Shown: piece by piece, positions 1 to 64,000 of the stretch | Layout of the letters: each line of letters begins with the position of its first letter | How positions within the stretch are numbered: position 1 is the stretch's first letter | NCBI GenBank assembly: GCA_031082125.1 | Contig: JAVHLM010000017.1 | Location: forward strand, 62,001-126,000 | DNA length: 64,000 bases | Direction: 5' to 3' | Origin: Candidatus Eremiobacterota bacterium | GTDB taxonomy: Bacteria; Vulcanimicrobiota; CADAWZ01; Ess09-12 | The notes under the pieces: model-generated | The model's database searches: none | Told to the model about the DNA's origin: nothing | Seen by the model: the letters and a program-made list of their open reading frames with translations, nothing else | Position numbers and translations under genes: made by a program

Positions 1-1559
1 GTGACAAAAAGCTCGCGGACCTCCTTGGGAATTACCTCCATGTCCTTGATGGAGCCCTTTTTCGCAATGGCCGTCATGAGCTCCGGCGAATAGAATCCCT
101 CGCCCTTGGCCCTTTCCTCGAAATGGGGGTGCACCTCGATGAGCTTTTCCCCGTCCAGGATTTCCCGCACGTATGAGAGGGCAAAGACGGGCTCAATGCC
201 GCTTGAGCAGTTGGAAATTATGCTGATGCTCCCCGTGGGTGCTATGGTGGTGAGGGTGGCATTGCGGATCCTGCGCCCTCCCGCGGCATCAAAGAAACTC
301 CCCTCCCAGTTGGCGAAGACGCCGCGCTCCCCGGCAAGCTTTTCTGATGCCTCCACTGCCTTGTCCTTGATGAACTTCATCACATTGTCTGCCATAGCGA
401 GCGCCTCTTCGGAATTGTAGGATATCCCGAGGTGGATCAGAAGGTCGGCAAACCCCATGACTCCCAGGCCAATCTTCCTGTTGCCCCTGGTAAGCTCGGC
501 TATTTTCTTTATGGGATAGCAGTTCGCATCAATGACATTGTCCAGGAACCTCACGGCATTGGTCACTGTCTCGCTGAGCTTCTCATAGTCTATTTCAGGC
601 CTGCCTTTGCCCTCGCGCACCATCTTTACAAGGTTGATACTCCCGAGGTTGCATGACTCATAGGGAAGCAGGGGCTGCTCGCCGCAAGGATTGGTGCTCT
701 CAATCCTCCCGATATGGGGCGTCGGGTTATCCCTGTTCATCCTGTCGATGAAGATGACGCCGGGCTCTCCGCTTCTCCAGGCCATCTCCACGATCAGGTC
801 AAAGACATCCTTTGCCTTCAGCTTCCTCACCGTTTTCCCCGAGCGGGGGTTCACCAGAGGGTAGCTCTTGCCTTCTTCCACGGCCGTCATGAACTCCTCG
901 GTGAGCGCCACAGAGAGGTTGAAGTTGGTAAGGGCACCGCGCTCGTCCTTTGCGGTGATAAACTCGAGAATATCAGGATGATCGATGTTCAGGATACCCA
1001 TGTTAGCGCCCCTGCGAGTGCCTCCCTGCTTGACCACGTCGGTGGTGGCATTGAAAACCTTCATGAAGGAGATAGGGCCGCTGGCCACGCCGCCCGTTGA
1101 GGCGACAGGGTCGCTGGCAGGGCGCAGCGCCGTGAAGGAGAAGCCTGTGCCGCCGCCGCTCTTGTGAATAAGGGCCGTCTGTTTTATGGCCTCAAAAATC
1201 GATTCCATGGAATCTTCTATGGGGAGCACAAAACAGGCTGAAAGCTGCTGGAGATCCCGCCCGGCATTCATCAGCGTCGGCGAGTTGGGGAGAAACTCGA
1301 AACGTACCATCATCCTGTAGAATTTTCCCGTGATATCATCAACTTCCTCATTGCTCTTCCCATAGTTCCTCTCAATGGAGGCAATGTTCTCGGCCACACG
1401 CCAGAACATGTCCTCGGGGGTCTCAACGACGAGACCTTTTTCATTTTTCTTGAGATACCTTTTTTCCAGCACTACACGGGCGCTGTGCGAGAGCTCGGCG
1501 GAAGCCTGCTCCTTTCCTACCGAAATGTTCCCGAAGGCTCCATCTTGCAGTTCCAACAT
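1..1559 (-). CDS. nrdJ: Adenosylcobalamin-dependent (class II) ribonucleotide reductase, N-terminal part
   Basis: Reduces ribonucleotides to deoxyribonucleotides for DNA synthesis with coenzyme B12 and is independent of oxygen. About 519 residues are visible; the 3' end lies beyond the left edge. Signature segments in order are NSPTLMNAG followed by LSACFVLP (about residues 80-105), GGGTGFSFTALRP (about 125), the GGTRRGANMGIL loop, the catalytic NPCGEQPL segment (NxCxE) near the middle, and APTGSISI further on. This order matches the NrdJ family. The start is the ATG at 1557-1559, with AGGAGG seven bases upstream. No cobalamin-riboswitch box is visible in the leader. It is transcribed divergently from the zinc-ribbon/FHA gene. 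Class assignment is by motif pattern; the C-terminal cysteine pair cannot be checked because it is off-window. Confidence 0.93.
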   Translation of the reverse strand, partial: MLELQDGAFGNISVGKEQASAELSHSARVVLEKRYLKKNEKGLVVETPEDMFWRVAENIASIERNYGKSNEEVDDITGKFYRMMVRFEFLPNSPTLMNAGRDLQQLSACFVLPIEDSMESIFEAIKQTALIHKSGGGTGFSFTALRPASDPVASTGGVASGPISFMKVFNATTDVVKQGGTRRGANMGILNIDHPDILEFITAKDERGALTNFNLSVALTEEFMTAVEEGKSYPLVNPRSGKTVRKLKAKDVFDLIVEMAWRSGEPGVIFIDRMNRDNPTPHIGRIESTNPCGEQPLLPYESCNLGSINLVKMVREGKGRPEIDYEKLSETVTNAVRFLDNVIDANCYPIKKIAELTRGNRKIGLGVMGFADLLIHLGISYNSEEALAMADNVMKFIKDKAVEASEKLAGERGVFANWEGSFFDAAGGRRIRNATLTTIAPTGSISIISNCSSGIEPVFALSYVREILDGEKLIEVHPHFEERAKGEGFYSPELMTAIAKKGSIKDMEVIPKEVRELFV

Positions 1560-2014
1560 CTTGTCCTCCTGGTGGTGAAGTAAAAAAGTCCCTTCGTGTT
1601 CCTTGTGATGGCATAGAAAGACTCCATTAAATGAGAAAAATCCTCTTGATGGAAGGACTCTGTAGTTACTGAATCTCCGGGCGCGAGGCTTTGGGGGGCA
1701 CTCTTAAACCCGGGCAGAAATTTTCATTTTATTACTATATATCGGCACCATCTGCCGTACACCTACAATATATTGAACAGTCCCCGGAAAATTCCTCCAG
1801 ACTTTTCAAATTTTCTCCCCACCCACCGATGCAAGAATTATGGGGCACAAGGAAGGATTCTTCAGGGGAAGACTCAAATTTTATACTAAAGCATAAAATA
1901 ATCCGCGTCACCTGTGCCCATGGAATGGGAATCCCGGAAAGATGCGGAGCACCTGAGGGGCCCATGGCGGGCAGCAGCCCTTCGGTGATATTATACTAAG
2001 GGGGAAAACACTCC
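1560..2014. other. Intergenic region between nrdJ and the zinc-ribbon/FHA gene
   Basis: A 455-base divergent spacer. Short reading frames exist on both strands but have no ribosome-binding site or recognisable protein pattern, so I do not call genes. AT-rich patches around 1725-1745, 1870-1900 and 1985-2000 contain TATACT-like boxes that could serve as -10 elements, but none has a convincing -35 partner. No cobalamin-riboswitch core (GCCACTG-type box) and no strong terminator hairpin are seen. Confidence 0.5.
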
Positions 2015-2677
2015 ATGCAATGTCCCAAATGCGGCCTTGAAAATATCCATGGCGCCCAGTTCTGCGAAGACTGCGGCACTCTTCTCAGAACCAGGGAGGT
2101 GTCGCCTGTTTCGGCACCGCCGCCCCCGCCTTCTCACTACCAGCAACCTCCCCAGCAGTATGCACCGCCGCCGCCACCACCGCCGCACTATGACAGTCCG
2201 CCCCAGGCGGGGAGATTCGCGCCGCCCACGGTGCTTGTCACGCCGCCTGCCTTCAAATGCCCCAAATGTGGAAGGGAAAATGTCGTCACGGCAGTTTACT
2301 GCGGAGGATGCAGCATTTCCCTCACAGGAAGAGGCGGGATTCCCGATTCGCCCAAATGCTTCGGGAAGCTCACCCCCCTTGGCGGGGGAGCGGAGTTCTA
2401 CCTTGACAGGGACAAGATCCTCATCGGAAGAAAAAGCGAGGGAGACGGCATCTTCCCCGAAATTGACATGGGGCTTATAGACACCAACGCGGGTGTCTCA
2501 AGGCGCCATGGGCAGATCATCAAGGACGATGAGCATTGCTATGTGGAAGACCTGGGAAGCTCAAACGGGACCTTTATCAACGACATCCGTGTCCCTGAGG
2601 GCGTCCAGAATCCTATAAAGGACGGCGATACCCTGAGATTCGGAGGGTACAGCTTCATCTTCAGAAAGACACGATAA
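2015..2677 (+). CDS. Double zinc-ribbon and FHA domain protein
   Basis: A 220-residue cytoplasmic protein. Residues 3-21 form a CPKC...CEDC zinc ribbon. A proline-rich linker follows (about 30-70), then a second ribbon CPKC...CGGC (about 85-105) and an FHA domain to the C-terminus. The FHA signature is clear: LIGRK in the first strand, SRRHG, then LGSSNGTFIN. FHA domains bind phosphothreonine peptides, so this is probably a reader or adaptor in Ser/Thr kinase signalling; no kinase gene is in the window. The ATG follows a GGGGG stretch nine bases upstream. It precedes a diguanylate cyclase gene by about 70 bases on the same strand, so the two may be co-transcribed. The partner is unknown. Confidence 0.85.
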   Translation: MQCPKCGLENIHGAQFCEDCGTLLRTREVSPVSAPPPPPSHYQQPPQQYAPPPPPPPHYDSPPQAGRFAPPTVLVTPPAFKCPKCGRENVVTAVYCGGCSISLTGRGGIPDSPKCFGKLTPLGGGAEFYLDRDKILIGRKSEGDGIFPEIDMGLIDTNAGVSRRHGQIIKDDEHCYVEDLGSSNGTFINDIRVPEGVQNPIKDGDTLRFGGYSFIFRKTR

Positions 2678-2748
2678 GGCACCGCCTCTTCTAAAAGAGG
2701 ATTCATGGCGCCTCATGCAAAAGTTAAACGTGAAAATTATGGAGCGAG

Positions 2749-4194
2749 GTGGAGGTTATGGAAGAGCGAGTCGTGATATGTGCGGAAAAATCGCAGGCAC
2801 TGAGCAAAAAAGTCACTTCACTTCTGAAAAAGCATGGGTTCCATGTGGAAACGGCGCAGGATGGACCTGAAGTGCTTCATAAGGCACTGTCCCTCGCTCC
2901 CGACCTCGTGGTGGTGGGAGAATCACTTCCCCAGATGAATGGATATGATCTCTGCACTTTTCTGGGCCATGACCCTGCCACCCGCGATCTGCCGGTAGTG
3001 CTCCTCTCCTCGCGGGAAGCCCCCCCCTCGCCGGTGGCTGGCGGCTCCTTACAGGTGATCTCAAGCTCCCGCATGGATGAGCTGGGCAAGCTGCTGAAGA
3101 GCCTCGCAAGAAGGAAGAAGAAAAAAACCGAAATGGCGCTGTCGGACACTACTCCCCACCTGTTGAAACATTCTCTTTCCCTCGTCTCGAGCCTTTCCCA
3201 GCAGCAGAGAACCTTTTCCCGGCTGAGGGACATCGCGCTGACCTCACCGGCGCTGGATCAGGCTCTTGTGAAAGGATTCCAGGTAGTCTCCGAGGCTCTT
3301 GATATTGATGCGGGCCTCTTGATATTCCCTTACAACGGGAAGAACATCATGCTGCTGCGATTTCCCAAGCCCGCCAGCGAAGACTATGTGAACCGTCTGA
3401 AGATGACCATCTTTGACAGCCTGGCCAAGAGAAATTTCAGCCGCGAGAGCGCCGATTTCACTGAAAAAACGATTATCACTGAAGGGGAGCACCAGCTCAC
3501 CGGCAAGGATATCCACACCTTCTGGAACGAACCGGTGACTATCGAGGGGAAGCAGAAGGGTTTCGTGGGCCTCGCGGTCCATGGGACGAAAGCAAAGACA
3601 GCGCTCGATGAGAGGAGCGGCTTCGCGAAAGCCCTCATGGAGGAGCTCTATTATCTCATTGAGAACGCCTACGTGAGGGAGGAATGCGCCAAGCTCACCA
3701 CTACCGATGCGCTCACCGGTGTGTTAAACCGTCACAGGATTATCGAAGTGCTCAAGAAGGAGCACGTGAGGGCAAAGCGCTATTTCCTCGATCTTTCCCT
3801 CATTCTCGTTGACATCGACAATTTCAAGACAGTGAATGACTTTTACGGATATCAGGTAGGCGATGTAATCCTCAAAGACCTCTCAAAGGCTTTTATTGAA
3901 ACCATGCGGAGCATCGATGAAGTGGGGCGCTATGGAGGCGAGGAGTTCCTTATCATTCTCCCCGAGACAAATCTCAAGGAGGGCGGCATAGCCGCCAACA
4001 GGATAAAGAACAGGGTCACGGACCATGTGTTCCCGGGAATTGCGAAGGACATCAAGGTATCTCTCAGCATGGGCATCACCACCTACCTGAGAGACATTGA
4101 CATCAGTGTTGATGACATCCTGAGAAGGGCTGATCAATCGCTCGGTGAAGCAAAAAAACGAGGAAAGAACTGCCTCTACGTAATGAGCAAATAG
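2749..4194 (+). CDS. Diguanylate cyclase with degenerate receiver domain
   Basis: Predicted to make cyclic di-GMP from two GTP. Residues about 5-120 have a response-regulator receiver fold, but the usual phosphoacceptor aspartate is replaced by glycine (PDLVVVGESLP where PDLVxxD is expected), so phosphorylation control is unlikely. A middle region (about 160-310) looks like a sensory GAF-type domain. The C-terminal GGDEF domain (about 315-480) has an intact GGEEF active site and an RSID inhibitory site five residues before it, implying an active, product-inhibited enzyme. A GTG at 2749 and an ATG at 2758 are both possible starts. The ATG has GAGGTG six bases ahead and is slightly preferred; the longer form is given here. 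Confidence 0.9.
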   Translation: MEVMEERVVICAEKSQALSKKVTSLLKKHGFHVETAQDGPEVLHKALSLAPDLVVVGESLPQMNGYDLCTFLGHDPATRDLPVVLLSSREAPPSPVAGGSLQVISSSRMDELGKLLKSLARRKKKKTEMALSDTTPHLLKHSLSLVSSLSQQQRTFSRLRDIALTSPALDQALVKGFQVVSEALDIDAGLLIFPYNGKNIMLLRFPKPASEDYVNRLKMTIFDSLAKRNFSRESADFTEKTIITEGEHQLTGKDIHTFWNEPVTIEGKQKGFVGLAVHGTKAKTALDERSGFAKALMEELYYLIENAYVREECAKLTTTDALTGVLNRHRIIEVLKKEHVRAKRYFLDLSLILVDIDNFKTVNDFYGYQVGDVILKDLSKAFIETMRSIDEVGRYGGEEFLIILPETNLKEGGIAANRIKNRVTDHVFPGIAKDIKVSLSMGITTYLRDIDISVDDILRRADQSLGEAKKRGKNCLYVMSK

Positions 4195-4295
4195 GCCCCC
4201 GCAGAAGGGGAGGAATATGGCTCATGCGTGGTGAATTTGTGGATCGCTCATAAGAACAAGGGTAACTTTGACTGATTCGCGAGGAGGTAAAGGAT

Positions 4296-5987
4296 ATGGG
4301 TCGAATATGGACGTGCACACTTGCGGGGCTCCTTGTGCTCGCAGTGCTCCTGGCAGGTGGGATTCCGCTCTATGCCCAGAGCCAGACTGACAGGGATGCG
4401 GTAAAACAGAACATCGAGGCTCTGAGAAGCACGAGTAACGTGACAAGGCAGACCGCGGCTCTCAATCTTGGAAGAGTCGGGCAGGGAGATGTCACTGCCG
4501 TTTCCGCGCTCATCAATGCAGCAAGCGACACTGACTGGGATGTGAGAATAAACGTGGCATGGTCCCTTGGGCAGCTTAAGGATTTTCATGCGAGAGGAAC
4601 CCTCCTCTCCCTTCTGAGAGACAAGGTGCCTGAAGTCCGGATGAACGCCGCAACAGCACTGGGCAGCCTTGGCGACGTGACGGCAGGCAACGACCTTATT
4701 GCCGCCCTCAATGACCAGTATGCCATCGTGAGAAAGGCTGCTGCTGCTGCCCTCGGTCAGCTCAAGTACAGCGCCGCAGGACCTGCGCTTGCAGCGGCCC
4801 TCAAGGATCAGGATGCCGACGTGAGAAACAACGCTGCCATTGCCATCAGGGACATGGGCTTTTCCACTCCTTCAGGAACCTACACGGAGGGACTCAAGGA
4901 CAGCGACAGCAGGGTGCGCTCCAATGTAGCCGAGGGAATGGGCACCTCTGGAAACAAGACAGACACGCCATTCCTCATTGCCTCCCTCAACGATCCCAGC
5001 CCCTCGGTGAGAAAAAGCGTGGCCCTCTCACTGGGAACCCTCGGCGACCCGGCAGCCATAAAACCCCTCGTGGGGCGCCTCGGTGACGACAACGAGATGG
5101 TGCGCCAGGCAGCAGCTGAGGCACTTGGGAAAATCGGTCCGGCGGCAATCCCCTCCCTTGCAGCGGTGATAAAGACAGGAAACCAGGTTGTGCGGGACGG
5201 TGCCATAACAGCCCTGGCAAAGATCGGCAAGCCTGCAGTGCCTACTCTGCTCGAGCTTCTCGCTGCGGAAAAAGCTGTCAAGATAAAGGCCGTCTGGGCC
5301 CTTGGCGAGATAAAGGATACCACAGTCATCCCTAACCTCATCGCGCTCTTCAAGGATGCTGACCAGGAGGTGCAGGACAGCGCCGTTACCGCCGTCGGCA
5401 AGATGGGTGCCGCAGCGGTCAAGGCGCTCCAGGAAGCACTCACTGACGCCGATTCGCCCGTGAAAATCAATGTGGCAAAGGCCCTGGGCCTCATTGCCGA
5501 TCCTGAAACAATCACCACCCTTTTGGATCTCCTCAAGGATCCTGATGAAAAAGTAGTGCAGGCCGTTTCCGAGTCCCTGGGCAAAATGGGCGAAAAGGCC
5601 ATGAAGCCCCTCATGGAATGCCTCGCATCAGGCGATGAGCTCCAGCGCGTGGGGGCCATCAACGCCCTCGCAAAGATGGGCAAGCCGGCGGCCGACGTCC
5701 TCATCAAGTCCCTCTCCGATCCCAACCCCCAGGTGCGCTCAAGCGCAGCCCTCGGGCTGGGCCAGATGGCAGAGAAATCTTCTGTGACGCCCCTTATGAA
5801 TGCCCTTGAAAACGACAAGGAGCCGAGCGTCAAGGTTTCGTGCGCCTGGGCCCTTGGCCAGGTAGGCGATGGCTCCCTCGTGGGCTCCATGACCACCATA
5901 AAGATAAGGGCCGCCGCCAAAGGGGAAAAGGAGCTCGTCACGGCGGTGGAAAAGGCCATTGCCAAGCTGGGAGGGCCTTTAAAATAG
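4296..5987 (+). CDS. Exported HEAT-repeat protein
   Basis: A 563-residue protein with an N-terminal signal peptide (about residues 1-28, ending LYAQSQ) and then essentially nothing but PBS-lyase-type HEAT repeats of about 31 residues, with recurring D..VR..AA.ALG..G units. Such solenoids mediate protein-protein contacts and have no enzymatic activity of their own. The export signal puts it in the periplasm or at the surface. AGGAGG lies eight bases before the ATG. It follows the diguanylate cyclase by 100 bases and is closed by a strong terminator. The partner is not predictable. The high GC3 of the repeat leaves a long antisense reading frame that I do not regard as a gene. Confidence 0.88.
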   Translation: MGRIWTCTLAGLLVLAVLLAGGIPLYAQSQTDRDAVKQNIEALRSTSNVTRQTAALNLGRVGQGDVTAVSALINAASDTDWDVRINVAWSLGQLKDFHARGTLLSLLRDKVPEVRMNAATALGSLGDVTAGNDLIAALNDQYAIVRKAAAAALGQLKYSAAGPALAAALKDQDADVRNNAAIAIRDMGFSTPSGTYTEGLKDSDSRVRSNVAEGMGTSGNKTDTPFLIASLNDPSPSVRKSVALSLGTLGDPAAIKPLVGRLGDDNEMVRQAAAEALGKIGPAAIPSLAAVIKTGNQVVRDGAITALAKIGKPAVPTLLELLAAEKAVKIKAVWALGEIKDTTVIPNLIALFKDADQEVQDSAVTAVGKMGAAAVKALQEALTDADSPVKINVAKALGLIADPETITTLLDLLKDPDEKVVQAVSESLGKMGEKAMKPLMECLASGDELQRVGAINALAKMGKPAADVLIKSLSDPNPQVRSSAALGLGQMAEKSSVTPLMNALENDKEPSVKVSCAWALGQVGDGSLVGSMTTIKIRAAAKGEKELVTAVEKAIAKLGGPLK

Positions 5988-6007
5988 CAATGATATGACG
6001 AAATCTG

Positions 6008-6039
6008 AAAAACCGGTCACCGATGGCCGGTTTTTTTTT
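6008..6039 (+). terminator. Rho-independent terminator after HEAT-repeat gene
   Basis: AAAAACCGG and CCGGTTTTT arms around a ten-base loop, continuing into a run of nine T. It lies 20 bases after the stop codon and just ahead of the GNAT gene. Confidence 0.85.
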
Positions 6040-6053
6040 CTCCGGAGCTTTCT

Positions 6054-7010
6054 ATGGAAAATACCATAATGATTGCCACGGCAGGTGAAGGCGCAGCCCT
6101 TCCCGACGGCCTCGTTGAAAAGTACTTCCAGGGACGGGCAACCCTCTCCTCAGATATCCTCGACGGGACCGCCATGGAGAGGGATTTCCAGGAGGGGTAC
6201 TCCCGGGGAGCCTTTTCGGTCCTCGTGGCCCTCGAAAAGAGCGCTCCCCTGGGATTCTGCGCAGTAAGGGAAGAAAGGGGTGTAAGGCAGGTCGCCCATG
6301 TATACCTCGACGAGGCGGCAAGAGAAGGAGATGCAGGGAGGGATCTCCTCCTGAAAGTGAAGGATGATTTCCTTGGGGCAGGGGACCTCATGTGCCTTAC
6401 CGGCATCATTATCCCCTATCTGTGCGGCATTGACGGCCATGACCTCATCTCGTGGGGCTACCAGGCCTACGAGCGCTGCACCATGGAGAGGGACCTCATG
6501 GAAGTGCCCGAAGAGCGGGACCTGCCTTCAGGGATGGAAATCGTGCCCCTCAAGGAGGGCTACTTCTGGCGGTGCGCCGAGGCCCTCTACCGCGCGGGGA
6601 AAGACAGCATCGACAACGTGATCCGCCCCGGTGTCTTTGCCACGCCGTGGGCCTGCTTCTCCTTCCTGAACCATATAAAAAGAAACATGTTCGGAGCTTT
6701 TGACTGCGCCATGAGCTTCGTGGCAAGGGAAAAGGAGAAAGTGGCGGGGGCCATCTTCGGCACCCTCCGCCCCCACGGCGACGGCTTCATGCCGGCCCTC
6801 TTCGTGGACCCCCGGTACCAGGGAAAGGGAGTGGGCTCGGCCCTCACGGTGGCGCTCCTCAGGAAGTTCAAGGAAATGGGCCTCCCAAGGATCTCCCTCT
6901 GCGTCACGGCCTCAAACATGAACGCCATAGGGCTTTACCGGAGGCTGGGCTTCGAGGTGACGGCAAGGTTTTTCGAGATCCAGCTCATGAAGGCCCGGGA
7001 GCCCCAATAA
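6054..7010 (+). CDS. GNAT-family N-acetyltransferase, probably two-domain
   Basis: A 318-residue cytoplasmic protein. The C-terminal half (about 160-315) is a typical GNAT fold: FVDPRYQGKGVGSAL gives the acetyl-CoA pyrophosphate-binding loop (Q/RxxGxG/A), followed by ASNMNAIGLYRRLGFEV. The N-terminal half, with a short VALEKSAPLGFCAV strand segment, may be a second degenerate GNAT domain, an arrangement seen in tandem GNAT proteins. The acetyl acceptor cannot be told from sequence. A short CCGGAG element about six bases upstream is a weak ribosome-binding site. It sits between a terminator and the convergent argS gene, so it is probably a single-gene unit. Confidence 0.82.
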   Translation: MENTIMIATAGEGAALPDGLVEKYFQGRATLSSDILDGTAMERDFQEGYSRGAFSVLVALEKSAPLGFCAVREERGVRQVAHVYLDEAAREGDAGRDLLLKVKDDFLGAGDLMCLTGIIIPYLCGIDGHDLISWGYQAYERCTMERDLMEVPEERDLPSGMEIVPLKEGYFWRCAEALYRAGKDSIDNVIRPGVFATPWACFSFLNHIKRNMFGAFDCAMSFVAREKEKVAGAIFGTLRPHGDGFMPALFVDPRYQGKGVGSALTVALLRKFKEMGLPRISLCVTASNMNAIGLYRRLGFEVTARFFEIQLMKAREPQ

Positions 7011-7034
7011 ACCCTTCCCTGATGCAAAGGCGGG

Positions 7035-8798
7035 CTACATCTCTTCCAGGACCTCGATCCCAAGAAGCCCCAGACCTGCCTTCATCACCTGGGAGTAAAA
7101 GTCCACCAGCATGAGCCTGTTCTCCCTCAATGGCTCACTGGATGCCGTGAGGACCGCCACATTGTTGTAGAAGGCAGAGAAAAGCTGTGCCAGCTCAAAG
7201 AGGTACGTGGCCACCAAGTGGGGGAAGCACTGTGCCGCGGCGTCGCTTACCGCCTCGGGGAAGCGGGCAAGCTTGTGGATCAGGTCCCGCTCCTCGGGAG
7301 TGACCGCCTCGCCTTCATGAAAGCGCGACGGGTGAGATGATGCCTTTCTCAGGATGCTCCTCGCGCGGGCATAGCTGTACTGGAGGTAAGGGCTGCTGTT
7401 CCCGTCGAGGGAGAGCATCTTGTCCCAGTCAAAGGTGACGTTCTTCTTCCTGTTCTGCGAGAGATCGTGATATTTGACGGCGCCCACTCCCACGGCCTTT
7501 ACGATGGCCTCCTTTTTTTCAGGGGCCATAGGGCGGTCCTCTATGACTTCCGCGGCCCGGCGGCAGGCCTCCTCCAGCACCTCCTCAAGGAAGACCACGT
7601 TGCCTTTCCGTGTCGAGATCTTTTCGCTCCCTGGAAGCACGACGAGACCGAAGTACACATGCTCGCAGGGCGTCGTGAAGCCCAGCAGCTCAATCACTTT
7701 GAAGACCTGCCTGAAATAGAGCTGCTGCTCCTCGCCGACCACGTAGAGGATTTTCTCGGGATTCCACCGCCTGATCCGGTAGATGGCGCAGGCAAGGTCC
7801 CTTGTGGCGTAGAGGCTCGTGCCGTCTTTCTTCTGAATAAGGAGAGGTGTTGAAATGCCGTAGCTATCGAGCCTCACCAGAAGGGTGCCGGCAGCATCCT
7901 CCTCCAGGATCCCCTTCTGCCTTGCGAGCTCCTTTACTTCCCCCATCTTGTCATTGTAAAAGCTCTCGCCAAGCACCTCGTCAAAGGTGATGCCCAGCAT
8001 TCCGTATACCTTCTGAAAATCCGAGAGGCTCACCTCCCGGATCCATTCCCAGAGCATGGTGATCTCGCGATCGCCCTCTTCGAGCTTCTTGAAAAGGGCC
8101 CGCGCCTCGTCTTCAAGAAGATTCGGCTTCCCACTCTCTCCTCCCGGCTCCCCCTGGGGGTGTTCGTCATCGAGAATACCCGCCTCCTCGTGAAAGCGAA
8201 CATAGAGCGAGAGAAGCTCCCTTATGGGATTCTTTTCGATTGCCTCCCTGTCGCCCCACTTGTGGTAAGCATAAATGAGCTTCCCGAACTGGGTGCCCCA
8301 GTCTCCGATATGGTTGTCGCCGATAGTCTCATACCCCATCGCCTTCATGATCCTCACGAGAGCATCTCCTATGTTGGTAGTGCGCAGGTGCCCCACGGAA
8401 AAAGGCTTGGCAATGTTGGGCGAGGAAAAGTCGATAATCACTTTCCGGCCCTTTCCCCTGTCATGGGTACCGTACGCAGGGCCCATATCCTGAAAATCTC
8501 CAATCACGGCTCCAATGAATGCCTTCCCGTCGAGGAAAAAATTGAGGTAACCGCCATGGGCCTCGGCCTTGGCGATGAGGCCTCCGGGCTTCAGAAAAAG
8601 CGCTGCCATTAAATCGGAGGCAATAAGGGCGGGATTCTTCTTAAGGGTTTTTGCAAGGGCAAAACAGGGAAAGGCAAGGTCGCCGGGAACCTCGGGGGGG
8701 GCATAACGAATCTCCCCGGGGGCCACCTGAGTCTTCAGGGCCTCCGTGAGGGCCTGCGAGGCCTCGAGTTTTGCTCTGTCAACAGCGTAGATGGTCAT
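7035..8798 (-). CDS. argS: Arginyl-tRNA synthetase
   Basis: Charges tRNA-Arg with arginine; 587 residues is close to the family norm. Visible parts are an N-terminal additional domain (1-90), the segment SSPNIAKPFSVGHLRTTNIGD containing a variant HIGH signature (SVGH), GDNHIGDWGTQFGKLI, the KMSKR-equivalent STRKG, and a C-terminal DALR anticodon-binding domain starting near SSPYLQYSYARA. The SPNIAKP context identifies the ArgRS subgroup that lacks a canonical KMSKR. The ATG at 8798 is chosen because AAAGGAAGAG lies just upstream; a TTG eight codons earlier has no such site. It converges on the GNAT gene. Confidence 0.96.
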   Translation of the reverse strand: MTIYAVDRAKLEASQALTEALKTQVAPGEIRYAPPEVPGDLAFPCFALAKTLKKNPALIASDLMAALFLKPGGLIAKAEAHGGYLNFFLDGKAFIGAVIGDFQDMGPAYGTHDRGKGRKVIIDFSSPNIAKPFSVGHLRTTNIGDALVRIMKAMGYETIGDNHIGDWGTQFGKLIYAYHKWGDREAIEKNPIRELLSLYVRFHEEAGILDDEHPQGEPGGESGKPNLLEDEARALFKKLEEGDREITMLWEWIREVSLSDFQKVYGMLGITFDEVLGESFYNDKMGEVKELARQKGILEEDAAGTLLVRLDSYGISTPLLIQKKDGTSLYATRDLACAIYRIRRWNPEKILYVVGEEQQLYFRQVFKVIELLGFTTPCEHVYFGLVVLPGSEKISTRKGNVVFLEEVLEEACRRAAEVIEDRPMAPEKKEAIVKAVGVGAVKYHDLSQNRKKNVTFDWDKMLSLDGNSSPYLQYSYARARSILRKASSHPSRFHEGEAVTPEERDLIHKLARFPEAVSDAAAQCFPHLVATYLFELAQLFSAFYNNVAVLTASSEPLRENRLMLVDFYSQVMKAGLGLLGIEVLEEM

Positions 8799-8889
8799 TG
8801 GGCTCTTCCTTTCATCACACAATATCCCCCTCTCAATAGTTCCCCATTGAAGGCCCCTCTTCCCCCCGGAGCGGGATGGCCATGAGCGA

Positions 8890-8920
8890 GAGGATTTGGG
8901 AGGCCGCCAAAGAAATCCTC
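8890..8920. repeat. Inverted repeat between argS and the next gene
   Basis: GAGGATTT and AAATCCTC form a perfect 8-bp inverted repeat separated by 15 bases, inside the divergent argS / exported-protein spacer. No T-run follows on either strand, so it is not a standard terminator. It could be an operator or leader hairpin; no function can be assigned. Confidence 0.4.
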
Positions 8921-8948
8921 AGGACAAGGAGACTTCACAAGGAGCATT

Positions 8949-9497
8949 ATGAACGGCAGGCGTTTCCTCTTTATCCTCCTGTGCTTCCTCGCCTTCCCGG
9001 TGCCATGCCGGGCAGATGATAATGAGGAAGTGCTCCTGATCTTTTCATCAGGCGGGAAAGGCTACAAGAGCGGCGATACCGTGGCGGTCAAGGCAGGCTC
9101 TGATCTGAAAATCCTGGCAAAGGTCTTCGTGAAGCAGTTTGCCGTCAAAGGAGGCCACTGGAAAAAGAACCCGCAGGGAGAGTGGCGTTATTTCAAAAAG
9201 ATCAGGGGCTACTCTGTAGGGGTAGGGGTGGGCAAAATGAGCCTCAATGTGCTGAAGCAAGAGTACCGCTGGGTGCTGGAAGGAGAGCCGCCACAGTCTC
9301 AGAAGGAGTTTACCTGGCACGTTCCTCCCGACGCCTGCGGAGACTCTACCATCAAGATAACCACCGTGACCCAGGGCCAGATAAAAACGGAAGGCACGGC
9401 ATCACTCCATGGACTCCACCTTGATTACAACCTCCCGGGGGCGGGAAAAAGAGAATTCAAGGGCGAGGCCCTCCTTCACCTCCATATCTCTCTATAG
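8949..9497 (+). CDS. Exported protein of unknown function
   Basis: A 182-residue protein with a clear Sec signal peptide (MNGRRF then a hydrophobic core to PCRAD, about residue 22). The mature part is rich in beta-prone segments (for example VLLIFSSGGK, STIKITTVTQG, ALLHLHISL) and may be an Ig-like or beta-sandwich domain. I do not recognise a family. AAGGAG lies shortly before the ATG. It is followed at once by a well-formed promoter for the FmdB-type gene, so it appears to be its own unit. Confidence 0.7.
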   Translation: MNGRRFLFILLCFLAFPVPCRADDNEEVLLIFSSGGKGYKSGDTVAVKAGSDLKILAKVFVKQFAVKGGHWKKNPQGEWRYFKKIRGYSVGVGVGKMSLNVLKQEYRWVLEGEPPQSQKEFTWHVPPDACGDSTIKITTVTQGQIKTEGTASLHGLHLDYNLPGAGKREFKGEALLHLHISL

Positions 9498-9500
9498 GGC

Positions 9501-9528
9501 TTGACTTTTTTCCCGTTTTCGCTATACT
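9501..9528 (+). promoter_or_regulatory. Sigma-70-type promoter for FmdB-like gene
   Basis: TTGACT (9501-9506), a 16-base spacer, then TATACT (9523-9528). Transcription would begin about 100 bases before the FmdB-type start codon. Confidence 0.65.
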
Positions 9529-9633
9529 CAAGAGCATACCAGAGGTGATGCGCTCCGGGGCCCTCCTGAACCCGGCGGCTCCCCCGGTGAATCTATAGAG
9601 CCATGAAAGACTTCTTTTACGGAGGGATTGGGA

Positions 9634-10005
9634 ATGCCCATATACTGCTATAAATGCGAATCCTGCGGGACCTGCGTCGAGGAGATCCACCGCGCCGACG
9701 AGCATATCGAGAAGGAATGCTCCGACTGCGGCGGGAAAATGGAGAAGATCATAAGCCCCGTGGCGGTGATTTTCAAAGGAAGCGGCTTCCATGTAAACGA
9801 TTACAAGAGGGAGCATATCACCAAGGAAAAGCCTGCACCCAAGGAAGGCGAAGGAAAAGCTGAAACAGGATCGGCTGATTCACCGGCTCAGGAGCCCTCC
9901 TCAAAGGAGAAACCTTCAGAAACACCTTCAGAAAAGCCTTCCCCCAAAGAAAAAGCGCCACCGGCAGAGAAAAACAAAGGCGCTTCCGAAAAGAAGAGAG
10001 AATAG
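9634..10005 (+). CDS. FmdB-family zinc-ribbon protein with charged tail
   Basis: A 123-residue protein. Residues 1-45 match the FmdB/CxxC regulatory zinc ribbon: MPIYCYKCESCG, then CSDCGGKMEKI. After about residue 65 it becomes a low-complexity Lys/Glu/Pro/Ser tail (KEKPSETPSEKPSPKEK). FmdB proteins are putative regulators of unknown mechanism. The start is the ATG at 9634, eight bases after GGAGG; it gives the family-typical MPIY beginning, whereas the TTG two codons earlier does not. It has its own promoter and terminator. Confidence 0.85.
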   Translation: MPIYCYKCESCGTCVEEIHRADEHIEKECSDCGGKMEKIISPVAVIFKGSGFHVNDYKREHITKEKPAPKEGEGKAETGSADSPAQEPSSKEKPSETPSEKPSPKEKAPPAEKNKGASEKKRE

Positions 10006-10014
10006 CTCAGTCTT

Positions 10015-10040
10015 AAAGCCCCCCCCGTGGGGGCTTTTTT
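10015..10040 (+). terminator. Rho-independent terminator after FmdB-like gene
   Basis: AAAGCCCCC and GGGGGCTTT arms with a five-base loop, ending in TTTTTT, ten bases after the stop codon. Confidence 0.88.
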
Positions 10041-10082
10041 ATGTACGCCCGCCGGTAAAGCATTTTACAGGCTCTGCAAATT

Positions 10083-10109
10083 TTAGCAATTAAAATTATA
10101 TATTGCTAA
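10083..10109. promoter_or_regulatory. CIRCE-like HrcA operator, copy 1
   Basis: TTAGCAATT, nine bases, TATTGCTAA. This has the 9-9-9 architecture and the outer TTAGCA/TGCTAA of the CIRCE element (TTAGCACTC-N9-GAGTGCTAA), but the inner CTC/GAG is replaced by AT-rich bases. It lies about 175 bases upstream of groES, ahead of the likely -35 box. Confidence 0.65.
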
Positions 10110-10170
10110 AATAAAAAATATCGAGAGAATAAAAGAGAATAAGTTAAATTTTGCCAGAATTTATCATTAA

Positions 10171-10199
10171 TTGACACTTGCCTTTTTTCCCCTTTTTAG
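10171..10199 (+). promoter_or_regulatory. Probable groESL promoter
   Basis: A perfect -35 TTGACA at 10171-10176. At 17-base spacing the -10 would be TTTTAG (10194-10199), which is weak. Transcription would start near 10206, placing CIRCE-like copy 2 in the first bases of the transcript, as is usual for HrcA-controlled groESL. Confidence 0.55.
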
Positions 10200-10211
10200 G
10201 TAAAGTGGTCA

Positions 10212-10238
10212 TTAGCAATCTGACCTTTCAATTGCTAA
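10212..10238. promoter_or_regulatory. CIRCE-like HrcA operator, copy 2
   Basis: TTAGCAATC, nine bases, AATTGCTAA. Same 9-9-9 geometry and same AT-for-CTC substitution as copy 1. It ends seven bases before the groES ribosome-binding site, so bound repressor or the RNA hairpin could affect both transcription and translation. Confidence 0.72.
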
Positions 10239-10259
10239 ATTTTTGGAGGAGGTAGTGCT

Positions 10260-10562
10260 ATGGCCACAAAAACAATGAATGTCAGGCCTCTTGGCGACAG
10301 AGTAATCATCAAACCCACGCCGCAGGACGAGATGACAAAGGGAGGCATCATACTCCCTGACACCGCAAAGGAAAAACCGCAGCAGGGCGAGGTAGTCGCC
10401 GCAGGCTCAGGGAAAATCCTTGAGAACGGCACCAAGGTGCCCATGGAAGTGAAAGCCGGTGACAAGGTGCTCTACGGAAAGTATTCCGGCACGGAGATCA
10501 AGATCGAAGGCGAAGAGTACCTCATAGTGAAAGAGAGCGAGATCCTGGGAATCATTTCCTAG
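10260..10562 (+). CDS. groS: Co-chaperonin GroES (Hsp10)
   Basis: A 100-residue lid protein that caps GroEL and controls folding-cage cycling. The sequence shows [14 protein letters not shown] at the N-terminus, the mobile-loop region [18 protein letters not shown], and the C-terminal [33 protein letters not shown] lies seven bases before the ATG at 10260; an internal ATG five codons later would also give a normal GroES. It sits directly behind the two CIRCE-like elements and 42 bases ahead of groL, the standard heat-shock operon. Confidence 0.97.
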
Positions 10563-10592
10563 GAGCATTAAGGAAATCAATATTAATCTTAA

Positions 10593-12239
<1,647 letters not shown>

Positions 12240-12246
12240 TCCAGAT

Positions 12247-12278
12247 AAAAAAAAGGGGAGGAAACTCCCCTTTTTTTT
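12247..12278 (+). terminator. Terminator of groESL operon
   Basis: A run of eight A, GGGGAG, loop GAAA, CTCCCC, then eight T. It is symmetric, so it may also act for the convergent HD-GYP gene. Confidence 0.9.
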
Positions 12279-12304
12279 ATTTTCTCCGGGGGCGCCCATG
12301 CAGA

Positions 12305-15300
12305 TTAACTGTACTGGCGCTCCACTACCTTGACAAAGGCCTTGGCAAGCTCGGGATCAAACTGCGTACCGCTTCCCTTCTTTATCTCATCAATGGCTTT
12401 CTCTATGGGCAAGCCCTTGCGGTAAGGCCTGTCGGACACCATGGCGTCAAAGCTGTCAGAGATGGCTACGATGCGTGCTGCCATGGGGATACTGCTGCCG
12501 CTTATCCCGTCAGGGTAACCTTTGCCGTCCCAGCGCTCATGATGGTGGCGCACGACAGGCAGCACGTGGTTGAGGGAGGGTATGGGCTTCAGAATCGCCT
12601 CGCCTATGACGGGATGCTGCTTGATGATATCGAACTCCTCGTCGGTGAGGCGCGTGGGCTTGTAGAGGATGCTGTCGGGTATCTTTACCTTCCCGATGTC
12701 ATGGAGAAAACTGCAGTTCTTGAGATCGGCGGCGCCGATATATTTCCCGAGGCGTGCCTGCACCTGGGGAGATGAATCTCTCAGGTTGAGCTCCACCTCG
12801 CCGATGTCATGGAAGAGGGCGCCTTCCTCGATGGTCTTCAGCTCCTGTTCATCAGTCACCCCCATCTCTCTTGCAAGCGCCACGGAGAGATCGATGACCC
12901 TTGACGAGTGCTCATAGGTATAGTTGCTCGCCGATTTCATGAGGAGCGCAATGAGCTTGGCGGCCATCTCGTCGCCTGTCCAGGTCTCCTGCTGGGACTT
13001 CTTGAGGATGGACTCAATGCAGGTATTGGCATGCTGCGCTGCCGCCTGGGTCTGCTTCACCGGTTCCTGCTTGTTGGTGGCACTGAAGCGGAGGGTGTCT
13101 TCAAAAATCCTCCTTGAGACCTCCTGCTTGATGAGGTCGGTCCGCTGCTGCTGAGGAAGCTGAGCCTCGGCAGAGGGCGAAGGGGTCTGGGAGGTGAGCA
13201 TCCTGGGGCGCAAGCTCCCCCCCTGGGATCTTCCCCCTTTCTGATCCTGAAAATCGCCGCCCTCACCGCCGCCTGATTGATCGCCGAAGTCGCGCTGGTG
13301 GCGCTGCACCTCGTCAATGACCCTCTGGCCTCCCAGGGAATCGGCCTTTTTCCCGTCAAATTTTCCTGCACCGGTGGAGTGGACATGGTGCCCTGCTTCC
13401 TGCATGGTGAAAAGAGGCGCTGGTGTGGTCCCCGTAAGAGCTCCTGGGTGCTCGCCTGTTTCTCTGTGGGCCTGTATGGCTCCCTCCTGGCGCTTCCGCA
13501 CACCCGCCGGCTCACCGGTTTCACCGCCCATTGCTTTCCTTGCATCGGGACGGGGTGCCTGGGGAAAGCCCTCAGAGGCCTGGGTGCCCTTTCCTTCAAG
13601 GGGAACCTCCTCAAGATGCGAAGGCTTTGATCCCGGCGAGCCATCCTCCTTTTTTCTGATCGAAGCCTGTGAAAGGGCGGCATCAGTCTTCGCGGCGAAG
13701 TCACCGAGGGTTTTCTGTGTTCCCGGCTCCTGGAAAGGGAGATCAAGCTTCTGCCTGATCTCCTCGCGGAGCTTTGCCAGGGGATTTTCCTTCTTAAAGC
13801 CTTCCCCGTGGGGAGGTCCGGGTGGAGGCTGCTCCCTCTCCCTGGGAGCCTCCTGGAGGGGCTTTTGCGGCCCCTGCATCTGGGATTTCAGGGGCTCCTG
13901 GCGCAGGGACTCCTGAGACCCCGAAGCCATGGGGGCCTGCTTTTCTGCGTCGGGCGAAGGAGTCTTCCGCATCTGCCTGAGCGCTGATTCCCACGGCCTG
14001 TAAAGCTCCTCCTTGCCCTTCAGAGGAGTCTGGGCTTTCTGTTCCTGGAGATCGTCCTTTCCTGGAAGCTCCTGGGGAAGGGGCGGCTTTTCCTTCAGGG
14101 CCTGCTGCGGAAATTCAGGTAACGGCCTGGATGCCTGCGGCATCGGGGCCTGGGGCTGCGGTTGAGGGGTCTGAGCCTGAGGCATGGGGATTTGAGCCTG
14201 AGGCATGGGGGTCTGAGCCTGAGGCATGGGGATTTGAGCCTGAGGAGTCTGGTGATGCGGTTGAGGGACCTGGGCCTGAGGCATCGGGGACTGCCTGGAA
14301 AAAGACGTCCCCTTGTCCCATGGGAAAGCCTGTGATGCACCTTCCCCGGGGCTTCCACTGCCCCTGGATGGTTCCCGTGTTTGGGGGGGGAGCGGGGCTC
14401 CCCTCTGCACTGAAGGCATATTCTGTGAGGGAACCGCTTCCTGGCGGGAAGAGGTGAACTTCTCAGGGAGGCTCATTTTAAGGAGCCCGCCACCGGAAAA
14501 TTCCTGTTTCTTCGCGGGAAGCTCCATCCTGAGAGCGCTGCCGCTTTCCCTGCCGCGCTCCATGGTGCTTTCCTGTGAGAGGCCCGGCATGGAGCGTGTA
14601 TCGCGGGCCTGGGGTGGGAGCGCCTGCTCACGCATGGCCTGGGGAAAGGGTGTCTCCTTTTTCGGGGCAGGCTGGAATCTTTCCTGGACTTCCTGGGGTA
14701 GCCGCGATCGGTAAGACTCGCGGGACGAGGCAAAAGCAGACTGGTAATGAGCCATAAGGGCATTTTCTGCCGTTTCGCTGGAAAACTGCGGAGCCCTCGA
14801 GGGGGGTGGAGAAGTCTTTGTCTCCCTGAACTCGTTCATGACCTGCTGGGAAAAGCCGCGCAGTGTCTGGGTATAGACGCCGCCCTGTCCCTGGCGCGGA
14901 AGCGGTGGTTCCTTCGGCGCCTCACTGCCCCTCGCGGTGCTTCTTCCGAACTGGGGCTGGAGATACTGGGGCGTCGAGGCAAGGAAATCATTCTGAAGCC
15001 TTCCCTGGGCCGGTGGCGCGCTCCCCGAAGGCGTTCCCCCCGGGAGCCCCTTGAAAAGCTGCTGCGGCTTCGCATTGAAAGCGGGGAGCTCCGCTGACTC
15101 TCCGCCGAGGTATGACCGGAAGCCCTGGTCCATCATATTGCGGATGGCAACCATGTAAATATTCTGGCGGGGAGCCTGGAGCGAGGGGGGGGAAAAGCCC
15201 TGATGCACCGGTGTGGGCATCTTGGAAGTCTGGGGCTTGCCAAAGGCTACGGCCTCTCCTCTGGCGCCGGAAGATGCGATGGATGCGGGAAAGCCTTCTC

Positions 15301-15307
15301 CTGCCAT
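12305..15307 (-). CDS. HD-GYP domain protein with long Pro/Gln-rich N-terminus
   Basis: A 1000-residue protein. About the first 770 residues are low-complexity, rich in Pro, Gln, Ser, Glu and Lys, with a seven-residue PMPQAQ(I/T) tandem repeat and no recognisable domain. The last 220 residues form an HD-GYP phosphodiesterase domain, expected to hydrolyse cyclic di-GMP: HSSRV, HDIGE, HDIGKVKIPDSIL, HHHERWDGKGYPDG and DSFDAMVSDRPYRKG. The HDIG motif occurs twice, about 33 residues apart, which is unusual. GGGGGAG lies just upstream of the ATG. A promoter-like pair and inverted repeats lie upstream. The disordered region may serve as a long tether or scaffold. The catalytic assignment is good; the substrate is inferred from the family. 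Confidence 0.85.
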   Translation of the reverse strand: MAGEGFPASIASSGARGEAVAFGKPQTSKMPTPVHQGFSPPSLQAPRQNIYMVAIRNMMDQGFRSYLGGESAELPAFNAKPQQLFKGLPGGTPSGSAPPAQGRLQNDFLASTPQYLQPQFGRSTARGSEAPKEPPLPRQGQGGVYTQTLRGFSQQVMNEFRETKTSPPPSRAPQFSSETAENALMAHYQSAFASSRESYRSRLPQEVQERFQPAPKKETPFPQAMREQALPPQARDTRSMPGLSQESTMERGRESGSALRMELPAKKQEFSGGGLLKMSLPEKFTSSRQEAVPSQNMPSVQRGAPLPPQTREPSRGSGSPGEGASQAFPWDKGTSFSRQSPMPQAQVPQPHHQTPQAQIPMPQAQTPMPQAQIPMPQAQTPQPQPQAPMPQASRPLPEFPQQALKEKPPLPQELPGKDDLQEQKAQTPLKGKEELYRPWESALRQMRKTPSPDAEKQAPMASGSQESLRQEPLKSQMQGPQKPLQEAPREREQPPPGPPHGEGFKKENPLAKLREEIRQKLDLPFQEPGTQKTLGDFAAKTDAALSQASIRKKEDGSPGSKPSHLEEVPLEGKGTQASEGFPQAPRPDARKAMGGETGEPAGVRKRQEGAIQAHRETGEHPGALTGTTPAPLFTMQEAGHHVHSTGAGKFDGKKADSLGGQRVIDEVQRHQRDFGDQSGGGEGGDFQDQKGGRSQGGSLRPRMLTSQTPSPSAEAQLPQQQRTDLIKQEVSRRIFEDTLRFSATNKQEPVKQTQAAAQHANTCIESILKKSQQETWTGDEMAAKLIALLMKSASNYTYEHSSRVIDLSVALAREMGVTDEQELKTIEEGALFHDIGEVELNLRDSSPQVQARLGKYIGAADLKNCSFLHDIGKVKIPDSILYKPTRLTDEEFDIIKQHPVIGEAILKPIPSLNHVLPVVRHHHERWDGKGYPDGISGSSIPMAARIVAISDSFDAMVSDRPYRKGLPIEKAIDEIKKGSGTQFDPELAKAFVKVVERQYS
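14171..14246 (-). repeat. 21-bp tandem coding repeat in HD-GYP gene
   Basis: About 3.5 copies of a 21-base unit encoding PMPQAQI or PMPQAQT. The copies differ mainly at the Ile/Thr codon, which suggests recent slippage or unequal exchange inside the disordered region. Confidence 0.8.
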
Positions 15308-15345
15308 ATACCACTCCCCCTTGGTCCAAATCTCTCTCTTATCAC

Positions 15346-15374
15346 TTTATCACGACATTTTAACAAATTGTAAA
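15346..15374 (-). promoter_or_regulatory. Probable promoter of HD-GYP gene
   Basis: Read on the minus strand: TTTACA (15374-15369), 17 bases, GATAAA (15351-15346). The transcript would begin about 35 bases before the start codon. GTTAAC lies a few bases further upstream at 15379-15384. Confidence 0.5.
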
Positions 15375-15395
15375 TATTGTTAACAAAAATCGCTT

Positions 15396-15418
15396 TTTAT
15401 TGATAAAAAATCAATAAA
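15396..15418. repeat. Perfect 9-bp inverted repeat upstream of HD-GYP gene
   Basis: TTTATTGAT and ATCAATAAA around AAAAA. It is AT-only apart from one G/C pair and has no following T-run, so it is more likely an operator or protein-binding site than a terminator. It lies between the zinc-ribbon gene's stop codon and the HD-GYP promoter. Confidence 0.45.
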
Positions 15419-15436
15419 TCTCTGGAAAAACGTCTC

Positions 15437-16735
15437 TCACTGCTGAGGAGGATATTGAGTCCTTTCCTGAACCACGATGAGCTTCTGGCTCGCCTCAATG
15501 GCCATTTCAAGACCTCCCTGGAGATGCTGCTCATCGCCGTCATGGAAAAAAGCCTTCATCTCTGCAAGGGCGGCGTCCAGTTCCACGGTGCCCTCCTCAA
15601 AGAGAGTCTGGACTTCCTGATAGGCCCCGCGCTCTTCGTCGCTCCCGAACTGCTCAGGGTGAGTCACTGCCTGCATCGCCGAGAGTGCTTCCCGCACCTT
15701 TTCCTCCATCCACTCGATGACTTCAAGAAGGTCCTCCTTGGAGGATCGCCCGCCAGTGTAATCGCTGACGGCATCCATAAGCCTCACCAGGTTGGAGGTG
15801 TAAACGCGCTCGCCGCCGGCACCTGAAGGCCCTCCGAAACCGGCACCCGCCGATGAGTCGCCCTCAGGGCTTGAGGCCTCGGGGAGTATTGCCGAGCAGG
15901 ACTTGCAAAACTTGGCGGCAACCTCGTTTTCAGCGCCGCATTTGACGCAGAACTTCAAGGAAGAGCCTTTCAGCTCGTTCTGGATAAACTCATGGCAGGA
16001 AATGAGGGTATCGCTTCCTTCCCTGACAAGCGCCATGCCCTTTTCAAGCCGGGATTGATCATCATCGTCAAGGAACTGCTCCATGAGATGAAGACCCTCA
16101 CGGTATTTTCCAAGGGCGCCCTCTATCTCGGGGATCCTTCCCTTGATGGCATCAGTCTCACACCGCGCATTCCGGTAGATTCTGAAATCCTTCTCTATGC
16201 CCTCGCAGTAGCCAATCATCCATTGAAGCTTCTCCTTGAGCGCTTCCTTCGGGAACCCCTTGTCAATTACTCCCCTGGCCACGCGGATGAGCTCATGTAC
16301 ATAAGGGGATTTTGAATATTTCTCGAGCTTCTCCTCTTCCTCCTTGATGCGGTCAACGGCACTGAAGACGGCTTCATAGGAATTCTTCACCATGACGAGA
16401 CCCTCGAGGATCTTTTCCTTTTCCCGGTAATCCAGGTATTCTTCCAGCATTCTGAAGCCGTCAGTGATGCGGGAGAACTGCTCCTCAATAAGTGTTGACT
16501 GCTCCTTGATGGCAGGCACGTCATCTTCGGTCTTTCTCAGGGTATAGAAGAACTCCTTGAGCTTTTCGGTGAGCTCCTTGAGCCTGTCCAGCTTCTCCCG
16601 GTATTCATCAATATAGAAATCAGGGTCGAAATCATCTTCATAGATGTTTTTCGCCTCGGTGATAAACTCGTTGAGGTAGGCAGAGCGGGTAAAGGTGAAC
16701 ACGCTCTCTGGACTGATGTTCTCAAGCTGGCTCAT
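15437..16735 (-). CDS. Zinc-ribbon protein with repeated helical module
   Basis: A 432-residue, mostly alpha-helical, probably cytoplasmic protein with a central zinc ribbon (CVKCGAENEVAAKFCKSC, about residues 265-285). The helical parts contain three similar segments of the form FRMLEEYLDYREKEKILEGL, LHLMEQFLDDDDQSRLEKGM and LAEMKAFFHDGDEQHLQGGL, each about 55 residues. The same module follows the zinc ribbon in the proteins at 25596 and 34279, so this is a local paralogous family. The start at 16735 has GGGAGGAG five bases upstream; an earlier in-frame start lacks one. Function is unknown; a scaffold or regulatory role is only a guess. Confidence 0.78.
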   Translation of the reverse strand: MSQLENISPESVFTFTRSAYLNEFITEAKNIYEDDFDPDFYIDEYREKLDRLKELTEKLKEFFYTLRKTEDDVPAIKEQSTLIEEQFSRITDGFRMLEEYLDYREKEKILEGLVMVKNSYEAVFSAVDRIKEEEEKLEKYSKSPYVHELIRVARGVIDKGFPKEALKEKLQWMIGYCEGIEKDFRIYRNARCETDAIKGRIPEIEGALGKYREGLHLMEQFLDDDDQSRLEKGMALVREGSDTLISCHEFIQNELKGSSLKFCVKCGAENEVAAKFCKSCSAILPEASSPEGDSSAGAGFGGPSGAGGERVYTSNLVRLMDAVSDYTGGRSSKEDLLEVIEWMEEKVREALSAMQAVTHPEQFGSDEERGAYQEVQTLFEEGTVELDAALAEMKAFFHDGDEQHLQGGLEMAIEASQKLIVVQERTQYPPQQ

Positions 16736-16860
16736 GGCGGCTCCTCCCGGCACTGGAATAAGAACTTACTCCCTTGTTACGACAGGGACACCCTTTTTCC
16801 CTCTCCGGGAGAGAGCCACCGGAACACCCCTCTCCCAAAGTCCCCACAGGAAGGGGTACA

Positions 16861-16895
16861 ATAAAAACAAGGCACCACTGAGGCAGTGCCTTGTT
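16861..16895 (-). terminator. Terminator after Gly/Tyr-rich gene
   Basis: On the minus strand, AACAAGGCAC, a ten-base loop, GTGCCTTGTT, then TTTAT. It lies 30 bases downstream of the stop codon at 16925. Confidence 0.85.
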
Positions 16896-16924
16896 GAGAC
16901 CATAATCAGGGTGATCCGCAGAGC

Positions 16925-17371
16925 TTACATGTTTCTCCCCGCGGTATAGCCGAGGCCTGCACCGGCGAGGGTGCCCAGGAGCCCCCAGCCCGGATCGCCG
17001 TGGGAAAGCCCCAGCCCGAGCATCCCGCCGAAACCGGCGCCAAGCATGCCGCCCATGAGGCCCCCTGCATTGTTGTTGTAACCGTAATTGCCATAACAGC
17101 CGTAATTGCCATAGCCGCCGTAATTGCCATAGCCGCCATACATGCCACCGTTGTTATAGCCGGGGTAGCCTATCATGCTCGTGGCATAGCCGCCGTACAT
17201 GCCGTAATTGCCAAAGCCGCCGCCGTAATTGCCGGGATAGCCCATCATGCTCGTGGGATACCCCCAGCCGCCCCCATGGCGAATACCGTGATGGCCGTGG
17301 TGGCCGTGGTGGCCATGGTGCATCGGGAAGCCACCGCCTATCCCAAAGTTAAAGCTCACATGTGCGCTCAT
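16925..17371 (-). CDS. Gly/Tyr/Asn/His-rich repetitive protein
   Basis: A 148-residue protein of extreme composition. It begins MSAHVSFNFGIGGG, then has a HHGHHGHHGHHG tract that could bind metal, repeated GYGNYGG and MGYPG units (about 35-105), and a C-terminal glycine-zipper-like stretch (GGLMGGMLGAGFGGMLGLG ... LAGAGLGYTAGRN). No signal peptide is seen. It has its own near-consensus promoter and a strong terminator, so it is expressed as a monocistron. A GGGGGA stretch precedes the ATG. It resembles structural or aggregation-prone glycine-rich proteins only in composition; I do not recognise a family. Confidence 0.75.
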   Translation of the reverse strand: MSAHVSFNFGIGGGFPMHHGHHGHHGHHGIRHGGGWGYPTSMMGYPGNYGGGFGNYGMYGGYATSMIGYPGYNNGGMYGGYGNYGGYGNYGCYGNYGYNNNAGGLMGGMLGAGFGGMLGLGLSHGDPGWGLLGTLAGAGLGYTAGRNM

Positions 17372-17426
17372 TTCATTTCCCCCTTGCTTCTTGTGATTGG
17401 GTGGAGAAAATTGCTCTCACTTTTTT

Positions 17427-17455
17427 ATTGTAGCACTTTTTACTGCAAAAAACAA
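17427..17455 (-). promoter_or_regulatory. Promoter of Gly/Tyr-rich gene
   Basis: On the minus strand, TTGTTT (17455-17450), a 17-base spacer, TACAAT (17432-17427). The start codon lies 56 bases beyond the -10 box. Confidence 0.65.
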
Positions 17456-17479
17456 GAGCCTCGGAAAAATTTAACAATC

Positions 17480-19312
17480 TCATTCCCATTCGATGGTGCC
17501 CGGCGGCTTGGTCGTCACGTCATAAAGGAGGGCGCCGAAGCCCTCAATGGCCTCCAGGTCATCGACAAGTGAAAGAAGCCCCAGGGGATTCATTCTGAAG
17601 ACATCGCATGTCATGGCATCCTGGGAGCACACGGGCCGCATGACAAAGACCTGGCGCCCCATCTCATCATAAAGAGGGAGGCCCACCACAGGCATCTGCC
17701 ACAACTCCCCTTCGCCCCGCAGGGCGTCATTGCAGCGTGCATCAACGGCCCTGAGCCTTTCGAGATGCTCTTCGTCAATAGTGGTGGGGCTGAGGCAAAA
17801 TGCTGCGTGCCGGTAGGGGAGAGGAGCAAAAACGACGCGGCTTATGCTTTTCATGGAGTTCACCATGCGGGCGGCGCATGAAAGCAGGGCTTCCCATGGG
17901 GGCACCGACCCGTCAGCACTCCAGATGACGGCAGGGTGACGGTAGGTGCGCTCATCTCCCTGGACGCCCACGGAATAAAGGGGAAGCACCGTGCCGTCAC
18001 ATCCGATGGAAGCGGCCATTGCTTTCACCTGGCCTTCTTCATCAAGATAGCGGGGGGGCTCTCGCCCGTCAGAGCAGAGAAGCCTCACGGCGAGCCCCGG
18101 CCCAGGGAAGGGGTGGCGCAAGATGAGGGCTTCAGGGAGGCCCAGGGCTCTTCCCACGTCTCTTATCTCATCCTTGTAGAGGTCCCGCAGCGGCTCCACC
18201 ACTCTCCCCGAGGCGATAAGAGCCTCTATCTCGGGGACACGGTTGTGGTGGGTCTTTATTTTTGCCGCATGGGCCGTGCCGCCGCTCTCAATGGTATCAG
18301 GGTAAATGGTGCCCTGCACAAGCACCCTGTCCTGACCCTGCCCCGCAAGAATGTCACTGATCTCTTCCACGAAGAGCCTGCCTATCACTGCCCGCTTCCT
18401 CTCCGGGTCAATGATGCCTGCGAGGGCTTTCAGGAAACGCTCACGGGCATTGATGCGCCGTACACCGGGAAGACCCTCTGCCTCAAGACAGGTAATCACC
18501 TCATCTGATTCACCGGCGCGCATGAGACCCGTATCGACATGAATACACTGTATCTGCTTTCCAGGAAGGGCACGGATACAGAGCGCTGACGCCACCAGCG
18601 AGTCCACACCGCCTGAGACCAGTATGACGGCCGTTCTTCCGCCTGTTTCCTCTTTGATCCTGGCTTCCAGGGCTGCCACCCGGTCGCCGGGGTGCCATGA
18701 CCGCGGCGCCTTCGCGGACTTGAAAAAATTGTCAAGCATGGCACGACCATGGGCGGTGTGGGAAACCTCGGGATGAAACTGCAGGCCGAACCACTTTCCC
18801 TCAGGGGATTCAAAGGCTGCCACGGGAACCTCTTCGGTGCTTGCAGTCACCCTGTAACCCTCGGGCATGGAGACCACGGTGTCACCATGGCTTACCCACA
18901 CACGCTGCCGCGCCGGGAGACCGGCAAACAGAGAGGAGGTGCCGAGGCATTCAATCATTGCCAGGCCGTACTCGCGGGCATGGCCGCCTGACAGGGTGCC
19001 TCCCAGGGCATGGGCAAGATATTGATGGCCATAGCAGATGCCGAGGACGGGGACTGGCGATTCCCTCACGTCGCCTTCAAGCCGGGGAGCACCGGGCTCA
19101 AGAACCGACCGGGGCCCCCCCGAGAGGATTAAGGCCACAAGTTCCTCGCCCCTCCCTGTTGACCGGGCACGGACAAGGTCACTCCACTGGGAGGGCTGCA
19201 CAATCCGGGAGAAAAGGCCAAGCCCCCTTACCCTCCTTGCGATGAGATGGGCATACTGGCCGCCAAAATCGACAATGGCAACACAAGGTGTCGATAAGCC
19301 TTCCATTGGCAT
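17480..19312 (-). CDS. guaA: GMP synthase (glutamine-hydrolysing), long form
   Basis: Converts XMP, glutamine and ATP to GMP, the last step of guanine nucleotide synthesis. An N-terminal class I amidotransferase (about 10-205) carries the nucleophile elbow GICYGHQYLAHALGG and the FHPEVSHT catalytic His/Glu. An ATP pyrophosphatase domain begins at the P-loop-like VSGGVDSLVASAL (about 235). The dimerisation domain ends in TTKPPGTIEWE. At 610 residues it is about 85 longer than the usual bacterial enzyme; the extra length lies in the C-terminal half, and the segment around IKTHHNRVPEIEALIASGRV resembles the eukaryotic-type enzyme. AGGGAGAGG precedes the ATG. It sits 12 bases after guaB, forming a guaBA operon. 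Confidence 0.96.
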   Translation of the reverse strand: MPMEGLSTPCVAIVDFGGQYAHLIARRVRGLGLFSRIVQPSQWSDLVRARSTGRGEELVALILSGGPRSVLEPGAPRLEGDVRESPVPVLGICYGHQYLAHALGGTLSGGHAREYGLAMIECLGTSSLFAGLPARQRVWVSHGDTVVSMPEGYRVTASTEEVPVAAFESPEGKWFGLQFHPEVSHTAHGRAMLDNFFKSAKAPRSWHPGDRVAALEARIKEETGGRTAVILVSGGVDSLVASALCIRALPGKQIQCIHVDTGLMRAGESDEVITCLEAEGLPGVRRINARERFLKALAGIIDPERKRAVIGRLFVEEISDILAGQGQDRVLVQGTIYPDTIESGGTAHAAKIKTHHNRVPEIEALIASGRVVEPLRDLYKDEIRDVGRALGLPEALILRHPFPGPGLAVRLLCSDGREPPRYLDEEGQVKAMAASIGCDGTVLPLYSVGVQGDERTYRHPAVIWSADGSVPPWEALLSCAARMVNSMKSISRVVFAPLPYRHAAFCLSPTTIDEEHLERLRAVDARCNDALRGEGELWQMPVVGLPLYDEMGRQVFVMRPVCSQDAMTCDVFRMNPLGLLSLVDDLEAIEGFGALLYDVTTKPPGTIEWE

Positions 19313-19324
19313 GGTACCTCTCCC

Positions 19325-20812
19325 TCATGTGGTGGCCGTAAAGGTGTTTTCCGCCGACAGCATGGTGATATTATGGACATTTCCCTCGCGCATGGCCATT
19401 GCCGATACAGGTTCCACCAGGGCCTCGCGGTGAAGCTCGGCAAGCGTGGAGACGCCGCAGGTGGCCATGGCGGCCTTCACCTTGCTCATGGTCTCCCCAA
19501 GGGTATCCCTGAGCCGCCCGGCATATTCCACAAAGCCTTCAACCCCTTCGGGGAAGGCAAACTGGTGGTAGCGCACCTCTTTCCACTGGCGGGCCCTCGC
19601 CGAGCCCTCTCCCCAGTAGGGCTTCATGACCCGGTTATTCACCGTCACCTTTTCGCTGGGCGCTTCATCCATGCGGGCAAAATACCGCCCCATCATGACG
19701 CTGTCGGCGCCGAGGGCGAGGGCCATCACGATATCACGGGCGTTGATGATGCCCCCGTCGGCAATGACAGGTATGTAAATCCCCGTGACTTCGTGATAGC
19801 GGTCACGGGCTTTCACCACGTCTATCAGTGCCGAGGCAAGCCCGCGGCCGGTGCCCTTCTGCTCCTGGGTGATGCAGATTGTGCCGCTTCCCATCCCTAC
19901 CTTCACGGCACTCGCTCCGGCGTGGACCAGGAATTCAAACCCGTCGCCCGTCACCACATTTCCCCCCATGACCGGTAACTGGGGATAGCTGCCATGTATC
20001 CAGCGCAGGGCCCGTTCCTGAAAGCATGAGTGCCCGTCGGAGGAATCGATGAGGAGCACGTCGACACCGGCCTCCACGAGTGCCGGCACCCTTTTCTCGT
20101 AATCATGAGTATTCACGGCGGCACCGGCAAGAAGGCGCTTGTCGCCATCGACGACCTGGAGGGGATTATCGAGATGATCCTGGATGTCCTTCCTGAAGAC
20201 CAGGTACCGGAGGGTCATGTCACTGTCCACTATGGGGAGGGCTCCCTGATGGCTCTCCACCAGGAGATTGTTGGCCTTGTGGAGATCGCTGATGCCCACT
20301 CCATATTCCAGCCTCTCCAGAGGTATCATTCTCTCCCTCACCGAGAGTGACGCCTGGCGCTTTGCATCATAATCATTGGTGCCGATCATGCCCGCGAGGC
20401 GGTGCTTCTCATCAACGACGGGAAAGGTGGAAAAACCTGTTTCCTTCCTCATGCCATGGAGCTCCGCGATGGTCATCTGGGGGTGCACCGTCCTGGGAAC
20501 GACAAAGCCCGCTTTGTGCCTTTTGACCTGCGCCACCATATCGGCCTGGCCCTCAAGATGCTGGGAGCAGCACAGAAATGCAACAGCACCGCACTTTGCT
20601 GCTTCTATGCCCATCCGGGGGCTTGAGACTGCCTGCATGGCCGCCACTGTCACGGGAACATTGAGGAAAAGAAAGGTGTCGCTGTCGGGAATTCGCACAA
20701 GGGGCGTGCGAAGCGACACTTTCTCCATCACTGAGTCAGGCGAGGTGTAGCGCGGAAGCAGGCGGTATTCCATGAGAGTCCGTGAAGGTTCAGAGAGAAT
20801 CTGTCGTGCCAT
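19325..20812 (-). CDS. guaB: IMP dehydrogenase, Tritrichomonas-like type
   Basis: Oxidises IMP to XMP with NAD+, the committed step to GMP. At 495 residues it has the (beta/alpha)8 barrel interrupted by a CBS pair (about 105-225). The catalytic loop reads GSGTICITQEQKGTGRG with the nucleophilic Cys, followed by IYIPVIADGGI, GADSVMMGRYFARMDEAP and VMKPYWGEGSARARQW. These segments recall the divergent group typified by the protozoan Tritrichomonas enzyme rather than the common GxGSICTTR bacterial type; this comparison is from memory. The ATG at 20812 is six bases after AAGGGG. It is first gene of guaBA, with a good promoter upstream. Confidence 0.95.
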   Translation of the reverse strand: MARQILSEPSRTLMEYRLLPRYTSPDSVMEKVSLRTPLVRIPDSDTFLFLNVPVTVAAMQAVSSPRMGIEAAKCGAVAFLCCSQHLEGQADMVAQVKRHKAGFVVPRTVHPQMTIAELHGMRKETGFSTFPVVDEKHRLAGMIGTNDYDAKRQASLSVRERMIPLERLEYGVGISDLHKANNLLVESHQGALPIVDSDMTLRYLVFRKDIQDHLDNPLQVVDGDKRLLAGAAVNTHDYEKRVPALVEAGVDVLLIDSSDGHSCFQERALRWIHGSYPQLPVMGGNVVTGDGFEFLVHAGASAVKVGMGSGTICITQEQKGTGRGLASALIDVVKARDRYHEVTGIYIPVIADGGIINARDIVMALALGADSVMMGRYFARMDEAPSEKVTVNNRVMKPYWGEGSARARQWKEVRYHQFAFPEGVEGFVEYAGRLRDTLGETMSKVKAAMATCGVSTLAELHREALVEPVSAMAMREGNVHNITMLSAENTFTATT

Positions 20813-20878
20813 GGGCACCCCTTTTCCGCATCACTGCTTGAATCTGGCGAACCTCTCAGCGATGCCGCGATTTTGCGT

Positions 20879-20907
20879 ATGATACCACAGGCATCCTGAA
20901 AAGTCAA
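20879..20907 (-). promoter_or_regulatory. guaBA promoter
   Basis: On the minus strand, TTGACT (20907-20902), a 17-base spacer, TATCAT (20884-20879). The expected transcript start is about 60 bases ahead of guaB. Confidence 0.7.
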
Positions 20908-21002
20908 GAAAGGAAGGGAATATTTTTCGCTTCTCCCGGTAAGAGAAGAAGGAAGAAGGCCTCTCGGGGGAAAAATCATCTTTCTATAAAGGGGGGTTTC
21001 TG

Positions 21003-22349
21003 ATGAAAACTTGTATCTCCTGTCTTTCTGTCGCTATGCTTGTGCTGGCAGTCGTTTTACTGTGGACGGCCCCCTGCGGTGCAGAAGAAACAACCTTTTC
21101 CGACCTTGAAAAGGAAATAGAGGTGCTCTCAACGCGGTATATCGATCCGGTGAGCGCCACTGCCCTTCTCAAGTCCTTTATCGAAGGCGCCTGCGCCGAG
21201 CTTACGGCCCACAAGCTTCCCACCAAGGATCTCAGTTATTTCCCCCTCACCTCCACTCTCAAGGAGGACCTCAAGGGAATTGAAAAAATAATTGACGAGA
21301 CCCTCCCTCCAGGGGGATCCCTCCCCAAGGCGAAGCTCATAGAAAAAGGCATGGAGGCGGTGGCCTCCTCACTGAAAGATGAGAACACGCGCTTCTACCT
21401 TCCCGGCTCGTACCATGTAAAAGAGCTTCCCCCCGCACGAAGAGGGGGAATCGGTCTCTTAATCGATGAGAGCAAGGATCGCGAGGGGGCTTTCGTCATT
21501 ACCGAAACTTATACGGGGCTTCCCGCAGAAAAGGCCGGCCTCAGAACCGGTGACAGAATAGTTGAAGTGGACGCCAGAGACGTGAAACCGCTGGAGCGGC
21601 ATCAGCTCGGCGAGCTGGTGAGCGGCGAGGTGGGAACGCCTCTGATCCTCACGGTAAAACAGGGTGCCGAGCTCAGGAAGGTGACCCTTGAGCGCGTCGC
21701 CATGGGCACCACTGACTCCGTTATCTATAAGCCCCTTGCCGAAAAAATCGGCTATCTGAAGTTCAAGCTCTTCAATGAGGGCCTGGAGCAGGCAACGCTT
21801 GACATAGTAAACACTCTGAGGGATACGAAAATGGAGGGCCTCATCGTCGATCTCCGCAACAACGGGGGTATCCCCGATGCCGCCATATCTCTTACGGGGC
21901 TCTTCATCCCCAAGGAAGACACCATTGCCACGCAGGTCTTCAGGAACTCCAAAAAAATATACGTGCCGAAAATCGCCACCTCTTACAGCCTTCCCACGGT
22001 AGTTCTGGTCAACGAGTACAGCGCGAGCGCCTCAACACTCATGGCAGAGGCATTCCGCTCTTCCCTCAAGGCCAGGATCGTGGGTATGCCCACCGAGTGG
22101 CGCTATAGCGCCACGAGCAGGCTTGAGCTCAAGAGCGGGGCCACATTGGTCTTTACGACATCATACTATATTCTCTCAAACGGGAAGGCGGTAAGAGGAA
22201 AAGGGGAAGGCGTCAAGCCCGGCATCCTTGTGCCCCAGGAGCCCCGTGATACATCGGCCCTCGACCAGGAAAAGGATGAACAGCTTAAAAGAGCGGTGGA
22301 GCTTCTCCAGGAAGCACTGAAAAGCAAAACCCCAATGCCGCCCCAGTAG
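21003..22349 (+). CDS. S41-family C-terminal processing peptidase homologue, catalytic Lys replaced
   Basis: A 448-residue exported protein with a signal peptide (about 1-27, ending CGAEE). A PDZ domain (about 145-225: GGIGLLIDESK ... AGLRTGDRIVEVD) is followed by an S41 peptidase domain (about 235-430) with GLIVDLRNNGG and the serine region NEYSASAST. In active CtpA-type enzymes a Lys lies 25 residues after the catalytic Ser, in a GK of TFGKG. Here that position is Arg (GMPTEWRYS), so activity as a protease is doubtful; it may be a substrate-binding pseudoprotease. A G-rich site lies six bases before the ATG. It is divergent from guaBA and convergent with the next gene, three bases apart. 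Confidence 0.88.
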   Translation: MKTCISCLSVAMLVLAVVLLWTAPCGAEETTFSDLEKEIEVLSTRYIDPVSATALLKSFIEGACAELTAHKLPTKDLSYFPLTSTLKEDLKGIEKIIDETLPPGGSLPKAKLIEKGMEAVASSLKDENTRFYLPGSYHVKELPPARRGGIGLLIDESKDREGAFVITETYTGLPAEKAGLRTGDRIVEVDARDVKPLERHQLGELVSGEVGTPLILTVKQGAELRKVTLERVAMGTTDSVIYKPLAEKIGYLKFKLFNEGLEQATLDIVNTLRDTKMEGLIVDLRNNGGIPDAAISLTGLFIPKEDTIATQVFRNSKKIYVPKIATSYSLPTVVLVNEYSASASTLMAEAFRSSLKARIVGMPTEWRYSATSRLELKSGATLVFTTSYYILSNGKAVRGKGEGVKPGILVPQEPRDTSALDQEKDEQLKRAVELLQEALKSKTPMPPQ

Positions 22350-22352
22350 TGA

Positions 22353-22952
22353 TCACTGCCCGCTCAGGCTCTTCATTGTCTGCACTTTCCTGGGCAGCTC
22401 CCGCTCGCCCCAGGCATCTTCCCACTCCAGCATCTTCTTGAACCCCACGCCATAGACAGGGTCTGCATGCTCGGCAAGGCTGCGGGCCTCGGCATATGCG
22501 CCGGTTTTTTCCAGAATCTTGTACTCGACCCAGCGGGCAAAGCCCTCTCTCACCACCAGGTCCTGATCGGAGGGGCACGCTTCAACCTGCCAGGCATGGG
22601 TAAGTTCATGGGCTGCCGTGGCGATAGTCTTGTCCCGATCCATTTCCTTCATCACATAAATCTCATGGCCTGACCCCTTGTAGCGGTAAAGGCCCACCTG
22701 GGCACCGCGATACGCGCCGGCATAAAGCTCGTCAAGCTTTGTTCCCGTCACAAGGAACCCCTGGACGGGAAGCTTGTAGGATATGCCGAAGTACGCGGCG
22801 AGGAGCCTCCGGGTTTCAGCCATCACCGCATCAAAGTCAGACTGCGTGGAGATGACCCTGGGACTTTCCGCGGCATGGAGGGCCCGCGGCAAAAACCACA
22901 GTGCACTGAACAGGGCAAGAAAGACCAGGGCTCCTGCAAGGCGTACTTTCAT
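22353..22952 (-). CDS. Exported zincin-like metallopeptidase (DA1-like)
   Basis: A 199-residue protein with a signal peptide (about 1-28, ending LHAAES). The mature part contains AAHELTHAWQ, an HExxH zinc motif, and a downstream EGFARWVEYK that could supply the third ligand Glu. This spacing recalls the DA1-like peptidase domain found in secreted bacterial proteins. Substrate unknown; probably periplasmic. The ATG at 22952 follows AGGAGG by five bases. It is eight bases downstream of the radical SAM gene and likely co-transcribed, though the functional link is not obvious. Confidence 0.78.
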   Translation of the reverse strand: MKVRLAGALVFLALFSALWFLPRALHAAESPRVISTQSDFDAVMAETRRLLAAYFGISYKLPVQGFLVTGTKLDELYAGAYRGAQVGLYRYKGSGHEIYVMKEMDRDKTIATAAHELTHAWQVEACPSDQDLVVREGFARWVEYKILEKTGAYAEARSLAEHADPVYGVGFKKMLEWEDAWGERELPRKVQTMKSLSGQ

Positions 22953-22963
22953 CACACCCTCCT

Positions 22964-24769
22964 CTATCGGTAAAAGATAATATGGTAGGTTTTCTCAAGC
23001 TTCTTGAAAAGGGGTATCATGAAGCGCCGGAGGACCTCGTCGGAGGTGCCGCCAAACTCCCCGCTGATACGGGCCGCGATCTCGCCGAGCGGCATCTTCC
23101 CCCCTGAGTATTCATAAATGGCGATATCAACAGGTTTTGTGAGGCTCACCTTCCTGAAATAGCCGGGAAGCACCATCATGCCCCCTTCACTGGAATAGAG
23201 GCGGCGCTCCAGGATGCGGAACGGAAACCACTCGAGGAGCTGATCCTTGGGGATATCGGCAAACCGCCTGAACCGCGTGCTTTTTTTCACGGTGAAGTAA
23301 CTCTCCAGTATCGGCGCTGCCGAGAAGACATCAAGGTAATAAAGGGTGTGCATCTTGTAGCGGAGCGCCCACATGAAATGATGCTCCATCATGGCCGGGT
23401 CGAGGTTCATGGCTATTTTCCTCATCTCCTTTGCAAGCTCCGAGGAGAAGACTGCCTGGAGCTCCCTGAGCCTGTCCTTCCCCAGGTGGACCGTCGTGCA
23501 GCTCACGTCTGACATGGTGAGGCCCCTGCGCCATTCCCTGTCAATGATGGTGAGGCCGAAGCTCGACGGATCCTCTCCGATCTCCGTGCCGGGGAAAGGG
23601 CACAGATAGGAGCTTGAGCACTCGAACTGGCCCGGAGCCATGGTGAGAAGCTTTTTTGCGAAAGCAAGGGTTTTCTCAAAGGTCTTCTCGGACTCAAAGG
23701 GTCCGCCGATGATAAAGTTGCCATAGACACTCACGCCTCCCACCCGGGCAACTCTCTCGATGACGCGCTCGACCTGCTCAAGCCTGATGTGCTTGTGATA
23801 GCGATCCAGCATCTCCTGGTCTCCCGATTCCACCCCGATCTGGAGCCTTGCCATCCCTGCCTCCTTGAGCCTCTCAATGAGGTCGGGATGGCGGTCAAAG
23901 ATGTCCACGCGCCCTTCGCAGAAGAAGACAAAGTCGAGCTTCCTCTCCTTGCGCTCCTTCACGAGGCCTGCGCATATCTCATCGACGCGCTTCGGCTCGG
24001 CGACAAAGGTGTCGTCCACGATATTCACGGTCAAGGCCTTGTATTTCTCCACGTTGGCTACTATGTCCCTCACCACTCTCGGGGCGCTGAAAAAACGGTA
24101 TCCCTTGCCATGGACCTCCTGGAAGCAGAAGGCGCACTTGTGGGGGCAGCCCCGCCCCGTGGAATAAAAAAAGCCGTAGCTCACATCTATGAGGCTGTAA
24201 TCCGCGGGAGGGAGCTCGTCCATGTTCCTGAGCGGAGCGGCACGCCTGTTCACCAGGACTTCACCACCCTGGCGGTAGATGAGCCCCGCAATGTCCTTGA
24301 GAGTTCCCTTCCCCCTGAGGTAATATTCGGCAAGCCCGAGCATGGCGTATTCCCCTTCGCCCGACACGGCAAAATCGAAGGGCGTGTCCTCGAGTATCTT
24401 TTCACCGAGGACCGTGGCAAGGGGGCCGCCCACGACGATCCTGACACCGGGAACCCAGGACTTGATATCCCTGGAAAAGTGAGTCACATTGTGAATGTTG
24501 TCGGAATTGACATAAAATCCCACAAGGCGGGGGGAGAACTTCTGGATCATGGCCCTCAGCTTGTAAGAGCTGATGAAAAAGAGGTTTCCCGAGGTGATGC
24601 AGCGCACCGAGAAGCCCTTGGCCTTGAGGAGAGTCCCGATGGAGAGGAGTCCCAGGTTGTAGAAGGAATAGAGGAGGTTATAGAAGCTGTCCACATGGAT
24701 AAGGAGTATTTCCTCTGCCTCTTCCTTCTTCTTTTCGATGAGCTCATGCAAAAATTCTTTGATCTTCAT
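22964..24769 (-). CDS. B12-binding-domain radical SAM enzyme
   Basis: A 601-residue cytoplasmic protein. Residues about 20-165 form a cobalamin-binding-type Rossmann domain (VGFYVNSDNIHNV ... RIVVGGPLATVL ... FDFAVSGEGEYAML) without a DxHxxG motif. The radical SAM core (about 195-420) has the cluster motif CPHKCAFC, then VNIVDDTFV and LQIGVESGDQEML. The C-terminal 150 residues are uncharacterised and may give substrate specificity. The overall plan resembles the BchE/HpnJ/HpnP class of methylases and cyclases, but the substrate is not predictable. A G-rich site precedes the ATG. It is the first gene of a two-gene unit with the zincin. Confidence 0.85.
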   Translation of the reverse strand: MKIKEFLHELIEKKKEEAEEILLIHVDSFYNLLYSFYNLGLLSIGTLLKAKGFSVRCITSGNLFFISSYKLRAMIQKFSPRLVGFYVNSDNIHNVTHFSRDIKSWVPGVRIVVGGPLATVLGEKILEDTPFDFAVSGEGEYAMLGLAEYYLRGKGTLKDIAGLIYRQGGEVLVNRRAAPLRNMDELPPADYSLIDVSYGFFYSTGRGCPHKCAFCFQEVHGKGYRFFSAPRVVRDIVANVEKYKALTVNIVDDTFVAEPKRVDEICAGLVKERKERKLDFVFFCEGRVDIFDRHPDLIERLKEAGMARLQIGVESGDQEMLDRYHKHIRLEQVERVIERVARVGGVSVYGNFIIGGPFESEKTFEKTLAFAKKLLTMAPGQFECSSSYLCPFPGTEIGEDPSSFGLTIIDREWRRGLTMSDVSCTTVHLGKDRLRELQAVFSSELAKEMRKIAMNLDPAMMEHHFMWALRYKMHTLYYLDVFSAAPILESYFTVKKSTRFRRFADIPKDQLLEWFPFRILERRLYSSEGGMMVLPGYFRKVSLTKPVDIAIYEYSGGKMPLGEIAARISGEFGGTSDEVLRRFMIPLFKKLEKTYHIIFYR

Positions 24770-24805
24770 TGGGAACCCCCGCTTTCAAAGTATGGCCTGG
24801 GAGAG

Positions 24806-24842
24806 AAAATAAAAAGGATCCCTTGTGGGCAAGGAATCCTTT
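24806..24842 (-). terminator. Terminator after NlpC/P60 gene
   Basis: On the minus strand, AAAGGATTCCTTG, a four-base loop, CAAGGGATCCTTT with one mismatch, followed by a T-rich stretch TTTTTATTTT. It lies 12 bases after the NlpC/P60 stop codon. Confidence 0.85.
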
Positions 24843-24853
24843 GAGTTCCTTTG

Positions 24854-25420
24854 TTAATACCGGCATCCCCCGATAAACCTCGCCTTGTAATAGGCATCGT
24901 CAAGACTCGAGAAGGTGACGCCCCGCCGGCTCGACGAATGGATGAACTTGTCTTCACCTACATAAATCCCCACGTGGGTTACGCCCGGTCCATAGGTGCT
25001 GAAGAAAACCAGGTCGCCTACACAGAGATCCTTCCGCGCTATCCTGTTTCCGCCGTAATACTGCTCATCGGCCATTCTCCTGATGGAGACGCCGTTCATG
25101 CCAAAAACGGTCATGACAAACCCCGAACAATCAAATCCTGAAGGGGTCGTACCCGCCCAGCGGTAGGGCGTACCCAGATAACGCTGCGCCGTGGCCACGA
25201 TTCTCCCGCCGCGCGAAGAAAGGGTTCTTCTTCTTGCGGCATTCTGACAGGTCCCCTTGGGACTCTCAGAAACTGCTCCCTGGACGGTAATCACTTCATC
25301 ACTGTCTATTACATAGCTTTGCGTTTCCATGGATTGCTCCGGGCTCTGCGCCCAGAGTGGCATTGAAACCGCTGCGACTAATGCGAGTGCTACCAGGAGC
25401 ACGTTCTGGATATGCTTCAT
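24854..25420 (-). CDS. Exported NlpC/P60 cell-wall hydrolase
   Basis: A 188-residue protein with a signal peptide (about 1-25, ending LWAQS). The C-terminal 120 residues are an NlpC/P60 domain: YLGTPYRWAGTTPSGFDCSGF with the catalytic Cys, VTHVGIYVGEDKFIH with the catalytic and supporting His residues, then SSSRRGVTF. These enzymes are typically gamma-D-glutamyl-diamino-acid endopeptidases acting on peptidoglycan stem peptides in the periplasm. No SH3 domain is visible; the segment 30-70 is an uncharacterised linker. GGAGGG precedes the ATG. It is a single-gene unit with its own terminator, divergent from the zinc-ribbon/GGDEF cluster. Confidence 0.93.
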   Translation of the reverse strand: MKHIQNVLLVALALVAAVSMPLWAQSPEQSMETQSYVIDSDEVITVQGAVSESPKGTCQNAARRRTLSSRGGRIVATAQRYLGTPYRWAGTTPSGFDCSGFVMTVFGMNGVSIRRMADEQYYGGNRIARKDLCVGDLVFFSTYGPGVTHVGIYVGEDKFIHSSSRRGVTFSSLDDAYYKARFIGGCRY

Positions 25421-25595
25421 GAGTACCCTCCTTATGGCATTAATAAACCTGATCTAGATTCTCCCCCTTTCCCCAAAATCCTCCTTTCCATGAAAATTTG
25501 CCTCCCGGGGGCGCTGCTGACAGGAAAGAAAAGAAGGATAAGAAAAAAGCAGATTGAACTTATCCATGAACACGAATCGTGAGGTCTTGCCCCTT

Positions 25596-26093
25596 ATGCT
25601 CTGTCCCGGCTGCGGTCACCTTAACGACGAGAGCGGAACTACCTGCGCAAAGTGCCTTCGGCGGCTTCCCGATTTCAAGAACCCGCCAAGGATCTCGTCC
25701 CGCCTCCTCCAGATCCAGGAAAAAATCATGGAATTCTCGCGGGGCCAGCTCACCCAGACAGAGATGGAAAGCTTCCTTGCCTCGATGGAAGAGCATTTCT
25801 TTCAGAAACTCGAGGACGTTGAAGCGATACCCATCCCCCCGGAGATGAAAGATGAGCTAGAGACCGAGATGAACACGGGGATCCTGGGGATAGAGACTTT
25901 CATCAAGGCAGTGAACATTCTGAGACACTTTGCAAGGAGCCGTGAAATGGGTCTCATGGAGGAAGGGATGGCCATGGCCAGGAAAGCCAACGACATGGTG
26001 AACAGCGCCCTCGCCCTTAACTGGAAAAGCTATGACTCATTCCGCGATTCGATGGAAGAATACCTGCGAACATCGGGACTGACCTTCCCGTAA
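25596..26093 (+). CDS. Zinc-ribbon helical-module protein (paralogue of 15437 and 34279)
   Basis: About 165 residues: an N-terminal zinc ribbon (MLCPGCGHLN ... CAKCLRRLP) followed by a helical domain with SRGQLTQTEMESFLASMEEH, IPPEMKDELE and VNILRHFARSREMGLMEEGM. The same order (ribbon, IPxE segment, GLxLxxEG helix) occurs in the 34279 protein, and the helical module repeats in 15437. Function unknown. The start is uncertain: the ATG at 25596 has GAGGT ten bases ahead and mirrors the paralogue's start; an ATG at 25566 and a TTG at 25554 are in frame. It leads a likely three-gene unit with the MEDS-GGDEF and anti-sigma-type genes, suggesting a signalling role. Confidence 0.75.
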   Translation: MLCPGCGHLNDESGTTCAKCLRRLPDFKNPPRISSRLLQIQEKIMEFSRGQLTQTEMESFLASMEEHFFQKLEDVEAIPIPPEMKDELETEMNTGILGIETFIKAVNILRHFARSREMGLMEEGMAMARKANDMVNSALALNWKSYDSFRDSMEEYLRTSGLTFP

Positions 26094-26106
26094 GAAAGGA
26101 GCCCCC

Positions 26107-27192
26107 ATGGAAACACAGACCCGCCCCGAAGAGGCTTTCGGCAAGCGCTTCGCCTTCCTGGGCCATCAGAATATCCAGGTACAGGTCGGCTCTTATGTGC
26201 TCTATATCGCAAAAAACAAGAACTCAAGAGCCGATAAACTGTACAGGATAATCTCCCAGGGGATCTCAGAGAACGAGAAATGCATTTTTGCAGGAAGCGA
26301 CAGCACAAAAAAAGAGATAACCTCCCTCATGAAAAAGCATGGGAGACCCGTGGAGCAGCTCACCAGGCACAGCCAGCTCCTCATTGTCGATGCACCCTCA
26401 TCCCTGCGGGGAAAAAGCCGTGGGGACCTCGAAGGCTTCTTCGAAAAGCTCCAGGGCTTTATCGACGACACGTGCCTCCAGGGCTGGTCGTCACTGCGCG
26501 TCATCGTCGATATCCCGTGGCTTTTTGAGAGCGACGGCAGGAACCGGGACTTCGTGGAGCACGAGATGGCACTCTTCGAGGAATTCATGGAAAAGCGCTC
26601 GTCCCTCCTTTTCATAGGCTTCCTGTCAAGCACGCAGATCACGCAGAAGGGGCTCCTTGAGCTGCTGGGCAGCCACCCCCTTCTCCTCATCGACGAGAAC
26701 TACATGAGCAGCATCTCGGAAGAAGCCTCGTCCATTGACAACCTCACGGGCCTTTTTAACGCAGGCCATATCAAAGAGCTGATAAAAAAGGAGATTGTGC
26801 GCGCCGAGCGCTACAAGAGGGTATGCTCCCTGCTGATTGTTGACATAGATGACTTCAGGCACTTCAACAGGGAAATGGGTTATGCGAAAGGCGATGAGCT
26901 CCTCATCGAGCTCTCGGCATTCCTCACCAAGAACGTGCGAAGCATCGACATTACAGGGCGCCTGGGAGGCGAGGAGTTCTGCATCCTGCTCCCTGAAACG
27001 GATAAGGCCGGTGCAGCAACGCTCTCCCAGAGAATCACCAGGCTCACCTCCGAGAAATTCGCAGGGGGAGCCTTCCCCGTATCGCTCACGGCAGGGATGG
27101 CAAGCTATCCCCAGGATTCCGACAGCGCGGCGGATCTCATTGAAAAGGCGAGGACTGGTCTTAAGATGGCAAAGCAGCGCAGAAAATCTTGA
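26107..27192 (+). CDS. Diguanylate cyclase with MEDS-like sensory domain
   Basis: A 361-residue cytoplasmic protein. Residues about 15-190 resemble the MEDS (DcmR-type) sensory domain: GSYVLYIAKNKNSRADKLYRII ... KCIFAGSDSTKKEI ... LIVDAPS ... VIVDIPWLF. Residues about 215-360 form a GGDEF domain with an intact GGEEF catalytic loop and an RSID inhibitory site ahead of it, so cyclic di-GMP synthesis with product inhibition is expected. AAGGAG lies shortly before the ATG. It lies between the zinc-ribbon protein and an anti-sigma-type ATPase on the same strand. The signal sensed is unknown. Confidence 0.88.
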   Translation: METQTRPEEAFGKRFAFLGHQNIQVQVGSYVLYIAKNKNSRADKLYRIISQGISENEKCIFAGSDSTKKEITSLMKKHGRPVEQLTRHSQLLIVDAPSSLRGKSRGDLEGFFEKLQGFIDDTCLQGWSSLRVIVDIPWLFESDGRNRDFVEHEMALFEEFMEKRSSLLFIGFLSSTQITQKGLLELLGSHPLLLIDENYMSSISEEASSIDNLTGLFNAGHIKELIKKEIVRAERYKRVCSLLIVDIDDFRHFNREMGYAKGDELLIELSAFLTKNVRSIDITGRLGGEEFCILLPETDKAGAATLSQRITRLTSEKFAGGAFPVSLTAGMASYPQDSDSAADLIEKARTGLKMAKQRRKS

Positions 27193-27251
27193 GGAAAAGG
27201 AGTGCCGGCAGCAGGCACAGAAGTATTGTGCACTGACAGAGGTGAAGATCC

Positions 27252-27947
27252 GTGGTACACGCAGCAGAAAATCACAACACAAACCCGTTATCAATCCAGA
27301 ACGATCAATCGGCAGTCCCTCTCACTGATCGTCGCGATTATTTCAGCCTCGTCGAGATTACGGTGAAAAGCGAGCCGAAGAACATCCATGAGCTCATCAC
27401 CAGGATGCGGGCGCTGTTCCTGGAGTTCAAGCTGGACCGTGAAACCGTCGAAGATCTCGTGCTCCTCATCGATGAGGCCGTCACCAACACGGCTGAGCAT
27501 GCCCACAAGTTCGACAGCACCAAGAATGTCATCGTGAGGCTCACCATCAAGCCGAGAAAAATCCAGATACTTGTCAAGGGCATCCTGAAAAAGGACCTGG
27601 TGACCCACCACCGGTTCATCGAATTCCTGAAAAGGCTCCTGAGGGAGGAGATTATCAGCATCAGGAAAGCCAATGAGTTCCTCAGGGAGCTCGTGGCCAA
27701 CGAGCTCCTCGAGCCAGAAAAAGCATCGTCGCTGAAAGAGGAATTCGCCGGCTTGACCGAGCTCCCCGAGGTCTCGGTTGAAAACGGCCTGTGCGATATC
27801 GATGCACTGCTTGAAACCTATCTCGATGAGCGCGGAAGGGGCATCATTCTCATCAAGGAGCTTACCGAAGGGAAGGTGAAGGTGGATATCATCGGGAAAA
27901 CCCTCACCTTTGCCATGACCAAGAACCTCAGGCCCCACGCCGCATAG
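27252..27947 (+). CDS. Anti-sigma-factor-type serine kinase ATPase with insertion
   Basis: A 231-residue protein with the GHKL/HATPase fold of the RsbW/SpoIIAB class. The N-box reads LLIDEAVTNTAEHAHK (about 75-90) and the G-box appears late as DERGRGIILIKELTEGK (about 195-210). Between them lies an extra helical stretch of about 70 residues (HHRFIEFLKRLLREE ... LLEPEKASSLKEE), longer than in standard RsbW. Such proteins bind sigma factors or phosphorylate anti-sigma antagonists. It starts at a GTG with GAGGTG seven bases upstream. Its place after the diguanylate cyclase suggests a partner-switching output module; no sigma factor or STAS gene is adjacent. Confidence 0.78.
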   Translation: MVHAAENHNTNPLSIQNDQSAVPLTDRRDYFSLVEITVKSEPKNIHELITRMRALFLEFKLDRETVEDLVLLIDEAVTNTAEHAHKFDSTKNVIVRLTIKPRKIQILVKGILKKDLVTHHRFIEFLKRLLREEIISIRKANEFLRELVANELLEPEKASSLKEEFAGLTELPEVSVENGLCDIDALLETYLDERGRGIILIKELTEGKVKVDIIGKTLTFAMTKNLRPHAA

Positions 27948-27962
27948 GAAGCGCCCCGCCGC

Positions 27963-30200
27963 TCACCGCTTTCTTCCGAGAAGAGGAAGCCACAGGAACA
28001 TCCCCAGGAACGCCATGAGAGCCATCAACCTGCAGGTCTCCTCCACTCCCATGAGAGGAATGAAGAGGGTGCCGCACAAAAACGCTCCACAGGCCGCCCC
28101 CAGGTTGTCAATGGTGTTCACAAGCCCGGCGGCCTGGGGGACAGAAGCCCCTCCCCTCAGCGTCATGAAGCCCACAAGAGGGAAGGCCATACCGTTTAAC
28201 ACTCCCATGGAAACAACGAGGCAGAAAAAGAGCGCCTGGGAGGAGAGAAGAGTCCCTGCATGAAGGAAAAGCGGCCCAAGCCCCCTCAGGATCGAGGGAA
28301 GGGCCGCGGCGAAAAGGATGAGCGCCGACTGAAGCACCCAGAAAAAGAGGGGGGCCCTGTCTTTCAAGGCGACCCTGGAAAAAGCCGCCCCCAGGGCCAT
28401 GCCCCCCATGAAGGCTGCCACCACAAGGCCCACCATCTGGTAAAGATATCCATAGAGGTTCTGGTAGGAGAAGAGCAGTACAATCTCCATGCCCATGGCC
28501 GAGAAGCCGAAGACCGCCAGGGAGGCAAGGTAATTGAAGCGCTGCTGGGAGGAAGCGTCAACTTTTCTTTTCACCACGAAGAGGATCCTGGCAAGGATGA
28601 GGAGGGCAAGCACAAGGGCAAAGGTGGAGAGGGAGAAGCGGGAGCATAGCGCCAGAAACCCCGCCATACGTGACCCTGATATTCTGTCCCATATGACAAG
28701 GCTGTAAAAATAGGTGACGGGCCTGAAGTCGGTATTGCAGAGCGATGGCGCCTCCTCCAGCATGGCTCTTGCCTCCCTCACCCTCAGGGGAGGAAAAAAA
28801 TCATCAAACATGAGGGGCGAGAACCGCTCCTCGGGAACATGACGGCCTGCGAAGCGTTTTTTGAGCACGGCGGGATCAGATGTCACCACCCCGGGGGCGT
28901 CACTTGCAAAGAAATACATCGTATCCTGGGGACTTACCTCGACTGAGGGGAACACTTCCCTGAGGGTGCGGTACACTGAGGCATTGTAAAGGCTGTAGAG
29001 AGAGTCCCTGTACTGAGGCGACGAAGAAAGTGAGAGGGCTAAAACCCCTCTCTTGTCCATTATTCTATTGAGGGAAAGGAAAAACTCTCTTGTGTAGAAC
29101 CTGTTGAGCATGGCGCTCGAAGGATCGGGGAGCATTAGAATGACCACATCATAGAGGTTCTTCGCCCTGTTCACGTAATATCTCCCATCGCCGCTTATGA
29201 CGGTCACTTTCCTGTCCTCAAAACCCGAGCGCTCGTAAGGGTCCAGATAAGGCCCCACCATGGCGGAAAGGGCGGAATCGAGAGGCACGTAGTGGAGGGA
29301 CTTTACTCCATGAGCCAGGCATTCGGCAAGAAAGCCTCCCGATGTCTCGCCAATAACGAGGAGCGAAGAAGGCTTCTCGTGCTCGGCAAGGATCATGTGA
29401 GCGGTAAGCCTCACCCCGTAGGGATCAGGAAAAGAAAAGCAATACTGGCCGTTCCCATAGACGCTGTATTGGTCTTCCTGCACGGTAAGGGCCAGGTTCT
29501 GGTATCTCGAATCAATCGAGCTGACCAGGGGCAGGCCTGAGATGAGGGACTCCCAGCGGAGCTTTATGAGGCTCATGTTGAGGGCTTCCACGCGGGGAAA
29601 AAAGAGAAAGACACCGGCCAGCACGGCCCCCATGAGGCCGAGGGAAAGAGGGCCCCTCTTCACCGACGCGGCAAGAAGAAGGAGCATCGCGATACAAAGA
29701 AGGGCCCAGAGAATATGGAGTGATGAGTAACGCTCCACAAGGGCGAAGCTGAAAAGGACCCCCCCCAGAAGGCTTCCAAGAGATTCAAGCGTATACAGGG
29801 AGGCTATGGCTGAGCCATCCTTCCTGTGGCGCGCCATCAGATGGCAGCCCAGGGGGAAAGAAAAGCCTACCACGATGCCATAAGGGGCAATCACAAGGAA
29901 AGCAAGCAGGCACATGGCACCAAAGCTGATATAGAGTCCCTGCGGCACGTGGAGAAGCAGGCGGGCGCTCCTTATAAGGGGCACCTCTCCAAGGGGAATA
30001 AGGGCAAAAAGAAGAAGGCAGAGGGGGAAAAAGCCCTCAAGGTTCCTTTTCCGGGACATGGCCGTGAAAATGAGAGCCCCGAGGGCTATGGAGAAGAGCC
30101 AGACTCCCATTATCATGCCCATGCAGAGCTCGTTCCCGTAAAACACCACAAGGAACTCCCGCACCATCACGGCCTGGATTATCATCGAGGCGCATCCCAT
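27963..30200 (-). CDS. Polytopic membrane protein with spermidine-synthase-like domain
   Basis: A 745-residue protein: about eight N-terminal membrane segments (to about residue 215), a soluble methyltransferase/aminopropyltransferase-like domain (about 225-480), then further membrane segments to the end. The soluble domain keeps VIGETSGGFLAECL (SAM-type loop), VPLDSALS, ISGDGRYYV and LPDPSSAMLNRFYTREFF. In known spermidine synthases the last strand reads ILDLPDP; here it is ILMLPDP, so classical activity is uncertain. The first ATG (30200) has no ribosome-binding site and truncates membrane segment 1. Homology in the preceding 13 codons and GGAGGG five bases before an ATC at 30239 suggest the real start is there. 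It is divergent from the DUF362/AmmeMemoRadiSam operon. Confidence 0.8.
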   Translation of the reverse strand: MGCASMIIQAVMVREFLVVFYGNELCMGMIMGVWLFSIALGALIFTAMSRKRNLEGFFPLCLLLFALIPLGEVPLIRSARLLLHVPQGLYISFGAMCLLAFLVIAPYGIVVGFSFPLGCHLMARHRKDGSAIASLYTLESLGSLLGGVLFSFALVERYSSLHILWALLCIAMLLLLAASVKRGPLSLGLMGAVLAGVFLFFPRVEALNMSLIKLRWESLISGLPLVSSIDSRYQNLALTVQEDQYSVYGNGQYCFSFPDPYGVRLTAHMILAEHEKPSSLLVIGETSGGFLAECLAHGVKSLHYVPLDSALSAMVGPYLDPYERSGFEDRKVTVISGDGRYYVNRAKNLYDVVILMLPDPSSAMLNRFYTREFFLSLNRIMDKRGVLALSLSSSPQYRDSLYSLYNASVYRTLREVFPSVEVSPQDTMYFFASDAPGVVTSDPAVLKKRFAGRHVPEERFSPLMFDDFFPPLRVREARAMLEEAPSLCNTDFRPVTYFYSLVIWDRISGSRMAGFLALCSRFSLSTFALVLALLILARILFVVKRKVDASSQQRFNYLASLAVFGFSAMGMEIVLLFSYQNLYGYLYQMVGLVVAAFMGGMALGAAFSRVALKDRAPLFFWVLQSALILFAAALPSILRGLGPLFLHAGTLLSSQALFFCLVVSMGVLNGMAFPLVGFMTLRGGASVPQAAGLVNTIDNLGAACGAFLCGTLFIPLMGVEETCRLMALMAFLGMFLWLPLLGRKR

Positions 30201-30366
30201 GAAAAAGAAGGAAAGGTACAGCAGGATTCTCGGCTTGATGGCAGCCCTCCAAGAGTATTTCCGAAGGATTCGCCATCTAAGGGACAGACTCTTTTTTTCA
30301 GTGCAAGGCTGCTATAACCAGATACACCTCTCAATAATTTCGGAACCCGGGGAAAAACGGTGTTCG

Positions 30367-30395
30367 TTGACAGCACCCCGGTTCACCCCTATAAT
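30367..30395 (+). promoter_or_regulatory. Consensus sigma-70 promoter for DUF362-AmrS-AmrBA operon
   Basis: TTGACA (30367-30372), a 17-base spacer, TATAAT (30390-30395): a perfect consensus pair 30 bases before the DUF362 start codon. This predicts strong, probably constitutive, vegetative expression unless repressed. Confidence 0.85.
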
Positions 30396-30425
30396 AAGAG
30401 GGAATAGACTCCCCGGGAGGCACCG

Positions 30426-31502
30426 ATGGATGACACGCCGAGCCGCCGGATGTTCCTGGGACAGCTTACAGGGCTTGTCCTCGGCTTCCCGCTTATGGCA
30501 TCGCTTACCTGCAGCCACAAGGTGGCAGGAACAGGAAGTGCTGGACCCGCAGGGGAGCACCCGTCGCCCGTACCGGCCGAGATAAGGAAGAGGCTTGTCG
30601 AGGTCCGCTCCGGCAAGGTCCTCTCCGCGGAGAATACTGTCAACAGCAAAGTGCTCGAACAGATGCTCACCTGCGCCATGGAACGCCTCACCGCCTGCCA
30701 TGGTGACGCCGCGTGGCAGAAGCTTTTCTCACCTTCCGACATGGTGGCCCTCAAGGTGAACTGCCTGGCGGGGAAACGCCTCTCCACCCACCGGGAGCTT
30801 GTGAATGCCATCGTTTCCGGCCTCACGAGAGCGGGCGTTCAGAGCTCGAGGATTATCATTTATGACCGCACCTCAGAGGAACTCAGGCAGGCAGGCTTTT
30901 CCCTCAGCAGGTCAGGCGGCGCGGCCCGCTGCTTTGGCACTGATGAGCCGGGAGTCGGCTACGATGAGGAGCCTACCATCTCAGGCGAGGTGGCAAGCCG
31001 CTTCTCCACCATCATCAGCAGGGAATGCACCGCCCTCATCAATGTGCCGGTCCTGAAGGACCATGACCTCTGCGGCCTCTCGGCGGCCCTCAAGAACCAT
31101 CTGGGTTCCATAGACAATCCCAACAAGTACCACCCCAACGGCGGGGACCCTTACATAGCCGATATCAATGCCTCGCCGCTCCTCCTCAGCAAGAGCAGGC
31201 TCATCATCTGCGATGCCCTTGAAGCCCTTTATGACGGCGGTCCCGCTTACAATCCCGCTGGAACCTGGTCCTACGGCGGCATCCTTGCAGGCTGTGATCC
31301 CGTGGCCCTCGACACGAGAGCCCTCTCCATCATAGAGGCAAAGCGCAGGGAGATGAAACTGCCGACACTCTCCGATGAAAAGCGCTTCCCTCACTATATC
31401 GCCCGGGCCGCTGACAGCGACCACCGCGTGGGTGAGGGGGACTTTTCAAAGGTGGAGCACATGCTCATTGACCCTCTCGAGTGTGAAGGAAAGGGGGACT
31501 GA
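30426..31502 (+). CDS. DUF362-domain protein with Tat-type signal
   Basis: A 358-residue protein. The N-terminus SRRMFLGQLTGLVLGF is a twin-arginine signal, predicting export of a folded, perhaps cofactor-bearing protein. The rest matches the DUF362 pattern: DMVALKVNCLAG, IIIYDRT, LINVPVLKDHDLCGLSAALKNHLGSIDNP, and ILAGCDPVALDTRALSIIE near the C-terminus. DUF362 proteins often accompany iron-sulfur proteins, but their activity is not established. GGGAGG lies five bases before the ATG, and a consensus promoter lies 30 bases upstream. AmrS starts seven bases after its stop codon, so the two are tightly coupled. Confidence 0.85.
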   Translation: MDDTPSRRMFLGQLTGLVLGFPLMASLTCSHKVAGTGSAGPAGEHPSPVPAEIRKRLVEVRSGKVLSAENTVNSKVLEQMLTCAMERLTACHGDAAWQKLFSPSDMVALKVNCLAGKRLSTHRELVNAIVSGLTRAGVQSSRIIIYDRTSEELRQAGFSLSRSGGAARCFGTDEPGVGYDEEPTISGEVASRFSTIISRECTALINVPVLKDHDLCGLSAALKNHLGSIDNPNKYHPNGGDPYIADINASPLLLSKSRLIICDALEALYDGGPAYNPAGTWSYGGILAGCDPVALDTRALSIIEAKRREMKLPTLSDEKRFPHYIARAADSDHRVGEGDFSKVEHMLIDPLECEGKGD

Positions 31503-31509
31503 AACGGCC

Positions 31510-32628
31510 ATGGTGAGCCGACGGCAGTTCCTGAAATCCCTGTGTCTTTTCTCCTGCACCGCTCCTTTTGTTTCGGGGCTTCTGGGCAGCACCGGGAGTG
31601 ATCCCCTCGCCCCCTTCACAAGAAAAGCCCGCTATTATGAAAAACTGCCGGGAAGGAGGGTCCGGTGCACCCTCTGCCCGAGGGAATGCCGGGTGGGAAA
31701 CAGGGAGCGCGGTTACTGCGGGGTAAGGGAAAACCGGGACGGCGAATATTATACCCTTGTCTATGGGAATCCCTGCTCCCTCGGTATCGATCCCATTGAA
31801 AAAAAGCCTTTCTTCCACTTCCTGCCCGGCACGGGAGCCTTCTCCCTCTCGACGGCAGGGTGCAATATGAACTGCCGCTACTGCCAGAACTGGGAGATTT
31901 CCCAGTCACGGCCTGAAAACGTGCGCTGGCAGTCTCTCTTCCCGAAAGATGCCGTAAAAGAAGCGCAAAGACGCCAGTGCCGCTCGATCTTGGGGACCTA
32001 CGCAGAGCCCACGGTATTCTTTGAATATATGCTTGCCATTGCCCGCGAAGCCCGGCAGCAGGGCCTCAAATCAGCAATAGTCTCGGCGGGCTTCACCAGG
32101 AAAGAACCCATGGAGGAGTTCCTGAAAGCACTCGATGCCGTCAAGATAGATCTGAAATCCTTCGATGACGAGTTCTACCGGAAAATCTGCGTGGGGGAGA
32201 GGGCGCCGGTCCTCGAGACCCTTAAAACCATAAGAAAGTCAGAAGTGTGGCTCGAGATAGTCTATCTTGTGGTGCCTACCCTCAACGACTCGATGGACAA
32301 AATAAAGGAAATGTGCCAGTGGATAAAGAAAGAACTGGGAAGCGACGTGCCCCTTCATTTTACGAGGTTTCACCCGATATACAAGCTCAAGAATCTGCCG
32401 TCAACTCCCGTAGCGACACTTCAGAAGGCCCGTAACGCGGCCATGGCGGAGGGCCTGCACTATGTCTATACGGGGAATGTTCCCGGCGATCCAGGCGAAA
32501 ACACATACTGCCACCATTGCAGAAAGCCTGTAATAGAGCGTGCCGGCTTCATGATAAAGAAAATACACCTTATCAAGGGAAAATGCCCTTATTGTAAAGA
32601 GCGGATTCCCGGTGTATGGGAGGGATGA
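31510..32628 (+). CDS. amrS: AmmeMemoRadiSam system radical SAM enzyme, with Tat signal
   Basis: A 372-residue protein of the AmrS family (pyruvate formate-lyase-activase-like). It has an N-terminal Cys cluster (CTLCPRECRVGNRERGYCG), the radical SAM motif CNMNCRYCQNW, VKIDLKSFDDEFYRKIC, and the C-terminal CHHC ... CPYC zinc-type motif with IPGVW. The system's chemistry is unknown. The N-terminus MVSRRQFLKS fits the twin-arginine consensus exactly and is followed by a hydrophobic core, so the enzyme appears exported or membrane-anchored, which is unusual for a radical SAM protein. The ATG at 31510 was chosen because it puts the Tat motif at the N-terminus; GGGGG lies 11 bases upstream. It sits between DUF362 and AmrBA. 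Confidence 0.9.
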   Translation: MVSRRQFLKSLCLFSCTAPFVSGLLGSTGSDPLAPFTRKARYYEKLPGRRVRCTLCPRECRVGNRERGYCGVRENRDGEYYTLVYGNPCSLGIDPIEKKPFFHFLPGTGAFSLSTAGCNMNCRYCQNWEISQSRPENVRWQSLFPKDAVKEAQRRQCRSILGTYAEPTVFFEYMLAIAREARQQGLKSAIVSAGFTRKEPMEEFLKALDAVKIDLKSFDDEFYRKICVGERAPVLETLKTIRKSEVWLEIVYLVVPTLNDSMDKIKEMCQWIKKELGSDVPLHFTRFHPIYKLKNLPSTPVATLQKARNAAMAEGLHYVYTGNVPGDPGENTYCHHCRKPVIERAGFMIKKIHLIKGKCPYCKERIPGVWEG

Positions 32629-32633
32629 GATCA

Positions 32634-34187
32634 ATGCGCCTTAGTGCCTGGAGTGCCTTTCTTGTCATCATGATAAGCCTGTGCTTTCTCTCCCCCCACC
32701 AGGGATGCGCTTCCCAGAAAGCTGCGGAGAAGAGAGAAGAAGCGGCGTCCTCGCCAAGGGAAGAGGAGCCTCTCAAGAAGCCCAATGTGGCAGGGCAGTT
32801 TTACCGCGACGACAGGGAAGCGCTCACGAAGGAACTGAAGGGGTATCTGGAAAAGGCCGGGGCAGCCCCTCCTGGCACCGAAGAGGTCTGCGGTATCGTC
32901 TCACCCCATGCCGGCACCATCTACTCGGGACCTGTGGCAGCTTATGGATACCGCCTTGTCAAGGGGCTTCCCTCCAGGACCGTTATCATTATCGCGCCAA
33001 CTCACCATTTCGACTTCGAAGGCTTTGCCGTCTATGACCGCGGTGCCTTCAGGACCCCCCTGGGTGACGTGCCTGTTGACAGGGCCATGGCACAGAGGCT
33101 CATGGAAAAGTGTTCCCTGGTCAAGAAGCAGTATGAGCCTTTTGAAAGGGAGCACAGCCTCGAGCTCCAGATCCCTTTCCTGCAGGTGGCCCTTGAGGAT
33201 TTCAAGATCGTGCCCCTCATCGCCGGCAGGAACGACCTTGAAGGGTGCAGAAAGCTTGCCCAGGCAATGGCCTCACTCTTCGGGCCCTCAGAAACGCGGC
33301 CGGTGCTGCTTGTGGCAAGCTCTGATCTCTCCCACTACCACCCTTACAAGGAGGCGCAGTCCATAGACGGGAAAACCATCAAAGCCATAGAGAAAATGGA
33401 TGCTCCGGCACTCCTCGGGGAAGGCGCCGGGAACTGCGAACTCTGCGGCGCGGTCCCCGTGGCCACCGTGATTCTTGCCATGAAAGAGCTCGGGTGCAGG
33501 CCCGTCCTTCTCAAATATGCCAATTCGGGTGACACTGCAGGCGATAAAAGCCGCGTCGTAGGCTATGCTTCCGTGGCTTTCTCAAGAAAACCAGAGACAG
33601 GGAAGGTGAAAGGTATGAAAGATGAATTCCTCACCGGGGAAGACAAGAAAGAGCTCCTTGTGATGGCAAGGAAGACCCTTGAAGAGTATCTCAAGACAGG
33701 CAAAAAGCCTGAGTTCTTCAAGGACAGCCCCATCCCCGAAAACCTCAAGATGGAAACAGGCATGTTTGTGACCCTTCACAAGCATGGCGCCCTCAGGGGA
33801 TGCATCGGGCACCTTACAGGAGGCGACGCACTCTATAAGTCCGTGGTGGAACTCGCAATCTCATCGGCGACGAGAGACACGCGCTTTCCCCAGGTGAAAT
33901 ATGACGAGCTCAAGGATATCCACATAGAAATCTCGGTAATGTCGCCCCTCAGGCGTGCCGAGAGCGCCGACGAGATCGTGATGGGGAAGCATGGCGTCAT
34001 TGTGAGAAAAGGCTTCCACAGCGGGGTCTTTCTTCCCCAGGTGGCTACCGAGACCGGGTGGACCAAGGAGGAGTTCATGAGCCAGCTCTGCTGGCAGAAA
34101 GCGGGACTTTCTCCCGATGCCTGGAAGGAAAAGGATACGGAACTCCTCATTTTCACCGCTGACGTGTTCGGAGAACCGGAAAAGTGA
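32634..34187 (+). CDS. AmmeMemoRadiSam system protein B / protein A fusion, exported
   Basis: A 517-residue fusion. Residues 1-30 are a signal peptide, possibly a lipoprotein signal (Cys in HQGCAS). Residues about 50-325 are a Memo-like (AmrB) domain: SPHAGTIYSGPVAAYGY, IIAPTHHFDF, EREHSLELQIPFLQ, ASSDLSHYHPY with the conserved His residues. Residues about 335-515 are an AMMECR1 (AmrA) domain: HGALRGCIGHL, SATRDTRFPQV and SGVFLPQVATETGW. The ATG at 32634 has GGGAGGG nine bases upstream and overlaps nothing; an ATG at 32625 overlaps the amrS stop codon. With AmrS and DUF362 it completes a three-gene operon that makes all three AmmeMemoRadiSam components. Confidence 0.9.
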   Translation: MRLSAWSAFLVIMISLCFLSPHQGCASQKAAEKREEAASSPREEEPLKKPNVAGQFYRDDREALTKELKGYLEKAGAAPPGTEEVCGIVSPHAGTIYSGPVAAYGYRLVKGLPSRTVIIIAPTHHFDFEGFAVYDRGAFRTPLGDVPVDRAMAQRLMEKCSLVKKQYEPFEREHSLELQIPFLQVALEDFKIVPLIAGRNDLEGCRKLAQAMASLFGPSETRPVLLVASSDLSHYHPYKEAQSIDGKTIKAIEKMDAPALLGEGAGNCELCGAVPVATVILAMKELGCRPVLLKYANSGDTAGDKSRVVGYASVAFSRKPETGKVKGMKDEFLTGEDKKELLVMARKTLEEYLKTGKKPEFFKDSPIPENLKMETGMFVTLHKHGALRGCIGHLTGGDALYKSVVELAISSATRDTRFPQVKYDELKDIHIEISVMSPLRRAESADEIVMGKHGVIVRKGFHSGVFLPQVATETGWTKEEFMSQLCWQKAGLSPDAWKEKDTELLIFTADVFGEPEK

Positions 34188-34278
34188 CCATCGCCGGGGC
34201 CCTGCGGTGCAAAGAAGGAATATAGGGCAGCATACCGAATGAATAGGACAGGTTGAGTTGACGAAAGGAGGGCTCCTA

Positions 34279-34776
34279 TTGCTCTGCCTGAAATGCGGAC
34301 ACAACAACGCCCAGGGAGCTAATTACTGCACCCGCTGCAACGCGGCGCTCCCCAAGATGACCCAGACTGACACGGCGCCGCCCACCAAGGTGAACGAGCG
34401 TTACATGCAGCTCAAGGAAGCCGGCGAGAAAGCCAAGAGCGGCGAGTGGACAATTGAGCAGTACGGGAAGTTTCTCCAGGATATCCAGGCCATCCTTGCT
34501 CAGAAGGAGCAGGAAATCCGAGAGATAGAGATCCCCGAGGAAGCAATCGAGGAATTCGCCGAGGAGCTGGAAGTGGGCTTTAACGGGATTGAGCTTTACA
34601 ACCAGGGCATCGCCAACATGCTCCTTTTCCTTGAGGACAAGAACGCCGACCACATTGACTACGGCCTTGAGCTCGTCCATGAAGGAAACGAGAAGATAAA
34701 CGAGGCAATGCGCATCAACAGGGAAAACAGGCGGAAGCTCGAGGAGATGTATATCGACAACTCGACTCTCATGTAA
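34279..34776 (+). CDS. Zinc-ribbon helical-module protein (paralogue of 25596)
   Basis: A 165-residue protein. An N-terminal zinc ribbon (CLKCGHNNAQGANYCTRC) is followed by a helical domain with KSGEWTIEQYGKFLQDIQ, IPEEAIEEFAEELE, IANMLLFLEDKNADHIDYGL and NEKINEAMRINREN. It is clearly the same architecture as the protein at 25596. The start is a TTG at 34279 with AAAGGAGGG six bases upstream; an earlier in-frame TTG at 34258 lacks a ribosome-binding site, and this choice gives MLCLKCGH, parallel to MLCPGCGH in the paralogue. It follows amrBA by 91 bases and ends at a bidirectional terminator. Function unknown. Confidence 0.78.
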   Translation: MLCLKCGHNNAQGANYCTRCNAALPKMTQTDTAPPTKVNERYMQLKEAGEKAKSGEWTIEQYGKFLQDIQAILAQKEQEIREIEIPEEAIEEFAEELEVGFNGIELYNQGIANMLLFLEDKNADHIDYGLELVHEGNEKINEAMRINRENRRKLEEMYIDNSTLM

Positions 34777-34790
34777 GGTTTAAAGACAGG

Positions 34791-34826
34791 AAAAAAAAAG
34801 AGGCTTTGCAAAGCCTCTTTTTTTTT
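34791..34826. terminator. Bidirectional terminator
   Basis: Nine A, GAGGCTTTGCAAAGCCTC (self-complementary), nine T. It lies between the plus-strand zinc-ribbon gene (stop at 34776) and the minus-strand Pro-rich gene (stop at 34843) and can serve both. Confidence 0.92.
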
Positions 34827-34842
34827 CCCTGTTTTCCCTCCG

Positions 34843-35553
34843 TCAGCCCGCGAGAACCTGGGCCCACTTCGCCGATATGGCATCTCTCACCTTGGCGCGG
34901 TTCGCCGCCGCCTCCGAGATTATCTTCATGATGTCGGTCTGGAGGTCCTGGAGCATCTGGAAGATCTTCCACATGTGCTTCTGGCGCTCCACGGCCATCT
35001 GCCAGTAAGCCTCGTTGGACTGGAGCTGGTCAGTCTGGGCCATCTGGGCCATCTGGGACTGCGAAGAGGACGACGACTGATCACCAGGGCCTCCCGGAGG
35101 CGCCACGGGGCCCGGAGGCTGTGAAGGATCCGGCGAGGGGCCCGGCGGATTCGGTGGTGAGCCGGGGGGGCATGATCCGCCGCATTTTCCCGGTCCCGGC
35201 GGAAGTCCCCCGCCAGGCATTCCATCCATAAATGAGGGAAGCTCCATCCCCTGCGAAGCCGGCTGCTGGGTGCCTCCGCCTGAAAGCCCCGCCATCGTAT
35301 CGGTTGCAGACCTCACCTCTTCTCTTTTCTCATCAGTGCCGAGGTTCTGAGCCTGCCCTGTCTGGGCACCGGCTCTCGGCCCCTCCTGCTTTGAAAGCTC
35401 TGCATGGTCCACTGTATCGGCAGGCACAAGGGCGGTGGTCTCTCCCTCGGTCTCTCTCTTCTTTGCTCCCTCGCGCTGTGCGCCAACCTGCTGGGCGTTC
35501 TTTATATAGTCAGATGTCTTCGGCCCCACCGGGCCTGCTCCCTGAATCGCCAT
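34843..35553 (-). CDS. Low-complexity Pro/Gly/Gln-rich protein
   Basis: A 236-residue protein of unknown function. Residues 1-90 are charged and polar; about 100-165 is Pro/Gly-rich with CGGSCPPG; then SSSSSQSQMAQMAQ and a C-terminal amphipathic helix (EAYWQMAVERQKHMWKIFQMLQDLQTDIMKIISEAA) of about 60 residues. No signal peptide or membrane segment is seen. GGAGGAGG precedes the ATG and a near-consensus promoter lies upstream. The mixture of disorder and one long helix recalls secretion substrates or assembly factors, but this is only a compositional impression. A palindrome, GTTAAC-AAAAT-GTTAAC, lies ten bases above the -35 box. Confidence 0.72.
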   Translation of the reverse strand: MAIQGAGPVGPKTSDYIKNAQQVGAQREGAKKRETEGETTALVPADTVDHAELSKQEGPRAGAQTGQAQNLGTDEKREEVRSATDTMAGLSGGGTQQPASQGMELPSFMDGMPGGGLPPGPGKCGGSCPPGSPPNPPGPSPDPSQPPGPVAPPGGPGDQSSSSSQSQMAQMAQTDQLQSNEAYWQMAVERQKHMWKIFQMLQDLQTDIMKIISEAAANRAKVRDAISAKWAQVLAG

Positions 35554-35586
35554 CGCAGCCTCCTCCTTGTAGAAATCCTTAATTTC

Positions 35587-35615
35587 ATTATATCAGGGGG
35601 GATTTTAAAAGTAAA
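35587..35615 (-). promoter_or_regulatory. Promoter of Pro-rich gene
   Basis: On the minus strand, TTTACT (35615-35610), 17 bases, TATAAT (35592-35587). The start codon is 34 bases beyond the -10 box. Confidence 0.72.
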
Positions 35616-35624
35616 CATCCGCAC

Positions 35625-35641
35625 GTTAACAAAATGTTAAC
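35625..35641. promoter_or_regulatory. GTTAAC palindrome upstream of Pro-rich gene
   Basis: GTTAAC-AAAAT-GTTAAC. It overlaps the stop codon of the LpxB-related gene and sits ten bases above the -35 box of the next gene. The ten bases GTTAACAAAA also occur at 15379-15388, 72 bases above the HD-GYP start codon, the same distance as here. A shared operator is possible. Confidence 0.4.
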
Positions 35642-36833
35642 TTCCCGGGGCCCTGGCCTGCGCGGCTCCGGCATGCTCAAGCAGCGATAAGGCCATGGCC
35701 CGGGCGCCTCCAGGAGGGCCCATCCTCTCGTACCCGATGGCAGCCATGCTCCTGTAACGCTCGGGGATACTGAGGATGGCAGACACTTCCGCCGCGATAG
35801 CGCCCTTCTCCTTTGCCACGACAGCTATGGAATCACCAAGCAGGCCTTTCTGGCGCTTCCTGTACCACCCGAGCTCCTGCCTTCCCTGGCTGTCAAAAGT
35901 GACGACAGGCTTCCCGAGCCCCACGGCCTGTTCATTTCCCGTGCCGGCCTGGCCGATAAGGACGGTGGAACACTTGAGCACATCGCCGAACATGCCTCTC
36001 ACCACGGCAATGGAGACAGGCTCCTTGTCAAAATAGTCCATTGAGCCCGAGGGAAAGCTCTGGCCTTCCCTGAAGCGCCATCCCATCGGCGCGATCTTCC
36101 GGGAGAACTCCTCAAGCGGTGTCGAGAGGGCGGCACCCATGAGAAATGCCACCTTGCCCTCACAGATGGTATAAAGCTCCTCCACCGCTTCCAGTATTAC
36201 TGCGATGTCGCCATAGGCCTCGGCACGGCTCCCGGGAAGGATGCCCACGCAGGGGAGGCCCTCCCTGAGGCCAAAGGTCTGGCCTTCATAGTCAAGGCTG
36301 TCCATCATGGCATTCCCGACCCACCGGGCATCTATGCGGGACGCTCTCAGGGAAGCGGCCGTCGGCTCGTCGCGCACGAAGGCCACCTCGCAGGAGCGCC
36401 TTATGACTGCTCTCTCGAACCCGTTGTAAGGCACAAAATAATTTGACTTTGCCGTGCCAATCATGACCCGGGGTGGCGCGGCGAAAAGCATGGCCATCAG
36501 CACGGGGTAGATATCACCGACGGCCGCCGTGACATCCACATGGCCCTTCATATGTTTAATGGCGAGGGCCTGAGCAGCCGTGAGGCTTCCAAGGCCGCAG
36601 GCAATATCCTTGAGAAGGTTTCCCGGATTCCCCGGGATCATGCCGCCGCTGGGCATGAGCTGCCGGGGTCCGATGACCTCGACGCCGCATGCTTCGTAGG
36701 CCTTGCCTTCCCCCACGAGGGGCAGGGCGGTAATGATCGATGACACGTCAATGGCGAGGAGGGCCTTCACCACGCTTGTGGCAATAGTATCTTCTCCGTA
36801 GCCATTGCTGATAAAGAGGATCCTGGGCGCCAT
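35637..36833 (-). CDS. Lipid-A-disaccharide synthase-related protein
   Basis: A 398-residue GT-B-type protein. It opens with ILFISNGYGEDTIATSV and contains AAVGDIYPVLMA, VGILPGSRAEAYGD, LIGQAGTGNEQAVGLGKPVVTF and a C-terminal helix. These match the LpxB-related family described from cyanobacteria rather than true LpxB, which is encoded separately at 37982. The substrate is unknown; a glycolipid or UDP-sugar transfer role is inferred from fold and location at the end of the lipid A block. The start at 36833 has AAAGGA nine bases upstream; an ATG at 36851 overlaps the previous stop codon as ATGA and is also possible. Confidence 0.82.
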   Translation of the reverse strand: MAPRILFISNGYGEDTIATSVVKALLAIDVSSIITALPLVGEGKAYEACGVEVIGPRQLMPSGGMIPGNPGNLLKDIACGLGSLTAAQALAIKHMKGHVDVTAAVGDIYPVLMAMLFAAPPRVMIGTAKSNYFVPYNGFERAVIRRSCEVAFVRDEPTAASLRASRIDARWVGNAMMDSLDYEGQTFGLREGLPCVGILPGSRAEAYGDIAVILEAVEELYTICEGKVAFLMGAALSTPLEEFSRKIAPMGWRFREGQSFPSGSMDYFDKEPVSIAVVRGMFGDVLKCSTVLIGQAGTGNEQAVGLGKPVVTFDSQGRQELGWYRKRQKGLLGDSIAVVAKEKGAIAAEVSAILSIPERYRSMAAIGYERMGPPGGARAMALSLLEHAGAAQARAPGS

Positions 36834-36847
36834 CACACAATTTCCTT

Positions 36848-37597
36848 TCATGATGCCATCGTGGAGGTGCTCCCTCCGGGGATAAGCCCGTACGAGGCAA
36901 GCCTTAACGGCCTCTCTCCCGCTTCTATCACGCACTTTCCCATATACCTGCCATGGCTTCCTGCCTGCATTATCAGGGTTTTCCCCACCCTGAGGGGCTC
37001 ATGGAGCACCCGATGGCTGTGCCCTCCCAGAATAAGATCCACTCCCCTGGTCTTTTCCGCAAGCTCCCTGTCATCGCGAAGGCCAAGATGGGAGAGCACA
37101 ATGACGCAGTGCACTCCCAGGGCTTCGAACTCCCCAAGGATCTCCCTGAGGGCCACAAGAGGCGGGATGAAGAGAAAGCCCGTGCACCTTGTGAGAAAGG
37201 AATGCTCGGGGAACTGCACCGGCGTGAGGCCCATCACGCCCACCCTGAGGGTGCCCGCTTCCACGATGAGATGGTCCTTCCAGCAGTGAGAGGACTTCCC
37301 CGTAAGATCCTTGACATTTGCCGAGAGAATGGGAAAACGGGCGCTTTTTGCCCTCAGGGCGAGCACAGGGCGCAGGTAATGAAATTCCCTGTTGCCCATG
37401 GCCATTGCGGTGTACCCGGCATCATTCATCGCCGAGAGCACTGGCTCCCTGGGGTAAAAAAGCGTGCTCGACCCCCCCAGGGCATCGCCGCTGTCAAAAA
37501 GAAAGGTCCTCTCGTCGCGGGGCACCTGTTTGAGCAGCGAGAAGAGCTGATAACGGTTGTGAAGATCATTGGTATGATAGATGGTAATCTGCTCCAT
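36848..37597 (-). CDS. Stand-alone metallophosphoesterase, 5'-nucleotidase-like
   Basis: A 249-residue cytoplasmic protein of the calcineurin-like fold. Metal and catalytic motifs are HTNDLHN, DSGDALGG, GNREF, VLSHLG and GGHSH. It resembles the catalytic domain of UshA-type 5'-nucleotidases but has no signal peptide and no C-terminal substrate domain. The usual GNHEF is GNREF; an Arg here is also characteristic of LpxH (GNRD). It lies between lpxB and an LpxB-related gene in a lipid A operon that has no recognisable lpxH or lpxI, so hydrolysis of UDP-2,3-diacylglucosamine is a reasonable, unproven guess. AAAGGGAG precedes the ATG. Confidence 0.85.
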   Translation of the reverse strand: MEQITIYHTNDLHNRYQLFSLLKQVPRDERTFLFDSGDALGGSSTLFYPREPVLSAMNDAGYTAMAMGNREFHYLRPVLALRAKSARFPILSANVKDLTGKSSHCWKDHLIVEAGTLRVGVMGLTPVQFPEHSFLTRCTGFLFIPPLVALREILGEFEALGVHCVIVLSHLGLRDDRELAEKTRGVDLILGGHSHRVLHEPLRVGKTLIMQAGSHGRYMGKCVIEAGERPLRLASYGLIPGGSTSTMAS

Positions 37598-37623
37598 GAG
37601 AACTCCCTTTCAGAGAAGGGTTA

Positions 37624-37965
37624 TCATGGCTTGGGAAGCGGCATGTAGGGGAGCCACCCGCAGAAGGCTCCGGCCACAAGGCCTGCCATGCCTCCCATAA
37701 GGCCCATGGCCATGTCCAGATTGCCATATCCCGCGAGAAAGCCCACTACCACCCCGAGAATGCCAAAACCCATCACCATCTCCTTCTTCCCCGAAAGGGC
37801 GGGAGTGCCGGGGGAGGAAGGAGGCGCCGGAGGCGCCTTTTCAGGGTTCTCGCCCGGGACGCTTTCCTTGGGTTCCGAGAAGGCACGAAGCGATGACAGG
37901 GGGGCCTCCCCTGTTTTTTCCGGTGATGAAGGTGACTTCTTGTAAGCCCTTACTTTCTTTTTCAT
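37624..37965 (-). CDS. Small membrane protein with charged N-terminus
   Basis: A 113-residue protein. The first half is basic and Pro/Ser-rich (KKKVRAYKKSPSSPEK ... APPAPPSSPG); the second half has two hydrophobic segments (MVMGFGILGVVVGFLAGYG and MAMGLMGGMAGLVAGAFCGW) rich in glycine. The ATG at 37965 is preceded by AAAGGAG. It lies between lpxB (17 bases) and the metallophosphoesterase (26 bases) in the same direction, so it belongs to the lipid A block. No family is recognised; a role in envelope biogenesis is inferred only from position. Confidence 0.7.
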   Translation of the reverse strand: MKKKVRAYKKSPSSPEKTGEAPLSSLRAFSEPKESVPGENPEKAPPAPPSSPGTPALSGKKEMVMGFGILGVVVGFLAGYGNLDMAMGLMGGMAGLVAGAFCGWLPYMPLPKP

Positions 37966-37981
37966 AGTACTCCTTTCGTGC

Positions 37982-39124
37982 TCAGCTGCCGTTTTCACAG
38001 ATATCCACCACGAACTGCGCAATATTTTTTGTAACCCCGGGGCTTCCCAGGTCGAGCCTTACTTCCAGAAGGGCCTCGAGCATCATGCGGCGACCCGGGG
38101 TCTCATCAATGAGGGGAAGGCACTCGGCGGCTATTCTCCGGGGATTCACCTCAAGCTGCACAAGCTCCGGTACCACCCTTTTCTGAAGGATCAGGTTGGG
38201 AAGGGAGATATGGGGAACCTTGATCAGGAGCTTCCCGATGCACCAGTCAGGCCAGGCCAGCTTGTAAAGGACCACCATGGGAACCCCCAGGATGGCCGCC
38301 TCAAGACTTGCGCTCCCCGACGCCATCAGTATGCACCTGGAAAGCTTCATCACTTCGTGGGCATTGCCCTCAGCAAGGGTGAGGCCTTCCATGTGAGGTG
38401 CCGTGAGGCCCTCTATCAGCGGGCGGTAAAGCGGAAGGGCCATGGGAAGAATAAAATGGAGATTCTTCCTTTCCTTCATGAGCAGCTCCTTGGTCTTCAC
38501 CAGCACAGGCAGCAGCGAGACTATCTCCTGGTGCCTGCTACCCGGCATGAGGGCCACATAGTCTTTCCCGGGGGGAAGGCCAAGCCTCGCGACCAGCTCG
38601 TCACGCTCCCCCTTCACCTCGAGCATGTCCACGAGAGGGTGGCCGAAGTAATTTACAGGAATGCCTGCCCGGCGGTAGGTCTTCACTGTATAGGTAAAGG
38701 CGGGAACAAGGTAATCAGAGACCCTGGCAATCTTCTTTACCCTTTCCACGCTGGGAAACCATGCCGAAGGGGGGAAAAAATAAAGGGTTTTCACTCCATG
38801 GTCATGAGCGAACCGGGCAATCCTCATGTTGATGCTGGGTGTATCAATCAATATGAGAAGGTCGGGCCTCTCCTTGAGGATAATCGCCTTGACTCTCTTC
38901 ACCAGGCCGAGAAGGAAAGGAATCTTCCCCAGGGCGTGCCAGGGACCGATGATGCCCCAAGACGTGCTCTCCTCAAAAATCATGACGCCCTTACTTTTCA
39001 TCCTGGCGCCGCCGATACCGAAAAACTTATACGATGGCTTCAAGTGCCTGATGGTTGCCGCGAGATGAGCACCCTGCAGATCGCCTGAAGCTTCTCCTGC
39101 GAGAACCATTATCTTTTTCGACAT
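37982..39124 (-). CDS. lpxB: Lipid-A-disaccharide synthase
   Basis: Joins UDP-2,3-diacylglucosamine and 2,3-diacylglucosamine 1-phosphate into the lipid A disaccharide at the inner face of the membrane. 380 residues. It shows VLAGEASGDLQGAHLA, FFGIGGARMKSKG, LILIDTPSINMRIA, YFFPPSAWFPSVERVKKIA, LMPGSRHQEI and ASGSASLEAAILGVPMVVLYK, the standard LpxB series. The ATG at 39124 has GGAG nine bases upstream; a TTG six codons earlier is less likely. It follows lpxA by 50 bases. Confidence 0.96.
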   Translation of the reverse strand: MSKKIMVLAGEASGDLQGAHLAATIRHLKPSYKFFGIGGARMKSKGVMIFEESTSWGIIGPWHALGKIPFLLGLVKRVKAIILKERPDLLILIDTPSINMRIARFAHDHGVKTLYFFPPSAWFPSVERVKKIARVSDYLVPAFTYTVKTYRRAGIPVNYFGHPLVDMLEVKGERDELVARLGLPPGKDYVALMPGSRHQEIVSLLPVLVKTKELLMKERKNLHFILPMALPLYRPLIEGLTAPHMEGLTLAEGNAHEVMKLSRCILMASGSASLEAAILGVPMVVLYKLAWPDWCIGKLLIKVPHISLPNLILQKRVVPELVQLEVNPRRIAAECLPLIDETPGRRMMLEALLEVRLDLGSPGVTKNIAQFVVDICENGS

Positions 39125-39174
39125 TCCGGTGAGCTCCGACAAAGTGGTGGAAAGCCTTGATAGATTGGGCTTTT

Positions 39175-39996
39175 CTAAGGAGCAGTGAGATTCATGCTGG
39201 AGGAAGCCTCACTATCATTCACCCGTCGAAGAATGATTCCCATTTTCGAGGGAGACTCTAAGAACTTGATAAGGTGCGCAATCTCAGGCCCCGGGGCAAT
39301 CTGGGTTTTTATCTCCTCCAGAGCCAGGAGGCGGCTCTTCTGGGCGATGATGCGGTAGGCGCGCTTCAGATTACCCCTCACCTCCTGCGAGATTTTCTGC
39401 CTCTTAAGGCCCACTATATTGAGGCCGAAAAGCCGGGCGGGCTGCCCCCATACCATGCTGTAAGGAGGCACGTCCTTTACGACACGGGCATATCCTCCCA
39501 CCATTGCAAGGCTTCCTACCCTCACAAACTGGTGAACACCCGACATGCCTCCTATGACTGCCCTGTCCTCCACATCAACGTGGCCCGCGAGGCTTGTGGC
39601 ATTGGCGATGAGCGTATTGGATCCGATGATGCAGTTATGACCTATATGCACGTAAGCCATCAGGAAGTTGTTATCGCCGATTTGAGTGACACCCTCATCG
39701 GAGGTGGCCCGGTGCACCGTGACAAACTCTCTTATGAGGTTATTGTCCCCGATCTTCACGTAGCTCTTTTCTCCCTTGTACTTGAGATCCTGGGGCTCTG
39801 TGCCCAGGACGGCGCCGTGAAATATTCTGCAGTTGCACCCGATAGTGGTCCATCCATCAATTATCACGTTGGAGCCTATGGTGGTACCGGCTCCAACCCG
39901 CACGTGCTCACCTATGATGGAAAAAGGCCCTACTTCCACGCTCTCGTCCAGCTGCGCGCCTTGATGCACTACCGCAAGTGGGTGAATCTTGGAAAT
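39175..39996 (-). CDS. lpxA: UDP-GlcNAc(3N) acyltransferase, probable ATT start
   Basis: Transfers a hydroxyacyl chain from ACP to the 3-position of the UDP-sugar, the first lipid A step. A left-handed beta-helix of hexapeptide repeats is evident, with EPQDLKYKGE, HRATSDEG, YVHIGHNC (catalytic His), VGSLAMVGGYARVVKDVPPY and a helical C-terminus. The conserved family N-terminus (IHPxAxV) is encoded upstream of the first GTG (39969). In that stretch there is no ATG, GTG or TTG after the last in-frame stop, but AGGGGGAG sits six bases before an ATT at 39996, giving ISKIHPLAVV. I therefore place the start at ATT; GTG at 39969 is the conservative alternative. It follows gnnA by 19 bases, predicting use of UDP-GlcNAc3N. 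Confidence 0.9.
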   Translation of the reverse strand: MSKIHPLAVVHQGAQLDESVEVGPFSIIGEHVRVGAGTTIGSNVIIDGWTTIGCNCRIFHGAVLGTEPQDLKYKGEKSYVKIGDNNLIREFVTVHRATSDEGVTQIGDNNFLMAYVHIGHNCIIGSNTLIANATSLAGHVDVEDRAVIGGMSGVHQFVRVGSLAMVGGYARVVKDVPPYSMVWGQPARLFGLNIVGLKRQKISQEVRGNLKRAYRIIAQKSRLLALEEIKTQIAPGPEIAHLIKFLESPSKMGIILRRVNDSEASSSMNLTAP

Positions 39997-40015
39997 TGTG
40001 ATCTCCCCCTTTAAG

Positions 40016-41041
40016 CTATCCTGCCTTTGCCATCTCCATTAGCTTCTTTGCGATGACACTGTTTCTCTTTTTCACGATTTTCATATTGTTTACCACGTTA
40101 ATCGCGAGCTCAAGCGCCTTTTTGCCATCATCACCCGTCACCATGGGAGTCTTGTGGCGTATCACACAGTCCATGAAGTGCTCCAGCTCCGACCTGAGAG
40201 GTTCGCACCTCTTTATCGGGATGAACTCGGGCGGGTTGGTATGGTTCTCTTTCGGGAGCCTCAACACGGAGAGGGACTGGTTCATGAAGTCCAGTAAAAA
40301 AGTCCTTTCCTGCTCAATGATCTTGAGATGCCTGATCTTCTCGCCGCTTATGCGGCTTGCAAAAAGACTCGCAATGGAGCCGTTCTTGAAAAGCAGCTGC
40401 ACAAGCGCCATATCCTCCTGGGAGGAATAGAGCGAAAGGCCGAAGGCATTGATATGAATCACCGATGAATGGACAAAATTTATCAATATGTCCAGATCGT
40501 GAATCATAAGGTCCCATACCACTCCTACATCAAGGTTTCTCCCCGAGGGGTACCCCATGCGGTGCGCTTCAAGATAGAGAGGCTTCTTCACCAGTTCCTT
40601 GAGATGGCCCACCGCGGGATTGAAGCGCTCAAGATGCCCTACCTGGAGCACCATATCGTGCGACTTTGCCGCCTCCACAATCTCTTTTGCTTCCTGGAGG
40701 TCGTGGGTGATGGGCTTTTCCACCAGCACGTGCACTTCCTTTTCGAGGAACTCCAGGGCCATCCTGTGATGAAGGCTCGTGGGAACGGCGATGTTTACCG
40801 CCTTCACCTTCCCGAAAAGCTCGTGGTAATCCTCGAAATAGGCGGTGCCGAGCTTCCTTGCATACTGCTCACCGCGCTCCCTGTCAATATCCACCACGCC
40901 GACCAGGTTGACATGAGGCATCTCCGAATATATCCTTGCATGGTTCTTGCCCATGCTGCCTATGCCGATAACCCCTACGGGGACAGGGATCTTTTCCAGG
41001 GTGCTCACTTTCTTGTCTTTCAATGTAGCAGCTCCGCTCAT
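40016..41041 (-). CDS. gnnA: UDP-GlcNAc 3-dehydrogenase, Gfo/Idh/MocA family
   Basis: A 341-residue NAD-dependent oxidoreductase: GVIGIGSMGKNHARIY dinucleotide-binding loop, VVDIDRERG, NIAVPTSLHHRMALEFLEKEVHVLVEKPIT (with the conserved EKP) and the C-terminal sheet domain with GVVWDLMIHDLDI. The family is broad, but its place between a DegT-type aminotransferase and lpxA matches the gnnA-gnnB-lpxA arrangement known from Acidithiobacillus and Leptospira. There GnnA oxidises UDP-GlcNAc at C3 and GnnB aminates it to give UDP-GlcNAc3N. A GGGGA site lies seven bases before the ATG. Specific function is inferred from context. Confidence 0.8.
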   Translation of the reverse strand: MSGAATLKDKKVSTLEKIPVPVGVIGIGSMGKNHARIYSEMPHVNLVGVVDIDRERGEQYARKLGTAYFEDYHELFGKVKAVNIAVPTSLHHRMALEFLEKEVHVLVEKPITHDLQEAKEIVEAAKSHDMVLQVGHLERFNPAVGHLKELVKKPLYLEAHRMGYPSGRNLDVGVVWDLMIHDLDILINFVHSSVIHINAFGLSLYSSQEDMALVQLLFKNGSIASLFASRISGEKIRHLKIIEQERTFLLDFMNQSLSVLRLPKENHTNPPEFIPIKRCEPLRSELEHFMDCVIRHKTPMVTGDDGKKALELAINVVNNMKIVKKRNSVIAKKLMEMAKAG

Positions 41042-41061
41042 CGATATTCCCCATAAGCACC

Positions 41062-42177
41062 TTATACAGGTGTCATGTCGTTCTTTTTACAATATTCTCC
41101 AACAGTGCTGACAATCCTCTCTAAATCATCTCCACTTAAGGCGGGATGGACAGGGAGGGACAGCACCTGCGACGCGCAGGCCCTCGAAACGGGGAGAGAA
41201 TCACCATGAAATCCCATCTCCCTGTAAAGAGGCTGATCCGGAATAATGGTGGGATAGAAAATCTTATGGCCGATGCCCTTCTCCTTCAGGTGCTGGATCA
41301 GCCCGGCGCGGCCGTGAGGGACTTTCACGGTGTACTGGTTGTAGACATGAAAGTACTCTTCATGCGGTACCGAGGGAGTTTCAATGCCCGGGATGCCCTT
41401 AAGATGCCCGTCAAGGAAACGGGCATTGGAGCGGCGCTTCTCGATAAGCTCGCCGATGCGCTCAAGCTGGCCTATCCCTATTGCCGCGGCAATGTTGGTC
41501 ATCCTGTAATTGTAGCCGATAATGGAATGCTCATATTCTCTGGGCATCCCGTGGTTTCTCAGGAGCTCGGCCGCCCTGGCCACTTCCTCCCGGGAAGTGA
41601 GAACCATCCCTCCTTCTCCCGAGGTGATATTCTTGGTGGGATAGAAGCTGAAAATACTCGCATGGCCGAAGCTGCCGGCCTTCTTTCCCCTGAAGGCGGC
41701 CCCATGAGCCTGGGCGCAGTCCTCTATGAGAATCAGGTTATGCTCGCGCACGAGCTCCATCAGAGCGTCCATATCGCAGGAAAGGCCGAAAAGGTGCACG
41801 ATGAGCAGGGCCTTGATGTCCCGCTCCTTCTTGAGAAGCTCGCGAAGGGCCGGCACCGATATGTTGTAAGTATTCCTGTCTATATCGCAGAAGACCGGCT
41901 TTGCCCCGCAGTAGAGCACGGAATTCGCCGTGGCAATAAATGAAAAGGGCGTCGTCACCACCTTGTCTCCTGCCTTAATGCCGCAGGCAAGCAGGGCCAT
42001 ATGGAGCGCCGTGGTGCCAGAAGAAGCGGCGATACCGAAGGGAGAGCCGATATACTGCGAGAACTGTGCCTCAAACTCGCGCACTTTTTCACCAGCGGCG
42101 AGCACACCGGAATCGAGAACCTCCATGACAAGCTGTTTTTCACGTTCCGAGATAATTGGTTTTGCGATGGGAATCAT
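41062..42177 (-). CDS. gnnB: UDP-3-keto-GlcNAc aminotransferase, DegT/DnrJ/EryC1 family
   Basis: A 371-residue PLP enzyme. It shows SSGTTALHMALLA, VVTTPFSFIATANSVLYCGAKPVFCDID, LIEDCAQAHGA, SFYPTKNITSGEGG with the PLP-binding Lys, and YNYRMTNIAAAIGIGQL. These are standard sugar-aminotransferase motifs. Located directly after fabZ (4 bases) and before the oxidoreductase (20 bases), it is the expected GnnB partner that installs the 3-amino group on the lipid A precursor, drawing on glutamate. AAGGAG precedes the ATG. Other amino-sugar products cannot be excluded by sequence alone. Confidence 0.82.
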   Translation of the reverse strand: MIPIAKPIISEREKQLVMEVLDSGVLAAGEKVREFEAQFSQYIGSPFGIAASSGTTALHMALLACGIKAGDKVVTTPFSFIATANSVLYCGAKPVFCDIDRNTYNISVPALRELLKKERDIKALLIVHLFGLSCDMDALMELVREHNLILIEDCAQAHGAAFRGKKAGSFGHASIFSFYPTKNITSGEGGMVLTSREEVARAAELLRNHGMPREYEHSIIGYNYRMTNIAAAIGIGQLERIGELIEKRRSNARFLDGHLKGIPGIETPSVPHEEYFHVYNQYTVKVPHGRAGLIQHLKEKGIGHKIFYPTIIPDQPLYREMGFHGDSLPVSRACASQVLSLPVHPALSGDDLERIVSTVGEYCKKNDMTPV

Positions 42178-42181
42178 TTTG

Positions 42182-42610
42182 CTACTCCTTTTCCTTCACT
42201 AATGAGCACATCATTTCGCCTTCCGCCACCAGCACATCGCCTACATAAGCCTTGGCCACCATTCTCCCTATCCGCCTTTTTACTCCCCGCAGCTCGACTT
42301 CGAGCCTGAGCTGATCGCCGGGGTACACAGGCTTCTTGAATCTCATGTGGTCAATGCTTGCAAGATAGGGCACGACCCCCCCCGTCTTGTCGGCGCATAT
42401 GATGAGAATGGCGCCTACCTGGGCCAATGCCTCGGTGATAAGCACCCCCGGCAGGATTGGATGGTCAGGGTAGTGGCCCTGGAAAAAGGGCTCGTTGATT
42501 GACACATTTTTGAGACCGACAGCCTTTTTCTCGTCAAGAGCGACAATCCTGTCCACCATGAGAAACGGGTACCGGTGAGGCAGTATCTTTCTTATCTCCT
42601 TTACCTCCAT
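42182..42610 (-). CDS. fabZ: 3-hydroxyacyl-ACP dehydratase FabZ
   Basis: A 142-residue hotdog-fold enzyme that dehydrates 3-hydroxyacyl-ACP in fatty acid synthesis and competes with LpxA and LpxD for hydroxyacyl-ACP. Motifs: LPHRYPFLMVDR, GHYPDHPILPGVLI (catalytic His), EALAQVGAI (catalytic Glu). The ATG at 42610 is seven bases after GGAGGTG. The gene begins inside the end of lpxC, overlapping it by 77 bases in another frame; in some lineages the two are a single fused protein. Confidence 0.96.
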   Translation of the reverse strand: MEVKEIRKILPHRYPFLMVDRIVALDEKKAVGLKNVSINEPFFQGHYPDHPILPGVLITEALAQVGAILIICADKTGGVVPYLASIDHMRFKKPVYPGDQLRLEVELRGVKRRIGRMVAKAYVGDVLVAEGEMMCSLVKEKE

Positions 42611-43445
42611 TTTCAATCACCTCCAGTGACTCAAGGTATTTTACAAGCTCTGCATTGAGGGCGTGACCTGCCCTGATGGAGACAATATGGAGCGGGATCG
42701 CGGCGCCTGCCAGAAAATAGTCTCCTATGAGGTCGAGACATTTATGGCGCACCGGTTCCAGAGGAAGGCGCAGGGGCGAGGAATAGCCCTCGGGCATGAT
42801 GACAAGGGCATTTTCAAGGTCGCCTCCCCGGGCAAGGTTCTTCTCGAGGAGTATCTTTACTTCCTCCCATAACCCGAAGGTACGGGCCGGCGCCACTTCG
42901 GAGAGAAAGGTCTCCTGCGCCAGCGTATATTCAAAAACCTGCACCCCCACAAGAGGATGTTCATAATCAATGAGCACGGTGAACCGCAGGGTGTCAGAGG
43001 GCAGGGCTGCAATGAGCGATTCTCCCCTTGCTATCCAGAAGGGCTTTCTTAAGCGTGCGCTCCTGCGGTCCTTCTTCTGCGTGCATCTTCCCGCCTTCAA
43101 AAGGACATTGCAGAAAGGAAGGGCGCTCCCGTCCAGGACAGGCACTTCACCGGCATCGATATGGATCGCGAGGTTGTCAATGCCGCTGCCGCAGCATGCC
43201 GCCAGCAGGTGCTCCACGGTGCTCACGGTGAAGTGGCTGTTCCCGAGAATGGTGCAGCGCTCCGTATTCACCACCGAGGAGGCCCGGGCTTTCAATGGAG
43301 GAAATTCGGGATGGTCACGGCGGTAAAAGACTACGCCTGTATCTTCCGGCGCAGGAGAGAGCTCCATCACGACGGGGCACCCCGAATGAAGGCCCTTCCC
43401 TTCAATGCGGACTGCTGATGCGATGGTATGCTGTCCCATGATCAT
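42534..43445 (-). CDS. lpxC: UDP-3-O-acyl-GlcNAc deacetylase LpxC
   Basis: The zinc amidase that removes the acetyl group from the 2-position, the committed lipid A step. 303 residues: IEGKGLHSG, STVEHLLAACCGSGIDN with the first zinc His, LDGSALPF, RHKCLDLIGD (second zinc His and Asp) and RAGHALNAELVKYL (catalytic His). All ligands are present. The C-terminal 25 residues (after ENGGKGDKK) overlap the fabZ start. The first ATG overlaps the upstream stop codon as ATGA; an ATG two codons later, nine bases after AAAGG, is equally possible. Confidence 0.95.
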   Translation of the reverse strand: MIMGQHTIASAVRIEGKGLHSGCPVVMELSPAPEDTGVVFYRRDHPEFPPLKARASSVVNTERCTILGNSHFTVSTVEHLLAACCGSGIDNLAIHIDAGEVPVLDGSALPFCNVLLKAGRCTQKKDRRSARLRKPFWIARGESLIAALPSDTLRFTVLIDYEHPLVGVQVFEYTLAQETFLSEVAPARTFGLWEEVKILLEKNLARGGDLENALVIMPEGYSSPLRLPLEPVRHKCLDLIGDYFLAGAAIPLHIVSIRAGHALNAELVKYLESLEVIENGGKGDKKDTASPVPVSHGGQDCRS

Positions 43446-45214
43446 CTGCCTTTGCTCACCTGTATCGAGATTGGATAACAGGAGCTTGCCTCAGGGAGCG
43501 TGACAAGCTCAAGGGTACGCTTTTCTCCCGGATCGAGGGGGATCTCGGCAAGCGGTGAGAGCTCCTGCTGCCGCGTGACAGGGATTTCCAGCAGCTTTCC
43601 ATCAAGAAGCACCGTCCCCATAGACACGCCGTTCAAGGCGATAAAGGAAAGGAGGGCGCTCTGGCGCTCCCCTCCCGTATTTGAGAGGGTAAGCCTGATC
43701 CGGTAGAGAGCGCCGTAATTCCCCGTGTTGGGTTCGCCGGTGGTGGCGTCGATAAGCCAGGGCCACTTTCCCACCTCGATGGCAAGAGGCCCCCCGTCGC
43801 CTGAGAAGGAGAAGCTCTTCTCGATGGTAAGATTCGGTGAGGGGAACATGCCATGAGGATGGATCTTGAAGGGGTCGAAGGGCTCCTGGATATCCTTCAG
43901 CGAGGTCATGGATTTCCCCTGCTCACAGTTCCTTATGGTAATCTCGGCCTCTTCCCCATCGACAATCTGGAAATCACATATTCCCGAGACGGTAAACTGC
44001 GGTGAGATCACAAAATCCTCTACCACAAAGGTTCCCGACCCTGTCATGGCAACAAAGTACCCTGACCTGGTCCCGTAAGACTCAAGATAGCGCATGGCAG
44101 CCTTGTGTCCCGCCTGCATCTCATACTTGTCCGGCCCGGCAGAGGCGCGCCTCACAAAGAGCTTGAGTGGCTTGCGGCGAAGATTCTTTATGGTCACCCA
44201 GAGCTGCCTCTTCACCGGCGAGACATTTTTGTGGGAATAGAGAAGCCTTACCGGCGTCGAGACACCAAATTTTCCCTGGAAAAGCACTCCGTCCTCCTTG
44301 AGTTCCTCGGGCCTGTTGCAGATCATGAGGAGGGCTGCGTCACTGACGGGCGCATTGATATTCCTGAGCTTTACCTTCACGGTGCCGTCAAGGGGGAAAT
44401 AGCCCTTCCCTTCAACGGCCACGGGAACTGAGACCGTCTGCTCATAACCCGGCTGAAGGGAATTGAGGACGAGGGGGCTTTCCTTGACGGTGATCTGGGC
44501 GCCTGGCTGGAGGGTGACGGCATCATTGACGGCGCTCAGCGCGGCGGCGACCTGAACATCGACGGAAGCAGGGCTTCCGGTGACAGTCCTTTCAACAGAA
44601 GGCACAATCCTGCCGGCCCATTCCTTCACGAAAACTCTCACGGCGGTCTTCAAAGCCCCTCTCTGAATCACAAGCCGGTAGGTTCCCGCCATCTTTCCCA
44701 CGACCGCAATCTCGTTGTCCCCGCTGTCGGTGCTCACCTCAAGCCCCCAGGTTTCATAGGAGACCTTGAGGTCCCCTCTCCCGCCTGTCACGGTGAGGGT
44801 CTGCTCTCCACCTACGGGGACAGAGAGCACGTCCTTTGAGACACGAAGGGGTGTGCCCCCAAGGGCCGTTTTGATGGCGGCCACCCATTTTCTCGCAAGG
44901 GCCAGGGGCGTGGTGGAATTCTTCCCCGCCTGGTAGGGATCGACGACGACGACGAGGGTTTTTCCCCAGTAGATGGCCGCCCCCCCCGGCTGGAGCACAA
45001 TCCTGAGCTCCCTGGGGGAAGCCCCGGCATCGGCCTTTTCTTCAAGGATTCTGGTGATGGCCTCGCACTTGCTCCCCACATCAAGCCCCTTTTTCTCATG
45101 GAGCCGCAGGAGCACCGTGCCGTTGACGACCACTTCCCCCGCTTCCTGGCAGAATGCCTCGGCAGTGAGGCAGAAAAATAAAAAATAGAGTACAAGCCTC
45201 TTTATTCTCTTCAC
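43442..45214 (-). CDS. Exported protein of unknown function between lpxD and lpxC
   Basis: About 590 residues with a signal peptide (KRIKRLVLYFLFFCLTAEAFCQE). Residues about 25-115 form an alpha/beta domain (VVVNGTVLLRLHEKKGLDVG ... KTLVVVVDPYQAG ... LARKWVAAIKTAL) that reminds me of the periplasmic domain preceding some MscS-type channels. The rest is beta-rich, with Ig-like stretches (VPVGGEQTLTVTGGRG ... AGTYRLVIQRG) and ends in a domain with LDPGEKRTLELVTLPE. No enzyme motif is seen. A GTG at 45214 eight bases after GGGGAAGG was chosen. Its insertion in the lipid A operon suggests an envelope role, but I do not recognise it. Confidence 0.72.
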   Translation of the reverse strand: MKRIKRLVLYFLFFCLTAEAFCQEAGEVVVNGTVLLRLHEKKGLDVGSKCEAITRILEEKADAGASPRELRIVLQPGGAAIYWGKTLVVVVDPYQAGKNSTTPLALARKWVAAIKTALGGTPLRVSKDVLSVPVGGEQTLTVTGGRGDLKVSYETWGLEVSTDSGDNEIAVVGKMAGTYRLVIQRGALKTAVRVFVKEWAGRIVPSVERTVTGSPASVDVQVAAALSAVNDAVTLQPGAQITVKESPLVLNSLQPGYEQTVSVPVAVEGKGYFPLDGTVKVKLRNINAPVSDAALLMICNRPEELKEDGVLFQGKFGVSTPVRLLYSHKNVSPVKRQLWVTIKNLRRKPLKLFVRRASAGPDKYEMQAGHKAAMRYLESYGTRSGYFVAMTGSGTFVVEDFVISPQFTVSGICDFQIVDGEEAEITIRNCEQGKSMTSLKDIQEPFDPFKIHPHGMFPSPNLTIEKSFSFSGDGGPLAIEVGKWPWLIDATTGEPNTGNYGALYRIRLTLSNTGGERQSALLSFIALNGVSMGTVLLDGKLLEIPVTRQQELSPLAEIPLDPGEKRTLELVTLPEASSCYPISIQVSKGR

Positions 45215-45254
45215 TTTCAAGACCTTCCCCGGTGATTCCACCGGCACTTTCAGC

Positions 45255-46271
45255 CTAGAGGCCCTTCTCCAGAAGAGCATGCTCCAGTTTTTTCACCTTC
45301 TTCACCAGCTCCGGCAGCTGGGCAATGGCCGCTTCTATCTTGAGCTCCTCCTTGTGATCCCTCGCAGGGAACCCCGATACCAGCGAGCCTGAGGAGACAT
45401 TTTTTGTCACACCGGCTCTTCCCGCCACGATGCTGTCAGACTCAATCTGGACATGATCACGGACCCCGGCCTGGGCGGCAATAGTCACCCTGTCTCCCAC
45501 GGTGACGCTTCCGGCGATGCCGGCCTGGGAGACAATGATGCAGTCCTCGCCCACCTGGGTGTTATGGCCGATCTGGATGAGATTGTCTATCTTGGTGCCC
45601 CGCCCGATCCTGGTGGCATCGGTGGTGGCGCGGTCAATAGTGGCATTGGCGCCGATTTCCACGTCGTCGCCCACGATGACAATGCCTACCTGGGGAATCT
45701 TTATCTGGGAGGTGCCGTCGCGGACAAAGCCGAACCCGTCGGCACCGATAACGGCGCCGCTGTGGATGGTGACACGCTTCCCTATCACGATGCCCTTCAT
45801 AAGACTCACCCGGGGATACAGAATGGTATCGTCACCGATTGTCACGTCATCTTCCACGTACACGAAGGGAAAAAGCTGTACGTTGGCGCCTACTTTCACG
45901 TTATCACCGATATATACGAAGGGCCCTATGTAGACACCGCTTCCGAGTTCCACGTTCCTGCCGAGGATTGCCGTATCATCAATGCCCTCCCTCTTCTTCC
46001 CCTTCCCGTGGAAGAGCGAGAGAAGCTGGGCAAAGGCAAGGCGGGGGTTTTTCACTTTAATGAAGGGCCTCGCGCATTCCTTTACCCTGGGAGGGATGAT
46101 GATGGCCGAGGCAGGCGTTTGAAGGGCTGTCTCAAGATACTTCTCATGGTCGATAAAGGTGATGTCGCCCTCGCGGGCATAGGAAAGTCCGGCAACGCCG
46201 TGAATGGTCACATTGTCACCTGCCGGCTCTCCCTTAAGATAGTGTGCTAGTTCCTCCAGAGTCTTTACCAT
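45255..46271 (-). CDS. lpxD: UDP-3-O-acylglucosamine N-acyltransferase
   Basis: Adds the second hydroxyacyl chain, at the 2-amino group, in lipid A synthesis. 338 residues: an N-terminal uridine-binding domain (TLEELAHYLKGEPAGD ... GDITFIDHEKYL), then a hexapeptide-repeat beta-helix (IGPFVYIGDNVKVGANVQ ... GADGFGFVRDG, IDNLIQIGHNTQVGEDC with catalytic His), then a C-terminal helix. The start at 46271 follows AGGA; an upstream extension in frame lacks family similarity. It lies 45 bases after the small OmpH-type gene and belongs to the same run. Confidence 0.96.
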   Translation of the reverse strand: MVKTLEELAHYLKGEPAGDNVTIHGVAGLSYAREGDITFIDHEKYLETALQTPASAIIIPPRVKECARPFIKVKNPRLAFAQLLSLFHGKGKKREGIDDTAILGRNVELGSGVYIGPFVYIGDNVKVGANVQLFPFVYVEDDVTIGDDTILYPRVSLMKGIVIGKRVTIHSGAVIGADGFGFVRDGTSQIKIPQVGIVIVGDDVEIGANATIDRATTDATRIGRGTKIDNLIQIGHNTQVGEDCIIVSQAGIAGSVTVGDRVTIAAQAGVRDHVQIESDSIVAGRAGVTKNVSSGSLVSGFPARDHKEELKIEAAIAQLPELVKKVKKLEHALLEKGL

Positions 46272-46315
46272 ATATTGTCCTGCTTGTCTTGTAAGGAAAG
46301 GCGCCCGCCCGGTTG

Positions 46316-46741
46316 TCACTTCCCCTTCAGGATCGAGAGTACCTCATTGGTGATATCCGTGCCGCCATATTCGATGGTAGGGTTGGATTCAGAGTTTTCA
46401 AGCACGAGATCGAACTTCTGTTCCTTCGCCACTTTTTGCGAGGCGACTTTCAATTCGTCGCGGATCTCCTTCTTGACCTGTTCCCACTTGGTGTCCATCG
46501 ATACTATCTTGTTCTGGATCTCAATCGATATATTCTTCGGATCCTTTGCCACCTTATCGATGAGGATCGAGCGCTCCTTGAGGTAGGAATCGCCGAATTC
46601 ACGGTATTTTTCCCACTTCACGAGGAGCTTGTCGGAGTCTATATAGCCTACACGGAGCTCTTTCTTTTTTGCCGTGCAACCCGCCCCGGTAAGTATGGCA
46701 AGCGAAAGCACTATACACAGTATTTTCAATATTCTCTTCAA
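46316..46741 (-). CDS. OmpH/Skp-family periplasmic chaperone, lipoprotein-like
   Basis: A 141-residue protein. A signal peptide ends in LTGAGC, a possible lipoprotein cleavage site. The mature part fits the Skp/OmpH fold: RVGYIDSDKLLVKWEKYREF, a coiled coil, then KVAKEQKFDLVLENSESNPTIEYGGTDITNEVLSILKGK. Skp-type proteins hold unfolded outer-membrane proteins for BamA. It begins with one of two adjacent TTG codons; the second (46741) has AAGGGG seven bases upstream. It sits between the long OmpH-type gene and lpxD. Confidence 0.85.
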   Translation of the reverse strand: MKRILKILCIVLSLAILTGAGCTAKKKELRVGYIDSDKLLVKWEKYREFGDSYLKERSILIDKVAKDPKNISIEIQNKIVSMDTKWEQVKKEIRDELKVASQKVAKEQKFDLVLENSESNPTIEYGGTDITNEVLSILKGK

Positions 46742-46765
46742 CAACGGTCCCCTTCCTTCCCTGGT

Positions 46766-48145
46766 CTATTTGCCCGATGTCGCCTGGGCCTTTTTCATCA
46801 TCTCAAGAGCTTTGTCGGTGAGATCGGTTCCCTCAACATTGACGATATACATTCCCACGACGAAAGGAACCCTCTCCTTCCTCGCAAGCAGAGCCACCTC
46901 ATCCTTAATATCGCTCTCCATGGCGCTGTAGAGCTTTCCCCTCTCACGCTGAAGCTTTTCAATCTGAAGCCTTGAGCGCTCCATCCTCTCCATCTCGGTC
47001 TTTGCAAGCTTGTCCCTGTTCTGGAGCACCTCTTTCATGACGCTCTTTTCCAGAGTCTTGAGCTGACTCTCCAGGGTACGCTTCTTTTCTTCCAGCTTGC
47101 GCCGCGAATCCTCATTGGCGCTCAGCAGCTTCGCCTCCATCTCTTTCTGCTTGGCCTGAAAGGCCTTGGTGAGCTCCATTCCCTTCCTCTGGTATTCCGA
47201 GAGGGCGGGATTGGATGCCACAATGGGTTCCTTCCCTCCGCCGAGCTGGACCTGTTTCCTGGAGAGCTGGGCACTGATGTCCTGATCTATTTTAGCCTTG
47301 TAGGCCAGCACTTCCTTGTCTATCTTGTCCATCTCTACATTGCCAAGCTTGTCCATCTCGGCGGCAATCTCGTTTTTCTTTTTCTCCTTGAGCCTTGATT
47401 CCTCGTCGGAAATCTTGGCGAGCTCCTCCTTGAGGTGCTGATGCTCCTCGTCATTCTGATTTACCTGGAGCTTGAGCTGGATGTTGAGCTTTTCCTGCTG
47501 GTTCTCCCTTGCAAGCTGCTGCTCATAGGAAGAAAGCTCGCTCTCAAGGCGCCCTTTGTCGGCGTCAATCTTTTCCTTCGCCTTTTTTTGCAGCTCAAGC
47601 CGCTTGGCAGCTACCTGCCGATCCCTCAGGATGATGAGATCGCGGGAAAAATCCTTCATCTGCTCGCTGTAAGGCTTTATCTGCTCCGGGGGGGTCTGGC
47701 CCTGGGCGTTCTTTGCCTGCGCCTTGAGCTTGCTCATCTCCTCCTGTATCTTCTTGACCTCTCCGGCCATCTGCGCCTCAAAGGCCGCCTTCTGCTTCTC
47801 CAGTGAGGAAGTGATGCCTGATATCTCCTGTTTCAGTTCAGCCTCGGCCTGGATCTGGGCCTTTTTCAGGCGCTCCGCCTGCTCGAGGCCGAGCTTCTGC
47901 ATCCCCGAAGGGGCATTGTTCATCTTCTGCTCGATATCGGCGATCTGCTTGTCGATGCCGTCAAGCTTCTTCCAATCCTGGTGGGCCTTGAGGAGCTTCC
48001 CGAAATCAACAACCCCTACCTTCTGGGAATCCTTGCCCTCCGTGCCGGTAAGAAGGCCCGGCAGCTTCGTGACAGCCAGAAAGATGGACCCTCCCATGAT
48101 CAGGGTCACGAGAAGAACGACCACTGCTTTTGCCGCCACCTTCAT
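46766..48145 (-). CDS. OmpH/Skp-like protein with greatly extended coiled coil
   Basis: A 459-residue protein with an N-terminal membrane anchor or signal (VVVLLVTLIMGGSIFLAV). The Skp-type start is QKVGVVDFGKLLKAH and the Skp-type end is VPFVVGMYIVNVEGTDLTDKALEMMKKA. Between them lie about 350 residues of charged helix (KKAQIQAEAELKQEI ... EEKKRTLESQLKTLEK). Normal Skp is about 160 residues, so the coiled-coil arms are several times longer. GGGGGAGG precedes the ATG. It is one of three consecutive OmpH-type genes between bamA and lpxD. It may act as a periplasm-spanning holdase, which is inference. Confidence 0.8.
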   Translation of the reverse strand: MKVAAKAVVVLLVTLIMGGSIFLAVTKLPGLLTGTEGKDSQKVGVVDFGKLLKAHQDWKKLDGIDKQIADIEQKMNNAPSGMQKLGLEQAERLKKAQIQAEAELKQEISGITSSLEKQKAAFEAQMAGEVKKIQEEMSKLKAQAKNAQGQTPPEQIKPYSEQMKDFSRDLIILRDRQVAAKRLELQKKAKEKIDADKGRLESELSSYEQQLARENQQEKLNIQLKLQVNQNDEEHQHLKEELAKISDEESRLKEKKKNEIAAEMDKLGNVEMDKIDKEVLAYKAKIDQDISAQLSRKQVQLGGGKEPIVASNPALSEYQRKGMELTKAFQAKQKEMEAKLLSANEDSRRKLEEKKRTLESQLKTLEKSVMKEVLQNRDKLAKTEMERMERSRLQIEKLQRERGKLYSAMESDIKDEVALLARKERVPFVVGMYIVNVEGTDLTDKALEMMKKAQATSGK

Positions 48146-48172
48146 GGCATACCTCCCCCGGCCCAGGGTATC

Positions 48173-48988
48173 CTATTTCCCCTTGAGGGCCTCGACGACC
48201 TCATCGGTGACATTTTTGCCGCCGAACATGACAAACTGCTTGTCAAGGACAAGGACGAGGCCCTTGTTCTTGGCTACCGTTTCTACCGTGCCAGTGACTT
48301 TCTTGAGAAGAGGCGAGTAAAGCTCGTTCTTCTTGCTTTCAAGCTGCGAGTCATACTGGCTGAAGACCTTCTGCTTCTCCTCGTCAGACATGGTCTTCAT
48401 CTTGGTCTCGAGTTCCTTTTTCATCGTCGAGAACATCGAGTAAACCTGCTGATCGGCATCCCTGAACATCTTGAGAGACCGGACCACTTCCTGGTCAAAA
48501 TAGCCTATCTTGCTGTCGCTGCCCACGGCTTCCTCGGGGGCGGTAAGCTTTTCAGAGGACTTGAATTTCTCTTTCACGTCCTCGGTGATATCATCGGCTC
48601 CGGCAATGACTATCTTGCTGTCAAGCACGACCTTCATCTTTTTCTCTTTCGCCACAAGGGCAACAGCGGCCTGCGCCTTATCCATGAGAGGCTTCATCTC
48701 CTGGGCCTTCAGCGTCTCCACATCCTGCCGGTAGCGCAGATAAAGCTCCTCCTGCTGGTCCGGCCTGAGGCCTTTTGCCATCCCGGCATATTTCTTGTCG
48801 AGCTCCATCACCTTCTGGGTAAGGGAATCATTGGCCCTCTGGAAGGCTGAGAGCTTCATGATGACATCACGGTCAATGAGGCCTGTCTCGCTTGGCTTCT
48901 TCTTGCTTTCAAGGGGCTCGCACCCTGCCACCGCGCAGAGGGCCAGCACCACAAGCAGAGTGCTTATCTTTATCAATGATTTACCCAT
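48173..48988 (-). CDS. Tandem OmpH/Skp-family lipoprotein
   Basis: A 271-residue protein. A signal peptide ends in CAVAGC, a convincing lipoprotein site. The mature part contains two Skp/OmpH units in tandem: the first ends VALVAKEKKMKVVLDSKIVIAGADDITEDVKEKF, the second begins SKIGYFDQEVVRSLKMF and ends VAKNKGLVLVLDKQFVMFGGKNVTDEVVEALKGK. Skp normally trimerises from single units, so a fused pair would change stoichiometry. GGAGGAG precedes the ATG. It lies 86 bases downstream of bamA, the usual position for skp. Confidence 0.86.
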   Translation of the reverse strand: MGKSLIKISTLLVVLALCAVAGCEPLESKKKPSETGLIDRDVIMKLSAFQRANDSLTQKVMELDKKYAGMAKGLRPDQQEELYLRYRQDVETLKAQEMKPLMDKAQAAVALVAKEKKMKVVLDSKIVIAGADDITEDVKEKFKSSEKLTAPEEAVGSDSKIGYFDQEVVRSLKMFRDADQQVYSMFSTMKKELETKMKTMSDEEKQKVFSQYDSQLESKKNELYSPLLKKVTGTVETVAKNKGLVLVLDKQFVMFGGKNVTDEVVEALKGK

Positions 48989-49074
48989 GGTATCTCCTCC
49001 TCATTCTCTCCCGGAGCATGGCAGCTTCCCAGGGGGAAGCACCGATGAAGCCCGGGTTCACATACTCTCTGTCG

Positions 49075-51375
49075 CTAAAAAGTCTGCCCTATTCCAATCG
49101 TTGAACGGGAACCTTCCTGGCCGAAGGCGTAATCGATTCTTATGACACCGAGGCCCAGTGTGGGGAATACGAGCCTTATTCCCACTCCCGCATCGGTCCA
49201 CAGCTTCGAGGGCTGCCCGGGGAACCACGCGTTGCCGGCATCGGCGAAAATGGCGCCGTTCAGGATCTTTATCTTGGCGATAGGGAACCTGAACTCTGCA
49301 TTCATGACCACCATCCGCGTGCCATAGAAGTTGTTCTCCTGGTAGCCCCTGATGGTGTCAGCGCCGCCCACATAGAAGAAATCGGTAGTCGGCGCGTTTC
49401 CGTCAAGGATCCCTCCCCATGCACGGAGCGCAACGCATTTGTTCTTGCCTACGGGGAAATACTGGCGCATTTCGAGCTGCGCCTTGTTGAACTGGTTGTC
49501 GCCGCCCAGAAGCCCGCCGGCCACCTGGTAAGAGACATTCCCGTACGAGCCCGAGAGGGGGTTGAACATGTCGTCACGGGTGTCATAGAGGCCTGATAAA
49601 ATCGTGCTGTTCGAGGTGCCGACGAAGAGCCCCACGGGAATAAAGGAGGAATTGGTGCTCTGCGTGAGCTCGATGCGCTCTGTCTTCAGCGTGAGAAAGA
49701 GGGAGAGGTCATCGGAGAGCGGGTGGCCGTAGGTAAGGTTGCCGCCGGCGCGCTTGTCATCATAAAGGGCGTACTGCACAGGGTTCGAGCCCTGGACGGG
49801 CTGCTGGATCTCGGTGATGTTGTGGCGGTATATCGAGAGCCCGATTGAGTCCCTGTGGGAGTTGATGGCCGGGTCAAATACCGACGCGCTGATAGAGTCA
49901 ATGTTCACGCCGCGCTGCCACTGGATGGCGCCGCCATAGCCTCTCCCCCCGAAATTCTTCTCCGAGAGCGAAAGGGCTCCTGTGACGCCACTTCGGATGG
50001 CTCCTGAGCCTCCGCCCGTGTAGCCAAGGCCTATGGTTGCGAGCCCCGTCTTCTGTTCCTTCACTTTGAGGACCAGCACTACCTTGCCGAGCTCCGACCC
50101 CGCTTCAGGGTCAATGTTGACGCTCGAGAAATACCCGATATTGTTGAGGCGCTCGATGTCGCGCTGGATTCTCTTCTTCCGGAGCACCTGCCCCACCTTG
50201 GTGTTCATATTCCGGAGCACCACATAATCCTTGGTCCTCTTGTTTCCTTCGATCTTGATCTCCTCCACGGTGGCCTCTACCACTCTTACCGCGACCAGCC
50301 CCTTGGCGGGATCAATGTTGGGTCTTATGGTGTCAAGGATATAGTCCTTCTTCTCATAAAGCTTGGCAATCTTGTCGGTGTCCTTTTTAAGGGTCTTCTG
50401 GTTGAAGAGATCGCCGGGCTTCAGCGAGATAAACTTGACAAGCTGATCGCCGGGAAAGACCGTGTTGCCCGAGAGGTCGATCTCCTTGATGATCATACCT
50501 TCCGCGAGCGTGATGACAAGCTTTCCCTCCTCGGTCCACTGGAGATCCTTTATGTGAGTGGGCTTCAGAAGATATCCAAGCTCCTCGTCATAATACTGGT
50601 TAATGGTGCCCATGTCACCGTAAAGCTCCTTGGTGTTGAGCACCTTCCCCACCTTGGTCTCCATCATGCCCGTGAGCTTGCTCGTGGGGGCAATCTTGTT
50701 GCCTGCAAAGACAACCTCCTTGACCACAGGATTCTCGAGAAGGTTGAAAATGAGCTTCACGCCGCCTACGAAAAACCTCGTGTCAACGCGCACGTCGGTA
50801 AAATATCCCATGTCAAAGATTGCCTGGATGTCGCGCTGGATCTTTGACTCCACGACAGGATCGCCTATCTTCGTCGAGATGACTCTCATTATCTCATCAG
50901 TGGGGACTGCGCTGTTTCCCTCTATGACCACGGCGGTGATGCGGGGCGTCACCTCCTCACTGCCGGGTTTCTTTCCCCCCTCGTCTCCCGGCTGGGGAGC
51001 GGCATTGGTATCAGCAGGCTGAGGAGCCGGACCTCCGGGCAGCTGGGGGGAGCCTGCGTCAGGAGCCCCTGTTCCAGGAGGCTGGGGAGCCGAACCGCCA
51101 GGAGACGTCGGGGCAGGCGTTTCATCCTGCACAGTCCCCTTGAGCTCCTCCTCGCTGGTGTCCGACGGTGCCGGGGCCGCGGTCCCGCCGGGAGTGCTCT
51201 CGCCTGTCACTTCGCCGGAGACGACCTCATATTCATCCAGGGCAACGAGAGAAGAATGCCTTGAAGAGGTCTTATCGTGCTTTCCGCGGGAGCATGCCAT
51301 ATCCATGGAGCAAAGAGTCATGAACGCTGCGCACAGCAGAATCATCACAATCCTGATGCTCTCTCTCGTCTTCAT
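49075..51375 (-). CDS. bamA: Outer-membrane protein assembly factor BamA
   Basis: The central Omp85 insertase of the outer membrane. 766 residues: a hydrophobic export signal (about 8-30), a Pro/Gly/Ala-rich linker (about 60-145), then POTRA domains (ITAVVIEGNSAVPTDEI, VKEVVFAGNKIAPTSKL, IKEIDLSGNTVFPGDQL, VEEIKIEGNKRTKDYVV), and the C-terminal 16-strand barrel with FYVGGADTIRGYQENNF and a final IGIGQTF ending in Phe. Four POTRA-like starts are visible. The Pro-rich linker before the first POTRA is unusual. AGGAGG precedes the ATG. It lies between tamB (upstream) and the three Skp-type genes. Confidence 0.95.
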   Translation of the reverse strand: MKTRESIRIVMILLCAAFMTLCSMDMACSRGKHDKTSSRHSSLVALDEYEVVSGEVTGESTPGGTAAPAPSDTSEEELKGTVQDETPAPTSPGGSAPQPPGTGAPDAGSPQLPGGPAPQPADTNAAPQPGDEGGKKPGSEEVTPRITAVVIEGNSAVPTDEIMRVISTKIGDPVVESKIQRDIQAIFDMGYFTDVRVDTRFFVGGVKLIFNLLENPVVKEVVFAGNKIAPTSKLTGMMETKVGKVLNTKELYGDMGTINQYYDEELGYLLKPTHIKDLQWTEEGKLVITLAEGMIIKEIDLSGNTVFPGDQLVKFISLKPGDLFNQKTLKKDTDKIAKLYEKKDYILDTIRPNIDPAKGLVAVRVVEATVEEIKIEGNKRTKDYVVLRNMNTKVGQVLRKKRIQRDIERLNNIGYFSSVNIDPEAGSELGKVVLVLKVKEQKTGLATIGLGYTGGGSGAIRSGVTGALSLSEKNFGGRGYGGAIQWQRGVNIDSISASVFDPAINSHRDSIGLSIYRHNITEIQQPVQGSNPVQYALYDDKRAGGNLTYGHPLSDDLSLFLTLKTERIELTQSTNSSFIPVGLFVGTSNSTILSGLYDTRDDMFNPLSGSYGNVSYQVAGGLLGGDNQFNKAQLEMRQYFPVGKNKCVALRAWGGILDGNAPTTDFFYVGGADTIRGYQENNFYGTRMVVMNAEFRFPIAKIKILNGAIFADAGNAWFPGQPSKLWTDAGVGIRLVFPTLGLGVIRIDYAFGQEGSRSTIGIGQTF

Positions 51376-51503
51376 ACAATCCTCCTCATCCGGCCGATCT
51401 TTCTGTGTTTCTTTTTCTCACTCTGGCACTTGCCCTGGTATGTACGCAAAATAATCTGGATAAGATTCGACGGGAAAAAGAATACTCCTTTTTTCTCCTG
51501 CCC

Positions 51504-54500
51504 TCAAGGTGAACCGAAAGGGTGGCGGAGCTGGACCCAGATATAGGACTGGCCGAGCTGATCCTGTGAGACACGCAACAGCATACCCCTCCTGAAGCGG
51601 TATTCCAGCCCAAACAGGGTATAGAGCCATCCTGTGGAGCCCTCAATTCTTTCATAGGTGGCAAGAAGCCTCTCGCGGGAATCGAGGGCCTTGGCAAGCC
51701 GCATGGCCCACCGGCCGTTATAGTTATACTCAAGGCTTACATCGCTGAGGGCGAAGGTGCGCCCGATTGCATGAAAAAAGGGCTGCACCAGGTTGAGATC
51801 GAGGATCCTCTCGGCAAGCCTTGTGGCCATGGCATTGGCTTGGAGGGCTCCCCCCGTGAGATAATTCGACTGGAGCTCCGTGGCGATCATCCGCTCGATA
51901 CCCTCCTGCACCATGGGAGGCTCCGAGGTGAGCTCCACGCGGGGCTTGTCTATTTTTCCCGTGAGGTCCATATAAATCCGGTAATTTCCTATATCGGCCT
52001 CTGCCTCAACGGCCAGTTCCGGCGAGAGGCTCTTCCCGTCAAAGACGGCTTTGCCCTGATAGACCTTGAAGGGCGTCTCAAGAAGAGGAAGATTGAGGGT
52101 CCCGCGGTAAAGGTCAACCTCTCCCGAGACTCCTATGTCGGGGATAGTGCCGCGAAGCGCCAGGGTTCCCTGGCAGAGAAAGCTCGACGTCATGAAGGTC
52201 AACCAGTTGTCACGGGCAAGCTCTATATCCACATTCACCCCGATTGAGCGGATAGCCCGGGGGATCATGGCCTTCATGCGCGCCATATCCCTCTCCATAT
52301 CCTCAGGCTCTTTCATAAGGACTTCCGTGGGAATGTGGAGCGTGGAATTCCTCGCCGTCACCTTCGCTGAGAGGGTCTTCCCGTGGGCGTCGCCCTCAAG
52401 ACTCCCCTCGATATCGGCGATGCCGGAGAAATACTCCTTGGCGAGGATCTGGAGATCCTTGCCGGCGAATTTGAGGCCCACGCGGGAAAGAGAGCCCTGG
52501 GAGCCCTCAATCTCGCCGGCTATGGTAAAGGTTCCCTGGCCCATCTTTCCTTCAAGGTTCTTGACCACGAGTTTCTGGTTGGCAAACTGGATGATGGCTT
52601 TCACGGCCGTCACGGGCTTTTTCAGGGCCCGGGGCTGAAACTCGCCGTCCTTGATGACAAGGGAGCCATCTACGGTGATGTCCGGCAGCATTCCCTTAAC
52701 CTCAAGGCTGCCGAAAAGAGAGCCCGAGGTCTTGCCTTCCAGGGGCATGAAGAGGGAGATGAAGTCCAGGTCGTTCTCGTTGATGTCGGCCTTGAGCTCC
52801 ATGGGCGCCGTGCTTTCAATCCTGCGGTCCTTCAGCATGAGGGGCATGGTGCCGGTGAGGCTCACCTTGCGCCCCCCCTCGACAATGGAGAAATCCTTGA
52901 AGGAGAACACTCCCCGGCGGGCTTCAATACGACCTTTCATGGTGTCAAAATCAAATCCACCCACGCTTCCGTCGGTGAGCTTTATCTCCGACGCCACATC
53001 GGGGAGCAGGAGGTCCCCCGAGACGCTCCCCGTCATGTCCAATAATCCGCTCATGCGAAACTTTTCAGGAAGAGGAAGAAACCCCGAGAGAAAGGCCAGG
53101 TCAAGGTTTTTTGCATTCACGCGGATATCAGTGCCCTGTTCCGCGCCGGCATCGCGATGGAAGGACACCTCGCTGTGGGGCGTCTTCAGCTCGAGATCGA
53201 GGCCGGTGAAGTGGCGGGCCTCGTACCCGGCCTTCGCCGTGAACTTCTCTATGGGCACCCCCTTGAAAATTCCCTCGCGGAGGGCCACATCAAAGGAGAA
53301 GGAGGGATCGGCAAGAGTGCCCCTGAAAGCGCAGGAACCATCGAGCTTCCCCTTGAGATCAGGAAAGGCCTTGCCTGAGGCAAGGGGGAGGAGAAAATCA
53401 AGGCGGGCATTCTGGAACTGCGTCTCCACGTCAAAACGGGGCGTATGGAGAGAGGCACCGTACCATGCCTCTCTTTTCATGGGGACCACTCCCGAGGGAA
53501 ATGTAAGGGTCCCTTTCAGGTCATAACGCTCATCGCCCTGAGAAAGTGAGATGTCTGCGAGGCCCAGGACTCCGTGATTCCAGGAAAGGGTGCCCTGGGC
53601 TTTTTCAAAGCTCTCGCGGCCCAGCACCAGATCGTTCATCGAGAAGGAGGCCTTCACCGAGGGCTCATTCCGTGTGCCGCCCACCTCCATGGTCATATCC
53701 ACGGTGCCCCGGGGTGCTTCGGAAAGCCTGCTCAATGCCGTTATCTGGGAGAGGGGGAAACGGGAGGCGCTGAAGGTCATGGCGAGCCTTCCATCCTGCG
53801 AGATGGTGCCTTTTCCCGTAATCTCGCCCTCGCTGAAGAGAGCCCTCAGGTTCTCCACATTGAGGCTCTTTCCCTCGGTGCGGACATCGGCCGTCACCTC
53901 CTCGACGGGCTGTCCGTTGAAAGCTGCCCTGGAAATGGTCACCTTCCCTGTCACGAGAAGGTTCTTCAGGGGCCCCTTCACCTTGAGGTCGCCGTTCATC
54001 TCGCCCTTCACCGCCATGTTCTTCCATGGCGAGAAGGCTATCATCTTTGCAAGATCACCATGGCTAGAGACAAGGGCAAGATCAAGCACGGGCTCCCTGC
54101 CATGGGTAACGGTGCCCTTGCCCTCGAGAGAGCTTTTCCCCACGTGAAGGGCCATCGAGTGGATGGCCGTCAGCGAGGGCACCATCGTGAACCGGGAAGC
54201 GAAATCCAGCACCTCGTTATTCCATACCCCCTCGCTCACTTTCACCTCTCCCGTGAAGGAGGGAGAGTTCCCGCTGCCTGTGAGCTCTCCCTTTACCCCC
54301 GCAATGCCCTGCAGGGAAGACCATTGGGGGCTCGCCGCATGGGCCGCCATGGCGATTCCCCAGGGAGCGAGGTTCAGATTCCTTGCAAGGTAAGCGATAT
54401 CAAGCCCCGTGCCTTCCATCTGAAGCTTCCAGGAGCGCTTCCCAAGGTTCACTGTCCCTTCCGCCGAGAGGCTTCCCGCGGCGCCACGGGCATAGGTGCT

Positions 54501-56783
54501 CCCCAGGGAAAGAAGAGGCCCGGAGAAGAAAGCATCTGAATAAAGCGATGAGAGGGGAAACCCGAGGACCTGGGCACCCAGAAAAGAGAAATGGCTTCCC
54601 AGAGAGAGCCTCCTGCGGTCCCCCACGACAAGTACATGGCCCTTTTCCACAAAGCCCTCAAAAGCCTTTCCTTTCCCCGAAGGAAGCATGACAGCGGGAA
54701 GGTCTATATTTTTGAAGGAGAGCAGGGAAATAAGGCCTCCCGCCTCCCGGGGCGCGACCCACCCTGAGGCACTGGCCCTCCCTTTCTCAATCAGAGCATC
54801 GCCCTTGATAAGGTAGCCCACCTCGGTGCTTCCCACCAGGGACGCGGTAAGGGAACCCTCACCTTTCAGGGGAACCTTCAGGGCGGCAAGAGAGGCAAAC
54901 TTTATGCGGGGTGCAAGGAATTTCAGCTGTATGAAGGGAGAAGGCGCCAGCATCACGCCGCCGCTGAAGGAGAGGGGCACTCCTTCCAGGGAGGCCGAGC
55001 CCGCCATGAGGCGCACAAAGGCGCCATCGCTCTCAAAAGGCACATAAAAATTGGAAAGGCGAAGGCCCCCCGCCTGAAGCTGCCCCCCGGCGACAGTGCC
55101 GTAAACGGCGGGTCTCCCCATGGGCCCGCGGATCTTCATAAGGCCAGAGAGCCGGCCTCCCTGCAGGGCGGGCAGGAGGGGACCCAGAGCGGCAAGAGGA
55201 TAGTCCGAGACTCCCACGGTGAGATCGAGTTCCTTCTTTCCCATGTCCACAAGGCCCGAGGCCTTGACAAGGCCCGTGCCCGTCCTCAGGTACCCCTGGC
55301 TCAGGAAAAGGCTGTCACCGCTCATGATAAAATCGGCAGTGCTCTCCCCCAGGGACCTTGGTCCCCATGAGAGATTGCGCAGCGTCGCGCTTCCCATTAT
55401 CATGGGCCTGATAAAGCTTCCCAGCAGGCTCACATGGTAATCGGCTTCGCCCCACAGCGGGCCGCCCTTGTTCACTTCATAGCGGAAAGGTGAGCGGATT
55501 CCCTTCAAATCAACAAGGAGTGTCCTGCTCCCCGGAAAAATCCAGCCCTGCCCTGAGATCGGGCTCCCGTTCACGAGGGACTCAAACTTCTTTATCCTGA
55601 TCCCGGGCCTCGTATAGAGAGCCTCGACAAGAAGGTTCTTTACCTTCATGGTGCCCAGGCTGCCCTCCTTCATCTCTATGCGCCCTTCCACGCGGGGATC
55701 GGAAGGTGCTCCCTCAATATGGGCGTCACAGGCAATCCTGCCTGAGATGCTGTCAATACTGCTCCCCTTTGCCGCCTTCCCCAGAAGCTTCCCCTCGAAT
55801 CCTTTCACCGAAACAGTGAGGTCAAGCACAGGATTATGGAGATTCATCACTTCGCCCTTGAGAGAAAAAGGCGCACCTTCAAGCCTGCCGCTCATTTCAT
55901 CTACCGCGATGAAGTCATCGGAAAACCTCGCCCGTCCTTTTACGCCCTGGAAGGAAAACCCCCGGGGCGCCACCTTCCCCTCAAGACCCTCTGCACTGAG
56001 AGCCCCTTCTATATAGAGAGCCTTGGGAAGACCGTCAAGAGTGCGGGCTCTTCCCCTCATCATGCAGGTGGCGTCGGCACTGCCCCTGGTGATGACAGGG
56101 CCCTCTTTCCCTGCAAGGTAGGAAATCCAGGGAGCCGCCTCGATGCTCCGGGCCTCACCGTCAAAAGAAAGAGAAGGGGCGGCCAGGCTCAGCTTCCCCT
56201 TCCCCCCGAGCCTCCCTTGTCCCTCCCTTGCGTCAACCTTGAGGGTGAAATAGGAGGCCCGCTCCGGCTGAACCGATAGAGCGATTTCAGTAAATGTCCT
56301 TTCAAAAAGGGCGCCCTTCCCCTCATCACTGAAAAGCACCTTCCCGCCGCTGAGGGCAATACTGCCATGGAAGGCCGAGAGGGCTTTCTCAAAGGCGCCG
56401 GGTGAGACTTTCCCCAGTTTATGGAAATTCCAGGCTCCCTTTTTATCGCGGGAGACAAAACAAAGGGGATCGCTGAGGGTAACCGAGGTGAGGGCTCCCG
56501 CTTTTTCCCTCAGAAAGATGAGCTTCAGGGGATTGAAGCGCAGGATGAGCTCCCCGGCACGGCATATCGGTGTGCCGTCCTTTGCCCTGAACTCCACATC
56601 GGTGAGCCGAACGCACCCCCAGGCAAGGGTTGCCCTGCCCCATGTGATATCAAGGGAAGCCTTGCGGCACTCTGCCTTGAGAGATGAGCTAATGAGCACA
56701 TCCCTGAAGGCAAGAATCATGATGGCCGATCCCGCCACGATAAGCAGGAGAATGAACAGAAGAGCCCTTACGCGTACTGTCAT
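51504..56783 (-). CDS. tamB: TamB-family translocation and assembly / lipid-transport protein
   Basis: A 1759-residue AsmA-like protein. It has one N-terminal membrane anchor (ALLFILLLIVAGSAIMILAF), a very long beta-rich taco-like repeat body and a C-terminal DUF490 region (VDLYRGTLNLPLLETPFKVYQGKAVF ... LQSNYLTGGALQANAMATRLAERILDLN) ending in YRFRRGMLLRVSQDQ. TamB bridges the inner and outer membranes and works with BamA/TamA or in phospholipid movement. An in-frame stop codon just upstream fixes the ATG at 56783, although its ribosome-binding site is weak. bamA lies 128 bases downstream, so this gene probably leads the outer-membrane block. Confidence 0.93.
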   Translation of the reverse strand: MTVRVRALLFILLLIVAGSAIMILAFRDVLISSSLKAECRKASLDITWGRATLAWGCVRLTDVEFRAKDGTPICRAGELILRFNPLKLIFLREKAGALTSVTLSDPLCFVSRDKKGAWNFHKLGKVSPGAFEKALSAFHGSIALSGGKVLFSDEGKGALFERTFTEIALSVQPERASYFTLKVDAREGQGRLGGKGKLSLAAPSLSFDGEARSIEAAPWISYLAGKEGPVITRGSADATCMMRGRARTLDGLPKALYIEGALSAEGLEGKVAPRGFSFQGVKGRARFSDDFIAVDEMSGRLEGAPFSLKGEVMNLHNPVLDLTVSVKGFEGKLLGKAAKGSSIDSISGRIACDAHIEGAPSDPRVEGRIEMKEGSLGTMKVKNLLVEALYTRPGIRIKKFESLVNGSPISGQGWIFPGSRTLLVDLKGIRSPFRYEVNKGGPLWGEADYHVSLLGSFIRPMIMGSATLRNLSWGPRSLGESTADFIMSGDSLFLSQGYLRTGTGLVKASGLVDMGKKELDLTVGVSDYPLAALGPLLPALQGGRLSGLMKIRGPMGRPAVYGTVAGGQLQAGGLRLSNFYVPFESDGAFVRLMAGSASLEGVPLSFSGGVMLAPSPFIQLKFLAPRIKFASLAALKVPLKGEGSLTASLVGSTEVGYLIKGDALIEKGRASASGWVAPREAGGLISLLSFKNIDLPAVMLPSGKGKAFEGFVEKGHVLVVGDRRRLSLGSHFSFLGAQVLGFPLSSLYSDAFFSGPLLSLGSTYARGAAGSLSAEGTVNLGKRSWKLQMEGTGLDIAYLARNLNLAPWGIAMAAHAASPQWSSLQGIAGVKGELTGSGNSPSFTGEVKVSEGVWNNEVLDFASRFTMVPSLTAIHSMALHVGKSSLEGKGTVTHGREPVLDLALVSSHGDLAKMIAFSPWKNMAVKGEMNGDLKVKGPLKNLLVTGKVTISRAAFNGQPVEEVTADVRTEGKSLNVENLRALFSEGEITGKGTISQDGRLAMTFSASRFPLSQITALSRLSEAPRGTVDMTMEVGGTRNEPSVKASFSMNDLVLGRESFEKAQGTLSWNHGVLGLADISLSQGDERYDLKGTLTFPSGVVPMKREAWYGASLHTPRFDVETQFQNARLDFLLPLASGKAFPDLKGKLDGSCAFRGTLADPSFSFDVALREGIFKGVPIEKFTAKAGYEARHFTGLDLELKTPHSEVSFHRDAGAEQGTDIRVNAKNLDLAFLSGFLPLPEKFRMSGLLDMTGSVSGDLLLPDVASEIKLTDGSVGGFDFDTMKGRIEARRGVFSFKDFSIVEGGRKVSLTGTMPLMLKDRRIESTAPMELKADINENDLDFISLFMPLEGKTSGSLFGSLEVKGMLPDITVDGSLVIKDGEFQPRALKKPVTAVKAIIQFANQKLVVKNLEGKMGQGTFTIAGEIEGSQGSLSRVGLKFAGKDLQILAKEYFSGIADIEGSLEGDAHGKTLSAKVTARNSTLHIPTEVLMKEPEDMERDMARMKAMIPRAIRSIGVNVDIELARDNWLTFMTSSFLCQGTLALRGTIPDIGVSGEVDLYRGTLNLPLLETPFKVYQGKAVFDGKSLSPELAVEAEADIGNYRIYMDLTGKIDKPRVELTSEPPMVQEGIERMIATELQSNYLTGGALQANAMATRLAERILDLNLVQPFFHAIGRTFALSDVSLEYNYNGRWAMRLAKALDSRERLLATYERIEGSTGWLYTLFGLEYRFRRGMLLRVSQDQLGQSYIWVQLRHPFGSP

Positions 56784-56821
56784 GGAATACTATAGTCTTC
56801 CCTTGAAGAGAATATTCCCTT

Positions 56822-56840
56822 CACTCATGAAAAGTGAGTG
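56822..56840. repeat. Inverted repeat upstream of tamB
   Basis: CACTCA and TGAGTG separated by seven bases, about 40 bases above the tamB start codon in the divergent spacer. It may be an operator; no known regulator is implied. Confidence 0.35.
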
Positions 56841-56952
56841 TTATCCACCGGGCAGGAAGAATCCTCCCTGAGAGCCCTGAAAGGCGCCGGGGGCTCCATC
56901 GACCCTCCCCGCGGCAAAAGGAAGTACCTCCTCTCCGGGGAATGTACCTCCC

Positions 56953-58551
56953 ATGAAAAGCTTCTTCAGAAACCCTGCCGTCACGGTGGTCCTTGGCGCC
57001 CTTGCCCTTCTTCTTGTATCGGCAGCCATCCTCGCGGGACACTCTTACTCCCGCCTGGTGACAATGGAGAATATCTCTCTTCCCTCGGGGAAAGGGGAGA
57101 CCCTGAGGGTGCGCAGGCTTAAGCCTGCCTCCTTCTCTCCCCGAAGAGGGGTAGTGGTAGCTCATGGGATGAGCTCATGCAAGGAATTCATGGACCCCCT
57201 CTCGCTGGAGCTCGCAAGGGCGGGGTATTTGGTGGTGGTGCCTGATTTTCCCGGCGACGATATCAAGAAGAATATCGCCATTATCGTGGTCTGCATCGAT
57301 TACCTCTCGTCCATTACCGGGAAGAACAACGTGGCACTCGCGGGGCACTCCCTCGGCGCCGTCGAGGGAGTAGATACGGCCCTCTTTGAGCGGCAGGTGA
57401 AAGGCGTTGTGGCCATAGGCCTCTATATCGGCGGAGACCTGGCCCTGAACCCGGGAAACCTCCTCCTCATCACGGGCCTTTACGACTCGTTTCAGACGCC
57501 CGGGGAGATGTGCCAGGCCATCAGTGCCTTCACCGACGGAGCCGTCGGGGAGCCGGGGATCACCTGGGGTGATTTTTCCCGCAGGACGGCGAAAAAGCTC
57601 GAGATATCCCCCTTTTCCCAGCACTCTTCCGAGATTCTCGACCCTCACCTTGTCAGGGAGACTTTGAGCTGGCTGGACTCAAGCTTCCTGGGTGCGCCAC
57701 GGGCCCTGAGCCCTTTCTATTTCACCTGGCACTTCACCGCTTCGGCCCTGGCCTTCCTGAGCCTCTTTCTCCTCCTCCTCTTCATTCCTCTCGCCCTTGA
57801 AGGGGACGCTCCGTGGGACTGCCGCCGCCGCAGGGCAAGAATGGTGATATACTTCCTGGCAGGCGCCGGTGTATGGGTCCTGTCCTTCAAGGGGGTTCTG
57901 GGAGGAGCATGGGCCCTCGGGGGGTGCCTCTTGGCAGGCAGCGCCTTTGCCGTCCTGGAGGTGCTTTATAAAGCCACGGCCTCACCCCACGAGGGTGCAG
58001 CGGCCCTCTGGCGGTGGCTTTGCAGGAAAGGGCTGGGGATTGCCATCCTGTGCCTCTCCCTCTTTCTCTCCGTGGCGCTCTTTGAATACCGTCGGGTCTT
58101 TTTGAGCGCAGGCACCCTCGCCGCCTTTCCTTTTTTTTTCTATTTCTCCTTTATCGAGTATCCCCTTGTCACGATCCAGGCGGCGGCACACCGTGCCGCC
58201 GCAGAGTGCCCGCCCCTCCTTTACGGGCTTGGAGCCTTCAATATCCTTGTCATGGTCCTCTTTGCCACAAGAGCTTCATCGGTATATGACATAGTGACAA
58301 TATGGCTCCCCCGGGTGCTCCGCATAAGGAGGCATGACGGGAACTCACGGGTAAAGGCATTGATCCTTGCCGCCCTCCTCGTGGCACTCTTCATCATAGC
58401 GGGCAGGACATTGAATGAGCCCTTCGCGAGCTTCTCTATCATAAAGATTTTTCTCGTTGACATAGTGAAATATGTCGCCCTCCCCATTGCTCTTTCCGTG
58501 GGCATTCTCTCCCTCATCATGAAGAACCGGGGGGCTCAGGTGATGAAGTAG
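56953..58551 (+). CDS. Alpha/beta hydrolase with polytopic membrane tail
   Basis: A 532-residue protein. One N-terminal hydrophobic segment (about 8-28) precedes an alpha/beta hydrolase domain (about 50-250) with VVVAHGMSSCKEF, the nucleophile elbow GHSLGA and a late His (SPFSQHSSE). From about residue 255 there are roughly seven membrane segments. Substrate unknown; the catalytic domain would sit beside the membrane on the outer face if the first segment is an uncleaved anchor. There is no strong ribosome-binding site before the ATG. The last 16 bases overlap the convergent CPBP gene. Confidence 0.78.
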   Translation: MKSFFRNPAVTVVLGALALLLVSAAILAGHSYSRLVTMENISLPSGKGETLRVRRLKPASFSPRRGVVVAHGMSSCKEFMDPLSLELARAGYLVVVPDFPGDDIKKNIAIIVVCIDYLSSITGKNNVALAGHSLGAVEGVDTALFERQVKGVVAIGLYIGGDLALNPGNLLLITGLYDSFQTPGEMCQAISAFTDGAVGEPGITWGDFSRRTAKKLEISPFSQHSSEILDPHLVRETLSWLDSSFLGAPRALSPFYFTWHFTASALAFLSLFLLLLFIPLALEGDAPWDCRRRRARMVIYFLAGAGVWVLSFKGVLGGAWALGGCLLAGSAFAVLEVLYKATASPHEGAAALWRWLCRKGLGIAILCLSLFLSVALFEYRRVFLSAGTLAAFPFFFYFSFIEYPLVTIQAAAHRAAAECPPLLYGLGAFNILVMVLFATRASSVYDIVTIWLPRVLRIRRHDGNSRVKALILAALLVALFIIAGRTLNEPFASFSIIKIFLVDIVKYVALPIALSVGILSLIMKNRGAQVMK

Positions 58552-59495
58552 AGCTTGCACTGAATGGCGAAAATTATGGCGCCATGCATGACAAGGCCCG
58601 CGCCGATTCCTCCCGTTTCGACGGTGGCCTTGCCCCATATCCACCCTAAAAACGTGAAGAGGACAAGCTTTCCAATGGAGCCCAGGGGCTGACTTATGTC
58701 AAAATGAATGGCGCCGAAGAGGAAAGCCTGGAATATGATCCCGTCGGCACCGAGACTCCTGGTGAAGACCGGGAGGAAAATGCCCCGGAAAAAGCTCTCC
58801 TCCATGAAGGCGCCGATAAGAGAGAAAAGCACAAGGGAAATGAAGAGCGGGGCCAGGCCGGTCATGCCATAGAAGGGAGCCTTCAATACAGGGAGAGGGG
58901 GAGGAAAGAGAAAGGCAATGACGGCAAAGCCGGCAAGGGCATAGAAAAGCACTGCCACGAAATAGGCCGTGATCTTTTTCCACGTGGCCATGTGAGCCCC
59001 CACGAGGTCCGTCTCTCGGGACCAGTCGCCGGCCTTCAGGTACGAGGCGAAATACCCCGGCGGGTAGGTGAAAAAGAGGAGGGCCATGCATGCCAGGGGA
59101 ATCACCTGGTAAAGGCGGTGAAGGGTAAAATAATCCATGTGAAGGAGGGCTATAGGGAAGGGGGAGCCGGGATAGAGGAGAGAGAGCTTGGGATGGAATG
59201 AGCGGTAAAGAAGCTCGGCGCCCAGGAAGCCCAGCAGAAATGCCATGATGAAAAGGAAGATCTCGCGGTAAGGCCGAAGGCGCGCCACAGAGGTGAAAAG
59301 CCAGAGGAAACAGAGGGTAAGGAAGAGGCCCCTCACGTAGCCGCGAAAGGTGACGAAGTAAAAGACTCCCCCCTCAAGGGGCTTCAGGGCTCCTGACAGA
59401 AGCAAGATGAGGGCGATGAGTGCCGCGGCCGTCACTGCGAGCTCGCGGCCGTAAGCCTTCACGGCTTTTCTGCGAGGATTGTCATCCTCCGGCAC
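58536..59495 (-). CDS. CPBP (CAAX/Abi)-family intramembrane protease
   Basis: A 319-residue membrane protein with about eight segments. Catalytic motifs of the CPBP family are present: EESFFRG (the diacid), FGAIHF and MHG with the conserved His residues. In bacteria such enzymes process prenylated or bacteriocin-type peptides or give bacteriocin immunity, and their substrates are rarely known. It ends the radical SAM run, which makes leader-peptide cleavage a tempting guess. The GTG at 59495 overlaps the methyltransferase; a GTG at 59462 overlaps its stop codon (GTGA) and is equally likely as the start. Confidence 0.85.
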   Translation of the reverse strand: MPEDDNPRRKAVKAYGRELAVTAAALIALILLLSGALKPLEGGVFYFVTFRGYVRGLFLTLCFLWLFTSVARLRPYREIFLFIMAFLLGFLGAELLYRSFHPKLSLLYPGSPFPIALLHMDYFTLHRLYQVIPLACMALLFFTYPPGYFASYLKAGDWSRETDLVGAHMATWKKITAYFVAVLFYALAGFAVIAFLFPPPLPVLKAPFYGMTGLAPLFISLVLFSLIGAFMEESFFRGIFLPVFTRSLGADGIIFQAFLFGAIHFDISQPLGSIGKLVLFTFLGWIWGKATVETGGIGAGLVMHGAIIFAIQCKLYFIT

Positions 59496-60196
59496 CCGAG
59501 GACGTACGGCGTTTTATCATAGGAGCCATAGACCTCAAGGATCCTGAATCCCGCATCGAGGAGGATTCTTTTCAATTCGGGATAGGAATAATACCGTATC
59601 GAGGCTATATAATCGCGCTTTTCTATTGCATCGCCCACCACATGGAGATAGGTATCAAACCTGTCGGTGAGGACATCAAACTCCCTGCGCAGAAGATAGT
59701 AACGGTCCTTTTTCTTGAACCATTTCCTGAGCTGCCTGTCAAATCCCATGAGCAGGCTTTCCTTGCTTGCAAGGTCAATCAGGAAGCGCCCGCCGCTTTT
59801 CAGAGCCTTGAAGACTCCCTTGATGACCTCGATGTTCTCGGCATCATCAAAGTAGCCGAAGGAATGATTGAAATTCAGCACAAAATCAAATTTTTGCTCA
59901 AAGGGGATCTTTCTCATGTCGCCCTTGACAAATTCCGCGTCAAGCTGCTCCTTTTTCGCTTTCGTTTTGCAGTAATAGAAGAGGCCGTCATTATACTCGA
60001 GGCCCGTGACCTTGTAGCCGAGCCTTGTCATTGCATAGGACAGTCTTCCTGCGCCGCAGGCCAGGTCAAGCACCTCCGCCCCGGGAGGACAGGAGAGAAA
60101 AGACTTTACAAAAAGGATATGCTGCACTGTCTCTGCATCATCGGGCTCTTCCAGCTCGAAATAATTGTCATCGAAATACTCGTCATACCACGCCAT
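59459..60196 (-). CDS. Class I SAM-dependent methyltransferase
   Basis: A 245-residue cytoplasmic protein: VLDLACGAGRLSYAM (motif I), GLEYNDGLFYY, FVKGDMRKIPF, FDFVLNFNHSFGYF (motif II region) and LKSGGRFLIDLAS. The start is fixed by GGGAGG five bases before the ATG. It lies ten bases downstream of the radical SAM/SPASM gene and overlaps the CPBP protease gene, so all three are probably translated together. The acceptor could be a peptide modified by the neighbouring radical SAM enzymes or a small molecule; the sequence does not decide. Confidence 0.88.
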   Translation of the reverse strand: MAWYDEYFDDNYFELEEPDDAETVQHILFVKSFLSCPPGAEVLDLACGAGRLSYAMTRLGYKVTGLEYNDGLFYYCKTKAKKEQLDAEFVKGDMRKIPFEQKFDFVLNFNHSFGYFDDAENIEVIKGVFKALKSGGRFLIDLASKESLLMGFDRQLRKWFKKKDRYYLLRREFDVLTDRFDTYLHVVGDAIEKRDYIASIRYYSYPELKRILLDAGFRILEVYGSYDKTPYVLGCRRMTILAEKP

Positions 60197-60206
60197 GCGT
60201 TCCTCC

Positions 60207-61238
60207 CTATTCTGTCGCCATGAGTCGGTAAATGCAGTAGGGATTGCTGTATCTGTTCCCTGTCACATAGTAGGCAAAGGCTGAGCAGCCGCACTTGCAC
60301 TGCTCAAGATACTTGCAGCTTCTGCAGAATCCCTCCACCTTGGAATAATCAAACTGCCTGTTGTAGCAGAAGCTGTTCCTATTGTACCAGATTTCTTTCA
60401 GGGAGGTCTCATTGATGTTCCCTTCGACAAAGGCCTTTCCTTCGATATATTCAGGCAGCTGGCACAGGCATCCTTTCACCGTTCCGTCGGCCTCAATCGC
60501 CACCAGGGTGATGCCGGCCTTGCAGCCTTTCCATCTATTCCCGCGCATTGTCTCTTCCATGGCCGTGTAATATCCTATGTTATCAGAGACGTGAAGATCG
60601 ATAATTTTATCTTTTCTCACCTCAATGAGAAACTTCACAAGATAACGGAGATCGCGGGGGCTCAGCACCTGCTCGGCCTGCTCCTTCATTCTCCCCGAGG
60701 CAAAGGTGAGCTGCACCTGCCAGGAGGGAATTTCATGGTCTATCACGAGTCTGTAGAGATCTTCCAGCTGATGAAAATTGAATTTCGAGAGCGAGGTGAT
60801 CGCACATCCATGCACGTCATGCTTTTCAAGCTCTTTGAAGGCTTCCATGACATCGCGGTACGCATTTCTGCTCTGCCGTATATGGTTATGGACCTCCTCG
60901 AGCCCGTCAAGGCTTATGGAAAAGCTCTCAAAATACTGGGCGATATCCTTTATCTGATCCTTGACAAAGGTCCCGTTTGAGACAATACCGCTTCTTATCC
61001 CATAGTCCTTTATCCGGGCCGCAAGCTGTGGCCAGTCCTTCCTGAGAAGCGGCTCACCGCCGGAAAAGGTGATTTCTTTCATCCCTATATCTCTGCATTC
61101 ATCAATAATGGAGAGCATCTTCTCCGTTCCCATTTCAGCCGGCCGGCCGGTTGCCGCAGAGGAGGCACAATGAAGGCACCGCATGTTGCACTTCATCGTG
61201 ATCTCGAGGATACACTTGACGGGAGGCTTCACTTCCAT
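60207..61238 (-). CDS. Radical SAM/SPASM-domain protein
   Basis: A 343-residue enzyme. The cluster motif is CNMRCLHC near residue 18, followed by ITFSGGEPLLRKDW and ISLDGLEEVHNHIRQS, the usual radical SAM core. The C-terminal SPASM region has GCKAGITLVAIEADGTVKGC and CRSCKYLEQCKCGCS, enough Cys for two auxiliary iron-sulfur clusters. SPASM enzymes mostly modify ribosomal peptides or act as sulfatase-type maturases. It is the third radical SAM gene in the run, clearly different from the tandem pair upstream. The ribosome-binding site is weak (AGAGCAGAG). Confidence 0.88.
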   Translation of the reverse strand: MEVKPPVKCILEITMKCNMRCLHCASSAATGRPAEMGTEKMLSIIDECRDIGMKEITFSGGEPLLRKDWPQLAARIKDYGIRSGIVSNGTFVKDQIKDIAQYFESFSISLDGLEEVHNHIRQSRNAYRDVMEAFKELEKHDVHGCAITSLSKFNFHQLEDLYRLVIDHEIPSWQVQLTFASGRMKEQAEQVLSPRDLRYLVKFLIEVRKDKIIDLHVSDNIGYYTAMEETMRGNRWKGCKAGITLVAIEADGTVKGCLCQLPEYIEGKAFVEGNINETSLKEIWYNRNSFCYNRQFDYSKVEGFCRSCKYLEQCKCGCSAFAYYVTGNRYSNPYCIYRLMATE

Positions 61239-61268
61239 TTCAGCTCTGCTCTTTTCTGATGGTGATTC

Positions 61269-62243
61269 TTACACTTCCATGCACTCGTACTTATTGAAAT
61301 GACTTACACAGTAGAGGCATGGATCATGTTCGGAAGAGGTGAGATTCCCCTCCATCACCCAGTCTATCTTGCTGCGACAGAATTTGTTAATCTTGTTTGA
61401 AAGCTCCTTCAGCGCGAACTGCAGCGGCGTCGTATTCAGATCGTCAACGATGTCGGAGTCTGCTCCCGCTGCCCCGCGGTAATTCGAGAGATCAGGGCAG
61501 AATCTTAAATGTCCGTGACAGTCGATGCCTATCATCGACATCGCCTGGGGGCGGCATACGGATAACGGATAGCGTGTTTTGGTCCCCGCCAATGTCACTG
61601 CCATCCGTTTATGTGCTTCCCTTATCGAGTCTATCTGCTTTTCAACCTCATCTATCTGCGCCGGCGAGAGCATGTACTGCGCATTCTCCAGTGTCGGCTT
61701 CATTATCGTGTAATTCAACTCGAGAGCACCGGCCTCATCGGCAAGCTTCGCAATCTGCTCCAGCTCATTGATATTGAACGTGCCGACCACTACCTGCACG
61801 CTGAAAGGGATGCCATGCATCCGCGCAAGCCTGAAGGCCTCTTTTACCTTTGCGAAGGAGCCCTCGCCCCGTATCGCATCATTGGTCTCAGCAGTGGCGC
61901 CATCTATGCTGAATGCAAAGCCCCTGAATCTTTGCGAAGCGCCCTGTACAATGAGCTTATAAGCTTCCTTGAAATTCTGTCCGTTTGAGGTAATGGTATA
62001 ATCAATATCATGCCGCTCCATCACGGCAATCAGGCCTTCCCAGTCGCTGTGAAGCGTCGGTTCACCGCCCGTGATGGCCACAATTCTTGTCTTGTACGGC
62101 TCTGTCTGCTCAAGAATATGGTCCAGCAGGCGGAGGTCAATATCGACAGGGCCTGTCCCCCCCATATCGTTGATATTTTTATTGCAGTGCCTGCAGTTCA
62201 GGTTGCATCTATTGGTCGCCTCAACAACGATTATCTCGGGCAT
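61269..62243 (-). CDS. Radical SAM protein, second copy of tandem pair
   Basis: A 324-residue protein very similar to its upstream neighbour across the whole length: MPEIIVVEATNRCNLNCRHC (cluster motif), AITGGEPTLHSDWEGLIAV, FSIDGATAETNDAIRGEG, then CRPQAMSMIGIDCHGHLRFCPDLSNYRGA and a C-terminal CLYCVSHFNKYECMEV. The C-terminal Cys set suggests a SPASM/twitch-type auxiliary cluster. AAGGAG precedes the ATG. The leader, including ATACATTATGAAGGAGA, is also shared with the first copy, showing that duplication included the ribosome-binding site. Substrate unknown. Confidence 0.88.
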   Translation of the reverse strand: MPEIIVVEATNRCNLNCRHCNKNINDMGGTGPVDIDLRLLDHILEQTEPYKTRIVAITGGEPTLHSDWEGLIAVMERHDIDYTITSNGQNFKEAYKLIVQGASQRFRGFAFSIDGATAETNDAIRGEGSFAKVKEAFRLARMHGIPFSVQVVVGTFNINELEQIAKLADEAGALELNYTIMKPTLENAQYMLSPAQIDEVEKQIDSIREAHKRMAVTLAGTKTRYPLSVCRPQAMSMIGIDCHGHLRFCPDLSNYRGAAGADSDIVDDLNTTPLQFALKELSNKINKFCRSKIDWVMEGNLTSSEHDPCLYCVSHFNKYECMEV

Positions 62244-62303
62244 TTTTCTCTCTCCTTCATAATGTATTTATGCTCAGAGGGCATCACCATAATGGAGGTG
62301 ATT

Positions 62304-63287
62304 TTACATCTCCATGCAGTCGTTTTTATTGAAATGCCTGACACAGTACAGGCATGGATTGGCATCGGTTGACGAGATTGTGCCCTCTGTCACCCAGTCA
62401 ATCTTGTTATGGCGGAATCTGTTGATCCTGTTCGAAAGATCCTTCAGCGCCGCCGAGAGCGGCTTCATATTCAGATTGGCGATGATGTCCGTGTCATCAT
62501 GAATCGCGCCGCGGTAATTCGTGAGATCGACGCATAACCTCAAGAGCCCGTTGTAGTCAATGCTTATCATCGACATCGACAGGGGGCGGCACACGAAAAA
62601 TGGATCGGGCGATTTATACCCCGTCGTCATGCCGATTTTCACGCGGGCATTCTTGTGGGCTTCCTTTATGGCGACCACCTGCTCTTCCACCTCATCGGAC
62701 TCCACGAGAGAGAGCAGGAGCTCCACATTATCCGGTGACGGCCTCATCAATATGTAATTCAGCTCGTCAGCACCAAGCTCTTCTGCAAGCGCTGCAAGCT
62801 GAGCCAGTTCATGCTTGTTGTGCCTGCCGACCACTGCCTGCATCCCGAAGGGTATGCCCTTCTCTTTGGCAATCCTCATTGCCCCTACGACATAGTTAAA
62901 AGCTCCCTCGCCCCTTACCGCGTCATTTACTTGAGCGGTAGCGCCCTCTATGCTGAACGTGATTCCCTTGAATTTTTTTGAGGCATTTTTTACCAGTACC
63001 TTGTGAGCCTCCTCGAAGTTTATGCCATTTGTGGTAAAGACATAATCAACATCATGTTTTTCCAGCACGGCAATCAGGCCTTCCCAGTCGCTGTGAAGCG
63101 TCGGCTCTCCGCCGGTGAGGGACACGATCCTTGTTCTGAACGGCTCAGCCTGCGTGAGTATCTTGTCCAGCAGGTGGAGATCTATATCGACAATATCAGC
63201 GCCCCCCATGGTGTTAATCTTTTTCATGCAGTGCACACAATCCAGATTGCATTTATTGGTCGCCTCAATGACAATTATCTCGGGCAT
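62304..63287 (-). CDS. Radical SAM protein, first copy of tandem pair
   Basis: A 327-residue protein with MPEIIVIEATNKCNLDCVHC (cluster motif), SLTGGEPTLHSDWEGLIAV, FSIEGATAQVNDAVRGEG, CRPLSMSMISIDYNGLLRLCVDLTNYRGA and CLYCVRHFNKNDCMEM. It differs from the second copy mainly in the central specificity region and in the segment before the first C-terminal Cys. AAGGAG lies ten bases before the ATG. It is first in the five-gene minus-strand run and is preceded by about 390 bases with no firm gene. Substrate unknown. Confidence 0.88.
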   Translation of the reverse strand: MPEIIVIEATNKCNLDCVHCMKKINTMGGADIVDIDLHLLDKILTQAEPFRTRIVSLTGGEPTLHSDWEGLIAVLEKHDVDYVFTTNGINFEEAHKVLVKNASKKFKGITFSIEGATAQVNDAVRGEGAFNYVVGAMRIAKEKGIPFGMQAVVGRHNKHELAQLAALAEELGADELNYILMRPSPDNVELLLSLVESDEVEEQVVAIKEAHKNARVKIGMTTGYKSPDPFFVCRPLSMSMISIDYNGLLRLCVDLTNYRGAIHDDTDIIANLNMKPLSAALKDLSNRINRFRHNKIDWVTEGTISSTDANPCLYCVRHFNKNDCMEM

Positions 63288-63409
63288 TTTAGATAATCTC
63301 CTTCATAATGTATTTTATACAGAAGAGCATGCCATGAAAGGTGCTGCTCGCCGGCGAAGCCTCACTGTGTTCAGAACCAGCCGGGCCGGCTGATCTCACC
63401 TTCTGACGA

Positions 63410-63499
63410 TCATCGCTCCCCTCCGAACAGGATTCCACCATGATGACCGTATCCCCCATGTAATTTCTGCATTCCACGACATGGTTCCTGTAAATTCAT
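63410..63499 (-). CDS. Candidate small Gly/His-rich peptide, speculative
   Basis: A 29-codon frame starting at the ATG at 63499, with AGGTG ten bases upstream, and ending in TGA. The C-terminal half reads HGGYGHHGGILFGGER, rich in Gly, His and Tyr, after a short N-terminal part MNLQEPCRGMQKL. Its size, composition and place 122 bases ahead of two radical SAM genes would suit a ribosomally made precursor peptide, but short frames like this also arise by chance and no family match is recognised. Confidence 0.22.
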   Translation of the reverse strand: MNLQEPCRGMQKLHGGYGHHGGILFGGER

Positions 63500-63503
63500 G
63501 AGA

Positions 63504-63560
63504 TACTGACACCTAAAATAATAATTTTGATAACAGAGCCATATATGCATGATGTCAGTA
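63504..63560. repeat. 8-bp inverted repeat in radical SAM leader
   Basis: TACTGACA (63504-63511) and TGTCAGTA (63553-63560) are perfect inverted repeats 41 bases apart, flanking the AT-rich stretch where a promoter for the radical SAM run would lie. It could be paired operator half-sites. Confidence 0.4.
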
Positions 63561-63617
63561 ATAATCTTGAGCAAATAGAGAGAGAAAAATGATCCGCGCA
63601 GTATCCCGGTGAAATGA

Positions 63618-63647
63618 AAGAGCCTGGGGCTCCCCGCCTCCAGGCTC
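63618..63647 (-). terminator. Terminator-like hairpin after partial gene at right edge
   Basis: On the minus strand, GAGCCTGG, a 12-base loop, CCAGGCTC, then TTTCATTT. It lies 34 bases past the stop codon at 63681. The stem is strong, but the T-run is interrupted. Confidence 0.6.
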
Positions 63648-63680
63648 ACTTCTTTTGTTTCGGATTCCTTGGATCCTGCC

Positions 63681-64000
63681 CTACACGGCCTTCTGTACGT
63701 CCGCGGCCTGCTTTGCTGTTTCTTCTTTGTTCTCTGTCTTCGTGCCGGGGAGCGCCACGTCTCCCTGGACCGTGTTCACTGCTGCTGGCAGGTTCATTAC
63801 CGGCGCGCCTTCCTTGATCTTCGCCGAGAAGATGCCGCTCTTTCCTCCATCGGTGGCTCTGATGTCGCCAATCCTGTGGATTTCGCCGTTCTGGTCGATT
63901 GCGGCGAGCGGCGGAGGCTTCACCTTCATCGTCGCATCGCCCATGTTCTTGCCCACCTTCACAGGGCTCGGATCGCCGTCTCTCTGGAGCTTCACATCCA
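63681..64000 (-). CDS. Unknown protein, C-terminal part (5' end beyond window)
   Basis: The last 106 residues of a gene entering from the right edge. The visible part has short beta-type segments (IDQNGEIHRIGDIRATDGGK, SGIFSAKIKEGAPVMN) and an Ala/Lys/Glu/Thr-rich, probably disordered tail (TKTENKEETAKQAADVQKAV). No motif is recognised. An in-frame GTG at 63995 could be a start, but the frame stays open to the edge, so I treat it as partial. A hairpin terminator follows. Whether it belongs with the radical SAM run is unclear. Confidence 0.5.
   Translation of the reverse strand, partial: DVKLQRDGDPSPVKVGKNMGDATMKVKPPPLAAIDQNGEIHRIGDIRATDGGKSGIFSAKIKEGAPVMNLPAAVNTVQGDVALPGTKTENKEETAKQAADVQKAV

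Follow-up and report, generated by a model that had tools for sequence, protein, structure and literature searches.

AmmeMemoRadiSam, represented by the NCBIfam families TIGR04335 (AmrA), TIGR04336 (AmrB) and TIGR04337 (AmrS), is widespread in bacteria, and AMMECR1 and Memo have human homologues. Our literature search found no paper with AmmeMemoRadiSam as the subject of its title or abstract and none linking DUF362 with twin-arginine; an earlier mention of export is not excluded (Burroughs et al. 2019, a JBC paper on the Memo superfamily, reportedly discusses Memo gene contexts). The metal ligands of human MEMO1, the eukaryotic Memo, are H49, H81 and C244 (PMC11081632). Two further groups of proteins bear on the locus described here. 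The LarA lactate racemase superfamily (PF09861) belongs to the same Pfam clan, CL0471, as DUF362 (PMC11770544), and the membrane-bound spermidine synthase-like proteins (PRK03612 and fused MFS-spermidine synthase) place an aminopropyltransferase fold between transmembrane helices.

The window, a 64 kb stretch of DNA from a Candidatus Eremiobacterota bacterium, encodes AmmeMemoRadiSam components that all score above the NCBIfam cut-offs and that keep the radical SAM cysteines and the Memo metal-site residues. Unlike ordinary AmmeMemoRadiSam, this version has an export signal on each component, a fusion of AmrB to AmrA, and two conserved partners, DUF362 and a 14-TM protein with a spermidine-synthase-like (SpdS-like) domain, and it coexists with a cytosolic version that lacks these features. 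Our best reading is that exported AmmeMemoRadiSam is a paralogous module coexisting with a cytosolic one. The features of the locus are as follows.

27963..30200, minus strand: 14-TM protein with a central SpdS-like domain, conserved partner of exported AmrS (fold matches; neighbour statistics)
28629..29537, minus strand: SpdS-like domain, residues 222-524, predicted outside the cytoplasmic membrane (positive-inside count; aminopropyltransferase fold)
30367..30395, plus strand: perfect sigma-70-type promoter, TTGACA-N17-TATAAT (sequence match; putative, no activity data)
30426..31502, plus strand: DUF362 protein with a LarA-like fold and an N-terminal Tat signal (PF04015; AlphaFold2 pLDDT 94; LarA fold Z 15.6)
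30441..30461, plus strand: twin-arginine motif SRRMFLG of DUF362, residues 6-12 (translation)
31510..32628, plus strand: AmrS, the AmmeMemoRadiSam radical SAM enzyme, with a Tat signal (TIGR04337; start-codon analysis)
31516..31536, plus strand: twin-arginine motif SRRQFLK of AmrS, residues 3-9 (translation; conserved lineage-wide)
31861..31884, plus strand: radical SAM [4Fe-4S] motif CNMNCRYC, with C118, C122 and C125 (alignment of exported and cytosolic AmrS)
32616..34187, plus strand: AmrB-AmrA (Memo-AMMECR1) fusion with an N-terminal Sec-type signal (TIGR04336, TIGR04335; likely start 32634)

The operon and its signals

DUF362 lies directly upstream of AmrS, and the fused AmrB and AmrA lie directly downstream of it. 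The promoter sequence ahead of the operon is the only perfect match in the 64 kb, and none occurred in 100 shuffles. AmrS matches TIGR04337 with 398.8 bits (cut-off 220), and its N-terminus reads MVSRRQFLK, in which SRRQFLK is the full S-R-R-x-F-L-K consensus; the hydrophobic stretch behind it reaches a best 15-residue KD of 1.83. The DUF362 protein (PF04015, 75.6 bits against a gathering cut-off of 24, E 7e-21) begins with MDDTPSRRMFLG, and the corresponding value behind SRRMFLG is 1.67. In AmrB-AmrA (TIGR04336, 271.4 bits; TIGR04335, 172.5 bits; both above cut-off), the N-terminal hydrophobic stretch reaches 2.38. Translation of the fusion probably starts at 32634, 9 nt after GGGAGGG, and the hydrophobic signal is retained under every start option.

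The two twin-arginine motifs, a separate signal on the fused AmrB-AmrA protein and a consensus promoter had all been described in the initial annotation, and each is present as it stated. Its more general claim, that every component of the system carries an export signal, is true of the window, but in 48 homologous clusters a Tat signal on DUF362 itself occurs just 20 times, the window cluster included, and is missing from the other 28.

The metal-site residues of AmrB-AmrA, H98, H130 and C277, are invariant in 54/54 homologues and match the motif context of the three MEMO1 ligands, a pairing made by motif without alignment to MEMO1. AmrB-AmrA differs from MEMO1 in being bacterial, fused to AMMECR1 and, as we infer, exported. 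The host is a diderm, as indicated by LpxB (37982-39142) and further envelope genes that the window carries; its genome (97.6% complete) encodes TatC (208 bits).

Exported and cytosolic AmrS

The main AmrS survey and the neighbour statistics rest on homologues sampled by similarity to the window protein. A Tat signal was scored where RRx(phi)(phi) and a run free of charged residues preceded the core, in homologues whose upstream region spans 40 residues or more. By this criterion, 76 of 94 AmrS homologues carry an RR signal, compared with a mean of 0.42 and a maximum of 3 in 200 shuffles, which rules out a chance motif. The exported proteins form essentially one lineage that spans many phyla: the split between exported and cytosolic AmrS needs 3 changes on the tree, compared with 38 when labels are shuffled. 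A local oddity or a recent acquisition is ruled out by the survey and the tree. One of the three changes, the AmrS of locus L153, is not a loss of the signal because its frameshifted N-terminus is membrane-anchored; in L078, within the exported clade, the signal has apparently been lost. A few homologues have KR or RK in place of RR. TatC was found in 28 of 30 genomes, and in L073, one of the two cases without it, AmrS bears a plain non-RR membrane signal. Genomes with exported AmrS usually also keep a separate cytosolic AmrS without the upstream extension. Two further AmrS copies in the host genome, one Tat-type and one cytosolic, were absent from the initial annotation.

The neighbourhoods of the two forms differ. 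DUF362 is found near 38 of 63 exported AmrS proteins and near none of 26 cytosolic ones (p ~1e-8), and the 14-TM protein near 39 of 63 and 0 of 26, respectively (p ~1e-8). The initial annotation had proposed such a survey of Tat signals and DUF362 co-occurrence as a check on export, and both favour it. The association is not universal: the DUF362 neighbour is missing at many exported AmrS genes, and about 10 have no adjoining partner despite full flanks. A genome-wide sample gave signals on 17 of 19 AmrB-AmrA fusions and on 0 of 12 stand-alone AmrB proteins (p 6e-7). Fusions linked to exported AmrS carry signals, and the host genome shows the same pattern of fusions with and stand-alone proteins without a signal. 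Eight exported AmrS proteins, all from one phylum, contain a CxxCH (haem-c-like) insert between signal and core; their operons include AmrB-AmrA and usually the 14-TM protein too. No universal electron donor was found beside the operon, with NapH-type or polyferredoxin proteins close to a handful of loci only (L054, L066 and L080). Seventeen exported loci share a DUF6599 protein that the window lacks.

DUF362 and the divergent membrane protein

A search of the PDB for sequence relatives of the DUF362 protein found none. Its AlphaFold2 model matches the LarA N-domain and, unlike LarA, has one domain only. An hhalign comparison sets two invariant residues, H172 and K182, against the active-site His of LarA and the Lys that tethers NPN, but this match is weak (probability 42%, E 3e-4). 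Neither LarB nor LarC, the NPN biosynthesis genes sought, was found in the host genome, and LarC was not found in 10 further genomes, several of which carry the cluster. NPN dependence is therefore unsupported here; the fold and residues would fit an NPN enzyme, and we leave the question open. A role for DUF362 as a ferredoxin-type electron donor was rejected, its alignment containing no conserved cysteines.

The divergent gene adjoining the operon, encoding the 14-TM protein, was not part of the initial annotation. The top PDB matches of its SpdS-like domain are all aminopropyltransferases (E 3e-12), and a positive-inside count predicts that the domain lies outside in 46/46 homologues. It falls under the curated cut-offs for PRK03612 and fused MFS-spermidine synthase (156 versus 472 bits and 36 versus 40 bits, respectively) and departs from those proteins in its predicted outside location and in replacement of the first Asp of DxxDP, the usual catalytic residue (the window protein has MLPDP, and most relatives have NLP[DE]P). 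A canonical spermidine synthase is ruled out by this absence, which also leaves any role for the domain a guess.

Location and possible mechanism

The location of AmrS, DUF362 and AmrB-AmrA outside the cytoplasm is strongly inferred, with no export measurement and no SignalP-type prediction to support it. The initial annotation had proposed that the whole system works outside the cytoplasm or at the membrane. The AmrS lineage, the AmrB-AmrA signals, TatC, the diderm host and the outward membrane partner give strong comparative support to this idea, but only for a paralogous version and not for "the" AmmeMemoRadiSam system. We consider it probable, though by no means settled, that the operon and its divergent neighbour constitute an extracytoplasmic version of the system, whose paralogous components serve specifically on the outer side of the cytoplasmic membrane; export is inferred, and radical SAM catalysis outside is only hypothetical.

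The system could be an ordinary cytosolic one if the true AmrS start lay downstream of the RR segment, which the initial annotation had named as a refutation of export. The open frame reaches upstream to 31375, so a start has to be chosen. Past codons 1-2, however, the next ATG, GTG or TTG is codon 62, inside a conserved cysteine cluster, and a start there would remove C53 (conserved in 134/134 proteins), C56 (133/134) and C60 (131/134). A later start is excluded because of the loss of these invariant or nearly invariant residues; the RR segment is moreover kept across many phyla, and such an artefact is scarcely credible. It is also improbable that the N-terminal segments are mere membrane anchors, with AmrS and its partners acting on the cytoplasmic side. 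Uncleaved anchors are possible, as the window AmrS lacks a clear AxA site, and the KR/RK substitutions and the plain segment of L073 point the same way. Nevertheless, many homologues have AxA-type sites, an anchor would not require strict RR conservation, and when a hydrophobic helix comes after a positive n-region, the domain behind it is predicted to lie outside whether or not cleavage occurs. The AmrB-AmrA signals, the topology of the SpdS-like domain and the CxxCH inserts all indicate the outside as well.

A different possibility accepts export of AmrS without repeated radical SAM turnover outside: AmrS could act on a partner, DUF362 for instance, while still in the cytoplasm and then be co-exported with the modified complex, or its outside role could be merely that of a metal or Fe-S protein. 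The cytoplasm is where SAM and low-potential electrons occur, and co-export of the pair by one Tat signal would fit the position of DUF362 directly upstream of AmrS and the clusters in which it is signal-less. Against this stand the clusters in which DUF362 has its own Tat signal and the many exported AmrS proteins without a DUF362 neighbour. The catalytic cysteines are all retained in exported AmrS, with CxxxCxxC (C118-C122-C125) intact in the window and conserved without exception in exported (90/90) and cytosolic (44/44) proteins. In addition, Tat is a route for cofactor-loaded proteins and Sec carries unfolded chains; AmrS and AmrB-AmrA can, by this inference, cooperate only outside because the latter would go by Sec, unfolded. 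We regard export without outside turnover as unlikely, though it cannot be dismissed.

For the extracytoplasmic version, we strongly infer that AmrS and DUF362 are Tat-targeted and AmrB-AmrA is exported via Sec, with the 14-TM protein presenting its SpdS-like domain outside. AmrS is inferred to fold around its [4Fe-4S] cluster and its two four-cysteine metal sites while still cytoplasmic, and then to pass through Tat in folded form. Outside, AmrS, AmrB-AmrA, the membrane protein and DUF362 may act on an envelope substrate. It is only a guess that SAM or one of its derivatives binds to the SpdS-like domain, perhaps thereby contributing to the supply of AmrS, and that carriers in the membrane or periplasm provide the electrons. 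The fuller proposal, of radical SAM catalysis outside the membrane in an envelope-modifying complex, with the SpdS-like domain delivering or recycling SAM or products and electrons drawn from membrane or c-type haem carriers, is speculative and on balance doubtful. We know of no extracytoplasmic SAM pool or low-potential donor, which counts against our main reading.

No function is known for AMMECR1, Memo or the radical SAM enzyme that partners them in bacteria, and a compartment-specific paralogue with recurring partners and a cytosolic twin confines the search for a substrate to the cell envelope. Activity of AmrS outside would require bacteria to move SAM or an equivalent, together with a strong reductant, across the membrane, and this would be a novelty in biology. 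Concrete starting points are the AmrS variants that bear CxxCH and the membrane protein with its outward SpdS-like domain.

Signals and setting of the operon

The three operon genes lie where the initial annotation had placed them, and profile matches bear out their family assignments: AmrS matches TIGR04337 with 399 bits (cut-off 220), the DUF362 gene product belongs to PF04015 and the AmrB-AmrA fusion (AmrB-A) matches both TIGR04336 and TIGR04335 above cut-off.

30367-30395, exact consensus promoter
30426-31502 (+), DUF362 protein
31510-32628 (+), AmrS
32616/32634-34187 (+), AmrB-A
34258-34776, zinc-ribbon gene, which may be the last of the operon
27963-30200 (-), divergent gene for a 14-TM protein
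37982-56783 (-), envelope cluster (LpxB, LpxA, LpxC, LpxD, Skp-like, BamA-type, TamB-type)

The promoter that had been called perfect is exact in sequence and is the sole exact match within the window; its activity is untested. A very strong terminator-like hairpin of 18 pairs (34789-34828) follows the zinc-ribbon gene. The N-termini are MVSRRQFLKSLCLFSCTAPFVSGLLGS for AmrS, MDDTPSRRMFLGQLTGLVLGFPLMASLT for DUF362 and, taken from its best start, MRLSAWSAFLVIMISLCFLSPHQGC for AmrB-A. By every tested criterion this is an AmmeMemoRadiSam system, differing from the system as known in being exported, duplicated and equipped with its own partners.

LpxB was identified by family search and the other envelope proteins by eye from translations. 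Because the window holds Lpx genes and BamA-type and TamB-type proteins, the host must have an outer membrane and periplasm. Three radical SAM genes, SPASM-like in look, stand in a row at 60207-63287, the last two being near-duplicates.

Exported and cytosolic AmrS

The Tat signal noticed on the window AmrS recurs across the family. We assembled 140 distinct AmrS from 80 relatives in many phyla (Acidobacteriota, Aminicenantes, Zixibacteria, KSB1, Myxococcota, Desulfobacterota and others), paralogues from the genomes of those relatives, and relatives in the window's phylum. RRx(phi)(phi) and then a stretch without charged residues occur in 76 of the 94 with at least 40 residues before the core, versus a mean of 0.42 (maximum 3) when the upstream regions are shuffled. 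A few more carry KR/RK or a plain membrane segment in place of RR; the remainder begin directly at the core and were counted as cytosolic. About 32 of 105 AmrS drawn evenly from one phylum, that of L025 (Acidobacteriota going by its title), are exported.

On a tree built from AmrS cores only, with the signal region left out, exported and cytosolic states interchange three times, versus 38 with shuffled labels, so most exported AmrS are long-standing, stable paralogues. L078 seems to be a true loss of signal. L153, one of the three changes, is not: its N-terminal membrane segment is encoded immediately upstream in a different frame, which reflects a frameshift in the record. Genomes holding an exported AmrS usually hold a cytosolic one too. 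The claim that the whole system is exported is well supported for the three window proteins, all of which carry signals, but the same genome has, besides the window copy and a second Tat-type copy (L002), a cytosolic AmrS (L003).

TatC was found in 28 of 30 genomes with exported AmrS, and also in the window's own genome. One of the two without it, an elusimicrobium (L073), has an AmrS signal of the non-RR membrane type; the absences come from draft genomes and are weak evidence.

AmrB-AmrA fusions linked to exported AmrS bear Sec-type or lipoprotein-like signals. In a separate, genome-wide sample, 17/19 fusions have a signal versus 0/12 stand-alone AmrB (Fisher p 6e-7); the window's genome has one exported fusion and, elsewhere, one stand-alone AmrB without a signal. 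In a planctomycete (L083:4565-6868) the whole system is a single AmrB-AmrA-AmrS chain with one N-terminal signal, as also at L152 and L228. At L182 (genome G174, ~4043-5041) AmrS is frameshifted between membrane signal and core, and the neighbouring AmrB-A has a Tat-like N-terminal segment ending KEARFYRTL, reminiscent of the AmrS N-terminus.

Partners of exported AmrS

The initial account of the operon's surroundings missed the divergent gene. Its product has seven TM helices, a spermidine-synthase-like domain and seven more helices, a layout with which its AlphaFold2 model (pLDDT 90) agrees; K+R counts predict that the N- and C-termini are cytoplasmic and that the domain lies outside in 46/46 homologues. 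The domain matches aminopropyltransferases. Most relatives keep the SAM-type GGGxxG and ELDP motifs, for which the window protein has GETSGG and PLDS; the catalytic Asp of DxxDP, by contrast, is missing.

Where the flanks of AmrS are known for 2 kb or more on each side, the 14-TM protein is near exported AmrS in 39/63 loci and DUF362 in 38/63, whereas neither stands beside cytosolic AmrS (0/26; p about 1e-8). DUF362 has its own Tat signal in 20/48 clusters. A DUF6599 protein recurs at exported AmrS (L014:4062-4994 and 16 other loci), its gene mostly divergent from that of DUF362, and is never near cytosolic AmrS.

DUF362 and LarA share one Pfam clan (PMC11770544). The predicted structure of mature DUF362 (pLDDT 94) resembles the N-domain of LarA (Foldseek E 1e-6; VIA Z 15.6, 205 residues, 3.2 A). 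Two invariant residues of DUF362, H172 and K182, align by profile with the active-site His of LarA and with the Lys that tethers the nickel-pincer nucleotide. Unlike this shared fold and residue pair, LarB and LarC were not found in the window's genome, so use of the nucleotide by this DUF362 protein is unproven and unlikely here.

Site of action and electron supply

The signals, conserved catalytic and metal-site residues, partner set and predicted topology are established at the level of sequence; the mechanism is inferred. AmrS would acquire its clusters in the cytoplasm and cross folded through Tat, AmrB-A would be exported by Sec, and once both are outside they would work jointly with the membrane protein on a substrate in the envelope. 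That the spermidine-synthase-like domain handles SAM or product is a guess.

A wrong amrS start is not a serious rival. The next possible start after codons 1-2 is codon 62, which would delete C53, C56 and C60, cysteines that vary little or not at all among 134 AmrS; the Tat segment is therefore part of AmrS, and the late start that would have refuted the initial annotation is ruled out. Anchoring of AmrS at the inner face of the membrane is not serious either. The only serious rival to action outside is that AmrS acts in the cytoplasm before co-export. We found no description of an exported form in the searchable literature, which did not cover the main comparative Memo paper.

Membrane proteins that are NapH-type or fused polyferredoxins lie close to exported AmrS at L054:4465-5343, L066:6653-8350 and L080:299-2083 and are candidate electron donors; that at L066 has an internal VSRRMVMTSLVGG segment. 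In the Acidobacteriota sample, eight exported AmrS carry a haem-c-like CxxCH and a later His in a stretch inserted after the Tat signal and ahead of the core, and no cytosolic AmrS has CxxCH at that place.

Exported AmrS with the CxxCH insert
L302
L306
L307
L311
L313
L314
L315
L337

The order AmrS, AmrB-A, 14-TM protein is plain at four of these loci. Haem binding has not been shown. Haem c attachment, which is covalent, takes place on the outer side of the cytoplasmic membrane, so the insert, if it does bind haem, would be independent proof of the location of AmrS and a hint of its electron supply.

Follow-up and report, generated by a model that had tools for sequence, protein, structure and literature searches.

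A conserved block of radical SAM enzymes, a methyltransferase and a large domain-less protein in Candidatus Eremiobacterota that may form a protein-modification module

The window analysed here is a stretch of 64,000 nucleotides (G000:C17:62001-126000) from the 7.43 Mb assembly of a Candidatus Eremiobacterota bacterium. Five packed genes lie on its minus strand (Table 1), all of them where the initial annotation had placed them, with gaps of 60 (rSAM-A1/rSAM-A2), 30 (rSAM-A2/rSAM-B) and 10 bases (rSAM-B/MTase); the MTase and CPBP genes overlap by 37 bases if the latter is read from its first GTG, or are coupled through a GTGA if its start is at 59462. Using Pfam, the Radical_SAM domain was found above cut-off in all three rSAM proteins, the methyltransferase was identified as Methyltransf_25 and the membrane protein as Rce1-like. 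The radical SAM cysteines (CxxxCxxC) are residues 13, 17 and 20 in rSAM-A1 and rSAM-A2, and 17, 21 and 24 in rSAM-B. The earlier distinction between two enzymes with C-terminal cysteine sets and one full SPASM enzyme was borne out, as the Pfam SPASM domain was recognised in rSAM-B alone (35.1 bits, cut-off 21.5). The rSAM-A enzymes did not match Pfam SPASM and carry a shorter, SPASM/twitch-like set (in rSAM-A1 C233-X13-G-X4-C252, C312-X2-C315, C324).

Table 1. Features of the locus, in window positions unless a contig locus is given.
Feature	Position	Strand	Remarks
rSAM-A1	63287-62304	minus	327 aa, ORF
rSAM-A2	62243-61269	minus	324 aa, ORF
rSAM-B, full SPASM radical SAM enzyme	61238-60207	minus	343 aa, splicease-like branch
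Class I methyltransferase (MTase)	60196-59459	minus	245 aa, conserved module member
CPBP (Rce1-like) membrane protein	58536-59495 from first GTG, or 58536-59462	minus	Pfam
SADK gene, 3' end	63681-64000	minus	last 105 codons inside the window
SADK gene, full	L001:7681-9411, to window-equivalent 65411	minus	576 aa, ORF
Terminator-like hairpin	63620-63647	minus	GAGCCUGG...CCAGGCUC then UUUCAUUU, after the SADK stop
29-codon frame	63499-63410	minus	MNLQEPCRGMQKLHGGYGHHGGILFGGER; AGGTG upstream; read from sequence

Upstream of the enzymes, the gene order continues beyond the window edge with a gene for a large protein, which we named SADK after its motif V-S-x-A-D-K, followed by mreB, murA and the ATP synthase operon, the latter three named by eye from the sequence. 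In the window genome, 393 bases holding the hairpin and the 29-codon frame separate the SADK gene from rSAM-A1. The hairpin is strong and folds with a z of -2.3 (4 of 200 shuffles were equally good) and was reported by a simple terminator scan on the plus strand only, and no Rfam elements were found around the SADK gene. The 29-codon frame is a possible tiny gene, although it probably arose by chance; its first base, 63499, coincides with the outer limit given to the cluster in the initial annotation.

Among the 149 genomes of the phylum used for comparison, rSAM-A is present in four, namely the window genome, bacterium CPR1 (G028, record QWHO01), G032 and SZAS-1 'EREM-KAN-1' (G038, JAFEBA01). 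These span three families, and the SADK protein is present in the same four genomes and in no other. MTase matches above 375 bits were likewise confined to them, the next match reaching 154 bits. If presence were independent, the chance of meeting the same four of 149 would be about 5e-8, a figure to be read with the reservation that genomes are not independent draws. In 4/4 genomes rSAM-A is the next gene after SADK, and the three relatives share the order SADK, one rSAM-A, rSAM-B, MTase with gaps below 30 bases (20-27 bases between SADK and rSAM-A); the CPR1 copy is divided over two contigs, with the break within rSAM-B and the remainder with the MTase at the start of another contig. Given that the order is kept while the window SADK protein shares only 33-35% identity with its three homologues, the block does not merely reflect recent shared ancestry. 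Its core consists of four gene families (SADK, rSAM-A, rSAM-B and MTase) and not of five genes. A contig search with the five sequences returned the CPR1 and SZAS-1 records plus distant radical SAM enzymes, and a scan of genome contigs with the two rSAM-A paralogues alone gave no match. We found no literature connecting Eremiobacterota with such a system; the ocean Ca. Eudoremicrobiaceae have been described as rich in biosynthetic clusters, RiPPs included (PMC9259500). In SZAS-1, the MTase faces another SPASM radical SAM gene in convergent orientation (L031:12795-13997, minus strand), which was not seen beside the module in the other genomes.

The CPBP protease, which had been counted as part of the cluster, was rejected as a module member because it has no homologue in the three relatives, the run ends with the MTase in G032 and SZAS-1, and the third-position GC of the CPBP gene (0.72) resembles that of the neighbours mreB and tamB rather than that of the enzymes (0.63-0.65). 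It is probably a translationally coupled neighbour outside the system; a second copy, 34% identical, lies elsewhere in the window genome. The initial annotation had named homologues that always lack methyltransferase and protease as evidence against the cluster; among the relatives this holds for the protease, which is always absent, and not for the methyltransferase, which is kept. A conserved small frame upstream of the enzymes had also been suggested as something to look for, but the short distance between SADK gene and rSAM-A in the relatives leaves no room for it, and the 29-aa frame was therefore rejected as a precursor conserved in the relatives. Nor was a small gene that could serve as PlpY/RRE partner found between the block genes of the relatives; small Cys proteins that might be the counterpart of PlpY in this phylum are located elsewhere in G000 and G028. 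An RRE-like domain, looked for as an N-terminal extension, is lacking in both rSAM types, which begin at the radical SAM core. Taken as a parts list for peptide maturation, the locus retains peptide- or protein-modifying radical SAM enzymes and a methyltransferase, all conserved, and loses the protease and the small precursor. Strict RiPP features (a small conserved frame, a conserved protease, an exporter) were not found in the block, and no curated class fits the module, in agreement with the first impression that the combination matches no named RiPP class.

The two rSAM-A enzymes are 59% identical and, as the initial annotation had noted for these MPEIIV proteins, diverge mostly in their central regions (45-53% identity at residues 166-275, 62-71% at the ends). 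In the tree they group together against the single copies of the other genomes with a support of 88/89, which points to a doubling in the window lineage, and rSAM-A2 is probably a lineage-specific duplicate of rSAM-A1. The AF2 model of rSAM-A1 (pLDDT 81) is closest to the solved folds of SuiB, SkfB, BlsE, PqqE and anSME, also CteB, and resembles MoaA as well. While the predicted fold of the core and the auxiliary-cluster region is thus shared with the sactipeptide-type maturases SkfB, SuiB and CteB, rSAM-A lacks their N-terminal RRE domain, and a Cys-rich core peptide is absent here. Two full-length rSAM-A relatives outside the four genomes adjoin HPr-kinase-like genes. One of the two, from outside the phylum and 29% identical to rSAM-A, belongs to a cluster with lasso-like parts in a Desulfosarcina MAG (L033:716-4794), which comprises HPrK, the radical SAM protein, PqqD, a transglutaminase-like protease and NTP_transf_5; the last cysteine of the C-terminal set is a tryptophan there, and SADK, rSAM-B and MTase are missing.

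None of the five proteins reached an NCBIfam equivalog cut-off. The best curated model for rSAM-B was the GDL motif peptide-associated radical SAM/SPASM maturase (TIGR03913, rad_SAM_trio), aligned over its full length with 212 bits (cut-off 592), followed by nif11-class maturase 3 (TIGR04103, 203 bits), whereas the AhbD/NirJ models scored 140/124 bits; unlike in the TIGR03913 system, no small peptide gene is seen in the block. In the tree, the rSAM-B clade (100/100) is nested in a family with enzymes that adjoin MYG-repeat proteins, which hold 4 to 10 motifs each and are often accompanied by a Cys protein of 60-82 aa. Several other members of the tree lack a repeat protein of this kind in their neighbourhood, so that a link to MYG proteins is only a possible ancestral state of the family. 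The known splicease PlpXY acts on MYG and LYG sites (PMC10533398); in it, the SPASM radical SAM enzyme PlpX has the RRE protein PlpY as its partner (PMC11002830). rSAM-B resembles PlpX (IPR026482) in being a SPASM enzyme placed among MYG-linked relatives. However, the block differs from PlpX/PlpY in having a SADK protein devoid of Tyr-Gly, no PlpY-like gene, an additional rSAM-A and MTase, and one large, non-repetitive partner. For the MTase, the daptide-type methyltransferase (NF041820) was the best NCBIfam model, but its score of 71 bits stays below the cut-off of 175, and other daptide parts are missing.

The SADK protein has a length of approximately 540-590 aa across the four genomes and is without any known domain; that of the window genome is rich in Gly, Ala and Gln. 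Searches against Pfam and PDB sequences gave no match, and neither did a fold search, which was uninformative as its query was a low-confidence model (pLDDT 48, mostly low confidence, with one helical part reaching about pLDDT 78 and weakly predicted beta structure at the C-terminus). The alignment of the four proteins contains 107 invariant columns of 687 with one invariant cysteine, and the conserved stretches, examined for clustering as a hint of modification sites, are not clustered above shuffled columns. No repeated core, recognisable leader or known modification motif was seen, and Tyr-Gly is absent from all four proteins. As a guess, the invariant cysteine (C132, within M-C-x-M-x-x-V-S-x-A-D-K) and the stretch L-G-x-T-R-x-G-S-P-L-x-Q could be the first candidate sites. 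The window protein has seven cysteines and the others two to four, alongside the doubled rSAM-A, which with four genomes is a remark at most.

Starting from the observed gene order, the exclusive co-occurrence, the enzyme families and the predicted rSAM-A fold, we lean towards reading the block as a dedicated protein-modification module with SADK as its most likely target. SADK is found only and always beside the enzymes, and the simplest account of this is that it is their target; its role as substrate of rSAM-A, rSAM-B and MTase is inferred from this linkage. Judging by the peptide-maturase branch to which rSAM-B belongs and by the predicted rSAM-A fold, peptides or proteins are likelier substrates than a small molecule. 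rSAM-A (one copy in the relatives, two here) and rSAM-B would alter side chains or backbone positions of SADK using SAM and [4Fe-4S] chemistry, and the MTase would add a methyl group. Because a leader protease, an exporter and an RRE protein are all absent from the module, the modified SADK may be used at full length, without leader cleavage or export. Several points count against the SADK reading: linkage is no proof of an enzyme-substrate relation between SADK and the radical SAM enzymes, a 393-base stretch with a hairpin lies between the SADK gene and rSAM-A1 in the window, and the four carrier genomes are all draft assemblies from one phylum. The absence from SADK of a repeated core, leader, modification motif and clustered conservation, and the low confidence of its model, weigh on the same side.

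Known radical SAM maturases mostly act on short peptides that are later cut free. It is conceivable, though we would put it forward tentatively, that a new kind of system is present here: a single large protein of about 550 aa, without leader or repeats, would be modified by a methyltransferase together with two different radical SAM enzymes and be kept at full length, and rSAM-B would have left tyramine splicing for another reaction. The single conserved companion of the module is a large domain-less protein, and its SPASM enzyme stands in a splicease-like branch without a splicease motif to work on. The module is a defined place to seek new protein backbone or side-chain chemistry.

In a classical RiPP pathway, the three radical SAM enzymes would modify a small precursor (the 29-aa frame or the product of an unlinked gene), which would also be methylated, and SADK would serve as scaffold or carrier. 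The precursor-like repetitive proteins in the clusters of rSAM-B relatives and the plausible ribosome site and the GYG of the 29-aa frame would be consistent with this. We nevertheless regard such a pathway as unlikely, since the three relatives have no space for a small gene, no MYG-repeat precursor occurs in their 20-kb loci around the module, and RRE, leader peptidase and exporter are all missing from it. Similarly improbable is the synthesis of a small molecule or cofactor (compare the AhbD/NirJ-type relatives) that is bound or carried by SADK. Heme and cofactor radical SAM models do score for the enzymes and the rSAM-A fold is also like BlsE and MoaA, but these models rank below the two peptide maturase models for rSAM-B, which groups with precursor-linked enzymes, and the block contains no cofactor enzyme or transporter.

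As SADK contains no Tyr-Gly, it is no splicease substrate, and rSAM-B either performs other chemistry or acts elsewhere. The latter would apply if rSAM-B were a true splicease that excises tyramine at X-Tyr-Gly of a protein encoded at a distance, such as the XYG-rich one at 16925-17371 of the window (minus strand; 148 aa, rich in His, Gly and Tyr, ten X-Tyr-Gly triplets, MYGGYGNYGGYGNYGCYGNYG), which has no radical SAM gene adjoining it. The position of rSAM-B within the MYG-linked family and the existence of this protein speak for it; however, a search for tandem MYG sites with a set spacing found none in CPR1 and G032, the one in SZAS-1 belongs to another rSAM-B relative, and we consider a splicease very unlikely. 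That unrelated genes became neighbours by chance is hardly credible, as the order is kept across three families with an identical presence pattern, even though radical SAM genes abound in the window genome, where 126 domain matches are spread over 7.4 Mb and are densely grouped in places on contigs C41 and C23.

Apart from the module, the phylum holds spliceotide-like clusters (L151:9503-10375, minus strand; L152:1373-2176; L149:5778-6257; L153:4145-4624; L154:6600-7160), in which repeats such as MMYGIFPVAPSPYGG occur 4-10 times in proteins that adjoin rSAM-B relatives and a Cys protein (60-82 aa) of the pattern CPL..KPC..EC.W.A.G..KC; the number of XYG cores per protein is unusually high. Three genomes belonging to a single genus encode proteins in which a PMYGVVIDPRPRPEPPIQ unit recurs about ten times almost unchanged, immediately next to a more distant rSAM-B relative (L166:5230-6114; L167:7149-8030, minus strand; L172:7136-8095, minus strand), and five QPVYGAPMPS units are present at L173:6023-6562. 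Furthermore, rSAM-B relatives in the window genome (L156:7439-9908) and in G001 (L155:3223-5539) adjoin an M16-peptidase-like gene, in which HxxEH was read by eye.
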